Shown here: positions 1 to 64,000 of the stretch, piece by piece
Numbering within the stretch: position 1 is the stretch's first letter
Layout: each line of letters starts with the position of its first letter
Assembly: GCF_030053155.1 (NCBI RefSeq)
Contig: NZ_CP125643.1
Span: 248,001-312,000 of the forward strand
Source of the DNA: Rhizobium sp. BT03
GTDB lineage: Bacteria > Pseudomonadota > Alphaproteobacteria > Rhizobiales > Rhizobiaceae
Reading direction: 5' to 3'
DNA: 64,000 nucleotides
Notes under the pieces: generated by a model
The model's database searches: none
The model's input: the letters and a program-made list of their open reading frames with translations, nothing else
Told to the model about the DNA's origin: nothing
Translations under genes and position numbers: made by a program

Positions 1-492
1 GGCCAACGAGCGATTGATCGCGAGCTCGCCGCTTGTAAAAACAGTATGATGAAGTTGGGAATCCTGGACGAGCTCGAAATAGCCGACCTCTCGGGATACG
101 GAAGGTTGATCCGCTCCGGACTGACTGACCCCAACAAGCACATCGTTGAAGACGCGTTCACGCCCGGTCGCAATATGCTGTTTTTGCTGACGGCAGCGGC
201 GCACGCTCACCAAGTCAATGCCGACGCGGTGTCGATTGGTCTACTTCACGAAGAAACAAGTCTATTTCCCGATCAAACGTCTGGTTTCTTGCAAGACGCC
301 GAAGCTCTAATCACTCGCATCATGGGCCGCTCAATCAAGGTGCTTGCGCCGTTAGCGGCCTTCCACAAAGATGAAGTGATACAACTCGCAAAAGCTAAAG
401 GTGTAGGCGGCACATACTCGTGCCATCTCGGCTTAGAGGAACCTTGTGGCGAATGTATTGCATGCAATGAATTTAAGGTCGGGGAGGCTTGA
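1..492 (+). CDS. QueC-like 7-cyano-7-deazaguanine synthase homologue, 5' end outside window
   Basis: The frame is open from base 1, so the gene begins upstream of the window and its N-terminal PP-loop ATP motif is not visible. About 163 C-terminal codons are present. Near the end, CHLGLEEPCGECIAC gives a C-x7-C-x2-C-x2-C cluster matching the zinc site of QueC, which turns carboxydeazaguanine into preQ0. A housekeeping role in queuosine synthesis is possible. However, QueC-like proteins also occur in defence loci (QatC, type IV CBASS), and the next gene follows its stop codon directly and encodes a TIR-like protein, so a defence role is more likely. The family call is good; the substrate is unknown. 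Confidence 0.72.
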   Translation, partial: GQRAIDRELAACKNSMMKLGILDELEIADLSGYGRLIRSGLTDPNKHIVEDAFTPGRNMLFLLTAAAHAHQVNADAVSIGLLHEETSLFPDQTSGFLQDAEALITRIMGRSIKVLAPLAAFHKDEVIQLAKAKGVGGTYSCHLGLEEPCGECIACNEFKVGEA

Positions 493-960
493 ATGGGAGG
501 CGGAAGCAGCGGAAGTTGGAGTCGGTTAGGCGACATCCGTTCCCTTGAAGAAAAGGCAAAAGCGGCCCTCCAAGGTGGAAAGCGTAACGTCTTTATCAGC
601 TTCGCGACCGAGGATATCAACGAGGTGAATCTGCTTCGAGCTCATGCGAAGAACGAAAACAGCGATATCGAATTCAATGATCACTCGGTCCGCGAACCTT
701 ACGACAGTGAGAGAGCAGCTTATATCAAGCAGAAGATCACCGAACGGATCAATCGCTCCTCGGTAACGGTGGTCTACTTGTCGGAGAGCACTGCGCAGAG
801 CCAATGGGTGCAATGGGAGGTCGAGAAGAGCATCAGTCTCGGCAAGAGGGTCATCGCTGTGCACCCGCAAGGCAAGGCTCCCACAGTTAATCCACAGTGG
901 ATAAAGGAAAACCAGATCAAAGTTGTCCCTTGGAACAAGCTGTCCGACGAGCTCAGATAG
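493..960 (+). CDS. TIR-like protein (MTH538/ThsB-type, DUF1863)
   Basis: This 155-aa protein starts on the base after the QueC-like stop codon, with a GGGGAGG ribosome site inside the preceding gene, so the two are translationally coupled. Residues ~33-150 form a TIR-like domain: strand RNVFISFA, a central acidic loop, VTVVYLSE, and the helix motif QWVQWEVEKSI, whose Glu is in the position of the TIR catalytic residue. Thoeris ThsB proteins have this fold and make NAD-derived signal nucleotides. The first ~30 residues look disordered. No Thoeris effector ThsA is visible downstream. Role as a signalling enzyme or NADase is inferred. Confidence 0.72.
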   Translation: MGGGSSGSWSRLGDIRSLEEKAKAALQGGKRNVFISFATEDINEVNLLRAHAKNENSDIEFNDHSVREPYDSERAAYIKQKITERINRSSVTVVYLSESTAQSQWVQWEVEKSISLGKRVIAVHPQGKAPTVNPQWIKENQIKVVPWNKLSDELR

Positions 961-1029
961 CTGCTTTTTAGTTTCGGGGAAGCACTACGTCCTGACCGGT
1001 GCCTGGCAAGCTGATCCATTAGGAAAATC

Positions 1030-2148
1030 TTGCAAGGCGGTGCCGCGAGCGCACAGTTAGATCGACACTATGCTCGCGAATACGAGAGGCAACGAATTCT
1101 GTGGTTCGGGGGTGACATGGGCAGAATGAAAGAACTCATGATCGAGTATCGCAATCAAGAAGCGGACTTCATGGAACTTGCCGAACAAATTCTCAAATCT
1201 AATGGCTATCAATGGCTCGGCGGCAGAGACCCTGAAAATTACGATCCTGCCGACCAGGTCCCCTACGACTGGAAGATGCGTGGCCCCGACGGCAATGTTA
1301 CATTGGTTGATGTCAAAATTTATCGGTCGAACCAACTTGATCAAACTCTCGTTTGGAATGGCTTGCAGCAACTTTCGATTGCTGCCTCCTACGAGAATAT
1401 CCAGCATGTTGCGATCGTGACAAATATCGAACTGTCGCCCGACGTAGTCAGGAGCGGCATGTATGGGCAATACCATTTTGACTTGCTCGATTTCCGTATG
1501 CTCAGGGATATGGCGCACTCGGAAGAAGAACTCGATCAACTATATCAAGCCGCTGCCGAATTTCGCGACGAAACCTGGGCCACGCAGCCATTTCGCCCGA
1601 CACCACCGAAGGACAGCTTCGATGCCGATGAGGCAAAACGGAAATTAAGGGAGTGCCCCGTTGGCGATGGCCCAAAATACGAGCAAGCTTGCGAATATGC
1701 CATACGCGGCGTTTTCGCAAATGATTTCAATCCGTGGTCCAGCAAGCAGCACAAGATTGCGGACGGTTTTCATCGGCTAGACTTGCTAGGGCACATCAAT
1801 TCGCAACAGGACTTCTGGAAAGGTCTTCGATACGATTTTCGAACCCGTTATGTTGTATTCGAGTTTAAGAACTACGCCGAAAGGATCACTCAAAAGGAAA
1901 TATACACGACAGAAAAATATCTATTTGCCGGCGCATTGCGAATGATTGCAATAATAATTGCGCGGAATGGTGAAGATGCCGGTGCAAAAGCAGCCCGTGA
2001 AGGCGCTTTGCGTGAACACGGTAAACTTATTATACTTCTTACAGGCGATGAACTGATCAATATCATTGGCGCGTTCAGGGCAGGTGACGACGTTCATGGT
2101 TTGTTACTAAACAACCTACATAACATGCTTAGTGTAATAGGTCGTTAA
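1030..2148 (+). CDS. Putative nuclease with PD-(D/E)XK-like motifs
   Basis: A protein of up to 372 aa from a TTG start with AGGA six bases before it; an ATG at 1117 is an alternative start. Two stretches resemble PD-(D/E)XK nuclease cores. The first, residues ~80-100, has PYDW followed by TLVDVKIY. The second, near residues 268-295, has YDF then YVVFEFKNY and a Gln/Lys-containing helix, the layout of many restriction-endonuclease-like proteins. It follows the QueC-like and TIR-like genes on the same strand after a 69-base gap, so the three may form one operon. A nuclease effector role is inferred; no named family was recognised. Confidence 0.5.
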   Translation: MQGGAASAQLDRHYAREYERQRILWFGGDMGRMKELMIEYRNQEADFMELAEQILKSNGYQWLGGRDPENYDPADQVPYDWKMRGPDGNVTLVDVKIYRSNQLDQTLVWNGLQQLSIAASYENIQHVAIVTNIELSPDVVRSGMYGQYHFDLLDFRMLRDMAHSEEELDQLYQAAAEFRDETWATQPFRPTPPKDSFDADEAKRKLRECPVGDGPKYEQACEYAIRGVFANDFNPWSSKQHKIADGFHRLDLLGHINSQQDFWKGLRYDFRTRYVVFEFKNYAERITQKEIYTTEKYLFAGALRMIAIIIARNGEDAGAKAAREGALREHGKLIILLTGDELINIIGAFRAGDDVHGLLLNNLHNMLSVIGR

Positions 2149-2392
2149 ACAAATAATTCAACTCAAGTGCTTCTCCTGGCCCTGGATTTCGAAGGCGCGA
2201 AAAACGCGCAGGGATTGTCCTATGGCCAACTGAGAGAAACGCGTGGCCAAAGCTACACGAGTTGTTCCAGCCTTTCTCGAGGGTTCGGAAAGTTTCGATT
2301 TGGAAAGGAGGCTGGAGCGATCACTTCGCCGGTGCGCAACATTTCGAGGGGAGCAACTGAACGCCTGTGCGTGAGGCGTGAGGCCAGTTGCC

Positions 2393-3916
2393 TTATATAT
2401 AATACTTGAACGGCAGCTTCGGTTCGCCGGTCCGTGGTGCCGCGAGGATCACGTCGCCCACCGCGTCGGCGAAACGTATCGTCACCGGCAATCGATCGTT
2501 ATGCAGGCAAGAATTGAAATTGATCTTGGTCAGGCCCATCACGTCCCCGAGAACCGTTTCAAGTTCGCAATCTCCGCGGTGAATGCGGACTTCTATCGGA
2601 TTCGGCGTCTCTGGCCCTTGGTAGGTATCAAGGCGCGGGGCGAATCCCGACGTCCAGAGGAACGCGCGGCGTTCGTGCAATATCAAGGCCGTTCCGCGGA
2701 TGACCGGATATCGACCGGGCCGGTATAGCTTCATGCGGTCTTTCGCATCGGAAATCTGCACTCCTACGACATTGGTCCCCGGAGCAGCGGCCTTGAAGCC
2801 TTTCCATTCCGGGTCCGCGAACGAGGACTTGGCATGAATGAACAGCTCAGCGGGCGGCTGTCCATCATGCATTTGTTGATATTCGCCGATAACCATCTCA
2901 ACTAAACTGCTTGCCGCGTCCTCGCTCAGATGAAATTGCTTGGATTCGGAATGAAACCATGGGCCGAGCGCACCGCGAAATACGACGCCTTCACCGCTCG
3001 AAAGAAACATCTGGGCGGCGCAACAGGCGAAGCGATCATCGGAACTATTGTCCTGTCGCTTATAGGCGAGGCCGACATAGCAAACGCCGGGTCTGACGTC
3101 GGCCAACTGCCATGGTCGTCCACCATCCTTGTAATAGGCGCCGGTCAATATTTTCCAGGCGATCGTTGCAGGGTCCTCCAATCGTCGCAGTGGCTTGCCG
3201 ATTTTGTTCAGGAAATCGTTAGGCGCCAATGTGGTTTCCCTAACGATCTGAGTGACGATACGGTCTCTGAGCAGACGTGCCTTCAACTGGCGCCTGAAAT
3301 GGGTGGCATATTGATAGATCTCCGCCGCTTCCAGATCTTCGGGGAAGAACGTCGGCTCCAACATCAAGTCCCTGGCAGCAGACTTGGACAGTTTCACCGA
3401 ACCGCGGATGCGGTCCGCCTTGGGGACGCTTGATTGGGGTCGCCCGAGCTTGTAGATTTCCTCAGGAATAACCACGAACCAGAAATTCGGAGGTGCCTCC
3501 AAGCGATCGGCGGCCGCCACCAGTGGGTCGACATACAGATCCACGGTGCTTTTGATCGCCTCGTTCCTGTTCTCCAGGCGAAGAGCCCGCGAGACAGCCG
3601 CGGGGTCGATGCTATCGATGATGTGCCGTGGCTTGTCTGGCCAAGCACTGGCGAAGGCGGCACCATAACCCGGAAACGGCACATGCTGCGGGTCGTCATT
3701 GGCGGCGTCTATGACATTGCCGACCGAGCCCATCCACTGCCGGAAGCGAGCGACTCCCGCGGGAGTGCCGATCACGCCGAAATTGATGGGTGCTCGCCCT
3801 CCGTCGCCTGGACCGAACAGAAATAGTCCGTCCCGTGGATAGACCATGCGCTGGCCGTAGCGAAACTCGAGCATCGGCTCGAGAACATGAATTGCTCTCA
3901 ACCTGTCACTCCTCAT
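2393..3916 (-). CDS. Short prokaryotic Argonaute (MID-PIWI) of a SPARTA system
   Basis: The 507-aa product, read from the ATG at 3916, has the length of characterised SPARTA Argonautes. It begins MRSDRLRAIHVLEPMLEF and runs through MID-like and PIWI-like sequence with no PAZ or N domain, as in short pAgos. The upstream open frame to 4123 is an artefact lying inside the TIR-APAZ gene. The chosen start overlaps the end of TIR-APAZ by 11 bases, a coupling usual for this pair. Short pAgos bind guide RNA and target DNA but are catalytically inactive, and their complex activates the TIR partner. The PIWI catalytic residues were not traced. Confidence 0.85.
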   Translation of the reverse strand: MRSDRLRAIHVLEPMLEFRYGQRMVYPRDGLFLFGPGDGGRAPINFGVIGTPAGVARFRQWMGSVGNVIDAANDDPQHVPFPGYGAAFASAWPDKPRHIIDSIDPAAVSRALRLENRNEAIKSTVDLYVDPLVAAADRLEAPPNFWFVVIPEEIYKLGRPQSSVPKADRIRGSVKLSKSAARDLMLEPTFFPEDLEAAEIYQYATHFRRQLKARLLRDRIVTQIVRETTLAPNDFLNKIGKPLRRLEDPATIAWKILTGAYYKDGGRPWQLADVRPGVCYVGLAYKRQDNSSDDRFACCAAQMFLSSGEGVVFRGALGPWFHSESKQFHLSEDAASSLVEMVIGEYQQMHDGQPPAELFIHAKSSFADPEWKGFKAAAPGTNVVGVQISDAKDRMKLYRPGRYPVIRGTALILHERRAFLWTSGFAPRLDTYQGPETPNPIEVRIHRGDCELETVLGDVMGLTKINFNSCLHNDRLPVTIRFADAVGDVILAAPRTGEPKLPFKYYI

Positions 3917-5393
3917 CTCCGGGTATATCGAAGTCATTCTCGTCATCGAACCCGGCTTCGTCGTCCGAGCTTGCGAGAATGTCGCCCGTTTCCTCGTCCT
4001 CGTGCTCCTCGGCAGCGGTGGCCTCCGCCTCCAGCCCGAAAGATACGTCGAACTGGACCGGAGGTACTTCGAGCGCCATGAAAGCATCGCCGCCCATGTC
4101 GATGGACAACTCGGTCGCGTCACCGACGAGCCATCCCAGGTAAGCGAGCATCAGATCCCGCCACCGATCATTGCGCCAAGATTTGCACATGGTTCGCCGC
4201 ATCGTGTGCATGCGCTTGGCGTCACCGACCGTAGACCGACCATCCACCGTAAAGATCACGTGGCCGGAGAGGCGAAAGTGACGGAATGGGGCGGTAGCTG
4301 GCCATGCGCTGACTCCATAATGCCAGAACACGTTGCGCGCCTTGGACTGCCCGACGAGTTGCCGGCGCCCGGATAGGCCGTCTTTCCAGGAAAAGGCTTT
4401 CTGCTCCACGCCGGCCGCATTCTTGTCAGGCCACCACATGTACCGGCCACTCGCCATTTCCGTGGCCTGTAATCCGGCCTGTCCCAGCCGGCGATCGAAA
4501 CCTTGTCTCATGAGATCGACGACATGGCGTCGCGCATCATTGGCGTCGATACGATAGCCAGGAGCGCCCCTCGTAAGAAACTCTTCCGTTTCGACTATCC
4601 CGGCGATGCTCATCGGGAGACTGTCGCCGAAGTGTTCATGCAGTGCCGGTGGGGAGGCGAAGGTAAGAAAACCGCGCCCCAAGGGCACCACCGGCAATGG
4701 GCAGCTCTTTATGGCGCGGTCCTTCGCACCGATCGAGATCCCGCCGGCAAAGTCATAAATCCGCAGGTCCCGCGGCAAGGCTTTCACACGTAGCCAGTTC
4801 GATATAAGCTTTTCGCCCGTTTCTACCACGCTCTGTCCGTCCCGCAGGGAGATCTCGCGCCAGATTCGAGAGCGCTCTGAAGCGCCTCGACGGGGTATAC
4901 CCGCGCCTTCCAAGGTTTCGATCAAGTCACGCAAGCCTTGGGCCCAGCCACCCATGAAGTCGACGCGCTGGGCATGGACCATCTGGAATGAGGACTCGTA
5001 TTCGGCCGTTCGCAAAGGAATGACGAAGCTGTCATCCTTGATACCCTTACCGGTCGTCAGGGCGATACTGATTTCGTTTCGTACGCCTTGCTTGGCTATA
5101 CTGACCGGGTTCGAAACGACTAGAACTTTGCCGGCTCGGTGGCGGATCGCGTCTTCAAGGACCACTTCCCAGTTATCTCCGCCTTTTAGGCGGAAGATAT
5201 CAGCCCAAACGTCATAGCCCATGGCGTCAAGCCGATTGCCCAGCCAGAGCGTAAACGCGTTGTCCTCCGGTGTTGCATGACTAATGAAGATGCTCTCTCG
5301 GACAGCATCCGAAGCCACACTAGAATTTGCGATTACAGAATCAGCATTTGTCACTGACACGTCCCCGATTCTGTCAGAACTGAGTGAGAACAT
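3906..5393 (-). CDS. TIR-APAZ NADase subunit of a SPARTA system
   Basis: Starting at the ATG at 5393 (a TTG at 5405 is also in frame), the protein has about 495 residues. A TIR domain covers roughly residues 33-160, with SIFISHATPEDN, YDVWAD and the helix GVRNEISIA, whose Glu matches the NADase catalytic residue. An APAZ region follows to about residue 440. The last ~40 residues are strongly acidic (EEHEDEETGD and DDENDFDIPGDEE). A similar acidic tail blocks the nucleic-acid channel in the resting SPARTA complex. When guide RNA pairs with invading plasmid or phage DNA, such complexes oligomerise and deplete NAD. The downstream Argonaute gene overlaps by 11 bases. Confidence 0.88.
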   Translation of the reverse strand: MFSLSSDRIGDVSVTNADSVIANSSVASDAVRESIFISHATPEDNAFTLWLGNRLDAMGYDVWADIFRLKGGDNWEVVLEDAIRHRAGKVLVVSNPVSIAKQGVRNEISIALTTGKGIKDDSFVIPLRTAEYESSFQMVHAQRVDFMGGWAQGLRDLIETLEGAGIPRRGASERSRIWREISLRDGQSVVETGEKLISNWLRVKALPRDLRIYDFAGGISIGAKDRAIKSCPLPVVPLGRGFLTFASPPALHEHFGDSLPMSIAGIVETEEFLTRGAPGYRIDANDARRHVVDLMRQGFDRRLGQAGLQATEMASGRYMWWPDKNAAGVEQKAFSWKDGLSGRRQLVGQSKARNVFWHYGVSAWPATAPFRHFRLSGHVIFTVDGRSTVGDAKRMHTMRRTMCKSWRNDRWRDLMLAYLGWLVGDATELSIDMGGDAFMALEVPPVQFDVSFGLEAEATAAEEHEDEETGDILASSDDEAGFDDENDFDIPGDEE

Positions 5394-5405
5394 ATAGAGA
5401 AACAA

Positions 5406-5760
5406 TGATGCTGGCAGTCAAGGCCGGGACCGGTGCTGCACAGGGGCAAAGTATTGGCCAGCAACAAAACAATTGGTCATCCGCATTTAGTTAGCAAAAA
5501 ACCGTAGGAATTTGATGGCTGCATTCTGGTCGCCGACATCAAAAATCCGACAGGCCGCCACCTCGGCCTCATCGAGCCGATGTCGGCGATTGGGGAATCT
5601 GAACCGGAAGGCCCTTCTAACAACGGGGTCGCTGGTTCTGATCCCTTCAAGACCTTCATTTGACGATGAAACGGTTTATCCGCTGATGTTGCGTGCAACT
5701 AATCTCCTGAATAGCGTAAACCGCGCATCCTTCGACTTCGGCCGTAGAAGTTGGCTAAGG
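5406..5760. other. Spacer between SPARTA and Gabija loci
   Basis: About 355 bases with no convincing gene on either strand. It separates the TIR-APAZ start from the end of gajB, so it should hold the SPARTA promoter and the 3' end of the gajAB transcript. No strong terminator hairpin or -35/-10 pair stood out. Confidence 0.5.
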
Positions 5761-7473
5761 TTACCAATCTTCCGAGCCCCCCAACATCAGCCCTGCTTCG
5801 GTGATGAACGGGCAGGGCCGATTACGCCTGTCGGAGAAATCGGATGCGACAAGCAAAACTTTTTTTGCACGAGTGATGCCCACATAGAACAGTCGCCGCG
5901 CTTCATCGTACTGCTCTTGGGTGGTGCTCGAAAAATGAGGAAGGTGGCCGTAGTTCATGCTGATCAATGCGACCGCATCGAATTCGCGACCCTTAGAGTT
6001 GTGCATCGTAATCAACTTGAGAGCTTTTTCCGGGTTGGCAAACAGCCCCATGTCAGAAATAGCGAGGTTTTCAAGGTCCACGCGATTTGCCCGCATGTCC
6101 CGAACCATCTCATCCGCTGACGCTTCAAGGAGCGCTGTCGGCGGGGCCGGGACCCAGCCGTCAGTATACAGCTGCTCCGCGATTTCAGCCGCGATTTGAT
6201 AAAGCCAAGCCTTTCCACCAGGATGAGCCGTCGCGCAAGCTCGTGCGCGATAGATCAATGCCAGTGCGGTCCGACGTCCCGCATAGCTGAAGACGTCAAA
6301 CCGCGTCGCGCCCGTGATGTCGCCTATAAGCCTGAAGAGCGCTTTCTCAACGCCTGGAAGGCCGAGAAAATGCTCCGACTCGGCACAGGCCCCAAGTTGT
6401 TCGGCCAAGCCGGCGAGCAGGCGTCGTCGTCTATATGGCCTCGCACCCGGCCCGAAAACAGGGATATCAAACTCCCTTAACGCACGCGCTACGGGTATGA
6501 GGTGCGTCCACCACGGCGCGAGAACGGCCGCGTTTCCGAGCTCGATACCTTCGTCCTGCAGCATAGGCAGAAAATGCTCGGTGATTGCGTTGAGGGGTTG
6601 GGAGACATGAACGTAGGTAACCTTGGCATCAAAATCCTTCGCTTTTCCTTCCGAATGCATGCGAGGATTGGTCGCGATCAAGGTGTGCGCTGTATTGACG
6701 ACGCCGGGCGCGGACCGAAAATTTGCAGTCAGCGAATAGTCTAGCTCGGCGCCAATCTCGGTCGCAAATTCTTGCGCCAAATCGGGGCGGGCACCGGCAA
6801 AGCTCATGATTGACTGGTTGTGGTCGCCGACCATAAAGAATTTCGTGGTCAGGTGGCGGTGCAGCTCGCGAAAAATCGCCAGCTGAACGTCGGTAGTGTC
6901 TTGAAACTCGTCGACCAAGAGCCATTCAAAGCGTGCCGCGATTCCTCTGGCAACAAATGGATGTTCGCGCAGAATACGGAGCGAGTAAAAAAGGATCATC
7001 GCGAAATCAAGAAAGCCGCGCGCGCGGACGAATTCCCAGTACAAAATGGCGGAATCGCGCGTCACGATACCATGCTCAAAACCGTCACCTGCCGGCTCGC
7101 CATGGACGTCGACTCGCAGAGATTCGTAATCGTCGAAGGTTCTTGCCATGGTGGCGCGACCGAAGTGGTCCTCTACCGCCTCTACGATTTGCTCGAAATC
7201 CGCGATTTCCCGTGTCAAAACCTTGAAAGTTGGCGGCAACTCAGCAACGAGCCAGCTGTAAGGCCTCAGAATGTGTTGAAGGCAGAACGAGTGGATCGTT
7301 GAAACATCGCACTTTTCAGTGCTCGTGTTCGTTCCGTAGACCCGCAGGCGCGATTCAATCTCATCCACGGCCGCATTTGTGTAGGTTATGCAACCGATAA
7401 ATCGGGGGGATTTCTCGACGGTATCGGCAAGCCCAAGAAGCTTTGCGAGGATCACGCGGGTCTTGCCGCTGCC

Positions 7474-7481
7474 GGGGCAGG
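7474..7481. repeat. Left copy of 8-bp IS256 target duplication
   Basis: GGGGCAGG immediately left of the element; the same eight bases lie at 8840-8847 on the other side. Confidence 0.93.
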
Positions 7482-8839
7482 GATCGTGTCCCAGGGAGTG
7501 GTGTAGCTGGATTTCATAGCCATCGGTGATTTCCGGTAGGGTCGGGTTGCTTAGAGCCAACCTGAAGGACTCCACCGATGACCGACGACATGATGAACCT
7601 ACGCTCACTCGTTGAGAAGAGCGCTGACGCCGATTTGCTGCGCGAGATGATCGGCTTTGCTGCCGAGAAACTGATGGCGCTGGAAGTCGGCACGAAGACC
7701 GGTGCGGGCTATGGCGAGAAGAATGGCTTTCGACTTGCCCAGCGCAACGGCTACCGCGACCGAGACTGGGAGACGCGGGCGGGCACCGTCGAGCTGCGCA
7801 TTCCCAAGCTTCGTACCGGCAGCTATTTCCCGAGCTTCCTTGAACCACGCCGTATGGCCGAGAAGGCTCTGACGGCGGTTATTCAGGAGGCCTATATCCA
7901 GGGCGTTTCGACCCGCTCGGTTGATGACCTCGTCAAGGCGATGGGCATGTCGGGCATTTCCAAGAGCCAGGTCTCCCGGCTGTGCGAGGAGATCGACGAG
8001 AAGGTGAAGGCCTTTCTCGACCGGCCTATCGAGGGCGAATGGCCCTATCTGTGGATCGATGCTACCTACCTGAAGGTCCGGCGTGGCGGGCGCATCGTCT
8101 CTGTTGCAGTCATCATCGCCGTCGGCGTCAACACCGACGGCCGACGCGAAGTGCTCGGCATGGAGATCGGCACGTCCGAGGCCGAGGCGATCTGGACGGA
8201 ATTCCTGCGCAAGCTGACCAGGCGGGGTCTGCGTGGCGTCAAGCTCGTCGTCTCCGATGCCCATGAGGGCATCAAAGCCGCAGTATCGAAGGTGCTCTGC
8301 GCCACCTGGCAGCGCTGCAGGGTCCACTTCATGCGCAATGCTTTGGCCCATGCTGGAAAGAGCGGACGGCGCGTCGTCTCCGCCTTCATTGCCACGGCCT
8401 TCGCTCAAGACACGCCGGAGGCGGCAAGCACTCAGTGGCGCAACGTCGCCGACCAGATCAGGCCAAAGGTCCCGAAGCTTGCCAGTTTGATGGACAACGC
8501 TGAGCAAGACGTACTCGCCTACATGACCTTTCCCAAGCAGCATTGGGCCAAACTTCACTCGACCAACCCGATTGAGCGATTGAACGGCGAGATCAAGCGG
8601 CGGACAGAGGTCGTCGGCATCTTCCCCAACGACGACGCCATCGTGCGCCTGGTCGGTGCGCTGCTGCTCGAACAGAATGATGAATGGGCCGTCCAGCGAT
8701 CTCGCTATATGACCCTTGAGACAATCGCTACGATGAGCGATGATCCACTCATCAGCCTGCCAGCAGCAAGCTGACACTCATCCGGCCCTCTGGGATGAGC
8801 CGTGGCCGTCTAAGCTACACCACTCCCTGGGACACGATC
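7482..8839 (+). mobile_element. Complete IS256-family insertion sequence in gajB
   Basis: The element is 1358 bp. Its ends are imperfectly tested but clearly inverted: the left end begins GATCGTGTCCCAGGGAGTGG and the right end is its reverse complement, extending about 27 bp. It is flanked by perfect 8-bp direct repeats (GGGGCAGG), the duplication size typical of IS256. One transposase gene fills it. A partly decayed relative of the same element is at 32105-32662. Confidence 0.95.
7578..8774 (+). CDS. IS256-family (Mutator-type) DDE transposase
   Basis: A 398-aa protein with the family features: an N-terminal DNA-binding part ([12 protein letters not shown] around residue 124), then catalytic Asp161 in LWIDATY, Asp227 in VVSDAHEG and Glu333 in [13 protein letters not shown]. 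Cys/His-rich [11 protein letters not shown] after the second Asp is also typical. All catalytic residues are present and the frame is intact, so the element may still be active. It lies opposite in direction to the gajB gene it interrupts. Confidence 0.96.
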
Positions 8840-8847
8840 GGGGCAGG
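8840..8847. repeat. Right copy of 8-bp IS256 target duplication
   Basis: GGGGCAGG immediately right of the element, identical to 7474-7481. Deleting one copy with the element rebuilds the gajB frame. Confidence 0.93.
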
Positions 8848-8907
8848 CGGCAAGCAGCAGGTGTTTTTCCACCTCGACGGCCGACTGCTGCTCCTCGGTC
8901 AGCGAGA

Positions 8908-10719
8908 TCATTCTGAGAGCCATTCAAACGCTTGTTGGATGTATTCAGGGAGCTCGTTCGCATGATCGGCAAAACGTGCGGCGACCTGAGCGTAGCGCGC
9001 CTTGCCAAATCTCTTGGCGGTGTTCAGCACGGCTCCCCCGAGTTCCACCCGGAGCTTGACTTCATCATCGAGCTGCAGAGATCCCGAACATAGTTTGGCA
9101 TAGCCGGAGGACAAGGCCTCATGAATTTTCGGTGCACCCAATGCCTCTGCGGCCGCGATGTGCATTGGCAAAAGGCCCTTGGTTGTAAGCTCGCGTTCGA
9201 AGGTCGTTGCTCCAAGAAAGACTTGAACAAAATCGTTCTCGAGCGCCATCAGGTCGGGGGCAGAGTCGTCCGGGTTGAAATCAAGCGCGGTAGCATCTGA
9301 TGGAATGAGATCTGCGTCCGCCACGATCGCGCATTTCTTTTCCAAGGAGCCGTGCGCGAAAAGTTTGGCATAGACGTCGAAGTGAACACCGTGGATCGGA
9401 GTCAATGAAATGCCGACACGCTCCAGCTTTACCTTGTGCACACTTTCGATGAGAGCGGGTATCAAGAATAGCTCGGCGGCCCCTTCGACCAGCATGACCT
9501 TCCTCGCGTAGAGAAGGCTGCTTTTCGTCGAGTCTAGATAGCGCTCTAGGTCGGAAATTTCGCCGGACGTCAATTTCGCATTCAAGGCGAGATTGCCAGC
9601 CGCGATGCTGGCATCGCCTCGTTTTGTGAGCGATACGATTGTCTTGAGGGGAACCTGCGACGTCACATGGGTGCTGTGGCTCGTGAGAACCGTCTGAACG
9701 CCGATCGAGTTTAGTGCAGAGATGAGAGAATATTGAAGCTGGGGATGCAGGTGAGCCTCGGGTTCCTCGATAAGGATGAGCTGTCCTGAAGAGTTTCCGC
9801 CGGCAATGCGCCGTTTGAGATATTCGATGAGGATCGAGATATAAAGGATGTTGTTCATCCCCAAGCCGTTACGGCCTGGTTCGAACTCCTGGAGAGACGT
9901 ATCCGACAGGATAAGTTTGAGATTGCGCAGGATGGCCCGAAACGTGGCCGCCGAGAGCCCTAGCTTTGCACCCATCTCGAAAGCTGGACCCGAGACGTCT
10001 TTGAAGCGCGAATCGATCGCCTGAGCTACATCGGAAATGGTTTTCGATTTCGCGATCAGATTGTTTGCTTCATCCAGGATCTGGATCAGCTCCTCCTGCT
10101 CTTCCTTTGGAATCTCGAAGGACTCGATCAGCTTGATCAATGGCGATTGACGTGGATTGCGCAAATCGCCCTCGACGTCTCGAAGGGCCGGCAGATGGAT
10201 AACAAGGAACGACTGAAGATCGGCAAATCGCACTGCTTCCCCAACGCCATCTTCGTTCCACTCGAGGTCGAGGAGATCGATCGCCGGGTTTCCTCCTCCG
10301 CGGATCTCCCAGGCGTAATCGTCCAGCGTCAAGCTACCGGATTGGATAGCACCGCTCGCGAGTTGCTCGCGAACCCCAGGCTTGGGTCGGAATCGGTAAA
10401 AGATCCTCGCGCGGTCGGTGCCCGTCTTCCACGTGCTGACTAGAGCCTCTTCATTCACAATTCCCTCGAAACCTGTCAATTCGACCCCAATTAGGACCTG
10501 TGTGGGTATCGAGATATCCACATTGGCGTTGATGTCTTCTCGGAGAAGCGAGCGCAAAGTCGACGGAAGCGAAATATCAAGGCAGATCTGAATGGCCCGC
10601 AGAATTGCGGTTTTTCCGGTATTGTTCTCACCTATGATACAGCAGAGATCGTTTTCGACATTGACGTCAAGGCGTTGAAACGTCCGAAAATTCTTAATAA
10701 CGATCCTTGCTACGCGCAC
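8908..10719 (-). CDS. gajA: GajA-like OLD-family ATPase/TOPRIM endonuclease (Gabija)
   Basis: A 603-aa protein from a GTG start. The N-terminal ABC-type ATPase domain has Walker A GENNTGKT at residues 30-37, LILIEEPEAHLHP at ~314-326 and a TSHST switch near 346-350. The C-terminal TOPRIM domain has VEGAAE at ~411-416 and VADADL at ~467-471, the metal-binding acidic positions of OLD nucleases. An adjacent UvrD-type helicase gene makes this the class 2 OLD (Gabija) arrangement, in which GajA cuts specific DNA when nucleotide pools fall. The gene is intact but its partner is disrupted, so the system is probably crippled. Confidence 0.87.
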   Translation of the reverse strand: MRVARIVIKNFRTFQRLDVNVENDLCCIIGENNTGKTAILRAIQICLDISLPSTLRSLLREDINANVDISIPTQVLIGVELTGFEGIVNEEALVSTWKTGTDRARIFYRFRPKPGVREQLASGAIQSGSLTLDDYAWEIRGGGNPAIDLLDLEWNEDGVGEAVRFADLQSFLVIHLPALRDVEGDLRNPRQSPLIKLIESFEIPKEEQEELIQILDEANNLIAKSKTISDVAQAIDSRFKDVSGPAFEMGAKLGLSAATFRAILRNLKLILSDTSLQEFEPGRNGLGMNNILYISILIEYLKRRIAGGNSSGQLILIEEPEAHLHPQLQYSLISALNSIGVQTVLTSHSTHVTSQVPLKTIVSLTKRGDASIAAGNLALNAKLTSGEISDLERYLDSTKSSLLYARKVMLVEGAAELFLIPALIESVHKVKLERVGISLTPIHGVHFDVYAKLFAHGSLEKKCAIVADADLIPSDATALDFNPDDSAPDLMALENDFVQVFLGATTFERELTTKGLLPMHIAAAEALGAPKIHEALSSGYAKLCSGSLQLDDEVKLRVELGGAVLNTAKRFGKARYAQVAARFADHANELPEYIQQAFEWLSE

Positions 10720-10880
10720 GAGAAGTCCTGTTCCGCCGACTCAGTCCAGCAATTGATTTACCCGCGAAAAGTGTACACCGAGAAGAGCTGGTGCGCGATG
10801 CCGCTTTGCTGTAAAACGAAGCTCACATAGTGGCGCTGTTCCAGCGAGCGCGTCACACAATCCCGACGCTTTAAGCTGGT

Positions 10881-11741
10881 TTACAGCCCGAACCGTTTTC
10901 GCATTTCCCCCGCCTTCGCCCACTCGTCGCCGGGCATCCGGTCGATCAGTTCCTTCATTACCCTAGAAAACGCGGCCTTAAGCGTTTCTTCGGTCAGAAC
11001 CTTGGCGAGATCTGTCGGAAGCAGCGGGCCCATGTCAGTGAAGAAGCCCGGATTGACGAGTTTCTGGAACATGCGCTGCTGCGCCTCGGCTCTGGAAATC
11101 GCTACCTCTCCTTTCTCAAGGTAGAGCAGAAAACACTCGACGATCCTGGCCGAGTTCAGCCCCTCGAACACTCTGAGCGCGTAGTCAAGGTCGAACAGAT
11201 CGCGGCCCTTGTTGCGTTGAAGCAAGGCACGCAGCTTGGTCGCCAGCATTTCTTCCCGAGAGAAGGTCGGGATTGCAGCCGTTCCGGTGAACCACGGATT
11301 TTTGACGCCAAACGGAATCTCGATGGGTGGATCGTAAGCTTCACGCTCGCGTGTGTTGATTTCGATCTTGAGTTTTATCGGACCGGGAGAAGCCTTGTCT
11401 TCTGCTTCGACAGCGTATTTAAGTTTGGGCGCAACCGGGCTTTGATCGAAACGCGGCTTGCCTAGCCACGAATCGAGAACGTCCTGCAGATGCTCCAGTA
11501 ACGGTCGGATAGGGCCGGCAGTCGTCCTCACAAGGTCGATGTCTTCCGAATAGCGCAGCGGCTTGGGGAAGTGCAGCTTGTTGAGCGCAGTGCCGCCGCG
11601 GAAGCGCAGTTCGTCACGCAGGAACGGATCGGAGAAGATGGCGACAATCGCGCGGCTGATTATGAGATCCTGCTCGACTTGCCGTTGACTTGCCCACGGC
11701 ACCACACCATTCCAGGCGGTGATGTAGTCCTGCGGTATCAT
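10881..11741 (-). CDS. abiEii: AbiEii-type nucleotidyltransferase toxin
   Basis: A 286-aa protein of the AbiEii/AbiGii family. FRGGTALNKLHF then RYSEDIDLV (residues ~47-71) is the nucleotidyltransferase core, with the DxD pair at 67-69. Family members modify tRNA acceptor ends and stop growth of the infected cell. The start codon overlaps the AbiEi stop as ATGA, so toxin translation is coupled to antitoxin translation. Length and motif are complete. It is the downstream gene of an intact AbiE pair in the defence island. Confidence 0.88.
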   Translation of the reverse strand: MIPQDYITAWNGVVPWASQRQVEQDLIISRAIVAIFSDPFLRDELRFRGGTALNKLHFPKPLRYSEDIDLVRTTAGPIRPLLEHLQDVLDSWLGKPRFDQSPVAPKLKYAVEAEDKASPGPIKLKIEINTREREAYDPPIEIPFGVKNPWFTGTAAIPTFSREEMLATKLRALLQRNKGRDLFDLDYALRVFEGLNSARIVECFLLYLEKGEVAISRAEAQQRMFQKLVNPGFFTDMGPLLPTDLAKVLTEETLKAAFSRVMKELIDRMPGDEWAKAGEMRKRFGL

Positions 11742-12565
11742 TCGTCGATCTCCGGCGGTCGGCGAACGATCACACGCCAGTGCTCATCGCGTTCGGATGG
11801 CGGCGGCGACAGATCTGGATCTCCGGCCTGCTTGGGGTCGAGTTCGACCCATGGCAACGGCCCACGCGGAGATAGCGCTGCAAACATCGCTTCCGCTATC
11901 TGCGAGTGCCCCAGCCTCCCAAGTAGATGCCCGAGGCGTTGTGCGACCGCTTTCTCGAGAGCACGCGACAGGGAGGCAAGCTTTTTGGGTTGCAACTGTC
12001 CGGCAAGTTCGGAAAGCACCGTAGCAATATTGTCCAGACCAGCCCCGGAATGCGGATAGCGTACCAGGTCGAACGCCGTCAGTTCCGGCGAGGATAACTT
12101 CATATATCCCGAAGGCGTCTTGCGGTCTTCGATTCCTGCCGATACCGCTCCCATATCCTTGCGGTATGAAAACACGATCCGCGTTCGCCCAGCCTCAATA
12201 TCGGGCAGGAGTTTGTTCGTGACGACCTGAAATTCCATGGAGGCCTGGTGGGAGGCGCCATAGGCGGCCGCGGCCGTCAGCAACCCCACATAGTAGGGCC
12301 GTTTTTCGTGGCGCATCAGGGCGTCGATATACCACTCCGGCGGCGGCGCTCCCATGACTGCGTGCTGAGGCGGCACAACCACATAAAAGCCGCGCCGGGG
12401 TCGGATAAGCTGGCCGCGCCGCTGCAAACGCTCGGCGGCGTCAAGGAATGCGCCCCGGCTGATGCCGATCTCCTGCTGGGCTTCATCCGCAGAAAAAACT
12501 CCCCGGCCCGCAGCAAGTAGCCCAGAAGCGTAGGAAGACAGTGTGGGTCGTTCGATTTGTATCAT
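11738..12565 (-). CDS. abiEi: AbiEi-type antitoxin and autorepressor
   Basis: A 275-aa protein with an N-terminal winged-helix region (about residues 10-65, including FSADEAQQEIGISRGAFLDAA and LIRPRRGFYVV) and the AbiEi C-terminal domain with PYYVGLLTAAA and SSPELTAFDLV. AbiEi proteins neutralise the toxin and repress the operon by binding repeats in the promoter. Such repeats lie just upstream at 12576-12660. The stop overlaps the toxin start by four bases. Confidence 0.86.
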   Translation of the reverse strand: MIQIERPTLSSYASGLLAAGRGVFSADEAQQEIGISRGAFLDAAERLQRRGQLIRPRRGFYVVVPPQHAVMGAPPPEWYIDALMRHEKRPYYVGLLTAAAAYGASHQASMEFQVVTNKLLPDIEAGRTRIVFSYRKDMGAVSAGIEDRKTPSGYMKLSSPELTAFDLVRYPHSGAGLDNIATVLSELAGQLQPKKLASLSRALEKAVAQRLGHLLGRLGHSQIAEAMFAALSPRGPLPWVELDPKQAGDPDLSPPPSERDEHWRVIVRRPPEIDE

Positions 12566-12570
12566 ATCTC

Positions 12571-12599
12571 ATTATCCGCTTTTAGCGCGGAAAACTCAA
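12571..12599 (-). promoter_or_regulatory. Predicted abiE promoter
   Basis: Read on the minus strand, TTGAGT (12594-12599) and GATAAT (12571-12576) are separated by exactly 17 bases, a good sigma70-type match a few bases before the abiEi start. The spacer holds the CCGC...GCGG palindrome described in the next entry, so a repressor there would block RNA polymerase. Confidence 0.6.
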
Positions 12600-12660
12600 T
12601 ATGATGCCGCAACTGAATCATTCTCGGAAATCCGCCCTTATTGCGGAAAATGCAATATGA
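12576..12660. repeat. Two direct repeats with internal palindrome (likely AbiEi operators)
   Basis: Copies at 12576-12604 and 12632-12660 share the frame CCGC-N7-GCGGAAAA followed by CAATATGA. Each contains the inverted repeat CCGC/GCGG. The copies are 56 bp apart and the proximal one overlaps the predicted promoter. AbiE systems are known to be autorepressed at such repeats. Confidence 0.6.
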
Positions 12661-13225
12661 CTCACTAGCGTAGTTGCCACCAATGCCAGCCGCGGGGTAG
12701 ATGACCGCCGCCATTTTCTCGAATTTTCTCACCATTCAGATGCTCAGTTAGGCCAGAAGTAGCCATTCTAATAGGCCTGCCAACCGTGGCGATTAATCAG
12801 TCTTGAACAAGCAAACCAATCAGTCCGTGCTTGGCTCTCGATCGGCAATCCTGAAACGCGAGTTATTGTCCCGCTTATAAAAATTAGCACAAATAAATGC
12901 TGCTGGAACGACAGGGTCGGCGGTCCGAATCCGTTCAAGGCGGCCGTCTTGGAACTGCTGAGCCGTCGATTAGACTCCCGTCCAGGCGTGAGAGCTCACC
13001 GCTGCGATAGATCTGCCATCGTCGCGTCCATTAAATTCCGGAGCAAGGTGCTTCGGACCTACAACGTAGAGCACTGCGGTCTAGCCTCCCAACCAATAAG
13101 CTTCTTAGGCAAGGAGGTGGCGTCGCGCAATTGTGCGGCGCGTTCGGTTGCGCACTCAAATCGGAGGCCAGGGAACTCGCGTCCCCTGCGCTGGTTTGTC
13201 GGGACGAAACGAATGGAGGTCCTTA
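12661..13225. other. Non-coding stretch after the defence island
   Basis: About 560 bases without a believable gene. Short overlapping frames read through it but lack family-like sequence. A GGTCCGAATCC-like segment near 12928 resembles a tRNA T-arm, yet no acceptor, D or anticodon arms can be built around it. Confidence 0.45.
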
Positions 13226-13486
13226 ATGGACAAGGTCATCGACGTCGATTTCCACGTCACCTGGCAATCGCCCGTCTTCGTCCGGATCGGCGACGGCATG
13301 CGGGAACGTATTGACGGGCCGGACGCGGCATTGGCGGCGCTTCTCCATCGCTGGCCCTCGACCAGTCAAGCGGGATACGCCGTCGCCAAGCGCCGCTGCG
13401 TCGACGCGATCGCGAAGCGCGGCAGCCCGGAGCTTGCCCGCGAGGCTTTCGTGGAAGCGGCAGTCTCGGCTAGGGTGCTGGGATGA
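13226..13486 (+). CDS. DUF982 protein
   Basis: An 86-aa protein of the rhizobial DUF982 family. The pattern GDGMRERIDGPDAALAAL followed by HRWPSTSQAGYAVAKRRCVDA is diagnostic. The ATG at 13226 follows GGAGG by six bases; the longer frame from 13133 has no such site and non-family sequence. Function of the family is unknown, and many paralogues occur per rhizobial genome. Its stop overlaps the next start (ATGATAG), so it is cotranscribed with the DUF2243 gene. Confidence 0.85.
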   Translation: MDKVIDVDFHVTWQSPVFVRIGDGMRERIDGPDAALAALLHRWPSTSQAGYAVAKRRCVDAIAKRGSPELAREAFVEAAVSARVLG

Positions 13487-13965
13487 TAGGATTGGAGCGG
13501 CGGCCCGCACGAAGCTTACCACTGTCCGCCGGCCTGCTCTTGGGCCTCGGACTCGGAGGCTTCTTCGACGGCATTGTTCTTCACCAGCTTTTGCAGTGGC
13601 ATCATATGCTCAGTTCCTGGTACCCGATCACATCGATCGAGAACCTTGAACTGAACACCTTCTGGGACGGCGTCTTCCATTCTGGTACCTACGTCTTCGT
13701 GCTCGCCGGTCTCTTCATCCTTTGGCGGTCCGGTCGCCTCGGCCATTTCCGCTGGTCGACGGCCGACCTCGTCGCGACAATGCTCATCGGCTTCGGAGCA
13801 TTCAACCTGATCGAAGGCATTGTCGATCATCAGGTTCTCGGCCTCCACCACGTCAACGAAACCGCTCCTCGCGGAGAGTTGCTCTTCTGGGACATCGGCT
13901 TCCTTGCCTGGGGTGGGGCGATGGTCGCCATCGGCGTAATGATCATGAGGCGACGACATGTCTGA
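13483..13965 (+). CDS. DUF2243 membrane protein
   Basis: A 160-aa protein with four predicted membrane segments (about residues 14-33, 69-84, 98-117 and 137-155). Conserved features include GFFDGIVLHQLLQWHHM, HSGTYVF and EGIVDHQVLGLHHV, with several His residues inside or next to helices that could bind metal or haem. The family is uncharacterised. It overlaps the DUF982 gene upstream and a 53-codon frame downstream by a few bases, so three genes form a tight set. Confidence 0.85.
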   Translation: MIGLERRPARSLPLSAGLLLGLGLGGFFDGIVLHQLLQWHHMLSSWYPITSIENLELNTFWDGVFHSGTYVFVLAGLFILWRSGRLGHFRWSTADLVATMLIGFGAFNLIEGIVDHQVLGLHHVNETAPRGELLFWDIGFLAWGGAMVAIGVMIMRRRHV

Positions 13966-14119
13966 GGTGCTTCGTGAACTCCGCACGGCAATAATCTGGG
14001 CCGCGTTCGGTCTTGGTCTTGTCTTCGCGACCCGACCGGTGTGGTCGTTTCTTCTCTTCGGCCCAAACCTCACGCTTGAGCACCTACTCTCATTGCGGTG
14101 CTTTGGCCTGCCGACATGA
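13958..14119 (+). CDS. Short membrane peptide overlapping DUF2243 end
   Basis: A 53-aa frame starting ATGTCTGAG inside the last codons of the DUF2243 gene. It encodes one hydrophobic segment (AIIWAAFGLGLVFA ... VWSFLLF) and ends RCFGLPT. The overlap and the hydrophobic character fit a real small partner. It could also be the front of a longer membrane protein truncated here. No family was recognised. Confidence 0.4.
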   Translation: MSEVLRELRTAIIWAAFGLGLVFATRPVWSFLLFGPNLTLEHLLSLRCFGLPT

Positions 14120-14169
14120 GGCGCCGGTCGAGCGCGCGACCTATCCCTAGCGATCTACGGAGCTCATCC

Positions 14170-15582
14170 ATGACTGCGTATCCTGACCGAAATGGCCTTG
14201 ATGCCGTACACCGTGCCTCCCGCCATGTCGTCATCGTCATCGTCGGCGGCGGTTTCGGCGGCCTGGCCTGTGCCATGGAACTGGGCAACGCCCCAGATAA
14301 TGATGTCACGGTCGTTGACCGCCGCAATCACAACCTCTTCCAGCCGCTGCTGTATCAGGTGGCGACCGCCGCCCTGTCGCCGGCGGACATTGCCGAACCG
14401 ATTCGCAAAACGCTTGCCAGGTTCAAGAACATCAACATGATCATGGCAGAGGTCGTCGGAATTGACCCGCGGTTGCACAAGGTGTCACTTTCTGATGGCG
14501 ACCCGCTTTCCTACGACAAGCTCGTCATCGCCACCGGCTCCGATTACAACTATTTCGGCCATGATGAATGGCGGCAGTTCGCGCCCGGGCTAAAAAGCAT
14601 TCATGAGGCGCGGCATATCCGTCATCGGCTGCTTCTGGCCTTCGAAAAAGCAGAGCGAGCGAAGAGCGAGCCAGAGAAACAGGCATTGCTCACCAGCATT
14701 GTCATCGGCGGTGGACCAACGGGCGTCGAAATGGCCGGCGCCATCTCCGAACTCGGTCGCTTCATGATCAGCCGCGACTTTCGGAACCTCCAGCCCTACA
14801 ATCTGAAAGTGATACTCGTGGAGGCGGGACCACGGATACTCGCCGCCTTTCCCGAACATCTTTCTGCATACGCCAAGTCCTATCTCGAGAATATCGGCGT
14901 CGAGGTCCGCACGGGCAGGCGGGTGATGGATATTCGCGAGGATGGGGCCGAGATCGAAGGTGAGTTCGTCCCCGCCGGATCGATCATATGGGGCGCGGGC
15001 GTCAAGGCGTCCCCCGCCCATTCATGGCTCGGGATACCCGGACTGGCGGGTGGCCGGATCCCTGTCGATGATCATCTTCGTGTCCTGGGGTTCGACGACA
15101 TCTACGCCATTGGAGACACATCTGCGCTCACCGGGGCGGACGGGAAGCTCCTGCCAGGTCTAGCGCAGGTCGCCAAGCAGCAAGGCACATATCTCGGAAA
15201 AAGCCTGCGAATGGGCAAAGCCGTTTCAGGTTTCAAATTCAAGAATCGCGGTAATACGGCGGTGATCGGTCGGAATGCCGCCGTCTTCGACTTTGGAAAA
15301 TGGACGTTGAAAGGCAGGGCGGCCTGGCTGCTTTGGGCGCTTGTCCATGTCTACCTCCTGATCAACTTCGAGAAGCGCCTTCTTGTCGCCATCCAGTGGG
15401 TAGGGCGGTACCTCACGCGGCAACGCGGCGCGCGGATCATCGATGAGACGGCTGAGGGAGCCGATGACGGTCCCGGCGCGGAGCCTCATCACATCGACGA
15501 TAACCACGACGATTGTCACATCGCTGATGTTGATCGGAGTTTACGGCCATCGAACAGAACGCACAGTCGTCGAGGCTATTAG
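14170..15582 (+). CDS. ndh: Type II NADH dehydrogenase (NDH-2)
   Basis: Read from the ATG at 14170 (GGAG seven bases before), the protein has 470 aa. FAD-binding GGGFGGLACAME is near residue 19, and the second, NAD-binding Rossmann motif VIGGGPTGVEMAG is near residue 178. QPLLYQVATAALSP and YAIGDTSA are typical of NDH-2. Hydrophobic segments near residues 380-410 (WLLWALVHVYLLINFE) would attach it to the membrane. It passes electrons from NADH to quinone without pumping protons. The tail after about residue 430 is polar and rich in Asp/His, unlike standard NDH-2. It follows the DUF982/DUF2243 set closely. Confidence 0.92.
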   Translation: MTAYPDRNGLDAVHRASRHVVIVIVGGGFGGLACAMELGNAPDNDVTVVDRRNHNLFQPLLYQVATAALSPADIAEPIRKTLARFKNINMIMAEVVGIDPRLHKVSLSDGDPLSYDKLVIATGSDYNYFGHDEWRQFAPGLKSIHEARHIRHRLLLAFEKAERAKSEPEKQALLTSIVIGGGPTGVEMAGAISELGRFMISRDFRNLQPYNLKVILVEAGPRILAAFPEHLSAYAKSYLENIGVEVRTGRRVMDIREDGAEIEGEFVPAGSIIWGAGVKASPAHSWLGIPGLAGGRIPVDDHLRVLGFDDIYAIGDTSALTGADGKLLPGLAQVAKQQGTYLGKSLRMGKAVSGFKFKNRGNTAVIGRNAAVFDFGKWTLKGRAAWLLWALVHVYLLINFEKRLLVAIQWVGRYLTRQRGARIIDETAEGADDGPGAEPHHIDDNHDDCHIADVDRSLRPSNRTHSRRGY

Positions 15583-15870
15583 CCTCAGAGGTGCCTTGTA
15601 GACTTTACGCTCAATCGTTTCTCACGCCGACAACCTAAGTCCAATTGTCTGCATCACACAGCCTAGAACGTTCACCCATAGCAAGAGTCGAACCAGCCCT
15701 ATCGTCATAACAACCCATCAATAAATGACTATACAGATATCGTGCCGGTTGTATCCACAGACGGACTGCTGCCAATCGAACCTACCCAGCCACGGCTGAG
15801 CCACTGAAGTTCCACAAATACCTCTTACGCCACCGACAGATCAAGCCGCCTGAGTGGCCCTCTCGGATGC

Positions 15871-16344
15871 TTACTTCTGTTCTTCCATCTCTTCATCGAC
15901 AATCGAGCTGACGAGGGCAACGACCCGGCTGCGCACACGCGGGGAAAGGAGCAAAACGTCGTCTATCAGACGCCGTCCCTCCGCCGTGGAAATGTAGGCA
16001 ATCTTCTCATCGATCTCTGTTATGATTTGCTGGCCCTGAGTGGTTTCGGGATCTGGAAGGCCTTCGAAAAACCTCGAAACAGGGATCTTGAGGCAATTGG
16101 CAAGCTCGTAGAGCATCGAAGCGCTGACGCGGTTCTTGCCGCTTTCATATTTTTGTACCTGCTGCAAACTGACCCCGATGCCGGCGCCGAGATCCCCTAG
16201 GGATACATTCGACTGCATTCGGCGGATACGGATTTGCTGTCCGACATGCCGATCAACTGGATGCACCAACTCGCGCGCTAAATTCGACTGTTCGGCTTGC
16301 GCAGGCCTCGAAGTCCGGACCTGTGCTGCTGCATAGCGCTTCAT
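15871..16344 (-). CDS. XRE-family transcriptional regulator
   Basis: With the ATG at 16344 the protein has 157 aa; the frame stays open upstream to 16611 but that part looks non-coding. Residues ~33-90 form a Cro/CI-type HTH: VGQQIRIRRMQ, SLGDLGAGIGVSLQQVQKYE, SGKNRVSASMLYELA and FFEGLP, the usual layout of rhizobial regulators of this class. The C-terminal half is not a known ligand-binding domain. No adjacent target gene is obvious. Confidence 0.85.
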   Translation of the reverse strand: MKRYAAAQVRTSRPAQAEQSNLARELVHPVDRHVGQQIRIRRMQSNVSLGDLGAGIGVSLQQVQKYESGKNRVSASMLYELANCLKIPVSRFFEGLPDPETTQGQQIITEIDEKIAYISTAEGRRLIDDVLLLSPRVRSRVVALVSSIVDEEMEEQK

Positions 16345-16660
16345 GGTGGACACCCCGATGGAGAGTTTCACGCGGTGCGCCCCCGCTGAAAACTCGCTAA
16401 ACCCACTGATCGGGGAGTTGGAAACCGTACAAGACGGTCCTGTGGCCTTTAGTTCCGAGGAACCTGGACATACGCCACAGGCTCCTCGACCGAAGGTCAA
16501 GGAGTGTGGTGTCGAATCGGCCGACACCAACCGCTTGTAGGGGTTTCCACACCCCAAGGCAGCGCGTACTGCCTCGCTGCGAAACCTAGTTGAAATCCGC
16601 CCGCCGCGCAACCGAATGCTTCACAAGATTCAATGGCTTCGCTCTTCCAACGCTGCACGA

Positions 16661-16704
16661 AGAGCCTCGGCGCTTTTGAATACGCCAAGTGGCGCTGTGT
16701 GAGC
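16661..16704 (-). repeat. 44-bp IS3 transposase end fragment, first copy
   Basis: These 44 bases match 48282-48325 at 42 positions. On the minus strand they read AHTAPLGVFKSAEAL, the usual C-terminal end of IS3-group OrfB transposases in rhizobia. It is therefore a trace of an old IS3 element. The surrounding sequence does not extend the match. Confidence 0.6.
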
Positions 16705-17964
16705 CGCGGCCGAACGAATGGCGTCAGCCGCAGGCTAACGATCTGTTCTGGGTCCGTACGCAATGGCCGGAAGGGTCGTCGGAACCTTTTTGCTGCGGGG
16801 TGATCTGGTTGAAGTCGGCGTATTTCACCTTAGGCGCCACCTCCGCTTGTTAGGATGGATGGCGAAGTTTCCCATCAGCTGTCCAGGAAACTCGCTCTCG
16901 GCGACCAGGGTCGGCTCGACCCAGACAATAGCCGCACTTCAGGAATAGGGCAGGGGCGGCTGCTTTCGCTTCCAGCGCAGCTTGTCCAGCATCTTCCGCA
17001 ATCGGATGGCCTCGGCTTCCTTGAAGCCCGTTGATGCAGACCGACCGAACCTCGACGCTGTGTGCTCTCGCATCACACAATCTGTGCCGGCGCATAAAAA
17101 CCCATCGGCTGTGGAATTGATGAGCGCGGCGCAGAAGGCGTCAGGGTAATGGCCTCGCCGCTCTGGGCGGCTGCTCGGCGGGACGATATCCGACAAGCGA
17201 ACGCCGCCGACGCCATCGCCGGTCATATCGCCGGGCTTCTTGTCTCCGGCGAAGGTGTAAAGCGGCTTACTTTCCCATTTCTCAATGGCTTCGTCGGAAA
17301 TCCGCGGGTTATGGGCATCGATGATTGGAGCTGGCGGCATTCCTCGCGGTACGGGACGATCATGGTCGATCTCCGCCCCACTTCTGCCCAAGGGGTCGCA
17401 ACGATCTTGGCTTCCATATTTGAAGATACAACACTGTGCCGGCCCAGCGACATTTCCTTATCAGCTTCGTCACCACGCCGATTGTGGTGCCGAGGAAGAT
17501 CGCATAATGGATCGAAGGGAACTGGCCCGGCAGGCGAGCAAAGAAAGACAAGGTTGACAGGCGCATTGCTTCTTCGATTGAGGGTTCGGCAGTTCATGCG
17601 TGACGACGGTGGTGCCGATCGATCGGGCCTTCGCCCGTGCGCGCTGGCAACGCCGGCGCTCTGGATGCGCTACATAGACCGCGTCGGGGTTGGCGGAAAA
17701 TCTTTTAAGACTCCGGCGATGCACAACAAGGAAGCTCGCCGATAAGTTGCCCACGTGCAACTTTTGAATCAGTACGGTTTGACTTCGTTCAGGGCCAATG
17801 TAGCCTCACCCGTCTCATCCCCCATTCGACTGGCCACGAATTCTGCTCCTGGAAAGGTGAGGTGGACATTTGAGCGTGGCTATAGACGGGCAGTCCGGTA
17901 ATCGTTATTTCGGATATACCACCCCATCACCAAATCATCCCGTGAATCTTCAAGGCCTTTTATA
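16705..17964. other. Degenerate stretch, possible decayed gene on minus strand
   Basis: No intact gene is convincing. The minus-strand frame 16939-17391 (150 aa) has some protein-like composition (SDEAIEKWESKPLYTFAGD, and a basic end LRKMLDKLRWKRKQ). Neighbouring minus-strand frames up to 17760 may continue it with frameshifts, but no family was recognised. The stretch lies next to an IS3 trace, which fits decay after insertion. Confidence 0.35.
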
Positions 17965-18639
17965 TTGAAAAAAGTGCAACGCAGTTTTGCCGTCGAGTAC
18001 AAAAGCGGCAGACGAAAACTCGATACTAGGTCGAACTCGATCTGGGGCAACGTGGACCTAAAGTCCGTCGCTCGCGACCTAGACGAAGAGGCAATGCCGT
18101 TTCTGTCGGATAGCTCTCAGAGTGGCAAATCCGACAGCGAAATTTCTCTACCAAAACCAGATCAGGCTGAGTCGTTGTTGACACCGCCTCTTGAGCCGTC
18201 GACAACTGCATCAGATGCACAGGAGATAAGCATGGCCGACGAGACTGATACTGCAACCAGTGCCGATGTGCCGGCCGTTGTCGAAACGCCAATTACGCCG
18301 AAGAAACAGCGCAAACCCAGGGCCAAGAAAGCCGCGGCACTCGAAACCGCGTCAGCTGACACTACGGCAGAGCCAGCAGCTGCTCTGGCCGGCGCCGGTG
18401 GTGTGAAGAGGAGAGGGCGCAAGACAAAGGTGATCGAAGCTGCGGCGAGCGCCAAACGCGCACCTGTGCGCCGTGCTCCGAAGGCGGTGCAGACAGCCTC
18501 GGCCGCGCCGACGACAGCGATCGATGAAATGGCGGACCTCCTGCAGTTAGAAGAGGAAAATCAGCGGCTGCGCAAGCTTCTGGCTGAAAAACTTCGCGCT
18601 GAAAATGCCGATCTGCGCAAACGGCTCAAGCTCGATTGA
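17965..18639 (+). CDS. SyrB-like regulator
   Basis: A 224-aa protein from a TTG start at 17965. The coherent N-terminal sequence FAVEYKSGRRKLDTRSNSIWG supports this start over the ATG at 18232. The central part is Ala/Lys/Arg-rich with KKQRKPRAKKAAAL and GGVKRRGRKTKV, like SyrB of Sinorhizobium, which represses exopolysaccharide/symbiotic regulation through SyrM. The end (EEENQRLRKLLAEKLRAEN) is a predicted coiled coil with basic residues. Low-complexity basic composition suggests nucleic-acid binding. The next gene carries a related coil. Confidence 0.75.
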   Translation: MKKVQRSFAVEYKSGRRKLDTRSNSIWGNVDLKSVARDLDEEAMPFLSDSSQSGKSDSEISLPKPDQAESLLTPPLEPSTTASDAQEISMADETDTATSADVPAVVETPITPKKQRKPRAKKAAALETASADTTAEPAAALAGAGGVKRRGRKTKVIEAAASAKRAPVRRAPKAVQTASAAPTTAIDEMADLLQLEEENQRLRKLLAEKLRAENADLRKRLKLD

Positions 18640-18768
18640 TATAAGCAGCCGGTCAATCGCCGGCCGCATTTCTGTGCTTGTCGAGACATACATTTTGGCG
18701 GCGGCGGATGCTGTTGCCGGAATGAAGACTTACTGCCTGCTTGCGGGATAAAACGCGAGGTCGGATAG

Positions 18769-19322
18769 ATGGCGTCTCCCTGGAAATTTCTTGCCCGACT
18801 GGTCTCACCGGGACGCGAACAAAAGCGAAAAAACGGCTCGACCGAGAAGGTTTCGCCGGAGGCGTTGCCTAGTTCTGGTCCGACTGAAACGCCTGCCGAG
18901 GACAGCCTGAATAGCGATGGTCGGCCGGCAGGCGCGGAGCTACCTCGTCACGGTCAACCCGGTGCAATTTCCCTCAAGCCTGTGCATTCCGAAGAAGCCG
19001 AAAGCGATGTCCACGACAAGGTCGACGGCGAAGTTGCCGAAATCGTGGAGGTCGCTGATCCCGCTATATCAGGTGGTACTGGTTTCGACGTCACCGCTGC
19101 GAATGATGCCGCTAGGCTCAAGCGAATTGCCGAGTCGCACCGCGCGAGCAAAGGAGCCGCAGCAAGGAAGCGGTGGCGATTGCAAACGATCCCCAATTTA
19201 TCCAAACTGCAAACGGGATGAGCCTCGATGACGAGATCAGGATGCTCAGGGATCAGCTGGCCAGAAAGCTAACGTTGCAAAACGCGCAGTTGAGAAAAAT
19301 GCTGGAGCGGTTTGAACGATGA
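18769..19322 (+). pseudogene. SyrB-associated protein, frameshifted before its C-terminal coil
   Basis: The first frame (18769-19221, 150 aa) begins MASPWKFLARLVSPGREQKRK and has an acidic/polar middle. After a shift between about 19150 and 19175, the next frame continues through DPQFIQTANGMSLDDE and DQLARKLTLQNAQLRKML to the stop at 19320-19322. That coil resembles the end of the SyrB-like protein just upstream, so the C-terminal part belongs to this gene. An ATG at 19218 overlaps the first stop (ATGA), so a separate 34-residue coil could still be translated. Proteins with this N terminus accompany SyrB-like genes on rhizobial plasmids; function is unknown. Confidence 0.65.
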
Positions 19323-19414
19323 GCGTGACGCGCTGCCTGCCTTTTAAGCTTGTTGCAGGTGTCCTTTCAAGGCGATAGAGGCGGCATCCTATCTTGCGAC
19401 CTATCCTCACGACC

Positions 19415-19443
19415 GTTATACTGTTTTTGAAAAACAGTATAAC
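19415..19443. promoter_or_regulatory. Perfect 14+1+14 palindrome before nucleotidyltransferase gene
   Basis: GTTATACTGTTTTT, a central G, and the exact reverse complement. It ends 14 bases before the ATG at 19458. It may be an operator or, in RNA, a stable hairpin covering the ribosome site. It resembles an E. coli LexA box in its CTG...CAG arms but has 11 rather than 10 internal bases. Confidence 0.6.
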
Positions 19444-19457
19444 CCTGGAGTCGAGCT

Positions 19458-20552
19458 ATGAAGTCCATCGACCTCATGTATCAGACGATGCTCGCTGAGC
19501 TCGGTCAGCGCTCGCTCGACGCCGCTTGGACGGCCGATTTCCCTCCGGAGGGTCGGTTCACCCCGGCAAACATCAAGGGGCGCAAGTACTGGTATTTCGA
19601 CATCCCGGATGGACATGGTGGTACGAAACGTCGTTACGTCGGTTCCGCTGATGATCCGGTTATCGCACAGCGCGTAGCTGATCATAAGCGGGACAAGGAC
19701 GATCTACGCGCTCGCAGGCGCTTGGTAAATACCCTGACCCGCGAAGGCGGGATGATCGCCCCTGACGCCATGTCGGGCGATATCGTCGAGGCTCTTGCCG
19801 ATGGCGGTCTCTTTCGGCTCCGGGGTATTCTCATAGGCACGGTGGCCTTTCAGTGCTATTCAGGACTGCTCGGTGTCCGTCTTCCCATGGCTGCGATCCT
19901 GACCGGCGATGCTGACATCGCCCAGGACTATGCCATCAGTCGGGAGGTCGAAGATAGTCTGCCTCCGATCCTTGAGTTGCTGCAGGGCGTCGACGCCAGC
20001 TTTCGTCCAGTTCCACATCGATCGGGAGCCGCGGTCTCGTCAGCGTTTCAGAATGCCGACGGCTACAGGGTTGAGTTCCTGACGTCGAACCGTGGTTCGG
20101 ATGACTACATCGATCAGCCGGCGAAGATGCCCGCTCTTGGTGGCGCCAGCGCGGATCCACTGCGCTTTCTCGACTTCCTCATAAGGGAACCCGTCAGGAC
20201 AATGCTGCTCCACCGAAGCGGTGTTCCGGTCGTCGTCCCTGATCCGTCCCGGTATGCCGTCCACAAGCTAATAGTCGCCAGCCGCCGAAACACGGACGGG
20301 CAGGGGCCGGCGAAGCGTGAGAAGGACATCCGACAAGCTGCGCTGCTCTTCGAAGCGCTGCAGCAGACAAGGCGATCTACCGACTTGGCGCTCGTCTACA
20401 ACGAAGCATGGAGGCGCGGGCCTACATGGCGAGAAGGTATTCGAACCGGGGCGGGAATGCTGCCAGCACAAGATGCCGAGCGGCTCAACACGGTCCTGAC
20501 CGAGGGCGGAAAAAGAAACGGCGAAGAAATTGAACTTCCGTTTGGAGAATAG
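19458..20552 (+). CDS. GSU2403-type nucleotidyltransferase-fold protein
   Basis: A 364-aa protein with GGAG eight bases before the ATG. It fits the GSU2403 family of nucleotidyltransferase-fold proteins: an N-terminal part with GRKYWYFDIPDG and YVGSADDPVI, a middle RGILIGTVAFQCYSGLLG, and DADIAQDYAIS in place of the acidic active-site pair. It ends with a helical domain (DIRQAALLFEAL). Related folds serve as toxins of the AbiEii kind, so a toxin or RNA-modifying role is possible. No antitoxin gene is beside it. A perfect palindrome lies just upstream. Confidence 0.65.
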   Translation: MKSIDLMYQTMLAELGQRSLDAAWTADFPPEGRFTPANIKGRKYWYFDIPDGHGGTKRRYVGSADDPVIAQRVADHKRDKDDLRARRRLVNTLTREGGMIAPDAMSGDIVEALADGGLFRLRGILIGTVAFQCYSGLLGVRLPMAAILTGDADIAQDYAISREVEDSLPPILELLQGVDASFRPVPHRSGAAVSSAFQNADGYRVEFLTSNRGSDDYIDQPAKMPALGGASADPLRFLDFLIREPVRTMLLHRSGVPVVVPDPSRYAVHKLIVASRRNTDGQGPAKREKDIRQAALLFEALQQTRRSTDLALVYNEAWRRGPTWREGIRTGAGMLPAQDAERLNTVLTEGGKRNGEEIELPFGE

Positions 20553-20689
20553 GCCGTCTTTCAAGGCTAAGCAGTTGATTTGATTCGAAGTCGTGAAGAC
20601 AATGAAGATGAATATGGTCCTGCGGGGTCCTGTGCCGAATATCTGCATCGCACGGTCTCAGATCTGGCCCCGGCCAGCGCCGGGCAGGC

Positions 20690-21639
20690 GAAGCGCTGAT
20701 CTACATAGCAAGGGGGTCAATCGAGAAGATCGCGGTCGGCGACGTGCTCCTGATACGCAAGGGCGACGTCGTACCGGCCGACGGGGCTCTCGTCAGCGAA
20801 GTCGCGACGATCGACCAGGCGGTCCTGACCGGAGAGCCCTTAAGGGTGCGCATCGCGAGGGATGGCAACATTTCAAGTGGCCCTACGAACGAGGGGGACG
20901 TGATCGAAATCCGCGTTCTAAGTCGCGCCGAGACAGCACCTATGCCGGAATACCGGAATAGTGAGGCTCGTGGAAGCATCGAGGCGCTCCAAGGCGAAGC
21001 TGATGCGACTGGCCGACCGGTTCTCGGTGTGGTTCTTGTTCGCCACGGTAGCGATTGCAGGCGTCTCGGCGTTCATGTCCGGAGACCTGTCAAGGATCGT
21101 GGCCGTGCTGGTCATCGCCACGCCCTGTCCGTTGATCCTGGCCGTACCCGTCGCACTTGCGTAGGAGGGCGTTCTGGTGAAGGGTGCGGGACCTCTCGAG
21201 GCACTCGTCCAGGCCACCGTGGCGGTGTTCGACAAGACGGGGACGCTCACCGCGGGACAGCCCGAAGTCGGCCACATCGAGGGATCGGAGCATCCTAACA
21301 GGATCCTGCGGCTGGCCGCCTCGCTGGACCAGGCGTCGGGCCATGTGGTCGGACGCGCGCTGGTGGACGAGGCGCATAGACGTGGGTTGGTAGTGAGCCG
21401 CCCATCGGAGGTGACCGAGACCGCGGGATCCGGAATCGTCGATGGCGTGCGCGTCGGCGGCGGAGGAGACGCCTAACGGGTCAGGCAGCGCAATGCGTGT
21501 CAAGGTAGTGTTTGACGGCACGCCGGCTGGCACGATCACGCTCGAAGACCGGCTTCAATACCTTCCGCCAGTCGGCGGGGCATTGCTTCAGGAGGCCATC
21601 GACGTCGCGGTCATTCTAAACGCCCTTCGCGCCCTCTAA
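20690..21639 (+). pseudogene. Heavy-metal P1B-type ATPase, decayed
   Basis: Pieces in three frames keep family order: GDVLLIRKGDVVPADG and TGEP (actuator domain), a membrane part with ATPCPLILAVPVALA followed by an in-frame stop, FDKTGTLTAGQPE (phosphorylation Asp), a hinge piece TPAGTITLEDRL, and the typical zinc-ATPase ending LLQEAIDVAVILNAL. Between the last two pieces most of the ATP-binding domain is missing. Frameshifts, a stop and at least one deletion show a dead gene. It ends four bases into the convergent Usp gene. Confidence 0.85.
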
Positions 21640-22454
21640 TGGGCGAGAAGCACTAGTAGCTCGGCCTTGACGAGAAGTTCTCGAGTGACGCCGCCGAGGA
21701 TGAACTCACGAAGCCGCGAATGGCCAAATCCGCCCGCGACCAGAAGGTCCGCCTTTCGTTCCAGCGCGGCCGATTGGATGGCGCCTGTCGCGGTCTCGCC
21801 GCCTGCCTGGATCGATACGTCATCCACGTCGAGTCCCGAATGCTTCAACGAAGAGATCAGGAGGGCGCGGTTCGCCTCGTCGATCTCCTTGTCGTCGGTG
21901 ATCGAGATGACCTGCACCTTGATCGCGCGTTCGATGAAGACCCGTGCGCTGGAAAGGGCGCGCGCTGCGGTGGCGCTGCCGTCCCAGGCGACGGCGATCG
22001 TGTCCACACGAGAGTAGACGCTGGTGGCTGGAAATAGCACGAGCGGACGGCCGCTTCCGAATAGCAGCGTTTCGGAGAGTTGCCGGGAGAGCTCCGAGGC
22101 TTCGACGATGGAAAGGTCGTAGCACTTGGCAATTTCAGAAAAGCGTTCATAGACGAACGGTTCCCTGACCTCGAATCCGTGGATTCGCACCTCGAAGCCA
22201 GTTTCCGAAATAGCGTCGGCGATGTGTCCCCGCAGCGAAGTCCCGCTGTCCCGGCTATACCGTTCTGCTTGTCCCCGCCATGTCTCGACATCGATAACGG
22301 TGGGAAAGGGCGGATGGACCTGGGGGATCCGGACTTGTGGGATACTGGCGACGAGATGGGCGTCATTCTGCCTAGCGAGGCCGATAGCATCGATTATGGC
22401 GAAGGAACTCGCGTCGGGATAGGTCGACAACGGGAGATGGAACTGCGGCTTCAT
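21636..22454 (-). CDS. Tandem-domain universal stress protein
   Basis: A 272-aa protein with GGAGG before the ATG. The N-terminal half is a degenerate UspA domain; the C-terminal half carries the ATP-binding signature ADLLVAGGFGHSRLREFILGGVTREL (G-x2-G-x9-G-(S/T) type) and AVAWDGSATAARAL. Such proteins support survival in low oxygen and stationary phase. A degenerate FixK/FNR-type site lies between it and the divergent PNPOx-like gene. The frame is intact, unlike most of the surrounding island. Confidence 0.88.
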   Translation of the reverse strand: MKPQFHLPLSTYPDASSFAIIDAIGLARQNDAHLVASIPQVRIPQVHPPFPTVIDVETWRGQAERYSRDSGTSLRGHIADAISETGFEVRIHGFEVREPFVYERFSEIAKCYDLSIVEASELSRQLSETLLFGSGRPLVLFPATSVYSRVDTIAVAWDGSATAARALSSARVFIERAIKVQVISITDDKEIDEANRALLISSLKHSGLDVDDVSIQAGGETATGAIQSAALERKADLLVAGGFGHSRLREFILGGVTRELLVKAELLVLLAH

Positions 22455-22510
22455 GCTTGCCTCCTGAGGTTAAACTTCCGTCATGATGCATGCCGCTGAG
22501 AGAGTTCGCA

Positions 22511-22524
22511 TTGCGCTTGGTCAA
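22511..22524. promoter_or_regulatory. Degenerate FixK/FNR-type site
   Basis: TTGCG-N4-GTCAA, two mismatches from TTGAY-N4-RTCAA, between the divergent Usp and PNPOx-like genes. Weaker than the other sites in this island. Confidence 0.35.
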
Positions 22525-22583
22525 GGCCGCGGCGCAATGAAGCTCCTATAATCGCGCCTTCATCGAAGCTGGAGGACACGGCC

Positions 22584-23039
22584 ATGACGATCAATCTGAC
22601 GGAGATCAACCCCGGTGAGTGCTACCGCATCCTGGAGAACGAGCGTTTCGGTCATCTGGCATGCTGCAAGGATGGGCAGCTCTACGTGGCGGCGATTTAT
22701 TTCGCCTTTTCCAACGGCGTCGCCTATAGCTTCACCATGCCCGGCAAGAAGCTCGACTGGATGCGGGGAACGACAAGATCTGCCTACACATCGAGCAGCG
22801 TTCGAGCGCCGGCGGGTGGACGAGCATCGTCGTCGAAGGCAGGTTCGAGGAATTTCCTGACAGCGAGGCGCGACAAAGCGAACGGCTCCACGCGTGGTCT
22901 TCTCCAAAAGTATTCGGACTGGTGGGAAATCGGCTCTATGAAGCCCCAGGAGTTCCCCATGCCCGATGGCTCTCCTCATGTCTTCTACGGCATTGCCGTC
23001 ACGGCCGTGTCGGGACGCAGTGCAGTCAGAACGGAATGA
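22584..23039 (+). pseudogene. Pyridoxamine-phosphate-oxidase-like flavoprotein, double frameshift
   Basis: The start (MTINLTEINPGECYRILENE) and end (KYSDWWEIGSMKPQEF ... HVFYGIAV) are in one frame. The middle is read one frame over, as NDKICLHIEQRSSAGGW and VVEGRFEEFPDSEARQ. A missing G in the run at 22763-22766 and a compensating change near 22895 explain this. The central ~45 residues would be replaced by unrelated sequence, removing part of the flavin-binding barrel. GGAGGA precedes the ATG. The gene was probably part of the microaerobic stress set. Confidence 0.75.
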
Positions 23040-23199
23040 CCGTCGGTGCTCGAGCCGAACCCGCATCCCACAATCGGAGCACCACATGCCATATCTACGC
23101 GGCCTATATCCAAGCGCCACATCTAATTTCACCTCGCACCCGCGTTTCGCGCGGGCGCTCTGATTCAAGACGAGATCTTTGCCGGTCGGCCGCGGTCAC

Positions 23200-23455
23200 T
23201 GCGGATTTGACGGCGTCCGCCGCCCGGCGAGGGCTTCGATGCTTTGAATTTCTGACTCGACTTGCCCGCAGTATCGACCACGGTGATGCGGTCGAGGTTC
23301 TTTCGGACTATGTCGAGGGCGAGCTGGAGGAGTATCCTAGAGAGGTGGCGCGACTGTGTGAGGCCGGGTCACGAACGTTGTCGCACGCCGCCGAAATGTG
23401 TCGCGACGTCGCCGCCGGTCAGGCCAACGAGGCTGAAGCGAAGACGGTCGTGTGA
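23200..23455 (+). pseudogene. Helical protein remnant, possibly phasin-like
   Basis: The frame ending at 23455 carries FEFLTRLARSIDHGDAVEVLSDYVEGELEEY, an amphipathic helical pattern like granule-associated phasins. No start with a ribosome site is visible and the sequence before it looks non-coding. The family suggestion is weak. Confidence 0.25.
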
Positions 23456-23465
23456 AGCCCGCGGC

Positions 23466-23860
23466 TCATCGGATGGTTCGCAAGACGAGCACGGAGCATG
23501 GTGCGCGCTGCACGACGTGGTCCACGACCGAGGCGAAGACGCGGTCGAGCACGTCGTCGCGGCGAGAGGCGATCACGGCGAGATCGGCGGCATCTCCTTT
23601 GCGATGGCGACGATGAGCTGCGACGGGTTGCCCGCTCGGACGTGTATAGAAGCAGGAGTCTCGGTCGACCGCGGGCCTTCCGAAAGTCTGGTCTCGGAGG
23701 CTCACATCACCTCAACCGCCCAATCGTTCGGCGAGGCCGACGAGGGCAGGCCCTCCACCGCGTGAACGAGGTGGAGGCTTCCGTTGGGCGCGATCTGCGC
23801 GTGGGCCGTTTCGACGAGGTGGAGCATGCGTTGCCGGGATCCTCGGCCGATGGCGCCGTG
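23466..23860 (-). pseudogene. Second universal stress protein, frameshifted
   Basis: The minus strand reads HLVETAHAQIAPNGSLHLVHAVEG, then a stop, then ETPASIHVRAGNPSQLIVAIAKE, and after a frameshift DLAVIASRRDD and VVQRAPCSVLVL, the end of a UspA domain. Order and spacing fit a ~140-residue single-domain Usp. At least two lesions break it. Confidence 0.65.
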
Positions 23861-23868
23861 GCGAACAG

Positions 23869-24168
23869 TCAGTATATGTCCTTGCCAGACAGGCTAACGA
23901 ACTCGGTCGTCAGTCCGTCGTCATGCGCTTCCTTGAGAAGCCGATCGGCGCTCATGATGTCGAGACACATGGTGCCCGTGAAGGATTGCCGCAGGGCGCA
24001 GCAGAAGTGATCTCTCGCCCATGCCTGGCCTCGCGGCGTCGCCGCCGTCACTTCCCAGCGATCCTCGTCCCGACGTCCGAGAACAAGGTCTGCGGACGTT
24101 CGCTCGACGGGAGGAATGGTCGTGGCAGCGTTCGTTTCTGTCTTGCCGGTCTTTTCTTGTTCGCGCAT
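23869..24168 (-). CDS. Unknown 99-aa protein of the stress island
   Basis: The ATG at 24168 follows AAGGAG by eight bases; upstream in-frame codons to 24249 lack a ribosome site. The first ~30 residues are polar (MREQEKTGKTETNAATT). The rest has WEVTAATPRGQAWARDHF and DIMSADRLLKEAHDDGL and no membrane segment. No family was recognised. Two FixK/FNR-type sites lie 68-104 bp upstream, so it is probably induced at low oxygen. Confidence 0.6.
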   Translation of the reverse strand: MREQEKTGKTETNAATTIPPVERTSADLVLGRRDEDRWEVTAATPRGQAWARDHFCCALRQSFTGTMCLDIMSADRLLKEAHDDGLTTEFVSLSGKDIY

Positions 24169-24235
24169 GTCCGTCTCCTTTGGATGAGGTCGTGGCGCTG
24201 TGTCCAGGAGCCTATCTGTCCCCGGGCGTTTGTTT

Positions 24236-24272
24236 TTGACGAGCATCAATCCGGATGTTTGACCGGGATCAA
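24236..24272. promoter_or_regulatory. Two FixK/FNR-type sites
   Basis: TTGAC-GAGC-ATCAA (24236-24249) and TTGAC-CGGG-ATCAA (24259-24272), each one base from TTGAT-N4-ATCAA. They sit between the 99-aa gene (minus) and the alcohol dehydrogenase remnant (plus), where they could serve both directions. Confidence 0.65.
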
Positions 24273-24298
24273 GCCAAGGTGGGGAAGGTGGCGATACG

Positions 24299-25188
24299 AC
24301 TGTGGCCTGCGGCGTCTGCCGGACGGACCTTCACGTCTGCGAAGGAGACCTCTCCCAGCCAAAGCTTCCTCTCGTTCCAGGGCATGAGATTGTCGGAACC
24401 GTGACCGCAACGGGCGAGGGCCTTCCTCGTCGCCTTGTCGGTCAAAAAGTCGGGGTACCTTGGCTGGGCCACACCTGCGGGCACTGCGCATATTGCCGAG
24501 AGGGTCGCGAGAACCTGTGCAACGATCCTGGCTTCACGGGTACACCATCGACGGCGGCTTTGCGGCCCATGCGGCGGCCGAGGCGGGCTACGCGTTCGAA
24601 CTGCCTGAAGATGCGGACCCGGTGGCGACCGCGCCTCTTCTCTGCGCGGGCCTCATCGGGTGGCGATCCCTGAAGATGGCGGGCGAGGGGAGGACGATCG
24701 GCATCTATGGGTTCGGCGCGGCCGCCCACATCCTCGTGCAGGTGTGCAAGCATCGAGGCCAGAGCGTCTATGCGTTTGTGCGTCCCGGTGACGAGGCCGG
24801 ACGGAAGTTCGCGCTTGATCTTGGCGCCGTCTGGGCCGGGTTTTCCGGTGAAAGGCCGCCGGTGCCGCTCGACGCCGCCATCATCTTCGCGCCGGCCGGC
24901 GAGCTCGTGCCAATGGCGCTCGACGTGGTGCGGGAGGGCGGAACGGTGGTCTGCGGCGGCATCGACATGTCAGACATTCCGAGCATGCCCTATCGTCTGC
25001 TCTGGGGCGAGCGGCGGGTCGTCTCGGTGGCGAACCTGACGCGGAGCGACGGGGCGGAATTCTTCTCGATCGGGAAGGCGGCAGGGGTCAGATGCTTCAC
25101 CAGCGTCTACCCCCTCGAGCATGCGAACGAGGCTCTCGACGATCTGCGCGCAGGCCGTGTCTCTGGAGCCGCCGTGATCGTTCCGTAG
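24299..25188 (+). pseudogene. Zinc-dependent alcohol dehydrogenase, truncated and frameshifted
   Basis: The sequence begins in the middle of the catalytic domain (ACGVCRTDLHVCEGD, a zinc-ligand Cys), so about 35 N-terminal residues are gone. GHTCGHCAYCREGRENLC is the structural zinc site. At about 24540 the frame shifts and continues YTIDGGFAAHAAAEAGYAF, IGIYGFGAAAHI (NAD site) and EHANEALDDLRAGRVSGAAV to the stop. Family members oxidise primary alcohols or reduce aldehydes. The product cannot be functional. Confidence 0.85.
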
Positions 25189-25200
25189 CCGATGTTCCCC

Positions 25201-25214
25201 TTGACAAGGATCAA
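25201..25214. promoter_or_regulatory. FixK/FNR-type site before Deg protease
   Basis: TTGAC-AAGG-ATCAA, one base from consensus, 82 bp before the protease ATG. Confidence 0.62.
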
Positions 25215-25296
25215 TGCGCTTTGCTTGCGCTACACGGAAGCTTCTTCGTCAAGACGTCCGCCGACAACCGGCGGCGCTTCCGCAAGGAGATCAGAG

Positions 25297-26632
25297 ATGT
25301 CGCGTTCGTTGCTCGCCTTGGCGGCGCTCTTCATCGCAGGTGAGAGCCTATTGTCGGCTCCAGCCGTTGCAGACAGCCTGTCGCTCGCGCCGATGCTCCA
25401 GCGTGTCGTGCCGAGCGTCGTCAGCATCTCGGTGCAGGGCAGGGAACTCGACGACGCGGATGCAACGCTTGCTCTTCGGACTACCTGACGACGCTGCGCC
25501 GGCAGAGCACAGCTTCCAATCGGCCGGATCGGGTGTCGTCATCGACGAGGTCCACGGCTACATCGTCACCAACCAGCATGTCATAGCAAGCGCCTCAAAA
25601 ATCGAGGTGGCGCTCTCCGACGGCCGACGCTTCCAAGCGAAACTTGTCGGCGCCGATCCCGAGACGGATGTCGCTGTCGTTCAAATTCCACCTGATCATC
25701 TTGTTCAAGCCGAGTTTGGAAGCGCGTCCTCGCTTCACGTCGGCGACGTCGTCGTGGCGATCGGGAATCCCTTCGGCCTGGGCCAGACCGCGACGATGGG
25801 CATCGTAAGCGCGCTTGGGCGCCGTGCCGTGGGATCGGAGGGGTACGAAGGATTCATTCAGACGGACGCGTCGACCAATCCCGGCAATTCGGGCGGCGCG
25901 CTTGTAAGCGAGGACGGCGTCGTGGTCGGGATCAATAGCGCGATCATCGGCCCCGCCGGAGGAAGCATCGGCATCGGTTTTGCGGTCCCAGCCGAGACTG
26001 TCGGCATCGTGATGCGGCAGCTCATCCTGACCGGCAAGTTGGTACGCGGCGAGGTGGGAATTTTAACGCAGGACCTGACGCCCGGTCTCGCAAAGGCGTT
26101 CGGCGTCGATGAAGGGGCGGGCGCGCTGGTCAGCGAAGTCCTTCCGGGTTCGCCGGCGGCAAATGCAGGAATTCAGCCGGGCGACGTCATTCGGATGGTC
26201 GACGGAAGGACGGTGCGCGGCGCGTCCGACGTTCGAAGGCTTGTGGGATCGCTACCGTTGCAGTCCAAGCCGTCCTTCCAGATCGACCGCGCGAGCCGAA
26301 GGATAGAAGCATTTCCCGTGGTGTCCGACGCACCGGTTGCCGAACCGGCTGCTCCGCGTACCATTCATATCGCCCGCGGCCCTCTCGCCGACGCCGAGAT
26401 GGCGAACTCTCCCGATGGTCCCGGCGCCCGCGTCGTCGTCGTCGCCGAGGGTTCGGTCGCGGCACAGGCCGGCCTGCAGCCGGACGACGTTATCGTCGCT
26501 CTCGACCAGCAGCCGGTGACGGACGTCGGGCAACTCCTCTCAATACTCGTGAAGGAGCATGCCCGTGCTCTCATCACCGTCGTGAGGAACGGCCACCGCC
26601 TCTTCGTGGCCGCTGACGTGCAGACCCAGTAG
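25297..26632 (+). pseudogene. DegP/DegQ-type periplasmic serine protease, frameshifted
   Basis: The start MSRSLLALAALFIAGES with AAGGAG before it gives a signal peptide and LAPMLQRVVPSVVSISV. A frameshift near 25455-25475 moves the rest into another frame: GSGVVIDEVHGYIVTNQHVI (His), DPETDVAVVQI (Asp), and TNPGNSGGALV (Ser in GNSGG), then two PDZ domains (~26060-26300 and ~26390-26620). The catalytic triad is intact downstream, but the secretion signal is in the other frame, so the protein would not be made as a whole. Confidence 0.82.
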
Positions 26633-26683
26633 CAGCCCGCAGACCGTGTTCTGTCCGCTGAAATTCCAAGGTCGCTCTCGTGC

Positions 26684-26697
26684 TTGATGAAGATCAA
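26684..26697. promoter_or_regulatory. Perfect FixK/FNR-type site before BON gene
   Basis: TTGAT-GAAG-ATCAA matches the consensus exactly and ends 58 bp before the BON-domain ATG. Confidence 0.7.
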
Positions 26698-26755
26698 CGA
26701 CGAAAATCTGCGGCGCTGTCACGATCGGCACGTCGCAAACCTGAAGGAGGTTGTC

Positions 26756-27403
26756 ATGAACGACATTCAACTCAGACAGAACATTCTCGACGAAATGGAA
26801 TTCGAGCCCAGCATCGACGCGGCTGATATCGGCGTCGCGGTCGATAGCGGGATCGTCACACTGACTGGTCACGTGCGCACCTACGCGGAGAAAGAAGCCG
26901 CAGAGCGCGTGGTTAGTCGCGTCAAGGGCGTGCGCGGAATAGCTGCCGATATCGAGGTCCGGATTTTCGGGCCGAAGGAAACAGACGACGACGACATCGC
27001 CCGGCGAGCTGTCAAAATGCTCGACTGGAACGTTTCCGTGCCAAAGGATTCGGTGCAGGTGCGGGTCCTCAAAGGGTGGATCACCTTGCGGGGAGAGGTC
27101 GAGTGGCAATATCAAAAGAACGCGGCCTACGACGCCGTGCGGGATCTCGCCGGCGTAGTAGGGGTGTCCAACCTAGTGGAGCTGAAGCCGCATATTACGG
27201 CGGTGGATGTCAAGAAACGCATCGAGGATGCTTTCCAGCGCGACGCCGCTCTTGAGGCCGATGCAATCAGAATCGACGTCCAAGGCAGAAAGGTAATCCT
27301 CTCCGGCAAGGTGAAGACCTGGTCGGAACGGCAGGCGGCGGAGCGCGCTGCATGGTCCGCTCCAGGGATCAGCACTCTTGACGACCGACTGACGGTCGGG
27401 TGA
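26756..27403 (+). CDS. Three-BON-domain protein
   Basis: From the ATG at 26756, six bases after AAGGAGG, the protein has 215 aa with three BON domains at about residues 3-70, 80-145 and 150-213. Each has the pattern VxSGIVTLTGHV, VLKGWITLRGEV and VQGRKVILSGKV. There is no signal peptide, so it is probably cytoplasmic. BON domains bind membranes or other partners and such proteins are common stress products. The frame is intact and a perfect FixK/FNR-type site lies upstream. Confidence 0.88.
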   Translation: MNDIQLRQNILDEMEFEPSIDAADIGVAVDSGIVTLTGHVRTYAEKEAAERVVSRVKGVRGIAADIEVRIFGPKETDDDDIARRAVKMLDWNVSVPKDSVQVRVLKGWITLRGEVEWQYQKNAAYDAVRDLAGVVGVSNLVELKPHITAVDVKKRIEDAFQRDAALEADAIRIDVQGRKVILSGKVKTWSERQAAERAAWSAPGISTLDDRLTVG

Positions 27404-27669
27404 TCGAATATCGGGATTGGCTAGACATTACTGCTCTGCCCACACTCAGCAGCAAGGGCGCCGCTGAGCGCCCTTCGCATAGAGCCCAATTTCCTTGATC
27501 GACTTGCGCGCAGATCTCGTCTTCGGAACGAAATTCCGCACCACCCGTTGCAGAGCCTCCGTCGCGAGCACAAGGCGACCATTGATGTTCTTGGAGAGCG
27601 ACCTTGGGTGGCGACGTAGGCTGGGATCTTCCGCGAAGAAAGATATGAGTCCCCGCAACGGCAGCGCGA

Positions 27670-28400
27670 TTGAGGTTCGGGTTTGATTTTTCTAAATTGA
27701 AATCCTGCTGTCGAGCAGAATCGCTATTAGGCCTCGCGGCGAGCAGCAGCCTGAGACGGGTCGACATCTCCGATGCAGTGTACGGCTTCTTCAGCCAGCC
27801 GGCGCCCGCTTCGATCTCCTTGTCCGCGGCATGGGGTTCAGAAAAGCCCGACGTCAGGAGAATTTTCACACTCGGCCAGCGCTCCCGGACATTCCGGGCC
27901 AGTTCGTCGTCGTTCATTCCCGGCATGGCCACATCACTGAACAGGAGCGCTACGTCATGCCCCGCCTCCAGCTCCTTCAACGCGTCGATCCCGTTCGTAG
28001 CTTCGATCACGAAGTAGCCAAGCGTCTGCAGGCGGCTGACCGTCACTCGGCGAACTCTCGCGTCGTCCTCGACCACCAGGATAGTTCCGTGCCCCGAGGC
28101 GGGGCTTCCTCAGCCCGCTGCTCGTTCGGATGAGAATCCTTTCCGGCGTCGGCGCGTGGAAGAAAGAGGCGCACCGTCGTCCCTTTCGCCAAGTTCGCTG
28201 TAGAGCTGCAGGTGCCCTGCGGATTGCTTTGCGAAACCGTAGACCATGCTCAGCCCAAGCCCCGTTCCCGAGCCCGTCGGTTTCGCGGTGAAGAACGGTC
28301 GAAAGCCCTCTCCATCACATCGGACGTCATTCCGGTGCCGGTGTCGGTCACGGAAATGAGGACGTAGCTGCCGGGGCGGATCGCCGGGGTACATCCCGAC
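27670..28400 (-). pseudogene. Hybrid histidine kinase/response regulator, C-terminal remnant
   Basis: In the minus direction, [17 protein letters not shown] and [20 protein letters not shown] are the G1/G2 boxes of a kinase ATP-binding domain, split by a frameshift. After a further shift, MVEDDARVRRVTV, ALLFSDVAMPGM (phospho-acceptor Asp) and LLTSGFSE, GWLKKPYTASEM form a receiver domain. The sensory and dimerisation regions are absent. It may have been the sensor of the stress island. Confidence 0.75.
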
Positions 28401-28989
28401 ATAGTCGGAGTCGATCTTGCAACAGAGCCCTTGCAGGCGGGCACCTCAAAGCAGACAGGAGCTGCGATGGAGGACAAGGCTTCGCAGGTTCTATCGAGCA
28501 CGAAATACAGCACTCCTACCAAGCAGTTGGAAGGATCCGTGCTCTCACAATCCAACAAAAAGCGCTGATGAACGAACAAGAACTTTCGAACCAGTTTCTG
28601 TTGCTTTCCCCGGGCTTCTCGTCAACCAGTCTTATTCCGTTTCCTGCCACCTTAACTCATCATCTTCCGGAAAAGCAGCAGTTGGTTGCGAACATCCAGT
28701 GCCTCGGTCGGTGGACTCCGCTGAAGCGCCTATTTGAAGTCACTCTGCCCCAGATACGCTTTAATGCAGCTAGGAATGGGAAGCGATGAGCAAAGTGCGT
28801 AGGAGATCAAAGTTTCCCACTCCTTGTGGCCTGCCGAGGTCGGCGATCGATGACAGGTGTAATCGAGAGACACTGGCCCCCGAGACATCAATGCCGCTTG
28901 AGGGAGACGTATCTGACAACGTTGGTTGTAAATCCGCTTTTGTTTGCCGATGCACATTCAGTGCCATGGCTGGATCGCATGGTTCAGAT
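28401..28989. other. Non-coding remnant region
   Basis: About 590 bases between the kinase remnant and the phosphoketolase fragment. Frames of 60-110 codons exist on both strands but none resembles a known protein or has a ribosome site. Confidence 0.4.
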
Positions 28990-29157
28990 ACACGCAGATA
29001 GACATCGCGACCGATCGCGCGCGTGCCCGGCCTCGCCGAAAAGGTGCCAGATGTGACGGCAGCCTTGCATGCAAAGCTCGCCGAGCACCGGGCGTTCGTG
29101 CGGGAGCGTGGAGAAGACTTGCCGGAAATCCAGAATTGGCGCTGGGCACGCTCCTCC
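28990..29157 (+). pseudogene. Phosphoketolase C-terminal fragment
   Basis: After a frameshift near 29020 the plus strand reads VPGLAEKVPDV, ALHAKLAEHRAFVRERGEDLPEI and NWRW. This matches the end of xylulose-5-phosphate/fructose-6-phosphate phosphoketolase, whose family ends with an HGEDMPEIRNWKW-like motif. About 700 upstream residues are missing. Confidence 0.65.
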
Positions 29158-29380
29158 TAGTGCGACAGAGGACCGAACTGGGTAGCGACTACCACCAGCC
29201 ATACTGCCGCAGCTACGCCGGCACGCAGGAGAAAGGATTCGAGTGCGAGGTGGCAACCTCGCCTTCGACTTGGGGTGTCCCACGGCAATCGCAGCCTTTG
29301 CAGCGTCAGCTACCTGTTTCGAGTCCTGTTCGTTCTGCAAACGATGCGATCTTAAAACGTCCTGGAGAATGATCGCCGGG

Positions 29381-30433
29381 TCATGCTGCAGCCGTCAACG
29401 AGAGGCAGCTAAGGGTGAAGCCCGGTCCCATCGCCGTCAGGACAGTTCTCCTGGGTAGTCCTTGCGCAAGAAGCTTCTCGAGTACGAACAGCGCGGTTGG
29501 CGAGGACATGTTCCCATAGTCCGAGAGAACCTCACGTTCCTGGTCGAGGGTTCCCTGGCTTAGTTTAAGCGCCGATTCCAAGGCGGTGATAACCTTTGAT
29601 CCACCGGGGTGGCACGCAAACCGGTCAACGTCGGCAGGAGCAAGATCTGATCGGGCGAGTATGGACGTTACGCCCTTCAGCACATGAGTTTCGGCGAACG
29701 GTGGTATCGCACGATCGAAGATCACGCCCAGACCCTCCGGATCGACGCTCCATCCCATGATGTCTAGCGTGTCGGGCCACGTATGCTGGCCTGCAAGTTC
29801 GACCTCGGCCAGACCGGTCTCACTAGCACGCACCACGCAGGCGGCGGCCCCGTCGCCGAAGAGGGCGGTCGCCACGATGTTCGCCTTCGTAAGCTTGTCC
29901 ATGCGAAATGCCAACGTGCAGGTCTCGACGGCGACCACCAGCACGACTGAGCCTGGCCGGGATGCCGCCAGCCGTGACCCGATTGAAAGCCCAGAGACTC
30001 CGCCGGCACAGCCGAGGCCAAACACGGGAACCCGTTCGACATCGTCCCGGAAGCCCAGTTCTCGGCTTACCCTCGCTTCCAGACTAGGTGTCGCAATACC
30101 AGTCGAGGAGACGGTTACGATCGTGTCGACATCGCCTGCTGCAATGCCCGCCGACACGAGAGCCTTGCTGGCGGCGGCGACGAACATTGCACCCGCGCCC
30201 TCGATATGAGCGAGGTTTCGTTCGGGCCATCCCGACGTCTCGAGATACCACTCGATCGGCCGGACGGCATAGCGGCGCCGAATTCCCGAGGTTTCGAACA
30301 CCCTTGCCAGCTTTTCGAAATCGCCAAATCGCGATGAGAACGCGGTGTGCGAGGCTCGCGCCGCGTCACGCTGGTCGATGACATGTGGCGGAACGGCGGT
30401 GCCGACGGATACCAGCTTGACGGGTTGCTGCAT
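29381..30433 (-). CDS. Type III polyketide synthase (chalcone/stilbene synthase family)
   Basis: A complete 350-aa protein. The catalytic triad is visible: Cys142 in VFGLGCAGGVSG, His275 in FACHPGG and Asn308 in YGNMSSPT. GPGFTLSCLSL at the end is also a family mark. It condenses malonyl-CoA units onto an acyl starter to give pyrones, resorcinols or similar lipids. Bacterial homologues often have a methyltransferase and an oxidoreductase beside them; none is here. It is one of the few intact genes of the stress island, with a FixK/FNR-type site 176 bp upstream of its start. Confidence 0.9.
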   Translation of the reverse strand: MQQPVKLVSVGTAVPPHVIDQRDAARASHTAFSSRFGDFEKLARVFETSGIRRRYAVRPIEWYLETSGWPERNLAHIEGAGAMFVAAASKALVSAGIAAGDVDTIVTVSSTGIATPSLEARVSRELGFRDDVERVPVFGLGCAGGVSGLSIGSRLAASRPGSVVLVVAVETCTLAFRMDKLTKANIVATALFGDGAAACVVRASETGLAEVELAGQHTWPDTLDIMGWSVDPEGLGVIFDRAIPPFAETHVLKGVTSILARSDLAPADVDRFACHPGGSKVITALESALKLSQGTLDQEREVLSDYGNMSSPTALFVLEKLLAQGLPRRTVLTAMGPGFTLSCLSLTAAA

Positions 30434-30608
30434 AAGACTCCTTGCGACGGCGCGGGAAGAATTTGGTACGCCGCGCGAGGACGAGACCGAACCGTAACGC
30501 CTCGATCCTCAATAAGTTGCAATGCGGGCGAGCCTGACGCCGCACTTCGTCGGAAGGCTTCAGAGACGACGACGCGTGAAGAATGCCTCCCGCGGCTTCG
30601 TGTCTGCC

Positions 30609-30622
30609 TTGATCCACGTCAA
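30609..30622. promoter_or_regulatory. FixK/FNR-type site between PKS and CBS genes
   Basis: TTGAT-CCAC-GTCAA, a near-consensus site 52 bp before the CBS-BON start and upstream of the divergent polyketide synthase. Confidence 0.6.
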
Positions 30623-30674
30623 TGCGCTCAACAAGTTGGCTCCGTAATTGTCCGATCGAAAAGGAGACAGCGCG

Positions 30675-31325
30675 ATGCTTGCTAGAGACATCATGACGAC
30701 CCCGTGACGACGCTCGACGAGGGACACAACGTCAGGGAAGCCGTCGAGATCGTCAACGCCAGCAAGATCGGCGCGGTGCCCGTCATCGATGGCGAAGGGC
30801 GGCTCACCGGCATCGTCACCGGGGAGACCTGCTGCGCCGGGTGGCGTCATCCTGGGCGAGACGGGCGGTACCGCATACGCGCGACCGCGAAGATGCACTG
30901 GCGGACTATGTGAAGGCCCGAAGCTGGCGCGTCAAGGACGTGATGTCGACGCCCGTCGTCAGCGCCGCCCCGAGCGCAACCGCGAGCCAGCTCGCAGAAC
31001 TCCTGCAGGCCCACGACATCAAACACCGAACGGCAGACTCGCCGGCATAATCAGCCGTCACGACTTGATGCGAGCGCTTCTCGATGTTCGACGGCAGTGT
31101 ACTGCTTCCGGCGACGAGGCCCTAGGGACGGCCGTTCGTGGCCGCCTGGAAACCGAGTTCGAAATAAGGTTCCCCATCGTCAATGCGACCGTCTCCGACG
31201 GGGCAGTGACCCTGAGGGGAGAGGTCGAGACGGAGCTGGAATGCTCGGCGGCCAGGGTGGCGGCGGAAAGCATCCGCGGCGTCGGCGGCGTGGTAAACAA
31301 CATCACCCTGGCTACCGCATGGTGA
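30675..31325 (+). pseudogene. CBS-pair plus BON domain protein, multiple frameshifts
   Basis: MLARDIMTTP is followed by a stop; the next frame gives TTLDEGHNVREAVEIVNASKIGAVPVIDG and LTGIVTGE (first CBS). A second shift gives RSWRVKDVMSTPVVSAAPSA and LAELLQAHDI (second CBS). A third gives GIISRHDLMRALLD, then a BON domain with NATVSDGAVTLRGEV and GVGGVVNNITL. The layout equals the rhizobial CBS-BON stress proteins, but no single frame can make it. Confidence 0.8.
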
Positions 31326-31364
31326 GCTCTCTCAAACTATGAAATCGTCCCTGGAGTTTCCGTC

Positions 31365-31508
31365 ATGTTTGTCAGGGTCATCGCAGACGCCGTCGTGTCG
31401 AGGCTTCTCCTCGTCATCCTGATCCTCATGGTGGGGACGGTCGTGAGCGTCCTACTGGTGAGGCCATCCGACGACTCCCGAACCGGGCGCGTCGAGCGCT
31501 CTCTCTGA
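31365..31508 (+). CDS. 47-aa single-span membrane peptide
   Basis: Starts MFVRVIADAVVSRLLLVILI with GGAG ten bases before. One hydrophobic segment (residues ~12-31) is followed by a short charged tail (RPSDDSRTGRVERSL). Small proteins of this kind accompany stress genes in rhizobia, but no family is certain. Confidence 0.45.
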   Translation: MFVRVIADAVVSRLLLVILILMVGTVVSVLLVRPSDDSRTGRVERSL

Positions 31509-31587
31509 CCCCTGAGTGCGCGATGAACATCTGGCCCTCCAGGATTTAATTGTCCGGCCGCGTCCCGCAAATGGCGCGACGGATTCG

Positions 31588-32104
31588 ATGCTCTCCGAAC
31601 TATTCGGCTTCATCTGGCTGATGGGAAGGCGTCATCAGGCGTTGGTCGCAGGGCTGTCCGTGGCTCTTTTCGTTATCGGCGCGGCGCCTCTCGAACTCCA
31701 GCGCCGGATCGTCAATGAGGCGACCGAGCAAGCGTCATACCGGTCTCTTCTCTTTCTCGTCTCCCTCTATCTCGCGGTCGCAGTGTTGAAGGGCGCGATA
31801 AATTCACCTCCAACCTCTAAAGAAGCTGGGTGGGCGAAAAAAGCACGCTTTGGCTCGGGGCGCGCGTTCTGCATCGGGCCGAGACGCCGCCATCGGAATC
31901 CACGCTCGAGGGGGTTGAGCTGTCGATCGTCTTTGCGGAAGCGGAACCGGTGGGCAGTTTCGTTGGGACCAGCATCTCCGAGCCGCTACTCCAGATCGGC
32001 ATCCTTGTCACCGTGGGCGGTTATCTGATCTATCTCCAGCCGCTGATGAGGATGGCCGTCGCAGCCACCTTCGCCCCGCAGATTGCGTTCGTCCCGATGT
32101 TAGG
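31588..32104 (+). pseudogene. ABC exporter transmembrane domain, frameshifted and truncated
   Basis: MLSELFGFIWLMGRRHQAL and LVSLYLAVAVLKGAIN begin an ABC transporter membrane domain. A frameshift near 31810 moves the rest to another frame: STLWLGARVLHRAE, EPVGSFVGTSISEPLLQIG and [13 protein letters not shown]. The sequence breaks at ~32104 where the truncated IS256 copy begins, so the remaining membrane segments and the ATPase domain are missing. Confidence 0.75.
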
Positions 32105-32662
32105 CTGCTCACCTGGCTTTTGGAGATGCCGCTCATACCCATGGCCTTGACCAAGTCGTCGACAGAACGAGTCGAGATTCCCTGGATATACGCTTCCTGG
32201 ATAACGGCCGTCAGAGCTTTCTCTGCCATGCGGCGCGGTTCAAGGAAGCTCGGAAAGTAGCTGCCTTTGCGCAGCTTCGGAATGCGAAGCTCGACGGTGC
32301 CAGCCCGCGTCTCCCGATGTCACGGTAGCCATTGCGTTGTGCGAGCCGCATCGAGTTCTTCACACCGAAGTCTGCACCCGTAGCCGAGCCTACTTCCAGC
32401 TCCATCAGCCGCTCGGCGGCAAGGCCGATCATCTCACGCAACAAATCTGCATCGGCACTCTTCTCAACAAGGGAGCGCCCGTTCATCATGTCATTGGTCA
32501 TCGGTGATCTTTCCGTCAGGTTGGTCTTGAACAACCCGACCCTAGCGGAAAAACACTGATGGCCGCCCGCAAAGCCGATCACCCGCTACAGCGCAACGAG
32601 AAGCGCGCGGGCGCTCGGCTTTACTCCCTACCGTCACCTACGCCACGTACTGGGACACGATC
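32105..32662 (-). mobile_element. 5' half of an IS256-family element
   Basis: On the minus strand the element starts at the inverted repeat (GATCGTGTCCCA at 32662) and encodes a transposase from [20 protein letters not shown] (start 32501) to [11 protein letters not shown], where it stops at the ABC remnant. A frameshift sits after [10 protein letters not shown]. It is a diverged relative, not a copy, of the element at 7482-8839. The 3' half is gone, so a deletion started inside the element. Confidence 0.85.
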
Positions 32663-33004
32663 CGATAGAACGGCCACCTTTTCCCGCGTGCAAGTGGCCA
32701 TATGGGGGTGGCGTAATAACCACGCATACGCGAGGTCGGTATGGCAGGTTTGATCTCTCCTTCCAGGTCGCTCGCGTTATAGATCGCGACGACGCCGGGC
32801 ACCGAGAACGCATCGCCGACATCGATGTTCAGGATTCGGGCATGTGGCTGGTCGGAGCGTCGCAATGCGATATGCAACATACCGCGGCGCCATGTCATCG
32901 ACATACTGACCAACACCCGTCAGCAGACGTGGATCTTCGGTGCGCTTGTCCCGCTTGCCGACAAGTTTGGGCCGCAGCTCGACGGAATGGTCCTGCTGGC
33001 TCAT
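32663..33004 (-). pseudogene. Molybdenum hydroxylase large subunit (CoxL/XdhB-type), N-terminal stub
   Basis: MSQQDHSVELRPKLVG and TEDPRLLTGVGQYVDDM start a typical Mo-binding subunit. A frameshift follows, then RGMLHIALRRSDQPHARI and GVVAIYNASDLEGE. The gene is cut after PFYR by the IS256 end, leaving about 110 of some 780 residues. The ATG overlaps the stop of the lactonase-like gene (ATGA), so the two shared an operon. Confidence 0.82.
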
Positions 33005-33762
33005 TCGTAGAACTCCACACCCTTTCGCAACTCTTGCCATTGCGCGTCGTCGTGGCCGAAAATGATAGAAGCTCCCCGCTCCCGAAGAGCTTTCAGGCGA
33101 GCGAGTGCCTCTGCGGCGAGTTCGATGTTCCAAGTATTTCTCGGAGCGATACCGGTGTCGACGCTCGCCTGGAGCGGGGCAGCATCTGAAGCGAGTATAA
33201 ATGAACCATCTTTTTCCAGCTCGACACGGGCGACGGTCATTCCGGGGGTATGACCCGGCATGGGCAGCAAGACGATGCGCCCGTCGCCAAAGACGTCATG
33301 CTCGGCATTGAAGGTCTGGAAACCCTGGGGCTGGTCCCATTCTCCTCGAAGATAGCCTTGATTTTCTGCACCGCTTGCCGTGGCGGCCTGCGCCTCCGCT
33401 TCGTGGCAGAGGATCGTTGCGCGCCGAAAGTACGCGTTGCAGCCGCAATGATCGGGATGCAGATGTGAACAGATCACAACATCTATGTCCTCGGGATCGA
33501 GAGCAAGAGTCTTCAACTGATGAACGACCGTCCGCTCTGGCGAAAAGATCGGGGTCATAACCTTGCTTAACCCACCCCATCGCGCGCCTGGATCGATGGC
33601 GGCCTCTGGATTGCATCCGCTATCGAACAGCGCGTTGCCTTGGGGATGGCGCATCAGGGTGGCGTGAACCGGCAATTCAATCGCTTCTTCCTTCAGCGCC
33701 CCAGGGACGTAGATGGACCGGCGCATACGAAGGCGGCCGGCCTCGAGAAAATGCATCTTCAT
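33001..33762 (-). CDS. AHL-lactonase-like metallo-beta-lactamase-fold hydrolase (AttM/BlcC type)
   Basis: A complete 253-aa protein. The HxHxDH motif is HLHPDH at residues 100-105, with His171 in PMPGHTPG, Asp193 in LASDAAP and a distal His in FGHDD, all ligands of a two-metal site. Length and order match AttM/BlcC and AiiA, which open lactone rings of acyl-homoserine lactones or gamma-butyrolactone. It sits between decayed small and large subunits of a Mo hydroxylase, overlapping both by four bases. It may therefore hydrolyse a lactone formed by that oxidation rather than a quorum signal. It is the only intact gene of the operon. Confidence 0.82.
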   Translation of the reverse strand: MKMHFLEAGRLRMRRSIYVPGALKEEAIELPVHATLMRHPQGNALFDSGCNPEAAIDPGARWGGLSKVMTPIFSPERTVVHQLKTLALDPEDIDVVICSHLHPDHCGCNAYFRRATILCHEAEAQAATASGAENQGYLRGEWDQPQGFQTFNAEHDVFGDGRIVLLPMPGHTPGMTVARVELEKDGSFILASDAAPLQASVDTGIAPRNTWNIELAAEALARLKALRERGASIIFGHDDAQWQELRKGVEFYE

Positions 33763-34233
33763 CTTAAAGGTCCTCTCTTGCTAGCCAGTTCGCGGACGGC
33801 GGTGACGATGTTTTCATAGCCCGTACAACAACAGATGTTTCCTGAGAGCGCTTCCCTGATCTTATCATCGGTTTCCAGCGGATGGTGGCGAAGAAGGTCG
33901 ATGATCGCCAACGATGAAACTGGGCCTACAAATTCGCATTGCAGGCCATGATGCTGGCGGAACGCTTCTTGGATTCGTCCGAGTATCGACGCTTCCCTGG
34001 CCATGGTTTCGATTTCGCTCCCGTCTGCCTGCACTGCAAGCATCAGACAGGAGCGTGCGCTCCTTCCATCGAGAATGACGGTGCAGGCACCGCAAACGCC
34101 ATGTTCGCACCCGACATGGGTTCCGGTCAGGCAAAGGATCCTGGCGCAGGAAGTGGCTCAGCAGCGTTCGTGCTTCGATCGTGCGCGTCATATACGCTTC
34201 GTTGACGCTGACGGTGATCGTCTTCTCACTCAT
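33759..34233 (-). pseudogene. Mo hydroxylase 2Fe-2S subunit (CoxS-type), frameshifted
   Basis: MSEKTITVSVNEAYMTRTIEARTLL starts the protein. One extra C near 34140 shifts the frame before GTHVGCEHGVCGACTV, the plant-type [2Fe-2S] site. The second cluster is also damaged: the usual QCGFCTPG is QCEFVGPV and ICRCTGY is ICCCTGY, so one ligand is lost. The gene overlaps the lactonase start. Confidence 0.8.
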
Positions 34234-34960
34234 CTTGCTTGAAGCCTTTCGTGGTTCGCGCGGCTCCAGGCGGCGCGAAGGGCCCGTTTGGCAAGGACGC
34301 CTGAGAGATGCCTGCGGTAATCTGCAGAGGCATGGATATCCGTGTTGGGCGTGAGGATTCCAGCCAGGCGATCCGCCACCGTATCGAGAACCGGCTCGGA
34401 AACATCCGTCCCCTCGATGATGCCCTCGATCTCTTCAAGCCGCAGCTGGGTTTCACCAACGCCCATCATGCCAACGCGAAGTCAGACGCCCTGCCATCTA
34501 CACAATGCAGCGTCGTCGCAAAGCAAGCGAGTGCGAAGTCCCCGTGGCGTTTTGCAAACTCCTCAAATCCCCATCCGGCATCCGGTCTCATCGCGTCGAG
34601 CTCGACGCGAATTACAAACTCGTCCGGTTCCAACGAGTTGACCAGCGATCCGACAAAAAAATCGGCTGCAGGTATTTCGCGTCTGCCGCGCTGAGAGGAG
34701 GCGATGACCGTCCCACCGAGGAACCGTGTCATCATCGGCATCTCGGTCGCTGGATCCGCATGCGCGACGCTGCCGCCGAAGGTGCCGCGGTTGCGCACGG
34801 TCATATGGGTGACGTGATGCATCGCCTCATGCACGATCGGCAAGTGTTGGCGGATGATCGGGTCTGTCGCGGTCATGTGATGGCGTACCGTCGGCGCCGA
34901 TTCTCACCCGATCTCCGTGCAGTTCGATCCGATCTCCATGAACCGACGTTACTACGCGCG
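34230..34960 (-). pseudogene. Mo hydroxylase FAD subunit (CoxM-type), fragments
   Basis: Pieces in three frames: VVTSVHGDRIELHGDRV, then HMTVRNRGTFGGSVAHADPATEMP (FAD-binding loop) and a C-terminal domain with DIHASADYRRHLSGVLAKRAL. The N-terminal FAD-binding third is missing, replaced by an unrelated small-gene remnant. The 3' end meets the CoxS-type start. Confidence 0.75.
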
Positions 34961-35077
34961 GCGCCCAAAATCCCGCGGCCCTGCTCGGATGGATACGATC
35001 TCTCTGAGCAGTTCGAGGTTCTCGCCGGTCATGGTGGCCACGTCTTCGATCGTGCAGATATGCATCGAACGAGCCAT
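34961..35077 (-). pseudogene. Remnant of a small rhizobial protein (HICTIEDVA-type)
   Basis: MARSMHICTIEDVATMTGENLELLREIVS matches, from memory, the start of a ~100-aa rhizobial protein of unknown function that begins with HICTIEDVAxMLGEDPELLE. It then runs into unrelated sequence and the CoxM fragment. Only about 30 residues remain. Confidence 0.4.
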
Positions 35078-35265
35078 CAGGCGGCCTTTTGCGCAGTGGA
35101 GACCGTCGGAAGCATATTCCACGGCAACAGGTCTTCAAGCCTATCTACCGGTTAATCTTTGATCTGGGTTAGGACGTCCGTGAGGTAGCTCTCGGGGTTG
35201 CGGCCATGCAGTTTGTCCGTTCCAATGATGGTCAAGATATTAGCGTTGCGCTATCCCGTTCGTAA
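35077..35265 (-). mobile_element. IS66 TnpC C-terminal remnant
   Basis: The minus strand reads IIGTDKLHGRNPESYLTDVL, a stop, then PVDRLEDLLPWNM, the usual end of IS66 transposase TnpC (KLNDVDPQAWLADVL ... LLPWNW). A similar fragment lies at 52655-52757. Confidence 0.65.
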
Positions 35266-35304
35266 TTTGCATCGTGTAAGTCTTCACTCCTGATGCTCGT
35301 TCTC

Positions 35305-35330
35305 GGGCCGCGCCACGCAACGCGCGGCCC
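35305..35330. terminator. GC-rich hairpin with T-rich tail
   Basis: Stem GGGCCGCG / CGCGGCCC with a 10-base loop, followed on the plus strand by GTCTTTCGGTTTTCTC. Fits a rho-independent terminator upstream of the rhizavidin gene. Confidence 0.5.
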
Positions 35331-35445
35331 GTCTTTCGGTTTTCTCAACCCGGGAAATTGCTACTCGGATTGATTGATTATTACGAGTTTATATGCAACC
35401 TTCGGTACGATCGCCGACGGTCGGCGCACATCAGGAGGAAAAACC

Positions 35446-35913
35446 ATGATCCGTACTACTGCAGTTGCAGCACTTGTGTTTGCTGTAGCAACCTCAGCTT
35501 TTGCTTTCGATGCAAGCAACTTCAAGGATTTTTCAAGCATCGCATCGGCTTCCAGCAGTTGGCAGAACCAGTCCGGCTCGACGATGATCATTCAAGTCGA
35601 CTCGTTCGGAAATGTCTCCGGCCAATATGTAAACAGAGCCCAGGGCACCGGATGCCAGAACTCGCCCTATCCGCTAACAGGAAGGGTAAACGGGACGTTC
35701 ATCGCATTTTCGGTCGGCTGGAACAATTCGACGGAGAACTGCAATTCCGCAACCGGATGGACCGGCTACGCACAGGTCAACGGCAACAACACTGAGATAG
35801 TCACGAGCTGGAACCTCGCTTACGAAGGCGGCTCCGGTCCGGCCATTGAGCAAGGACAAGACACTTTCCAGTACGTGCCGATGACTGAGAACAAAAGCCT
35901 CTTGAAGGATTAA
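35446..35913 (+). CDS. Rhizavidin, secreted biotin-binding protein
   Basis: AGGAGG precedes the ATG at 35446; a frame from 35374 gives the longer annotated form. Residues 1-20 are a signal peptide (MIRTTAVAALVFAVATSAFA), then FDASNFKDFSSIASASSSW begins the mature protein. GNVSGQYVNRAQGTGC, NSPYPLTGRVNG, STENCNSATGWTGYAQ and TSWNLAYEGG are the avidin barrel strands with the biotin-contact Trp/Tyr/Ser/Asn residues and the Cys pair of rhizavidin. Rhizavidin is a dimeric avidin first found on the R. etli CFN42 symbiotic plasmid. Its natural role is unclear; binding free biotin in the periplasm or rhizosphere is likely. It stands alone among IS remnants. Confidence 0.96.
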   Translation: MIRTTAVAALVFAVATSAFAFDASNFKDFSSIASASSSWQNQSGSTMIIQVDSFGNVSGQYVNRAQGTGCQNSPYPLTGRVNGTFIAFSVGWNNSTENCNSATGWTGYAQVNGNNTEIVTSWNLAYEGGSGPAIEQGQDTFQYVPMTENKSLLKD

Positions 35914-36016
35914 TCTCCTCTGCCCTGCCGGCGCTGGCCCGTCAGAGATTGTGGAGCAAGAATTCATCGAATATGGCCAAAGGCTTAGACGAAGCTGCTT
36001 TCCCTGCCGAATAAAA

Positions 36017-36042
36017 GCGCCGCGTGCTCGTCCGCGCGGCGC
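36017..36042. terminator. Hairpin after rhizavidin
   Basis: Stem GCGCCGCG / CGCGGCGC with a 10-base loop, followed by AAATCCTTATTTG. The T-run is short, so terminator function is uncertain. Confidence 0.4.
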
Positions 36043-36259
36043 AAATCCTTATTTGATGAGTTCAATGCGGCCAAAACGGCAAGCTTTCCGGACAAAAGTA
36101 AGCATCCGAGGATGCGCCGCCTTGGGGCAAACGCGGCGATCTGATCAAGGTCGTTTGGCACGATGCCAGGGGGCCTGCCTGTTCACGAAAAAATTGGAGC
36201 GAGGAAGGTTTATCTAGCGTGACGATTGAGATTGTTGAGAAATCTGATTCAATGTCGTT

Positions 36260-36930
36260 ATGACATTGCCGCCGCTTACCCTGCCATCGGACCTTGCCAG
36301 CGCTCATCCGGCGCTGCTGGCCGAACGTGCTGCGCGGCTGCAAGCTGAGGCGGAAGCGGCCAACGCGAAGGCGCGGCTGTCGAGCATTGAGGCGCTCAAC
36401 GTGCATTTGCAGTTGCTGATCGGCAAGCTGGAGCGCGAGAAGCACGGGCCGCGCCGCGAGCGCACGCAGCGGCTGATCGATCAGTTGGAATTTGCAGCTC
36501 GAAGAGCTCGTGGCGTAGGCCGCCGAGGACGAACTGAGCGTCCAAGAGGCCGCAGTCAGAACACAGTCCGTGCGCGCCTTCGCCCGCAAGCGTCCAGTGC
36601 GCAAGGCGTGGCCCAAAGACGTCGAGCGCGCACGCATCGTCATCGAAGCGCCGACGGCATGTGCCTGCTGTGGCGGCTCGCGGCTGTCGAAGCTGGGCGA
36701 GGATGTGACGGAAACGCTGGAGGATATCCCGCGCCGATTCAAGGTGATCGAGACGGTGCGCGAGAAATTTACCTGCCGCGATTGCGAGGCGATCAGTCAG
36801 GCTCCCGCACCGTTCCATGCGACGCCCGCGCGGCTTCATCGGCCCTCAGTTGCTGGCGACGATCGTGTTCGACAAGTTCGGGCAGCACATCCCGCTGAAC
36901 CGCCAGAGCACGCGGTTCAAATGTGAGGCA
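36260..36930 (+). mobile_element. IS66 TnpC N-terminal fragment, frameshifted
   Basis: MTLPPLTLPSDLASAHPALL and QLLIGKLEREKHGPRRERT begin an IS66 TnpC; after a frameshift, RKRPVRKAWPKDVERARI, CACCGGSRLSKLGEDVTE and KFTCRDCEAISQAPAP form the zinc-binding part. Another shift gives FIGPQLLATIVFDKFGQHIPLNRQS. The DDE domain is missing. It ends just before an unrelated convergent gene. Confidence 0.8.
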
Positions 36931-37004
36931 TCGGTCCGTCGACCCAGACCCTGGCCGGTGAATGTTGATCCGAATGTCTTCGAGCTGCGGCAAATGCTGG
37001 AGCA

Positions 37005-37397
37005 TCACTGTCGCACGGCATACCAGGAGGCAACGTAGCCGGCTGCGGCGACCCCATGCGAATGCGGGACGTCGCGGACGATGCTACCGACAATGGCGTC
37101 CCTTTGATCGACGCCATTCGGCCAGTTCGGCACGATGTAGCCGCGATAGCTGTAGATCCAGGTCTCGCCGGCCACATCGCCCTTTCCAGTGAATTGCAGC
37201 TCGACAGGGTCTCCCGGACGCACCGTACCGGTCAATTCCAGCGACCACCCGGGCCCACCAATGGTTCCGCCGACCTTGCGCCGAGCCAACTCGGTCAGCA
37301 CCAGCGTTCCCTGGCCAAATTCCAGTGCATTGAAATCAACCGATAAATCGGGATTGTTGATCAGGCTGCGATAACTCCAAGTGCCAGTGAAGCTCAT
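37005..37397 (-). CDS. Unknown 130-aa protein downstream of multicopper oxidase
   Basis: The ATG at 37397 follows GGAGG by six bases. The protein (MSFTGTWSYRSLINNPDLS ... SWYAVRQ) is rich in beta-strand-like segments and Gly (GGTIGGPGWSLELTGTVRPGD). It has no signal peptide or membrane span. It lies 26 bases after the multicopper oxidase end and on the same strand, so it is probably cotranscribed. No family was recognised. Confidence 0.55.
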   Translation of the reverse strand: MSFTGTWSYRSLINNPDLSVDFNALEFGQGTLVLTELARRKVGGTIGGPGWSLELTGTVRPGDPVELQFTGKGDVAGETWIYSYRGYIVPNWPNGVDQRDAIVGSIVRDVPHSHGVAAAGYVASWYAVRQ

Positions 37398-37423
37398 AGT
37401 TCCTCCCAATGGCGATCGACGCC

Positions 37424-39374
37424 CTAATGATGGCCGGAAACGGTGCCACCCTGGCCGTCCGGCAGGGTGATCCTGATGTTCTGCATCATGCCCTGGTCCT
37501 CATGATCGAGGATGTGGCAATGCAGAACGAACTCGCCGATATAGCGCTGGTAGTGCGTCCGCACGGTGATCGTGTAGCGCGCCGACGGATCGGTGCCGGG
37601 ATTCTTGATCCACAGCGTGTCCTTCCAGACATTTTTCAAGCCTGGATATTGCGGATCGCCGTCGTCATCGGCGCCAAGCGCGCTGACATCGTTGCCGGCC
37701 GCATCGACAATTTTGATGATCTGAAACGAGATTGACATGGATATGGAATGGGTGGCTGACGAAATCCGAGCGGAGCGTCCATTCGTCGACTCCGCTCAGC
37801 GGCAACGTCCGGTCGATGCGGTTGGGATCATAAGGTTTGCCGTCAACCTCGAAGAAGGCGGCACCCGGCTGTTTCACATCGATGTTAAACACCAGTTGCT
37901 GCTCGCCGGTGACCTCGCCCGCGTCGATGTCCGGATGGGGAATAAAGCTTGAGAGCGACATCTCGTTCTTGAGGTCATCGATAACCTTGCCGGCGACATT
38001 CTGTGACATCGTGCGCTCAGCCGCCGAAATCAGCCAATCCTGCAGATAGGTGCCGATCTCGCCATTGACGGCATGGCCGCCTACTGCAGTGACTATGCCG
38101 AGAAGCCGTCGGCTTGGAGCCTCCTGGTTGACGCTGGCCGCTGCCGGTGCGGCGCCATCGATGATGCAGTAGTCACCCGCTCCTGGCAACACCACCAGCG
38201 CGTCAACGCGGTAGCCCGGTTGCAGGATCGCTTGCTGCCGCATCTGCACCTGCGCCATTGTCAGCCCGTCCTGGGCCACCACCCCATACGGAATAGTATC
38301 CTTGCCGCAATTCTGGTCGATCCATCTGTCGGTGTCCGCTGCCGCAAGCGTGCGGAACGCGGTCGTCCCGGTCTTGCGCCGGATTTCGAAATTGATGGTG
38401 TCGCGAACCCCGGCGTGTATCATCCGCCACCGCTCGACCGAGCCAGCCTCCGCTGATGCCAACTGACCAAGCACCTGGCCGTTGACGCTGGTGAAGCGGC
38501 CCGAAGCCGGCCAACTGCCAGGTCCGAACTGATCGTAGCTTTCGATGCCGCCCACCTGTCCTGGCTGGCAATCATAAGTGATGTCGCCATTGTTATCGGT
38601 GCAAGCATATTGAATCTGCTGTAGCACCAAAACCCGTTCGGCGATATCGGAGCCGCCCGGCCGCTTCAATAGGCGGTCGATATCGCCAGTCTCGGTCGGT
38701 GTCGGCATGCGATCGCCACGGATGATCAACGCCCCGGACATGCCACTCGACACCTGCAATGCGGTTGATCCGTGTAGGTGTGGGTGATACCAGAAGGTGC
38801 CGGCGGGATGCTCAACGGCGATGTTGTATTCATATTGGAACGAAACGCCGGGACGGATTGAGATCAGCACATTATCGCCATTGCCAGACGGATTTACCCA
38901 GAGACCGTGCGAATGCAGGTTGGTACCGTTGAAGCAATGGGGGGTATTGGCACTGCCACCGCCGATGCCGCAGGTGGAATCCTGAGGGAACAGGTTGTGA
39001 AGCGTTACCCGCACCGTCTGACCGGGCCGTAGATCGATGGTCGGTCCAACCAATGGCGTGTCGGCACCGGATAAGCCGGTCTGGCGGGCGTCTTGATAGC
39101 CGCGCAGTTTAACGTGGTCGTAGCGCGCCGTGGCCGGATTGTAGATCTGTCGGTCGAGATAGGTAGCGTTCATATCGAGCAGAACCTCGCCCGGAAATGT
39201 CTCCCGGCTTTGTTCGAAGGTTTTCAGCATCCCCTGGGATTTTGTGATAGGTTGCAGCATATAGGCCAGGGGGTTAGTCACGGCCCTGGCCTCTTGAGCG
39301 ACTGCGAATAGCGCATGGGTGACCGAAAAAACGCTCGCCATACCGAAGATCGCAATTTTGTCAGACACAGACAA
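37424..39374 (-). pseudogene. Laccase-type multicopper oxidase, single frameshift
   Basis: The main frame starts at a TTG (39374) four bases after GGAGGG and begins with a signal-like segment (IAIFGMASVFSVTHALFAVA). Copper motifs LHSHGLWV, WYHPHLHG and HPFHIHVN are present. Right after HPFHIHVN an extra base shifts the frame; the other frame continues FQIIKIVDAAGNDV and LHCHILDHEDQGMM (the final HCH and axial Met) to 37424. So the last two copper motifs are in different frames. Length in total, about 650 aa, is that of a large bacterial laccase-like oxidase. One base change, or one base-calling error, separates it from an intact gene. Confidence 0.85.
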
Positions 39375-39999
39375 ACAACCCTCCCAAACCTCTGCCCGGA
39401 GTTTTGTTCTCCCCGGGTCGAACCGCATCCACAAAGTTCTACTGCGTCACCATGCGTTCACCTGCAATTCGACTTTGACTCGCGCGCTTTCTCGGGAGAA
39501 GACAGCTGCCGCCGCGCGACGAGAAAGTTTCAAGACTCATGCCACTCTGGCCGGATCGAGCCTCAGAAGGAATCTTGTGCCTATGCTTCAAGGACTTCCA
39601 CGAGAGCGCGGTAGGAAGTCGGGCGGAACAGCACCATGGCGCGCACCTGACAAACCTGACAGCAGGTGTAGTAGGCCCGACATTTTTGTGGGGAGCATCG
39701 TTACGTGCGGCAATACGCGTCTCACCTTGTTTGTTTGTCGAGCTGCACTCGAGCAACGCCTTGACGCTCATATCGCGGTCACCGCCGCGGGCATTAATGT
39801 CGGCGTCACATACCGTTCATCACACCGCCTAATCGGAGAGACACCACGGGCAGACTACGCCAGTTCTTCCGGCTCTCTGCGCTGCGCGATGATCTCGAAA
39901 CTAGGTTGCTTGCTCAGGAGTATCGCGCCCTGCTCCTCGACGATCATTTCGACGACGGCAGGAGGGAGCCCTTCCACAATCTTCTCCTATGGACGTCTC
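39375..39999. other. Intergenic stretch upstream of multicopper oxidase
   Basis: About 620 bases without a firm gene. Near 39850-40000 one plus frame (LRDDLETRLLAQEYRALLLDD) looks protein-like but has no start and no recognised family. Confidence 0.4.
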
Positions 40000-40701
40000 T
40001 TATGGACGTCCAACGCGATATCTCAGATGCACGGAGCCGAGGCCAGCGGCTTCGGCGCTGATAAACGTGAGCCTCGCCCTGCCGTCAAGCCCATCCTCGC
40101 CGCCCTCGAATATGGCCGGTGTACTCGACTTGCCTCCGATCGCAGGGAAGATGACCAGGCTGACCTCGTCAACAAGACCCGCCTTCAAGAAATGGCCATT
40201 GGTTTGCGCCCCGCCTTCCAGCATCAAGCGCTTCACACCGAACTCGGTTCCAAGAAGGTCGAGCGCGTTTTTCAGATCGACGCCATCTTTCTCCGAGACG
40301 ATATAGGAAACGCCAGCCTGGGTGAGGCCCGCCAGGTAAGCATCATCCACGTCAGATCCTGTCAGGACCACAAGGTGAGCTCCCTCAATGTCGCTCTTGT
40401 CCCAACGTAGCCGACCGTCCTTATCCACGATGACAGCGAACTCGCCGGCGTCCGGGTTGGCGATATGGATCGGTCGCGCGGCTGTGCCGGTTGCTTGATA
40501 GGGGCGGTCGACGGCGTCCGCGAACTCTTCTCCCGTCGCTCTTCCCGAAAGCCAGGCGTCGGCACCGATCTTCTCATGCAGGCCGTCATAGATCTTCACG
40601 AGCTCATCGACCGAATGGCCGGTTGCCTCGGCCCAATCATTGACGATCAATCGGCCATCCAGCGGCGACATCATGTGACAGATTACATAGGGTCTGGGCA
40701 T
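40000..40701 (-). CDS. RibD C-terminal-type reductase (dihydrofolate-reductase-like fold)
   Basis: The ATG at 40701 follows AGGAG by ~7 bases and starts MPRPYVICHMMSPLDGRL. The 233-aa protein has the RibD_C pattern: YVICHMMSPLDGRL, WLSGRATGEEF, VVLTGSDVDDAYL and FGVKRLMLEGGAQTNGHFL, then a VDEVSLVIFPAIGG strand. Stand-alone members reduce pyrimidine- or nitro-type substrates with NADPH; it lacks the deaminase half of RibD. An SDR gene lies 31 bases upstream on the same strand, so the two are probably cotranscribed. Confidence 0.82.
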   Translation of the reverse strand: MPRPYVICHMMSPLDGRLIVNDWAEATGHSVDELVKIYDGLHEKIGADAWLSGRATGEEFADAVDRPYQATGTAARPIHIANPDAGEFAVIVDKDGRLRWDKSDIEGAHLVVLTGSDVDDAYLAGLTQAGVSYIVSEKDGVDLKNALDLLGTEFGVKRLMLEGGAQTNGHFLKAGLVDEVSLVIFPAIGGKSSTPAIFEGGEDGLDGRARLTFISAEAAGLGSVHLRYRVGRP

Positions 40702-40732
40702 TGGATTACTCTCCTCTACAAACATTCCACCG

Positions 40733-41584
40733 TCAGTGACCTGACTTCAACCAGGCTGCGAATTTATCCATCCAGTCGGGGTGCCAGCGTGAAAGCGCCG
40801 GCCGGTTCAGGATCATGTCGTCGGCCGCCCAGCGGATCCTTCTGGCATCGATCGCAGACGTAACCGCGTTATCCGGACAGATGATGTAAAAATTCTCGTC
40901 GAGCAGACGGACCAGGAAGTATTCCACCAGTTGCTCTGCGGTCCATGCCTCATCGGGTTTCGCAATGCCCTGCGGCTTGAGTGCGGTGTTCATGGGTGTC
41001 CACGTGTAGCCAGGGACGAGGAGATGAGCCGAAACACGACCTCCCGTCTCCTTCAGAAGCTCGTGCGACAGCTGTTCGGTCAGGACTTTGACAGCTGCCT
41101 TCGCCACCGAATATGCGGCGTTACCTGGAGGAGTCGTAATACCTTCCTTGGAGCCGAGGTTGACAACGGCCGACTGGCGACCGGCTTCGATCATGTAGGG
41201 CACGAAGACGTGTTGCGCGGCCAGAACACCTCCGAAGTTTACATCGATCTGGCGTCGCCACTTTGCAGGATTGTCCCAAGGGCCGGCTCCTTGCGTTATG
41301 CCCGCGTTGTTTACTAGGACGGCCACGTCGCCAAACCGCGAAATCGTTTCGTCCCGCAACCTGGTCAGTGCCGACAAATCTGATACGTCGCCGCTCACGA
41401 TCAGGATGTCCGTGTCGAGTGTCGAAGTAACATCCTCAAGTGCGTCGGCGTCGAGATCCAGCAGCGCGAGCTTCATGCCGCGGGCCGCGAGAGCCCTCGC
41501 GATTGCCAAGCCGATGCCCTTCGCAGCTCCCGTGATGACCGCAACGCGGCCAGGAGCAACGACGCTGTTCATTCTCTCGCTCAT
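40733..41584 (-). CDS. Short-chain dehydrogenase/reductase
   Basis: A complete 283-aa SDR: TGAAKGIGLAIA (cofactor loop), NNAG in VAVLVNNAGITQ, VVNLGSKEG (Ser) and YSVAK (Tyr/Lys). An extra ~40-residue C-terminal part (RRIRWAADDMILNRPAL) is longer than in minimal SDRs. The acidic residue after strand two (LLDLDADAL) suggests NAD. Substrate unknown. The RibD-like reductase follows on the same strand. Confidence 0.88.
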   Translation of the reverse strand: MSERMNSVVAPGRVAVITGAAKGIGLAIARALAARGMKLALLDLDADALEDVTSTLDTDILIVSGDVSDLSALTRLRDETISRFGDVAVLVNNAGITQGAGPWDNPAKWRRQIDVNFGGVLAAQHVFVPYMIEAGRQSAVVNLGSKEGITTPPGNAAYSVAKAAVKVLTEQLSHELLKETGGRVSAHLLVPGYTWTPMNTALKPQGIAKPDEAWTAEQLVEYFLVRLLDENFYIICPDNAVTSAIDARRIRWAADDMILNRPALSRWHPDWMDKFAAWLKSGH

Positions 41585-42051
41585 TTTTTGTCTTTCCCGT
41601 CATTGGACCGTCACCGCTGGAAGGTGTGCCGGACAAGCCGTCGCCGTGGAATTTTTCTCCGAGAAGCGTGCCGGCCGATGGCACCAGCGCAGAGAAGTCC
41701 ATCAACGCTACTCGGGCGCTTGGGTCGTCGGATCATATCCGCAGGCTGCGAACGACCGTTCGATCGCACTATAAGAATAGGGTAGCGCGACGGCTACTTG
41801 AAGTGAGCGGGATCGCACGCACCGATGAGCCGTGTTCACTCAAGGGCCTTCGTGACGTAGGGAATGCCTGGCCAGTTCGACCGCGGACGGGACCAAAAAG
41901 GTAACGCACTCCTGGTCCCTGCCAGATCGGTGGATGATTTTCACTCACCGCCCCGATCAATTTTGCTCATGTAACCAATCGGCTCCACGGGCATTTGGTC
42001 ACCAGCGCCTCGAGACGATCGTAGTGCTGACCAAACCAAAGGAGTGAAATC
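41585..42051. other. Divergent promoter region between two SDR genes
   Basis: About 465 bases separating divergent dehydrogenase genes. AAAGGAG before 42052 is the ribosome site of the right-hand gene. No operator or clear -35/-10 set was identified and no gene fits. Confidence 0.45.
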
Positions 42052-42834
42052 ATGACAGGGAATAAACCACTCGCAATGATCACGGGCGGCTCATCTGGAA
42101 TAGGCTTCGAGCTTGGCAAACAATTCGCCAAGAATGGATTCGATGTCGCCATTTCAGGCTCAAGCGACAAGGTGAACGAGGCCGCCGATGCGCTACGAAG
42201 CCTTGATGCCGAAGCATATCCGTTCAAAGCGGATGCCTCGACGTACGATGGCGTCGAGAGGTTCTGGACCTTTACGCAGGGGCTGGGGCGCCCCTTGGAA
42301 GCCGCGGCTCTGAACGTCGGTATCGGTATTGGCGGCGCCTTCGTCGATAACGATCTCGAGGATGAGCTTCGCCTGCTTGCGATCAATGTAACCGGGACCG
42401 TCCATATGGCCAAACGCGTCGTCCAACATATGGTCAAGAACGGCCGCGGCAGGATTCTCATCACCTCCTCGGTTTCGGCGACCCTGCCCACGCCATACGA
42501 AACCGTTTACGGCCCGTCGAAGGCATTTGGTTATATGTCCGCGGAATCTCTGCGCGAGGAGTTGCGCTCGACCGGGGTCACGGTGACGGCACTCCTTCCG
42601 GGCGCCACCAACAGCGACTTCCACGCGAACGCTGGAATGGGCGGTACGAAGCTCGGTGGCCAACAAAAAAACGACAAGACGCTCGTCGCCCAGCAGGGGT
42701 TCGAGGCTCTCATGAACGGCATCGACCATATCGTCGGCGGAGATCAGGAAACCAAGCGCCAGGTGTTGGAAAACCGGACGACCCCCGAGCCCGTCAAAGC
42801 CGCGCGGCAAGCCGAATTGACCCAACCGCAGTGA
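42052..42834 (+). CDS. Short-chain dehydrogenase/reductase
   Basis: A complete 260-aa SDR. TGGSSGIGFELGKQFA is the cofactor loop, ALNVGIGIGG replaces the usual NNAG, ITSSVSA gives the Ser and YGPSKAF the Tyr/Lys. Hence the catalytic residues are intact but the NNAG motif is changed. The C terminus (EALMNGIDHIVGGDQE) is typical of DltE-like SDRs. AAAGGAG lies ~6 bases before the ATG. A second SDR gene starts six bases after its stop. Confidence 0.88.
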   Translation: MTGNKPLAMITGGSSGIGFELGKQFAKNGFDVAISGSSDKVNEAADALRSLDAEAYPFKADASTYDGVERFWTFTQGLGRPLEAAALNVGIGIGGAFVDNDLEDELRLLAINVTGTVHMAKRVVQHMVKNGRGRILITSSVSATLPTPYETVYGPSKAFGYMSAESLREELRSTGVTVTALLPGATNSDFHANAGMGGTKLGGQQKNDKTLVAQQGFEALMNGIDHIVGGDQETKRQVLENRTTPEPVKAARQAELTQPQ

Positions 42835-42840
42835 AGGAGC

Positions 42841-43600
42841 ATGTCACATCTGAAAAACAAGGTCGCCATCGTCACAGGGGCTTCCTCGGGCATTGGAGCG
42901 GCGACCGCCAGAGGATTGGCGGAAAAAGGTGCGCGCGTCGTCCTTGCCGGCCGCAATGAGGAACGCCTCAGTCAGATCGTCGAAGACATCACCGGTTCGG
43001 GAGGTATTGCCAGCTACAAGGTTGCTGATGCCACGGATTTTGAGAGTACCAAGGCCCTCGTCGCGTTCGCCACAACGACGTACGGCCCGGTCGATATATT
43101 GGTCAACAATGCCGGCCTCATGCTCTTTTCCTATTGGAAGGATGCCGCCGTCGGCGATTGGAACAAGATGATACCAATCTGCGTGGCTATCTGCATGCGA
43201 TCGCCGCGGTGCTGCCGTCGATGTTGGAGCGCCGGTCCGGCCGCATCCTGAATATGAGCTCTATCGCCGGCGTTCATGTCGGCGAGGCGGCAGGGGTTTA
43301 CGGAGCCACGAAGTTCTTCATACGCGGTATTACCGAAAGCCTCAGGAAGGAGGTGGGCGTGGGTAGCGGGATCCAAGTGTCTATGATCAGCCCTGGCGTG
43401 ATCGATACCGGCTGGGCCGACAAGGTTCATGACGAGACGGGCAGAAAGATCGCCGGAGAGCTCAACAAGCAGGGTATTCCGCCGTCGTCGGTGGCTGAAG
43501 CCGTGGTCTATGCACTAGACCAGCCCCCGGAGATCACGATCAACGACATTTCGTCCATGCAACCCGGCAGGACTGGTAGCCCGCGTTTTCGAGAGCTCAG
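42841..43600 (+). pseudogene. Short-chain dehydrogenase, frameshifted
   Basis: The first frame has TGASSGIGAATARGLAEKG, LVNNAGLML and ends soon after DWNKMI. The second continues LRGYLHAIAAVLPSMLERR, NMSSIAGVHVGEAAGVYGATKF (Ser and YxxxK) and SPGVIDTGWADK to ITINDISSMQP. The change lies near 43170-43175. Past ITINDI the frame runs on without the expected stop, so the 3' end is also altered. It follows the previous SDR directly. Confidence 0.82.
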
Positions 43601-43915
43601 AACTAGAACCTCCGGGACTGTTAGACCGCCTCGCGGAACCAACCGGTGCCGTCTCTCGTGGCTGTGGACACGAAGATCTTCATTGCATGACGATCTAATC
43701 CCGGACGTTTTCGTTTTTCAGCGACCGGGCCATCTCCGCCGTCCTTCGCAGGATCCAACATGGATCACTAGGTCAAATTTTTGACTGCTTCCTCGGCCAT
43801 CACATACCAAATACAGGGCCAGTTAAATAAGGATTGAAGGTGCCGGCCGGCCTGAAGCAAGGTCGGCGCCGGCAAGGGCGATCTTTTTCAGTACAAGTGC
43901 GAGTATCCATAACTC

Positions 43916-44060
43916 ATGGTATCAACGCGGGCCGATCTGGCCGACCTTGAAACTTTCGTCGCGATCGCGCGTGCGGGGGGGGGCCGAAAGGCCGCCGCGC
44001 TTCGCGGCGTTTCCGGGTCTGCCCTCAGCCACTCGATCAGGGGTTTGGAGGCCCGTCAGA
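43916..44060 (+). pseudogene. LysR-type regulator N-terminal stub fused to ISAs1 remnant
   Basis: DLADLETFVAIARAGGGRKAAALRGVSGSALSHSIRGLEAR is the HTH of a LysR-type regulator. It is joined in frame at ~44060 to the C-terminal part of an ISAs1 transposase, giving a 187-codon hybrid frame. Only the DNA-binding half remains. The neighbouring SDR genes may have been its targets. Confidence 0.7.
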
Positions 44061-44479
44061 ATGACCATGACCGCTGCGAAAGACGCCGTGCCTGCATCGT
44101 CGCCGTCAATGACATCGACTTCCCCGGCCTGCAGGCCATCGGATCCGTCGAGGCCACAAGCCGTCATGCCGATGGCCGTCTGACCAGCCATGTCCGCTAC
44201 TTCCTGCTCTCCACCGTCATGTCGGCTGCCGCCCTGATCGAGGTAACCAGAACTCATTGGCAGATCGAAAACAAACTGCACTGGGTGCTCGACGTCCAGT
44301 TCCGCGAGGATGCCGCCAGAAACCGTAAGGATCACGGACCGGCAAACATTGCTCTGTTACGAAAGATTGCCCTCAACCTCATCCGAGCCCATCCAGATAA
44401 GGCCTCCATTCGTCGAAAGATCAAGAAGGCAGGGTGGGACGATCAGTTCCTCATCTCTATCATCGCTCATATGCGATAG
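44060..44479 (+). mobile_element. ISAs1-family transposase C-terminal remnant
   Basis: CERRRACIVAVNDIDFPGLQAIG, HVRYFLLSTVMSAAALIE, THWQIENKLHWVLDVQF and NIALLRKIALNLIR are the ending of an ISAs1 transposase, intact to the stop at 44479. The front 60% is missing and replaced by the LysR stub. Confidence 0.85.
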
Positions 44480-45537
44480 CCCTGCTTCACCAGGGGAATT
44501 TGAGTGCCGGCAGAAAGCGGTCGCTCGCAGCCAGAAAAATAATTGGCAGCAAGATCGCCTGGCATCCTTTAACATGCCGAAAGCGGAAAAAAATACGTGA
44601 CAGCCTCCGATCCCTCTCTGAGCCGAGGCCATCCATGATGATAGAGAATCCGCAAGTCTTCGGCTGTCTGACACAACCAGCCGGTACGAATGCGGTACTG
44701 CCACGGCTCTCCTCCAGGCGCCCGTTTTTGATCTCTCGATATCTAAATTTGTGCAGACGAGCAGGCAAAGCTATAACGGCAGGATCAACGAATACTGGTA
44801 GCTCTCAGACAATCTGGATCGATATCAACCGGAAATGCCTGCATATGTAGGGAGGATTCAAGCACGGCGTGAGGGCGATGCAGACGGACGAGGCGGAGAC
44901 GTCACGGAAACACGAGAGCACCTGCATCACCTCGCTCGAGGTTTCCAGGCGGCCTTGTAGGAGACCCGCGGCGTAGTGCCCCGAAAACCCCACCGCGCAA
45001 ATGCTGATTATGAAAGACAGTACGAAAATGATTACTCTGTAGCCGGACACGGGACAACAGCCTGTCCATTGTGGTCGATCCTTGTCCATAGGCGGTGAAG
45101 AAACTTCATCAATCGGGATCCGCCTCCGAGGGAAGCATCGAATCATCAATGACGACACGAAAGCTGCGCGACCGAGGTTGTCTGTCAACAGATTGTCTGA
45201 TAAAGCTTGCTAAGGTTCAAACTGTCTCACAAACTTGCGGAGGAATAACTCCGTAACAGAACCGGCGCTGCCGCAGCCGGCACAACTTTCACTGCTGAAA
45301 TCGATTGCCGCGATGTCCCTTGTTTTCAATGGAAAGCGGTGACCGCATCTCGGCTATGTGAAGGCTTCGAACATGTCGTCGTCCTCGCGACGGCGGGACG
45401 CGACGCCTTGATGAACAAACGGGCGTCCTTTTTATGGATGGACGGCTCCATGGCGCCGAGATCACTAGCTTCCCCAATATGCATCTCGAGATGCCGATCT
45501 GGGACAGCTAAGTATTGAGATTCAAGAAGCAGAGAAG
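44480..45537. other. Region without a firm gene before GH3
   Basis: About 1.06 kb. The minus frame 44805-45188 has one hydrophobic segment (VIIFVLSFIISICAVGF) followed by SGHYAAGLLQGRLETSSEVM, which recalls the start of a chemoreceptor, but there is no start site or homologous continuation. The rest appears non-coding. Confidence 0.35.
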
Positions 45538-47982
45538 ATGATTGATAAGAAAGCATTGCTCGATAATATGACCTTGGCGGAGCAGGTCTCGCTACTTTCC
45601 GGCGATACGTTCTGGTCTTTACCGCCCATCGACCGCCTAGGGATAGGGAGATTGCGCTTGACCGACGGCCCCAACGGCGCCCGCGGGGCGGGGTCTTTTG
45701 TCGGAGGTGTGACTGCAGCGGCTTTCCCGGTGGGCATCGCCATCGGAGCGAGTTGGAACCCGGATCTAGCCAAGGAAATCGGCAGTGCCCTAGGTGACGA
45801 GGTTCTTTCAAAAGGTGCCCACGTCTCGTTAGCCCCCACCGTTAACATCCAGCGTAGCGTCACAAACGGCCGCAACTTTGAGTGCTTCTCTGAGGATCCG
45901 ATCCTGACGGCGGAACTTGCAGTCGGCTATATCGAAGGTCTGCAGTCCACGAAAGTCGGTGCCACGATAAAACATTTCGTCGGCAACGAGTCCGAGATTG
46001 AACGTACAACCATCTCTTCAGATATCGATGAACGCACGCTGCGCGAAGTCTACCTGATACCCTTTGAGACGGCGGTGAAGCGGGCAAAGGTCTGGGCCGT
46101 GATGTCTTCGTATAACAAGCTAAACGGTACTTACACGGCGGAAAGCCATTGGCTGTTGAACGAGGTTCTGCGCGGTGACTGGGGTTTTAACGGCGTGGTG
46201 ATGTCGGACTGGTTCGGCTCGCGTTCGACCGCACCCACCGTGAATGCCGGGCTGGATCTGGAGATGCCGGGCCCGACTCGCGATCGCGGCTCCAAGCTAC
46301 TGGCTGCGGTCGAAGGCGGCGAGGTTAGTGTCGAGACGATCCGCGCCTGTGTGCGCAATATCCTGACTTTGATGGAACGCACCGGCGCTATCAACGATCA
46401 TCGCGAGTTTAAGGAGTACGCCATTGATCGACCGAAACATAGGGCATTGATCAGGCGCGCGGGAGCGGAAAGCGCAGTTCTGCTACAGAATGACGGGATC
46501 CTGCCATTGGCTCAGCAAGGTATGGTCGCCATCATTGGACCCAATGCTAAGGTCGCGCAGGTGATGGGAGGCGGCTCGGCGCAGTTGAACCCTCACTATG
46601 TCATCAGTCCGTGGCAGGGGCTGGTGGACGCGCTGGGTGAGGAGAATTTGTGCTACGCTCAGGGTTGCAACAATTATCGGTTTCAGCCGCTAATCGAAAA
46701 CCCCACAACCTTCGAGTTTTTCCAAGGAAGGGAGCTAGCTGGCGAACCGGTGAAGGTCGTCGAGGAACCGTCGAGCCTTGGTGTATGGTTGCCCCCCGTG
46801 GCCGAGGGCTTTGTCGATCCCCTTCGCTTTTCGGCTAGAATGCGCACCATCTTCACAGCCTCGGAAGCCGGCATCTATCGCGTCGGACTAACCTCGGCCG
46901 GGCTTGGCCGGGTCTATGTGGACGGCAGACTTGTGGTGGACGCTTGGGCTTCCTGGATACGTGGTACCACATTCTTTGAAGAAGGCTGCGAAGAGGTCGT
47001 GGGTGAAATCACGCTCGAAGCCGGCCGTACATACGAGGTCGTCGCCGAGTACGCCCGGCACGACCACGTCAACCTCTATATCGCTGCAATTCGGGTAGGA
47101 ATAGGCAGATTTTCGGCCGAAGCGGAGATTGCCGAGGCAGCAGCCGTCGCGGCAAAGGCTGATCATGCGGTAGTCTTCGTGGGCAGAACGGGCGACTGGG
47201 ATACCGAGGGCTCCGATCTTCGCGGTATTGCACTTCCCGGTCTGCAGAACCAGCTTGTTGAGGCGGTAATTGCGGCCAATCCGAACACGATCGTCGTACT
47301 ACAAACCGGTGGACCGGTGGAAATGCCCTGGCTTTCCGGTGCTCGTGCAGTACTGCAATGCTGGTATCCCGGACAGGAGGCTGGCAACGCGATCGCCGAT
47401 GTGCTCCTCGGCAAGGCCGAGCCCTCGGGCCGACTGGCACAGACCTTCCCCGTGCGCTGGGCTGACAACCCCACACATACCGAGGATGACGCGGTCTATC
47501 CAGGTAAGGACGGCCATGTGCGATATGACGAAGGTGTGTTCGTCGGTTATCGGCACTACGACCGCCACGGCATTAAGCCGCTGTTCCCGTTCGGTCATGG
47601 TCTCGGTTATTCAAGCTTTGCGATGTCGGACCTGACGGTAGGGCTACCGGACGCTGCCGGCGCGGTGACAGTGACACTGGAATTGACCAACATCAGCGAG
47701 CGGCCAGGTTCGGCAGTGGTGCAAATCTATGTCGGCGATGTTGAAGCATCTATACCCAGACCGGTTAAAGAGCTGAAAGCCTTCTCGAAAATTGCCCTGG
47801 AACCCGGTGAGAAACGAAGGTTGCGTTTCGTACTTGACGCCCGAACATTTGCCTTCTTCGACACGACCGAGCGGCGTTGGCGGATAGAGGCGGGGGAATT
47901 TGCAGTGATGGCTGGGTTCTCGGCCACCGACATCCGTTTGAGTTTAACTGTCACGCAAAAGGGCGCTGTCTTGGCGCTCTGA
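45538..47982 (+). CDS. Glycoside hydrolase family 3 beta-glucosidase with PA14 domain
   Basis: A complete 814-aa protein without a signal peptide. The GH3 barrel has LTDGPNGARG, APTVNIQRS, GRNFECFSEDP, KHFVGNESE, SSYNKLNG and GVVMSDWFGS, whose Asp is the nucleophile. A PA14 domain (about residues 395-540) is inserted in the second GH3 domain, with GIYRVGLTSAGLGRVYVDG. VFVGRTGDWDTEGSDL and LVEAVIAANPNTIVV follow, then a fibronectin-like end (SERPGSAVVQIYVGD). Domain order and length match Agrobacterium Cbg-1, a plant beta-glucoside hydrolase active on coniferin. It probably releases glucose from plant glucosides taken up by the cell. Confidence 0.93.
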   Translation: MIDKKALLDNMTLAEQVSLLSGDTFWSLPPIDRLGIGRLRLTDGPNGARGAGSFVGGVTAAAFPVGIAIGASWNPDLAKEIGSALGDEVLSKGAHVSLAPTVNIQRSVTNGRNFECFSEDPILTAELAVGYIEGLQSTKVGATIKHFVGNESEIERTTISSDIDERTLREVYLIPFETAVKRAKVWAVMSSYNKLNGTYTAESHWLLNEVLRGDWGFNGVVMSDWFGSRSTAPTVNAGLDLEMPGPTRDRGSKLLAAVEGGEVSVETIRACVRNILTLMERTGAINDHREFKEYAIDRPKHRALIRRAGAESAVLLQNDGILPLAQQGMVAIIGPNAKVAQVMGGGSAQLNPHYVISPWQGLVDALGEENLCYAQGCNNYRFQPLIENPTTFEFFQGRELAGEPVKVVEEPSSLGVWLPPVAEGFVDPLRFSARMRTIFTASEAGIYRVGLTSAGLGRVYVDGRLVVDAWASWIRGTTFFEEGCEEVVGEITLEAGRTYEVVAEYARHDHVNLYIAAIRVGIGRFSAEAEIAEAAAVAAKADHAVVFVGRTGDWDTEGSDLRGIALPGLQNQLVEAVIAANPNTIVVLQTGGPVEMPWLSGARAVLQCWYPGQEAGNAIADVLLGKAEPSGRLAQTFPVRWADNPTHTEDDAVYPGKDGHVRYDEGVFVGYRHYDRHGIKPLFPFGHGLGYSSFAMSDLTVGLPDAAGAVTVTLELTNISERPGSAVVQIYVGDVEASIPRPVKELKAFSKIALEPGEKRRLRFVLDARTFAFFDTTERRWRIEAGEFAVMAGFSATDIRLSLTVTQKGAVLAL

Positions 47983-48206
47983 ATGTGCCGCAAATCAATG
48001 ACCATATTGGGCAGTGGTTGAGTTCCAACGTATGCAGTTTTGGCGGTGAAGCTGGGTGAGTTGAGTGAGAGAATGCCTCAAAACCGGTACTTGGTTAATG
48101 GCCTGGCCAAACACCGCCTGCGCCTCCAAAAACAGGCAATGTTTTCTGAACGATCGTAAGCGCGATTTTCCCCGCACCTTCTGCAATTGAGTGAGCTTTG
48201 GCATGA

Positions 48207-48232
48207 GGTGTCCACCCAAATAGGTGGACACC
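48207..48232. repeat. 10-bp stem hairpin near IS3 remnant
   Basis: GGTGTCCACC, six bases, then GGTGGACACC. It lies 50 bp from the IS3 transposase remnant and may be left from an element end or a terminator. Confidence 0.4.
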
Positions 48233-48281
48233 AAGGGATGGAAGAAGTGACCTGCCACTGGATTTTCATCCGGCGGCGATT

Positions 48282-48470
48282 AGAGCCTCGGCGGTTTTGA
48301 ATACGCCAAGTGGCGCGGTGTGAGCAACCGGCGGAAACGCGAAGCCTTCATCTTGCGTAGCGTTGGAGCCGGTTGCGGCATTGTATCGGCATAGCTTGCC
48401 GGGGTCTGGTATCCGAGCGATCAGTGCGGCCGGAAATGGTTGTACAACACGACGACAGAACACCCACGGG
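48282..48470 (-). mobile_element. IS3-family OrfB C-terminal remnant
   Basis: One minus frame reads VVLYNHFRPH and SLGYQTPASY; a shifted frame reads NAATGSNATQDEGFAFPPVAHT and APLGVFKTAEALIAAG, the usual end of OrfB in IS3-group elements. A 44-bp piece of the same end is at 16661-16704. The catalytic DDE region is missing. Confidence 0.7.
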
Positions 48471-48479
48471 ACCGAGGTT

Positions 48480-49359
48480 CGCGAGCTTTTGTATCCGTGG
48501 CATCCCTGGTCCGGGCAACCCGTTCACGTGCATGAGGCGGTGTCCAAAGGGACGCATATTTCCGCTGCAGCCTTTCTGGTTCTTCTTCTGGTCGACTTCT
48601 TGAGGTCCCATCGTGGATTTCGACCGATCAGTGAGTGGTCGTTGGCGCAGCCTGGCGGTCCCGCACGTCGATCTCGCAAGCCTGCATTCTTTGGCAAGAT
48701 TGCTGAAGGACGCTGATGCCTCATCGCAATCTTCGGTAATGGGCGCAGCACTTTGGTCGACTCAGCCTATTCAACGCCATGGTGAGGCAGCTACAATGCT
48801 GACTTCCAAGAGAACCTTGAGCCTGCCATCGATGCAAAATAGCTAAAAGAGCCAGCCTGCCCGTCTAACCAACGCGAGCAGAACTCTCGGGACATTGTCA
48901 CCCAACTTGTAGAGGGCCATCTTCGGCGTCAAGGCGCAGACCCTAACCGCTTCCGAGCAGAGAACTACGTAGGGTGCTGGACATATTTGTGAAGAACCCA
49001 ACACGGCACAATACTTTTATCATCACGGAACGGGCGCGGCAGTCGGCCAGCAGCCAGGCGCCTGTAAAATCCAAGTGTCGAGCCGACAGGGCCTTGAAGG
49101 CATGCCTGAAACCAGGATGAGGGAACATATCGCCGGACTGGGCCGAGTTGAAGAACGTTGTGGGCAAGAATCTGTGCCCTCGCCTCATCAGTCCAATTCC
49201 GCCGCTGCCGCCGACAGGTGATCACCTTGATGAAAGTCTGGTGCCGGAAGCCGGGCCAACTTGCTCAACGATCGGCAAAGGCCGGCTTGCCCAAGACAGT
49301 GTTTGTTGCGGAGAGCGCAGAACCCGACGTGAACGTTTCGGCGGCTGCTAGCGTTGGGG
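48480..49359. other. Non-coding mosaic between IS3 and Tn3 remnants
   Basis: About 880 bases with no recognisable gene on either strand. Frames of 60-120 codons lack ribosome sites and family-like sequence. Confidence 0.4.
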
Positions 49360-49935
49360 CGTCAACCGCGGCTTTGGATGAGGAACTATAGGACGCAACC
49401 CCGTAGCTTACGCCAACTGCGTCCGCCACCTCTGCCAGACGGGAGACCACGACACCGGCATGTCCGACCGGACAATCGATTGGCGCCATGCTCGAGCAGG
49501 TTTTCCTGTGGTGCCGGGACCGTTGCATATACGGCCCGTCACACAAGGAACTGGAACGCCTGGTGCGTTCGCAACGGCAGCATTATTTCGATAGCTGGTT
49601 GACCGGGGTGAGCGCTCGCCTTTCAGCAACTACTGTCGCATTGCTGGAAGGGTCTATTGCCGAGGCAGACGGGCAGACCGGCTTCAATACGATGAGCGGT
49701 GATGCTGGCCAGGCATCTCTCGACAACAACCTCAGCATGACGGCGAAACTTGCCTTCATTCAGAAACTTGATCTACCACGGAATATCTTGTCGACGACCG
49801 GCAAGGGCATGGGTGGAACCGATCGTCCGCCGCGTCGCCGGCGAAAAGGCCTGGGAGATGCGGCGGCACGCGCCGGCCAGACAAATCGGCCTCTATGCGA
49901 TTTATCTTTTTCCCTTTCTCCGACGGTAACATAGT
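49360..49935 (+). mobile_element. Tn3-family transposase N-terminal remnant (DUF4158)
   Basis: SHKELERLVRSQRQHYFDSWL, VSARLSATTVALLEGSIAE, MSGDAGQASLDNNLSM and AKLAFIQKLDLPRNIL are the DUF4158 region of a Tn3-type TnpA. After a frameshift near 49810, IVRRVAGEKAWEMRRH and ARQIGLYAIYLFPF continue. The catalytic part is gone. Confidence 0.78.
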
Positions 49936-49980
49936 CGTGGAGCATCTGCTTGACCGACATCCGACATCTTGTGTTGGTAC

Positions 49981-50101
49981 TGTCGGGTCCGCAACATAGG
50001 CTTGTATGGCCAAATCTCATGGTCAACCCTAGTTTAAATAGCTGAAGAGCCGTCAGAATCACTCTTCTAGGCCTCGACCACTAAATTGGCACAAGTTTTG
50101 T
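49981..50101 (+). promoter_or_regulatory. NifA site plus sigma54-like promoter before ectC-like gene
   Basis: A perfect NifA upstream site, TGT-N10-ACA, at 49981-49996. A sigma54 element follows at 50086-50101: TTGGCAC, then TTTTGT 90 bases from the NifA site. The -24 part is perfect; the -12 part has GT instead of GC, so strength is uncertain. The leader to the ectC-like ATG is ~320 bases. Confidence 0.65.
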
Positions 50102-50433
50102 AACAGCCAATTGCGAGTCCGGAGCCGTCCACCGTTGATTCCGCAATCACTAAGGAAAGCAATGCGTCAGACGCTTAAGCAGCTCGCTGAGGGCCGTTAC
50201 AAGACTGGAGGCCATTGAGGCATGCCCGGACGCGGCGCGGGCCTGTTCGAAGCAGTTTAGTAGAAAGGAGATCATCAGAAGCGGCAGTCGCTGCCCGTAA
50301 CTGCATACGCTTTGGGCGATCTCGCCGTATCGGGCTGCCATCGTGAGGCGATTGCGAAATGCTGCCAGATAGGAAGGAATATTTGAACTGGGATTACGGC
50401 AACTTTGAAATCTTCTGACATGAGGAGGACGCG

Positions 50434-50820
50434 ATGTTTGTGCGCAGCCTACTGGACGTCGAAGCTACGGATCACTTCGTGGAGTGGGGCAGCGGTACTA
50501 GCCACCGTCTGCTGACGGAAAAGGACGGCATGGGCTTCACCGTCTGCCATACGGTGGTGAGGGCGAACACCGTGTCGCTGCTTCAATACCGCAACCATCT
50601 CGAGGCTTGCTACTGCATCGCCGGGGAGGGCGAGGTTGAGGACATGGAGGGCAATATCTATCCGGTCCGCCCAGGCGACATCTATGTGCTCGACAAGCAC
50701 GACAAGCACTATTTGCGCGGGGGCGGCGACCGAGACCTGATCCTCGTCAGCATCTTCAACCCGCCGCTCACGGGGATAGAGCGCCACGACCTCAATGACC
50801 AGTCGGGTTCAGCATACTGA
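50434..50820 (+). CDS. Ectoine-synthase-like cupin
   Basis: A complete 128-aa protein after a GAGGAGG ribosome site. [50 protein letters not shown] and [13 protein letters not shown] follow the EctC pattern, including the Glu/His residues around the cupin metal site. EctC closes the ring of N-gamma-acetyl-diaminobutyrate to ectoine. No ectA or ectB is in the window, so it may act on another N-acyl diamine or amino acid. It is the first gene after a NifA/sigma54 promoter. Confidence 0.82.
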
Positions 50821-51003
50821 GTAAGGCGGCCGTAACTCGGACCTCTTTGATGCCATGCCTCATGGCGAACGTGTCCTAGACAGAACGCAATCTGGGACAT
50901 TATCGAAGTTGCTAGCCGACTATCCCGAACGTCGCGATCAGTGATATTGCGCGGCGTCCGCAAACAAGTACTTGCAAGATGCCGCGCTTTGACTTCGTTG
51001 TTT

Positions 51004-51021
51004 GAGGAGATATATCTCCTC
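51004..51021. promoter_or_regulatory. 18-bp perfect palindrome
   Basis: GAGGAGATATATCTCCTC lies 253 bp before the dehydrogenase start in a 450-base gap. It could be an operator for the downstream gene. No sigma54 element was found in the gap. Confidence 0.4.
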
Positions 51022-51273
51022 GAGTGCAACTTTGGGGATTGGCAAAAAATAGCATATTCCGGGCTATGATCAGTGGGCACGGCATGAATGTCATCGACTT
51101 GCTATCTTTGCTTTGCAACTCCAAAATATCAGGGAGCCTCATGTCGTGAACTTGGAAGAGACACCCGCTTCAGGTGCCGCCACTTTTGATAAATCTTTAA
51201 ACGGCGCTGGTGACAATCTTGATATGAACTACGTCCGCGATCGCAGAAGGTGGATAGTTGCAAGGGAACTGAT

Positions 51274-52395
51274 ATGAAGGATGTAGTGGTCATTGGCGCA
51301 GGCAAGATTGGCGGCGCTATCGCTTTGATGTTGGCTGCGACGAACGACTACACCGTCGTGGTAACAGATCGCGATCAGGCGCAGCTAGATAAGCTCGACA
51401 AGCATACTGCGATTTCGAGTAAGGTAGTCGACATCACCGACAAGACTGAGCTCGTAAAGTTGCTGAAGGGAAAATTCGCCGTTTTGTCCGCGGCGCCATT
51501 CAACCTGACCGGCAAAGTGGCCGAGGCCGCATTGGAAGCTTCCGTTCACTACCTCGATCTCACGGAAGATGTCGCAACGACAAAGAAGGTCGAAGAGCTT
51601 TCCAAGTGCGCCAACGTTTCTTTCATTCCTCAGTGCGGTCTTGCTCCCGGTTTCATCTCGATTGTTGCCAATGACCTCGCAAAGCGTTTCGACACGCTGG
51701 ATAGCGTTCGGATGCGCGCCGGCGCACTGCCGCAATACCCGTCCAACGCTCTCAACTACAATCTCACCTGGAGCACGGATGGTCTGATCAACGAATACAT
51801 TGAACCGTGCGAAGCTATTGTAGAGGGCAAATTCGTCACGGTCCCTGCACTGGAGGAACGGGAAGAATTCTCCTTGGATGGCATCACCTATGAGGCCTTT
51901 AACACATCCGGCGGTCTGGGCACCCTGGCCAAGACGCTCGAAGGCCGCGTCCGCAATATGAACTATCGGACAATCCGATATCCCGGTCACCAGGCGATCA
52001 TCAAGGCTCTGCTGAATGACCTCAATCTGAAGAATCGCCGAGACCTGCTGAAAGACGTCTTCGAGAACGCTCTGCCTGCTACGATGCAAGACGTTGTGGT
52101 CATCTTCGTCACCGTCTGCGGATGGAAAGACGGTCGCTATTTGCAGGAGACCTATGCCAACAAGGTTTACTCTGGCGTGGTGGCGGGTAAAGCGATGAGC
52201 TCCATTCAGATCACGACCGCCGCCGGCATCACAACGGTTCTTGACCTTCTGGCCGACGGAAAGCTGCCTCAGAATGGCGTCGTTCGGCAAGAAGAGGTCG
52301 CACTGCCCGACTTCCTGAACAACCGGTTTGGCCGGGCCTATGACCCGGAGGCCCTGCGCTTGAAGCTGGACCTAGAGGTCCTGCCGATGGACTAG
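51274..52395 (+). CDS. Saccharopine-dehydrogenase-like oxidoreductase
   Basis: From the ATG at 51274 (AAGGGA eight bases before) the protein has 373 aa; a GTG at 51250 is in frame. VVVIGAGKIGGAIALML is the NAD(P) loop; VLSAAPFNLTGKVAEAAL and YLDLTEDVATTKK are typical of saccharopine dehydrogenase and carboxynorspermidine synthase. CGLAPGFISIVANDL and WSTDGLINEYIEP follow. Such enzymes join an amino acid to a keto acid or aldehyde by reductive amination. It could build an opine-like or polyamine-like bond in the product of this cluster. Confidence 0.82.
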   Translation: MKDVVVIGAGKIGGAIALMLAATNDYTVVVTDRDQAQLDKLDKHTAISSKVVDITDKTELVKLLKGKFAVLSAAPFNLTGKVAEAALEASVHYLDLTEDVATTKKVEELSKCANVSFIPQCGLAPGFISIVANDLAKRFDTLDSVRMRAGALPQYPSNALNYNLTWSTDGLINEYIEPCEAIVEGKFVTVPALEEREEFSLDGITYEAFNTSGGLGTLAKTLEGRVRNMNYRTIRYPGHQAIIKALLNDLNLKNRRDLLKDVFENALPATMQDVVVIFVTVCGWKDGRYLQETYANKVYSGVVAGKAMSSIQITTAAGITTVLDLLADGKLPQNGVVRQEEVALPDFLNNRFGRAYDPEALRLKLDLEVLPMD

Positions 52396-52654
52396 GTGAA
52401 CTTTAACGGCCCTTGTCACCGGTGACGGTCGACTGCCGGCTGTAGTTGTGATGGCTTAAGACACGTGTTTACGACTCGTTTGCGAGGTGTCTTAGGCGAG
52501 GCTCGCGATGCGCGTGGAATTCTTGGTCACGAACGGCGGCGTCGATGGGGTGATGCACAGAAGCTCGACATTTCATGTCGGTTGGGATTTCTGAAACTCC
52601 GTAACCATCCGGCTAGGGTGTTGTAGGGTTGTAGGGACTTCGGTGGCTGCCAAT

Positions 52655-52757
52655 TTCAGGGGAGCAATTGTTCGAGCCTGCTGATCGAGGTGTCGGGTGC
52701 GAGCGAGCACATCGGCGAGCCACGCTTGTGGATCGAGGTCATTGAGCTTGGCGCTGC
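52655..52757 (-). mobile_element. IS66 TnpC C-terminal remnant, second copy
   Basis: The minus strand reads SAKLNDLDPQAWLADVLAR, the well-conserved end of IS66 TnpC, then degenerates. About 35 residues remain. It abuts the recombinase fragments. Confidence 0.65.
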
Positions 52758-53118
52758 TGCGTCACGACGTCGGAACAGCGATCGTCGCTTATAATCCGGC
52801 ATGGGCGGCCCGCTTCGGCGTGTCGACGCCGTTTTCTTGCGAACACTTGCGCCGCACGTGGGATTTGCCTCCGGCTGCGCCATCACAATGATCGCGAAGC
52901 AGGCGCTCGAACTGGCAGGCATTGACGGCTATGCGCACCAAGGTGCTCACCTCTTTCGCCACAGCCTCGCGACCGACCTTTTGCGGTCGGGCGCCAGCTT
53001 TGCCGAGATCGGCCAACTGCTCGGCCATCGAAGCATCGACAGTACAAGAATCTATGCCAAGCTCGATATTGAGAAGCTGCGTGAACTGAGCCTACCCTGG
53101 CCGGGAGGTGTCCAATGA
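52757..53118 (+). pseudogene. Tyrosine recombinase C-terminal fragment
   Basis: After a frameshift near 52830, DAVFLRTLAPHVGFASG, GAHLFRHSLATDLLRSG (His-x-x-Arg), IGQLLGHRSIDSTRIYAKL (His and nucleophile Tyr) form the catalytic end of a phage-type integrase. The stop overlaps the next recombinase start (ATGA). Adjacent overlapping tyrosine recombinase genes are a mark of RIT (recombinase in trio) elements. Confidence 0.75.
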
Positions 53119-53844
53119 GCCGGCTTCGCACCGCGTTTGAGCGCTACATCGGCATGCGCCAAGGGCTGGGATACAAATATGACGGTCCGGCAAAACGATT
53201 GTCGGAGTTCGTCGCTTTCATGGAAGCCTGCGGCGCCGAGACCATCAAGAATGATCTGGCAATGGAGTGGGTCACCTCGATGGACCGGCAGCCGAGTTGG
53301 TCAATCCGACTGGCTGATGTGCGCTGCTTTGCCCAGCACCTGACTCATTTCGATCCTTTGACGGAAGTGTCACCGAGCGACGCTGTGGCGCCGACACGGC
53401 GGACAAAACCCTACATCTATAGTGAGGTCGAGATTCAGGCACTTCTGGCGGCAGCACTGTCGTTGCCGCCGGCCAACGCCCTCCGGCGCTGGACATATCA
53501 CTGCCTGTTCGGGCTGATAGCAGTGGCCGGACTGCGCCATTCCGAAGCGCTCAGCCTGCTCCGGGCCGATGTCGATCTCGACCAGGGCGTCCTCACCATC
53601 CGAGAGACAAAGTTTGGCAAGTCACGGCTGGTGCCGCTGCATGCCAGTTGCTGCAGGCGGGCGTCGACTGCTCGGTCATTGCCCTGTGGTTGGGCACGAA
53701 GCGATGGAAACGACGCTGACCTATCTTCATGCGCATCTCGTACTGAAGGGATCTGCACTCGCAGAGCTGAAGCCGTACGAACGCGCCAAGGCCGAGCGAT
53801 TTCGACCAAGCGACCGGCTTCTCGAATTCCTGAACGCCCTCTGA
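53115..53844 (+). pseudogene. Second tyrosine recombinase, internal deletion and frameshift
   Basis: MSRLRTAFERYIGMRQGLGYKY begins a SAM-like N-terminal domain. LFGLIAVAGLRHSEALSLLRAD includes the first catalytic Arg. After KSRLVPLHAS the sequence jumps to CQLLQAGVDCSVIALWLG, so about 90 residues with the His-x-x-Arg motif are deleted. A further single-base loss precedes HEAMETTLTYLHAHL (nucleophile Tyr). The end PSDRLLEFLNAL is typical. Confidence 0.75.
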
Positions 53845-54235
53845 GCATGAGGACTATGCCAAGCGCCAAACAACGGCGACCCGCCGAACCGGCCGGGAAC
53901 GCACGGTTTGATGCAAACAAGAGAAGAGGCGCTCGGCATAGTTCGACGGTCGGCATAAACCGCAAAGCTGAACGGCGGCGATCCAGAGGCTTACCTAGGA
54001 GACGGCCTCACTCGCATCGCCGATCACTCCATCAACCGGATCGATGAACTTCTGCCGTGGAGGCTCCAACTTCCCCGCGGAGGGCTTGACCGGACGCTTA
54101 CTGTCATCGGAGTTGGTTGCGCCACCGACGGAAACCGGGAAGGAAGACGGAGGTCAACTTCGCCCTCTTGGAGGCGAGGACAAACTGGGCCGAAACGCTG
54201 AGACTACAGCACCCCGACACACCTTCCGTCGACTT

Positions 54236-54356
54236 TGTGCAATTGATGACACGGCGGTGTTCAGCCCCGCGTCCTGCCGTACTCTCATCGAAGCCATTCA
54301 ATAAAAAGCAGACATTTCGTGGTGGCTCTTTTTGGCCCAGTTGGCACGCCTGTTGC
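54236..54356 (+). promoter_or_regulatory. NifA site plus sigma54 promoter before ddl-like gene
   Basis: TGT-N10-ACA at 54236-54251. TTGGCAC-N4-GTTGC at 54341-54356 is a full -24/-12 match with GG and GC ten bases apart. The NifA site ends 90 bases before the TGGCAC element. The leader to the ddl-like ATG is ~270 bases. Confidence 0.78.
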
Positions 54357-54635
54357 TGCAATCGATGCAAGTTGCGTGCAGCTGCCAACCGGACTTTAGG
54401 TCTGGGCGACAGTGTGAGCGACGAGCCGAGGAGAAAAGCACGAAGTCAGGGTAGCATCGTCATTCAAACCGAGAAACGCGCTGTTTCACTTGTAGGCCCT
54501 CACGCCCAGCCCAGAGCCATTGAAGGGACGGCGTCCGGGTCTGGAGCGATGTGTACGAAAAGGTACGTCGAGTTGTTCGACGATGCCGCCCAGGCGGGTA
54601 ATCAGAACGAGTTCGCCAGCAAGGAGGACGACAAA

Positions 54636-55628
54636 ATGCATGACGCGAAACTGCTATCGGCCGCACGAGAAGTTCTATCCCCGTTGCGGCTAGTTCTTCT
54701 TGCTGGAGGATCATCAACTGAGCGCGCAGCATCTCTTGAAACTAAAGATGTACTATTGCCGCACCTCCAGAACCTTTGCCGTTCAGTTGAATTTGTTGAG
54801 CCGAACGATGTAGAGCAATTGCTCCGCGCCGTCCTCCAATGCGACTTCGTGCTCAGTGTGGTCTATGGCGCAGGAGGCGAAGATGGTACGATGCAGGGGT
54901 TCCTTGACATCCTGCGCGTTCCCTACTCCGGGCCATCAACGCTGCCCTCCGCAATTGGAATGAACAAAGACATCTTTGTCTCATTGCTTCGAGATTGGGG
55001 CTATCCAGTCCCGCGAGGCCGTTTAGTAGCAGCCCTGGGAGACCCTCGCTCCTGGCCGCTCGAACTACAGCAGTCGCAGGTACTGGTCCTTAAACCGATT
55101 GGCGAGGGGTCCAGTATTGGAATCAAGATGCTGGATGGCCATGCTGCAGCCGCGGAGGCGATTGCCCGAATCGAACCTACTGATTGCTCCAGGTGGCGCC
55201 TTGAAGAATTCATCGAAGGGCCATCTGGCACCGTCGGTATCTTTCAAGTGGGATCAGAGCTTATCATCGGAGATGTCGTGTTATTCGACCTTCCAATCGG
55301 CTGGCGCTTCTACGATGACCGGCTGAAGCAGAGGTCGGTCGATGAGCATGCTATACCCAAGATACTCCAAGGACCGGCGGCAGAACGTATCCGCGATGAT
55401 GTCCTCAGGCTTTATAAACAGCTGGACTGTAAGGGGCTTGTACGCTTCGACTTTATCTATAATGACGGCGCCCCCGTCTACCTCGAGGTTAACACCATCC
55501 CAGGACTGCTCCCTGAAAGCAATGCGCCGCTCTCGTTCCAATCACGGTTCTCATTCGAAGATCTCATCACACTAAGCACTGCTGCGCAGATACCCGGGCA
55601 GCTGATGATCTCTACTAAGGTTGTGTGA
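54636..55628 (+). CDS. D-alanine-D-alanine-ligase-like ATP-grasp enzyme
   Basis: AAGGAGG lies eight bases before the ATG at 54636; the frame stays open far upstream across the promoter, and an ATG at 54549 is a weaker choice. The 330-aa protein follows Ddl order: VLLAGGSSTERAASLETKDV, VLSVVYGAGGEDGTMQGFLD, PYSGPSTLPSAIGMNKDIF, VLKPIGEGSSIGI (ATP lid region), FIEGPSGTVGIF and VRFDFIYNDGAPVYLEVNTIPGL (metal-binding Asp/Glu/Asn). Usual Ddl has HGxxGEDG where this has YGAGGEDG, so substrate choice may differ. Ddl enzymes join two D-amino acids. With a housekeeping ddl expected on the chromosome, a biosynthetic role here is likely. Confidence 0.82.
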   Translation: MHDAKLLSAAREVLSPLRLVLLAGGSSTERAASLETKDVLLPHLQNLCRSVEFVEPNDVEQLLRAVLQCDFVLSVVYGAGGEDGTMQGFLDILRVPYSGPSTLPSAIGMNKDIFVSLLRDWGYPVPRGRLVAALGDPRSWPLELQQSQVLVLKPIGEGSSIGIKMLDGHAAAAEAIARIEPTDCSRWRLEEFIEGPSGTVGIFQVGSELIIGDVVLFDLPIGWRFYDDRLKQRSVDEHAIPKILQGPAAERIRDDVLRLYKQLDCKGLVRFDFIYNDGAPVYLEVNTIPGLLPESNAPLSFQSRFSFEDLITLSTAAQIPGQLMISTKVV

Positions 55629-55659
55629 CGTAGGCTAGTGTCGTGAGGAGGTGCGTAAT

Positions 55660-55890
55660 GAATGGAAACGTCTCCGGCCCGCGCATTTGACGCCGGAGCA
55701 GATGGAGGAGTGCTGTCTGACAGCCGCGGCTGCGTTACGCTAGGGGCGGCTTCCCCAGACTGACATCGCCCGATAGATCGGCGTCAACTGCGCGAGTGTC
55801 TGTCATTAGGGGCGCTACGCTGGCGCGCCGGCGCCGATTGGCTGCCAAGACACGGGACGGCCGCGGCTTGAGTACCAAGCCTGAGGCCGG
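55660..55890 (+). mobile_element. IS630-type transposase N-terminal remnant
   Basis: One plus frame with in-frame stops reads HLTPEQMEECCLTAAAALR, GRLPQTDIAR, IGVNCASVCH and GCQDTGRPRL, the HTH part of an IS630-like transposase. It lies between the ddl-like and dapF-like genes. Confidence 0.55.
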
Positions 55891-56139
55891 CTAGGCAGCC
55901 TCCTGGCTAAGGGGTGACGGCTGGCTCTGCCACCGAGTGTTAGACGCGTAAGTGCCATTGCGGGGCTGGTAGAGGGGACCTTGGAGTGCACTAACATCGG
56001 CGCAATCTGGAGCGCTGCTTGAAACGCTCAAGGGCTCAGCATGGTCCTGCCACACGAGCCAAGGAGCGGGTGAATCGCAGCCTAGCGTAACACGATTGGA
56101 TTGCTTTGAGTTGAACACTTTATCTAGCTGGACAGAACA

Positions 56140-57033
56140 ATGAGACACATCAACTTTCTCTCATGCCCTCCACCAGTTGACTTGCCCGGGCAGTGGCCAT
56201 TTATCAAGATGCACGGCTTACACAACTATTTTGTGATCGTAGATCGGCGCGACGGGTCGAAGTCTTTCGATCGTGAGGACATCGTCCGCATCTGCGATTG
56301 CCACACCGGTCCGGGAGGCGAGCAACTGCTCACCATCGAACCGGCCTCGGACAAGGGGCGCAACGTCGGTGCCTACGCGGCGATGAGAATCTTTAACATA
56401 GACGGCAAGGAAGTCGGTGCATGCGGCAATGCCACGCGCTGCATTGCGTATCTTCTTCTCGAGGAGACCGGCGAGGACGAGGTGCAGATTGAAACGAAAG
56501 CAGGTGTCCTTCACTGTCGAAGAGCAGGGCCAATGCAAATCAGCGTCACGTTTGGGCCAATCAGCATGGACTGGCGCAGGATTCCCCTGTCCAGAGAGGT
56601 AGATACGCTTCACTTGCCAGTACAAAGCGGACCACTGAAGGACGGCCTCGCGCTCGATATAGGCAACCCGCACGCTGTCTTCTTCGTCGATTGCCTCGAA
56701 CTCTTTGACATGGCTCACCATGCGCCGGTGGTGCAGAACGACCCCCTCTTTCCCGAGGGCATTAATGTGGACGCCGCCGAGGTTCTGGACGGGCGGACAC
56801 TGCGGCTCGCCGTCTGGGAGCGTCCGGGCATATTGACCAAGGCATGCGGAACCGGCGCATGCGTCGCCGCCTATGCGGCACTGAAACGAGGCCTCGTCAC
56901 TTCCACCAGAATTGCGGTCCACCTTCCGGCCGGATTGCTGAAAATCGAGATCGCAAACGGAGACATGGCTGTCATGACCGGGCCTGTCGCGTTCTGCTGT
57001 CATGGCTTTATAGAAGGAGGCAAGAAGTCGTAG
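56140..57033 (+). CDS. Diaminopimelate-epimerase-like (DapF) racemase
   Basis: A complete 297-aa protein. Both catalytic cysteines are present: Cys95 in GACGNATRC and Cys236 in KACGTGACV, used for two-base proton exchange. IGNPHAVFF and EGINVDAAEV are conserved. Two substrate-side motifs differ from standard DapF: KMHGLGNDF is KMHGLHNYF, and ERGxGET before the second Cys is ERPGILTK. This suggests a substrate other than diaminopimelate, as in the histidine racemase CntK of metallophore clusters. It follows the ddl-like gene after an IS630 remnant; no own sigma54 element was found. Confidence 0.85.
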   Translation: MRHINFLSCPPPVDLPGQWPFIKMHGLHNYFVIVDRRDGSKSFDREDIVRICDCHTGPGGEQLLTIEPASDKGRNVGAYAAMRIFNIDGKEVGACGNATRCIAYLLLEETGEDEVQIETKAGVLHCRRAGPMQISVTFGPISMDWRRIPLSREVDTLHLPVQSGPLKDGLALDIGNPHAVFFVDCLELFDMAHHAPVVQNDPLFPEGINVDAAEVLDGRTLRLAVWERPGILTKACGTGACVAAYAALKRGLVTSTRIAVHLPAGLLKIEIANGDMAVMTGPVAFCCHGFIEGGKKS

Positions 57034-57352
57034 GCTAACGTCAGTTAGCTCTTGCGAGGTTGCGCGGGTTGAGGGGCTGAGTGAGCCAGGCAAGTGGATC
57101 GACGTTGTTCATCTTCCCCATTTATGCCGACCGTCGACCTATCCCGAGCACCTCTTCCCACATTGACCTTGCCACCAAGTTTTATCCAGCTTTGAGTTCG
57201 CTCCAGCGGTTTGAGTTGCTGCGACGTACATCACAGCGCAAGACTCGTTCCACCCTCGTTCTTCCTTTGGCTGACCAATCTCTGACGGATATATCGCGGA
57301 CGAGCGTAACCCCGCAGACTCAGCAATTTTCTCACGTCCAAAGAAATGCCGT

Positions 57353-57467
57353 TGTCGGATATATGACATTGACGATAGTCAGCCATCGTCCCTTTCTCCC
57401 TCATCTGAGCACTGAACATTAATGATAGAAAGTGCCCCGATGTTTGTGCGGCTGGCACAACTCTTGC
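57353..57467 (+). promoter_or_regulatory. NifA site plus sigma54 promoter before ATP-grasp gene
   Basis: TGT-N10-ACA at 57353-57368 and CTGGCAC-N4-CTTGC at 57452-57467, with GG and GC exactly ten bases apart. The NifA site ends 84 bases before the TGGCAC. The predicted start is only ~20 bases before the gene's ATG-type start region. Confidence 0.8.
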
Positions 57468-57499
57468 TGGTGTGAATTGAAGAGCGGGAGCCGACGAGA

Positions 57500-58729
57500 G
57501 TGCCGAGAGTGACGAGAAGAGCGCTAGTTTTTATCGAAGGTAATACCGCCGGTACCGGACAACTTTATGTCCGGGCCGCGCAGGATCTTGGGCTCCATCC
57601 AATAGTCCTGGCAGCTCCGCCCGTCCAATACGACTATCTTAAGGAAAAATGTATCGAGGCAATCGTAGTTGATACGAAAGATCTTGATGCGCTTATCCGC
57701 GAATGTTCCCGCCTCCGTTCAACGTATGACGTAGCTGGGATCACCTGCGCCAGAGAGGCATTCTATGCGACTAGTGGCAAACTCTGTCGGCATTTTGGGC
57801 TACCAGGCCCCAATCCGGAGGCGGTAGAAAGATGCTGCAACAAATTCACGCAACGTCAGCTCCTTAAGGAAGGAGGCGTTTCCGTACCGTCATATTTTCT
57901 AGCAGTGAATACTACCGAAGTTATATCCGCCGCTGCAGAGATTGGCTTCCCTGTAGTTGTTAAGCCAGTCGTAGGTGTTGGTAGTGCCGGTGTACGACTC
58001 TGCTGCAATGTCGATGAGCTGTGTGAGCAGACGAGCCATTTGCTGAACAGCACTGACGTGCGAAATTTCTCGTCAGGCATACTGATTGAAGAATTGGCGC
58101 GAGGCCCACATTTTTCGGTTGAAACAATGGGGACTGACGTTATAGGGGTCTGTGCCGCTGATTTCGGCCCACCGCCGCACTTCGTGTATCGTCATTTCGC
58201 ATTTCCGGCCCCGCTGAATGAATACGAGTACCAGCGTATCGTCGACGTTGCACAGAGTTCTTTGCGAGCTCTCGGTCTTGAATGGGGACCGGCCAATATC
58301 GAACTCCGGTGGACGAGTCGTGGACCCGTCGTTATAGAAGTCAATCCGCGCCTTGCTGGAACGCCGGACCCACAATTGATTCTCTTAGCATACGGTATCG
58401 ACCTCATCACCGAGCACATCAAGCTTGCTATCGGCGAGGAGTCGACGTTGCACAGGAGACGTTCGCACACTGCGGCCGCCCGAATACTAGTTCCTGACCG
58501 CGACGGCACACTAACGTGGTCTGATAGCGAGAGCCGGTTGGCCGTTTTACCAGGTGTCGCCGAGGTCAAATTGTATCTAGCTACGAACACGCCGATCATT
58601 AGGAAAGGAGATGCCCGAGACTGGATCGGGCACGTCATAGCGGTTTCACCGAGCCTAGCCCAGTGCGAGGCGATCCTTCAGAATGCCGTCGATCAAATCG
58701 ATTGGACAATAACTCCATTTCCGACGTAA
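57500..58729 (+). CDS. ATP-grasp amino-acid ligase
   Basis: A 409-aa protein from a GTG start, with GGGAG ahead. The N-terminal part (ALVFIEGNTAGTGQLYVRAA) is a Rossmann-like domain. The ATP-grasp fold has KFTQRQLLKEGGVSVPSY, FPVVVKPVVGVGSAGVRLC (ATP-binding Lys), ILIEELARGPHFSVETMG and NIELRWTSRGPVVIEVNPRLAGTPDP (metal-binding Glu/Asn and Arg). Order and length fit carboxylate-amine ligases such as BacD-type L-amino-acid ligases. It would form an amide or peptide bond in the product. It has its own NifA/sigma54 promoter. Confidence 0.85.
   Translation: MPRVTRRALVFIEGNTAGTGQLYVRAAQDLGLHPIVLAAPPVQYDYLKEKCIEAIVVDTKDLDALIRECSRLRSTYDVAGITCAREAFYATSGKLCRHFGLPGPNPEAVERCCNKFTQRQLLKEGGVSVPSYFLAVNTTEVISAAAEIGFPVVVKPVVGVGSAGVRLCCNVDELCEQTSHLLNSTDVRNFSSGILIEELARGPHFSVETMGTDVIGVCAADFGPPPHFVYRHFAFPAPLNEYEYQRIVDVAQSSLRALGLEWGPANIELRWTSRGPVVIEVNPRLAGTPDPQLILLAYGIDLITEHIKLAIGEESTLHRRRSHTAAARILVPDRDGTLTWSDSESRLAVLPGVAEVKLYLATNTPIIRKGDARDWIGHVIAVSPSLAQCEAILQNAVDQIDWTITPFPT
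58183..58269 (+). repeat. Segment duplicated downstream (inside ATP-grasp gene)
   Basis: This 87-base coding segment is repeated, with about ten differences, at 58811-58897 beyond the gene's end. Confidence 0.75.
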
Positions 58730-58810
58730 ACGCCTATTTCTGCCCACATCGCCAGGCCTTTGATCTTCGGTTCCAGCTAGAGGCATTTGTGAGCCGCGTT
58801 CCCGCCGTAT

Positions 58811-58897
58811 CGTGTTTCGTCAATTCGCATTTCCGGCCCCGCTGAACGAATACGAGTACCGGCGTATGGCCGACGTTGCACAGATTTCTTTGCGAGC
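58811..58897 (+). repeat. Partial copy of ATP-grasp gene segment
   Basis: 87 bases matching 58183-58269 (for example TTTCCGGCCCCGCTGAA and CGACGTTGCACAGA). It is non-coding here. It shows that a second, now mostly deleted, ATP-grasp gene copy once followed the first. Confidence 0.75.
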
Positions 58898-59283
58898 GAT
58901 CTCACCATCAGTGAAGCAAAAGTAGAGAAAACCCGGACAACCGGCTGATAATTTACGATCGTTTGACGAAACAGCGCGCGCGCATCTTGCAAATACTGCT
59001 CATATGCCTGCAGTTGTTGTTCTGCTTCGATTGTGATCGACCTCAATCTCTTCGGCAACGCCAGTTGATCAGGGTCTGGACGGCGAAACGGGTGACGGAG
59101 ATCATCAATCCGTGGAGCGTCGCGATTGCCCTCCTGCCGTAATCCGATTGCCGGGATAGTCACCAGAACACGCGGTGCGGCAGCAATTTGCCGACCGATT
59201 CGGCGACGAAGTAATAGGCACTGCGCGGCGTACTAGGCCCTGTTGACAAAGTCTGTGACTGAGGTGAACCTCTCGCAATGTAG
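58898..59283. other. Non-coding stretch after ATP-grasp duplication
   Basis: About 390 bases. A minus frame to 59163 has protein-like parts (LRSITIEAEQQLQAYEQYLQ) but no family or ribosome site. GGCCCTGTTGACAAAGTC near 59235 resembles an IS end, without a partner. Confidence 0.35.
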
Positions 59284-59526
59284 TTTCGCAACATCATTGA
59301 GCCTTACGTTGAGGGGCAGGCATACCGGTGCCCGTGCTGCCATTTCGCGACCCTTTCAGAGCGAGGCGGCTACGAGATTCGCCCTGTGTGTTTTTGGGAA
59401 GATGATGGGCAAGACGATCATGATGCTGAGTTGGTCCGAGGCGGTCCGAACGGCCCGCTGTCGCTGGTCCAAGCGCGACTGAATTTCGCAGAATCCGGCG
59501 CTTGCAACCTTCCACCATCGCAATAA
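59284..59526 (+). pseudogene. CPCC-type cysteine-rich protein lacking a start
   Basis: The frame reads AYRCPCCHFATLSERGGYEI, PVCFWEDDGQDDHDAEL, VRGGPNGPLSLVQARLNF to a stop at 59524. This is the CPCC domain, a small zinc-ribbon-like module often found in toxin-immunity and phage-like regions. A TAG just before (59281) and no ATG/GTG/TTG in frame mean the 5' end is lost. Confidence 0.7.
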
Positions 59527-59629
59527 TATACGTCCGCCTACCGAAGCTGAACGCTAACGATCCCCAAATGAGCTGAACTCTGATTCAAAGCTGCTCTTTG
59601 CTACCAGGAGGACGCGTCTACCCACCAGA

Positions 59630-59758
59630 TCAGAAAAGCTCATGCGCGCGTGCAAGTCCGGTCGCAATTGCAAGCTCCTCGAGGCTGTAGCCTCTGGAGA
59701 TACGAGCAGCCCTGCGGCTTGCTGCCGGGGTCGTATCTGACATGACAATCTGATCCAT
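59630..59758 (-). CDS. Short HTH-like peptide, probably truncated
   Basis: A 42-aa frame, MDQIVMSDTTPAASRRAARI then SRGYSLEELAIATGLA. The second part resembles the first helices of small rhizobial HTH proteins. The end looks frameshifted. Confidence 0.3.
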   Translation of the reverse strand: MDQIVMSDTTPAASRRAARISRGYSLEELAIATGLARAHELF

Positions 59759-59849
59759 GTTCTTTATCTCCAATTTTGCGTGCAAGAAATGTCCTAAGAG
59801 GCATTGAGTTCCTAGTGCCGCGAGCTAGTCCGCAGGCGCCCTCTTGCTC

Positions 59850-60164
59850 TTCTCCTCGCGTAGTCGCGACATCCTCAGACCTTCCGTCAGCGGCGCGCTT
59901 GAGTATGCCATCTTCACTACTGAGGAGAAGGGCAGGGTCGTCGACTGGCCGCCCGGTTGTGAGCAGGCGATATTCGGCCGGGTGCTGGACGAGATGCCGG
60001 GAAGGCCGCTGCCATTAAGCTGGGCACCCGAAGATTGGGCCGCAGGGGTTATGGAAGCGAGCTTTCATGTTCGCCGCAACCGCAGCAGACCTCACCGGAT
60101 CTCTCGTCTTGTTCATGTTCCGAAGCCGCATGAGGTGACCGTTCTCGACTGTGGCGTCCTTTGA
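59850..60164 (+). pseudogene. PAS-domain sensor fragment
   Basis: SGALEYAIFTTEEKGRVVDW, GCEQAIFGRVLDEMPGRPL and PEDWAAGVME match the first part of a PAS domain in rhizobial histidine kinases (similar order to the kinase at 62629-63645). No kinase domain follows. Confidence 0.55.
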
Positions 60165-60259
60165 GTGGGGAACGACCGCCGTCAGGATCCCGAAGAGTTG
60201 GAGACTGAGGTCTTGTTGTAGATCGCTCCTCCGCTATGTCGATAGCTGGAGGATGTCAC

Positions 60260-60493
60260 ATGCCAACGCACGACAAACACTTCCGCATGCTTTCGGAAGC
60301 GGTACAGGCTTGGTACCGCTATTACGAAGTCGAACCCGACGACCAGGCGTCGCAAACCTTGTGCTCGGCCGCCATCGAGTTCTTCAACGAAGGCGCGAGA
60401 TCGTTAGAGGATGTCACGACGCTGCTCATCGGCACCTATGTCGGCAGGTGGGCAACACGTGTAAACGCGCCGACGTCGGCTGCCGTTCACTGA
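60260..60493 (+). CDS. Unknown 77-aa protein
   Basis: The ATG at 60260 follows GGAGG by seven bases; starts upstream are less good. The protein (MPTHDKHFRMLSEAVQAWYR ... TYVGRWATRVNAPTS) looks all-helical and soluble. It has the feel of a rhizobial plasmid protein but no family was recognised. Confidence 0.5.
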   Translation: MPTHDKHFRMLSEAVQAWYRYYEVEPDDQASQTLCSAAIEFFNEGARSLEDVTTLLIGTYVGRWATRVNAPTSAAVH

Positions 60494-60540
60494 CCTGCCC
60501 GATTGACTGCATAACCAGGCTTCGCCCTGAGCATTCTTAA

Positions 60541-61127
60541 TCGATCGACAGCTTCCAGCCGACGGCCACGACCTCACTGGAACCGAACTCGCCTCGCGAC
60601 GCCATCTTCTGGAAGGGCTGGTGCCGGCAGGCGGCGAAGACGCCCTTCGACTGTCCGAGGATCGAGACGGACGGAGAGGTTCTCCTGCGCATCGCCTGCG
60701 ACCACGGGCTTGAGGGGATCATCGCCAAGCGAAGGGACGCCACCTATCGACCCGGTCGGCTGGGTGAAGATCAAATGTGTCCAGAGCGATGGCTTTTTAA
60801 TCATTGGGCATGAGAAGTCGACGGCGTCATTGCGGGCATTGGGCGGCTGCTGCTCGCCGCGCAGAGGAAAAGAGCTGGTATGTCGGGGGAGTGGGAACCG
60901 GCTTCAGCGAATGTTCTGCGGGTGAGTTCCGGAAACAGATAGACAAACTGACCATCGGCAAGCCCCCTGTCGATACGGACGGAAGTGAAATGCGGTCTTC
61001 GTCGATCCGAAGCTTGTTGCCGAGATCAAATATCGAGCGTGGACGCACGACGGGAAGCTGCGGCACGCGTCATTTAAGGGGCTGCGCGACGCTGCTGATA
61101 ACGCAGGCGTTTATGAGGTGCAATAAT
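60541..61127 (+). pseudogene. ATP-dependent DNA ligase (LigD-type) C-terminal remnant
   Basis: Pieces in several frames: VLLRIACDHGLEGIIAKRRDATYRPG (ligase motifs IIIa/IV), VKIKCVQSDGFLIIGHEKS (motif V region), KSWYVGGVGTGFSE and FRKQIDKLTIGKPPV, then YRAWTHDGKLRHASFKGLRD. These are the end of a LigD-type non-homologous end-joining ligase. At least three frameshifts are present and the active-site Lys is missing. Confidence 0.75.
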
Positions 61128-61272
61128 TCGCCGGCGCCGCTACGACCCGTAGCGGCCAATTCACGCCCGCGATGGGCTGAAATCCGTCCCTGGTCGCTGA
61201 ATGAGGTTGCAGTTTACAATTTCTTCCGGTCCTCCTGCTTAGGTGTGATTATCCGCACGAAGCGATAGAGCC

Positions 61273-61530
61273 ATGGAACCGGCTGGAAACCTGCGACACG
61301 ACATCGAGGCGGCACTGCAACGTCAAAACTTGACGGGTTGGCAGCGAACGTTTCTTGCCGACATTCACGCTCGCCTTGAGCGTTCTGGCGGAAATGCTCG
61401 CCTCTCAACAGTGGCGAAAGACTTTCGAGATTCTAAGGCAGCGCTCGGCCCGCCCCATCGCAATCCGCGGTCGTTCCCTTTCCCCGATCTCGCCACCAGC
61501 CCAAGAAAATGTTCGTCCCCAGTTTTGGTA
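61273..61530 (+). CDS. Small unknown protein upstream of thermonuclease remnant
   Basis: MEPAGNLRHDIEAALQRQNL, TGWQRTFLADIHARLERSG begins a helical protein. The frame continues to 61563, but after about residue 60 it loses protein-like character, so it may be frameshifted. Similar sequences precede thermonuclease genes in rhizobia, from memory. Confidence 0.4.
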
Positions 61531-62025
61531 GAGCAGGCAGACGGCTGGCCATTGGGCTCCTGATCGTTGCTGCTGTGGCCGTCGCACAGCAGGTATCCGA
61601 TTTGGGAGGGCAATTTCAGTCAACTCCGGCACAGCGAGGACATCTGTGGCCCAGGAATTCACGGTGACCGACGGAGACACCGTACACGTCGTTGGCGATG
61701 CCGCCGGAACACGTTTGGTGGGCTTCAACACGCCGGAGAAGTTCTCGCCCCAATGCTAATATGAGCGCCAACAGGGCGAGCGGGCGTCGGCGCGGCTTCG
61801 AGAGCTGGTTGCCGGCGGCAGCACCGAACTGAGAAAAGTCGCGTGCTTTTGTCCGCCGGGCACCGAAGGTACGAAGAAATGCGACCATGGCGCTCTTTCG
61901 GGATGCTGTTGGTTGACGGGAAGGATGTCGGCAGCATTCTGATCAGCGAAGGCCTTGCAGTACCATTCGTCTGCGGCCGCAAGAGCTGTCCTCCGAGGCC
62001 GAGACCATGGTGCAAGGCATAGCCG
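61509..62025 (+). pseudogene. SNase-type thermonuclease, stop and frameshifts
   Basis: MFVPSFGRAGRRLAIGLLIVAAVAVA is an N-terminal signal/anchor. After a frameshift, FTVTDGDTVHVVG and TRLVGFNTPEKFSPQC contain the DGDT metal-site motif. A TAA follows, then YERQQGERASARLRELVAGG, a further shift, and LLVDGKDVGSILISEGLAVPF. Staphylococcal nuclease homologues cut DNA and RNA with calcium. This copy is dead. Confidence 0.78.
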
Positions 62026-62322
62026 ACGAAATCCGGTGGACCCGTTGGATAGTGAGCGCCTTATGACGACCATCGAAAAAAGCGCCCCTGACTCCTTTTT
62101 TGAAAGGAACAAAATGGGAACATTCCTGAGGCGCTCTATTCCATCTCGAATACGGAGGATCCGGCATGCCTACGGTGTTGTTCAGACACGACCAAGACAT
62201 CTCGCTTAACGATGTACTGAAGATTGCAGTCTACGCGAAGCACGTTGCAGGCAGTGCTATGAAGTGTTCGCGGAAGATGGTTCGAGGTCTCGTCGGACGC
62301 TCTGTCGCGGCGAGCGCGGGAC

Positions 62323-62559
62323 GTGTCTGATGCCCTCGATTTCAGTGAAGAACCATATTTCTCGCCGGAGACGACGAGGAAGGTTCTTAAGCTTCGCAAT
62401 GCGGTGTGGGGTATGTGCTTCGACTATCTCGGTGAATGCGGCCACCTGGGCAAATCAACCGACCTTCTCAGGATGGACCAGGACCTGGAATACGTCGTCG
62501 AAAAACTCGTCATCTACCACCTGTCTCCTCAGGAGATCGAAGGCCGAGTAGGCGCATGA
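62323..62559 (+). CDS. Unknown 78-aa protein
   Basis: A GTG start at 62323; the frame is MSDALDFSEEPYFSPETTRKV, LKLRNAVWGMCFDYLGECGH, DQDLEYVVEKLVIYHLSPQE. It appears helical, acidic and soluble. No clear ribosome site and no known family. A 54-aa frame (62166-62330) overlaps its start but looks less likely. Confidence 0.45.
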   Translation: MSDALDFSEEPYFSPETTRKVLKLRNAVWGMCFDYLGECGHLGKSTDLLRMDQDLEYVVEKLVIYHLSPQEIEGRVGA

Positions 62560-62628
62560 AGGCCAGTTGTTTCGCTGATCTTGGCATCGGCGACGACACG
62601 GAGCCTCGGGGCAGCATTTGACATCTCT

Positions 62629-63645
62629 TCATACTTCAAGATCCGGACAATTTTGATATTGCAGTTTCTGAAGCGATGCCTCGAGGTCGAGCTTGAAGCC
62701 GGTTGCGGCGTAGTCAAACGAGACGTCTCCGAAAGCGGACAGGCTCGTATTGACCAAGCGGGAGCCGAAGCCCTTCTTCTTTGGGGCTTCCACGGCTGGG
62801 CCACCGCTCTCTTGCCAATGGAGATTGAAGCGATCGTCGCCGACATTTTTGCGCACGGACCACTCGATCTCGACAGTTCCTGTATCCCCTGATAGAGCCC
62901 CGTACTTTGTCGCATTGGTGACAAGCTCATGCAGCACGAGGGCGAAGCCAAGAGCCGCTTGCGGGTTCAGGCTGACTGCCGGACCGCTTGCTTTGATGCG
63001 GCTCGGTTCAACGCCGAGATTCACCGTGGTCGCTTCGATGATCGTATCGACGGCTGCGGATAACCAGTTCTTCTGCAGCAAAATATCGTGCGCGTTTGCA
63101 TATGCCTTGATGCGCGACGAGATCGACTGCTCCGCGGCTTCGATGCTGGCGGCGTTCCGGAATGACTGGTTGGTGATCGCCTGAACGACTGCCAGCGTGT
63201 TCTTGATGCGGTGAGAAAGTTCGTGCATCAGGACGCGCTGTCGCTCCTCATTTTCCCGCTGCTCGGTTCGATCCCTGAGGATCTTCACGAAGCCTTCGAG
63301 TTCGCCATCATCCGATCTCAACGCCATCATCTGGCCCGACGCCCAGAATAACGAGCCGTCCTTTCGAAGGTGCCAGCGCTCATCATCTCCATGGCCCTGG
63401 GTCAGTGTGGCGGTCATTTCCCGTTGAGGAATGCCCGCCGCGCGGTCTTCCTCAGTGAAAATAACGGCCACGGGATGGCCGACGATTTCGGTCTCATCCC
63501 ATCCGAGAATTCGGCGGGCACCCTCATTCCAGGTGATCACTCGGGAGTCGAGATCCAGGGCGATGATCGCATATTCGATGGCACTCTGAAGGATTGCTTC
63601 GAGAAAGCGCTCCCGAGCGCGACTGGAGGTGGAAATGGGGTTCAT
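62629..63645 (-). CDS. PAS-HWE family histidine kinase
   Basis: The ATG at 63645 starts MNPISTSSRARERFLEAIL; upstream in-frame sequence to 63873 looks non-coding. The 338-aa protein has one PAS domain (residues ~20-140; EYAIIALDLDSRVITWNEGA, FTEEDRAAGIPQREM), then the HWE kinase: HELSHRIKNTLAVVQAI with the phospho-acceptor His, LHELVTNATKYGALS (N box) and GFGSRLVNTSLSAFG (G box). There is no membrane segment, so it is a cytoplasmic sensor of light, redox or a ligand. No response regulator gene is adjacent. Confidence 0.88.
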   Translation of the reverse strand: MNPISTSSRARERFLEAILQSAIEYAIIALDLDSRVITWNEGARRILGWDETEIVGHPVAVIFTEEDRAAGIPQREMTATLTQGHGDDERWHLRKDGSLFWASGQMMALRSDDGELEGFVKILRDRTEQRENEERQRVLMHELSHRIKNTLAVVQAITNQSFRNAASIEAAEQSISSRIKAYANAHDILLQKNWLSAAVDTIIEATTVNLGVEPSRIKASGPAVSLNPQAALGFALVLHELVTNATKYGALSGDTGTVEIEWSVRKNVGDDRFNLHWQESGGPAVEAPKKKGFGSRLVNTSLSAFGDVSFDYAATGFKLDLEASLQKLQYQNCPDLEV

Positions 63646-64000
63646 GATTTTATTCTGCGCCTGATCCTTCCGGTCGCGCAAGCGGAATTGCCTTACCTCA
63701 TCCCATACAGGCGCAATGACAACGCCATCGAATCGTGACTCCCGGACGGGCTGGTCGGGAAGCCTGCCGCATAGGCCAGTCGGTCGATCGTCTTTTAGGA
63801 AAAAGACGGCGTGCGACGTTATCGGACCTCTTATTGAGCGTGGAAGCATGACGACCCAATTTGACAACTGCACGGCGACTTACCTTCGGTATCGTCAGAA
63901 GCAGCCTTGGCCGACCGGAAAGAACTTGCGGCGGTCGCGTTCGAACGAATAGGATGCCGATGGTCGTCAATGGCGCGCGCAAGCCGGATCTGCCGATCGT
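63646..64000. other. Window end without a recognised gene
   Basis: About 355 bases after the kinase start. Short frames on both strands have no recognisable features. The kinase promoter should lie here. Confidence 0.4.

Follow-up and report, generated by a model that had tools for sequence, protein, structure and literature searches.

NifA is mostly regarded as the switch of nitrogenase. The locus described here raises the question whether it also controls enzymes that join amino acids: in the window, which is the whole stretch of 64,000 nucleotides analysed, five genes for EctC-, saccharopine dehydrogenase-, Ddl-, DapF- and L-amino-acid ligase-like proteins lie together at 50434..58729, and an earlier note had read them as a candidate NifA-controlled pathway. 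The host of the cluster is a bean-nodulating Rhizobium. Searches of open-licence papers gave no description of such a module among the results listed.

The five genes and their surroundings

All five frames are open and match profiles of the families named in the earlier note (Table 1). The EctC-like cupin scores 127.5 bits with PF06339 (cut-off 27) and 162.7 with NF009806 (128), the DapF-like epimerase 198.2 with TIGR00652 (114.65), and the L-amino-acid ligase-type enzyme, here called the ATP-grasp enzyme, 57.6 with PF13535 (27) and 41.4 with PF18603 LAL_C2 (29.4). The mechanical reading frame of the Ddl-like gene (Ddl1) starts at 54117. Its likely start is the ATG at 54636, a few bases after AAGGAGG, where the matches of relatives to Ddl1 also begin. 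For the dehydrogenase a GTG at 51250 is in frame with the ATG at 51274. The genome carries a chromosomal DapF, two chromosomal Ddl and a second EctC elsewhere; the plasmid copies are therefore extras, which agrees with the claim that none is needed twice for housekeeping. That nearly everything around them is decayed holds for the integrase pieces between the five genes but not for the nearby GH3 gene (45538-47982), which is intact.

Table 1. Features of the locus (window coordinates)
Feature	Position	Strand	Remarks
NifA upstream activator site (UAS), TGT-N10-ACA, for EctC	49981..49996	+	motif scan
sigma54 -24/-12 promoter TGGCACAAGTTTTGTA	50087..50102	+	C to T at -12; 106 bp after UAS; 347 bp before EctC
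EctC-like cupin	50434..50820	+	128 aa; ORF, family profile matches, alignment
Remnant, tail of a Ddl/ATP-grasp ligase gene	50940..51125	+	38-40% over 58-73 residues
Saccharopine dehydrogenase/lysine dehydrogenase-like enzyme	51274..52395	+	PF03435, PF16653; no NifA site
NifA UAS for Ddl-like gene	54236..54251	+	motif scan
sigma54 -24/-12 promoter TGGCACGCCTGTTGCT	54342..54357	+	no mismatch; 106 bp after UAS; 294 bp before ATG 54636
Ddl1, Ddl-fold ligase without Tyr216 equivalent	54636..55628	+	330 aa
DapF-like epimerase, distinct clade	56140..57033	+	297 aa; both catalytic Cys kept
NifA UAS for ATP-grasp gene	57353..57368	+	motif scan
sigma54 -24/-12 promoter TGGCACAACTCTTGCT	57453..57468	+	no mismatch; 100 bp after UAS; 47 bp before GTG 57500
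L-amino-acid ligase-type ATP-grasp enzyme	57500..58729	+	409 aa; GTG start at 57500
Duplicated fragment of ATP-grasp gene (residues 229-259)	58812..58904	+	74% identity

NifA/sigma54 promoter pairs

The motifs are the consensus sequences of the NifA site and the sigma54 -24/-12 promoter. The earlier note had reported NifA plus sigma54 signals at three transcription starts, and ahead of three of the five genes (EctC, Ddl and ATP-grasp) a TGT-N10-ACA site indeed precedes a -24/-12 box by 100-106 bp. Simulated windows contain such pairs at a mean of only 0.057 (maximum 1 in 300); for pairs with strict GC at -12 the mean is 0.02 (maximum 1 in 200) versus 3 observed. Neither motif is enriched alone: there are 10 TGT-N10-ACA (7.5 expected) and 28 -24/-12 patterns (24.5 expected). 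The signal thus resides in the pairing of the motifs, not in single motifs. The dehydrogenase and DapF have no NifA site of their own in the window.

In relatives, the counts (those for Ddl2 apart) cover only loci whose upstream DNA spans 400 bp or more, excluding repeat loci (window copies, G029 copies, repeated search matches) and matches below set identity limits or without the N-terminus. The pair is present ahead of Ddl1 in all six distinct upstream regions, directly in four and via glyA in two; by lineage, Ddl1 is marked in 5/5 with DNA examined, in two of them through glyA. A second Ddl family, Ddl2, has it at 9 of 13 loci (fifteen rows, in which L045 repeats L057 and L121 repeats L129), or at 8/12 if L127 and L128, which have identical scores and promoter, are merged; Ddl2 locus L100 has just 333 bp upstream. 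The background rate is 11 of 612 ORFs, that is 12 matches less the ATP-grasp gene of the window's own lineage, and two of the 11 (L060, L090) lead into Ddl2. It should be noted that the loci counted are kin, so that the statistics overstate their independence.

The other genes are marked less regularly. Of the 79 distinct upstream regions of the ATP-grasp gene, 72 are without a pair, and EctC has one in only 4/27, two of these from the window's own lineage; in R. gallicum M101 an equivalent pair lies 343 bp before EctC. For the dehydrogenase a NifA site was found in none of six upstream regions. Both perfect promoters, those of Ddl and ATP-grasp, are kept in R. altiplani. Predicted NifA/sigma54 signals ahead of ligases are thus conserved in other rhizobia, and EctC is promoted separately from the Ddl/DapF/ATP-grasp core.

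The ligases

Ddl1 has the whole fold and the ATP-grasp catalytic motifs of D-alanine-D-alanine ligases (compared with PDB 8evy, 1iov and 1ehi) and passes the Pfam cut-offs (PF07478 63.2, cut-off 24; PF01820 41.3, cut-off 34.6). It differs from them in staying under the NCBIfam cut-offs (PRK01372 155.9 of 243; TIGR01205 147.3 of 245.65), in its NifA/sigma54 marking, in belonging to a rare clade and in lacking the equivalent of Tyr216, which we take to be an active-site residue of the second D-Ala subsite. In an alignment of the window protein with 25 of 34 matches, this Tyr is found in 0/18 members of the Ddl1 clade versus 8/8 ordinary Ddl. The alignment leaves aside P0001 of R. altiplani, the rows P0012-P0015, which lack the N-terminus, and P0023, P0025, P0031 and P0033. 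A separate motif comparison with housekeeping enzymes rests on two Ddl, because the pattern missed one of three further Ddl (L121). Some Ddl2 copies retain the Tyr (the genome's own C7 copy, NGR234).

Among the 7,996 candidates scored, those with most shared words, there are 13 relatives of Ddl1 at ≥73%; the named ones are from Rhizobium, Mesorhizobium and one Microvirga. Nodulation is known for Microvirga as well as for Aminobacter. An order-wide protein search of 397 genomes found Ddl2 in 3 and Ddl1 in 2, all in the window's family, and a family-wide search of 247 genomes found Ddl1 in 2.

The ATP-grasp enzyme shares its ATP-grasp and LAL_C2 domains with L-amino-acid ligases such as BL00235 (3vot) and BacD. 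Unlike these, it has close relatives only in rhizobial contigs within the scan (59 loci), and the nearest solved member matches it with only 71 bits.

A NifA-dependent Ddl is on record from Paraburkholderia phymatum. Expression of Bphy_7633 is reported to be lost in nifA or rpoN mutants (PMC8305402, PMC5979394), with a change of -8.45 log2 units in nifA-mutant nodules; in PMC8305402 the gene appears once, in a table. Like Ddl1, Bphy_7633 is an extra Ddl on a symbiotic plasmid, is NifA/sigma54-marked and has no Tyr after the loop Lys (there is a His instead). This independent Ddl is only 25% identical to Ddl1, and its neighbours differ, being a MATE exporter, an AMP-binding protein and an SDR. 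Bphy_7724, an ATP-grasp gene of the symbiotic plasmid that is possibly related to the window enzyme, rises (+2.26) in nifA nodules (PMC8305402). The NifA dependence of Bphy_7633 supports NifA control as far as the ligases are concerned; a pathway of all five genes is not supported.

The epimerase and the cell wall

The DapF-like enzyme shares with diaminopimelate epimerase both catalytic Cys (motifs CGN and ACGTGAC) and the residues that presumably bind the distal end of DAP, for which reason it may be a plain DAP epimerase. It differs in clade-specific motifs, e.g., CGNATRC and ERPGILTK. In R. sullae its gene adjoins Ddl1, as does a decayed copy in S. meliloti AK83.

Since Ddl and DapF are by family peptidoglycan enzymes, NifA-driven extra copies could give more or altered wall precursors (DAP, D-Ala-D-X) when bacteroids differentiate. 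Besides the conserved Cys and DAP-binding residues, the position of lysA beside dapF, seen both in AK83 and in Rhizobium sp. 007, fits such remodelling. So do the rpoN nodules of P. phymatum, in which Bphy_2671 (the other ddl), mur genes, the metabolite D-Ala-D-Ala and, by -3.2 log2, diaminopimelate are lowered (PMC5979394). This explanation is nevertheless unlikely, given the missing Tyr216 equivalent throughout the Ddl1 clade, the neighbours of the NifA-driven Ddl of P. phymatum, an alanine racemase at locus L004 that has no match in the window, and the broken state of the genes in sister strains that came from nodules. Moreover, we know of no wall role for the L-amino-acid ligase and EctC genes.

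The D-cycloserine (Dcs) pathway combines a DapF-like racemase with an ATP-grasp enzyme and a Ddl. A biosynthesis of this kind was considered and not adopted; the O-ureido-serine racemase 7vdy is the 16th of 17 PDB matches to DapF, with 93 bits versus 143 for the best DapF.

The cupin and the dehydrogenase

Metal ligands and catalytic Tyr of ectoine synthase, whose roles we assume, are conserved in the EctC-like cupin, whereas the Trp of the template pocket is not kept. Ectoine synthesis was rejected because no protein of the genome reaches the EctA cut-off of 120.6 bits, the best match scoring 21.9.

The dehydrogenase has its nearest relatives in clusters of the lysine-catabolism type, alongside an aldehyde dehydrogenase, an aminotransferase and VOC enzymes, and such cluster genes have roles in lysine breakdown. 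It is probably a stray from a cluster of this kind and in all likelihood does not belong to the module. The staphylopine-type (Cnt) pathway uses a DapF-like enzyme and an opine dehydrogenase; a metallophore of that type was not adopted because the dehydrogenase here is a saccharopine/lysine dehydrogenase relative outside the conserved unit.

The neighbourhoods of the dehydrogenase's relatives, together with one DapF relative whose cluster includes lysA, an ABC transporter and a desuccinylase-like gene, could also point to uptake and breakdown of lysine- or DAP-type nodule or wall compounds, with DapF and the dehydrogenase as core. Such a catabolic set is very improbable: the lysA, desuccinylase-like, transporter binding-protein, aldehyde dehydrogenase and aminotransferase proteins have no match in the window, ATP-consuming ligases are ill-suited to catabolism, and the dehydrogenase has no NifA site.

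Linkage and decay

The five families were expected to cluster in other rhizobia. Among the loci examined, R. ecuadorense has all five side by side with open frames, and otherwise they share a locus only in this lineage's bean plasmids, in which they are broken; one conserved five-gene pathway was therefore rejected. In R. altiplani Ddl, DapF and ATP-grasp are open, and neither EctC nor the dehydrogenase is found in the 6.2 kb of contig upstream. Judged by these comparisons, the five genes do not form a single unit; the core consists of Ddl with DapF, and of ATP-grasp.

Every sister plasmid (11/11) has an interruption or deletion in at least one core gene, at three different places, which counts against strong selection. 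With the further ligase remnants at 50940..51125 and 58812..58904 (Table 1), this would fit a once-functional island drifting in bean plasmids, of which the window copy is merely not yet broken. A relic is quite unlikely, however, in view of the frames open in both the window and R. ecuadorense, of dN/dS values of 0.13-0.30 versus R. altiplani (on few changes, 15 to 27 per gene) for Ddl, DapF and ATP-grasp, and of the promoters kept there. That selection has kept the frames open is thus true in part only, the comparison with R. altiplani speaking for it and the sister plasmids against it.

Proposed function

With a probability of roughly 0.55, the genes would constitute an accessory module, switched by NifA and sigma54, with which nitrogen-fixing bacteroids make a small peptide or amino-acid conjugate and which is dispensable for nodulation. 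Related NifA-switched ligases in several other rhizobia suggest that nodule bacteria make a peptide-like compound. Sister strains in which the genes are broken came from bean nodules, so nodulation would not depend on the module. At low oxygen NifA would very probably bind at 49981, 54236 and 57353 and fire the promoters at 50087, 54342 and 57453. The epimerase would supply a D-configured, DAP-like amino acid, and Ddl1 would activate a D-amino acid with ATP and couple it to a partner other than D-alanine; a second amide bond would come from the L-amino-acid ligase-type enzyme, and the cupin may cyclise a diamino-acid unit. Speculatively, the compound might have a role apart from nitrogenase, as a nutrient or signal in the manner of rhizopines. 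Several observations count against this explanation: none of the five genes encodes an exporter, most ATP-grasp and EctC upstream regions lack a pair, Bphy_7724 rises in nifA nodules, the sister plasmids are broken, DapF may be a plain DAP epimerase, and some Ddl2 copies retain the Tyr.

Rhizopine synthesis (mos) is nodule-only, under NifA-type control and dispensable, and in these respects resembles the proposed module by analogy. Unlike mos, the module would have other chemistry, and no moc-like catabolic partner was identified in the window. More tentatively, and with clearly less confidence, it is conceivable that rhizobia have repeatedly and independently put Ddl-fold ligases (at least Ddl1, Ddl2 and the P. 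phymatum Ddl), some with altered active sites, under NifA, yielding bacteroid-only D-amino-acid peptides ("peptide rhizopines") diversified per strain with the ATP-grasp family found only in rhizobia. If NifA also drives ligases that form peptides, in several lineages of alpha-rhizobia and one of beta-rhizobia, nodules hold a class of bacterial compounds not found described in the papers searched. This would bear on the ways in which bacteroids, other than through ammonia, affect their host, kin and competitors.

Promoter Signals and Their Surroundings

The five intact frames described in the earlier note and the family of each (an EctC-like cupin, a saccharopine-dehydrogenase-like enzyme, the Ddl-like ligase Ddl1, a DapF-like racemase and an ATP-grasp ligase) are all found in the window, and its claim of NifA and sigma54 signals before three genes holds for EctC, Ddl1 and ATP-grasp, where a NifA upstream activator sequence (UAS, TGT-N10-ACA) precedes a −24/−12 box by 100–106 bp. 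The EctC box has T in place of C at −12, and the M. loti nifH box, TGGCACGAGTTTTGAA, is likewise off at this position (PMC3538637). Four such pairs were observed, as against a mean of 0.057 and a maximum of 1 when the window was simulated 300 times with a first-order Markov model; neither TGT-N10-ACA alone nor the −24/−12 box alone is enriched in it. The fourth pair consists of a weaker −24/−12-like box on the minus strand (57252), which would read antisense towards DapF, and of the palindromic NifA site at 57353, common to both boxes.

Site pairs in the window and the second Ddl family (Ddl2) of the same genome
Feature	UAS	−24/−12 box	Gene	Basis or remark
EctC pair	49981	50087		motif search
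Ddl pair	54236	54342		motif search
ATP-grasp pair	57353	57453		motif search
Ddl2			L130 3563–4573, contig C7	NifA/sigma54-marked, Ddl-like

A C-terminal remnant of another Ddl/ATP-grasp ligase lies between EctC and the dehydrogenase gene (50940–51125), and a diverged duplicate fragment of the ATP-grasp gene just 3' of the intact copy (58812–58904). A small frame of 43 codons from GTG (51146–51277) has a stop overlapping the dehydrogenase start (ATATGA), an arrangement that suggests translational coupling. Near the cluster, an intact gene (45538–47982) encodes a GH3 beta-glucosidase that carries PA14 and Fn3-like domains.

The window is 248001–312000 of contig C4, which also carries three nifH, within a 6.9-Mb genome. 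As had been proposed, the genes are extras rather than housekeeping genes: DapF is also found on the chromosome, two Ddl and a second EctC (80% identity) on C1, and Ddl2, which has a site pair 194 bp ahead of it, on C7. Near this Ddl2 is a frame (L130 6656–7363) which, judged from its sequence, may encode a phosphopantetheinyl transferase.

Recurrence and Gene Order

Counting uniformly pairs at most 700 bp upstream where at least 400 bp of upstream DNA was present, we found them before Ddl1 in 4/6, glyA in 2/2, Ddl2 in 5/11, EctC in 4/27, ATP-grasp in 7/79 (72 copies being without the NifA mark) and DapF in 0/9 cases, versus 11/612 for background ORFs. The enrichment before ATP-grasp is modest. 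With the limit widened to 1,100 bp, Ddl2 has a pair at 9/13 loci; at L060, L079 and L090 another ORF lies between pair and Ddl2 or overlaps, and in NGR234 the box is perfect and the canonical site missing. The putative NifA/sigma54 signals conserved ahead of the ligases in other rhizobia are the solid part of the picture.

In Mesorhizobium muleiense (L090) the pair is followed by a condensation-domain fragment (14484–15221) and then Ddl2 (15306–16307). R. gallicum M101 (L011) has a pair at 21117, minus strand, ahead of a cluster with condensation-domain and polyketide genes (19564–20892), a few kb from the EctC gene.

The proposed pathway of five genes is not supported. R. altiplani has Ddl, DapF and ATP-grasp in the same order with their promoters (97–98% identity), but EctC and the dehydrogenase are absent from the 6.2 kb of contig upstream. 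R. sullae has a pair and then glyA-Ddl-dapF. This order recurs in S. meliloti AK83, where the dapF immediately after Ddl is decayed; further on come an ATP-grasp gene that carries a pair itself, lysA, another dapF and an ornithine-cyclodeaminase-like gene. Alanine racemase follows the pair-bearing Ddl in Mesorhizobium sp. 131-2-5. From these gene orders, Ddl adjoins a racemase or epimerase in 5/5 lineages. EctC is joined with ATP-grasp in AK83 (twice), L6-AK89 and S. medicae ml18, and is itself preceded by a pair in R. gallicum M101 and, as a broken gene, in R. mayense. The dehydrogenase, whose closest relatives (89–92%) are in lysine-catabolism-type clusters and whose copies have no pair upstream (0/6), is best seen as a passenger.

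Selection and Loss

The region 49000–60000 is present at 100% in eight plasmid records of the bean type (R. etli CIAT 652, R. esperanzae and Rhizobium sp. N strains) and at 54% in three more (R. phaseoli and two Rhizobium sp.), all with at least 99% identity. The view that selection keeps the frames open is favoured by dN/dS versus R. altiplani (Ddl 0.22, DapF 0.13, ATP-grasp 0.30; few changes), but the cluster is broken in 11/11 of these sister plasmids, with breakpoints taken from match coordinates: ATP-grasp after codon 56 in seven (the insert being an IS66 element in the one inspected), Ddl near codon 186 in one, and in three Ddl ends at codon 109 and near-identical DapF and ATP-grasp were not found. 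Since bean is the listed source of 10/11 of these broken records, the intact cluster is not needed for bean nodulation. In this lineage the cluster is under loss.

Expression in Nodules and the Likely Product

Table 1 of PMC8305402 lists for nifA-mutant nodules of P. phymatum log2 changes of −8.45 for Bphy_7633, a Ddl of the symbiotic plasmid, −8.21 for its MATE-exporter neighbour, −5.92 for Bphy_7636 and −7.21 for an SDR, to be compared with −8.28 for nifV; in rpoN nodules the value given for Bphy_7633 is −3.7 (PMC5979394). A pair is located 468 bp upstream of Bphy_7633, which shares only 25% identity with Ddl1 and 24% with Ddl2 and is thus an independent case. A possible counter-case is Bphy_7724, an ATP-grasp gene likewise on the symbiotic plasmid and listed at +2.26 in the nifA mutant (PMC8305402). 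Bphy_7636 is annotated as an AMP-binding protein (4,335 bp), which is more in keeping with peptide chemistry than with wall synthesis.

For M. loti, PMC3538637 describes most NifA2-regulated genes outside nif/fix as highly expressed in nodules and unnecessary for fixation, a precedent for dispensable NifA-driven metabolism. A peptide-like compound made by bacteroids is our best inference for the product.
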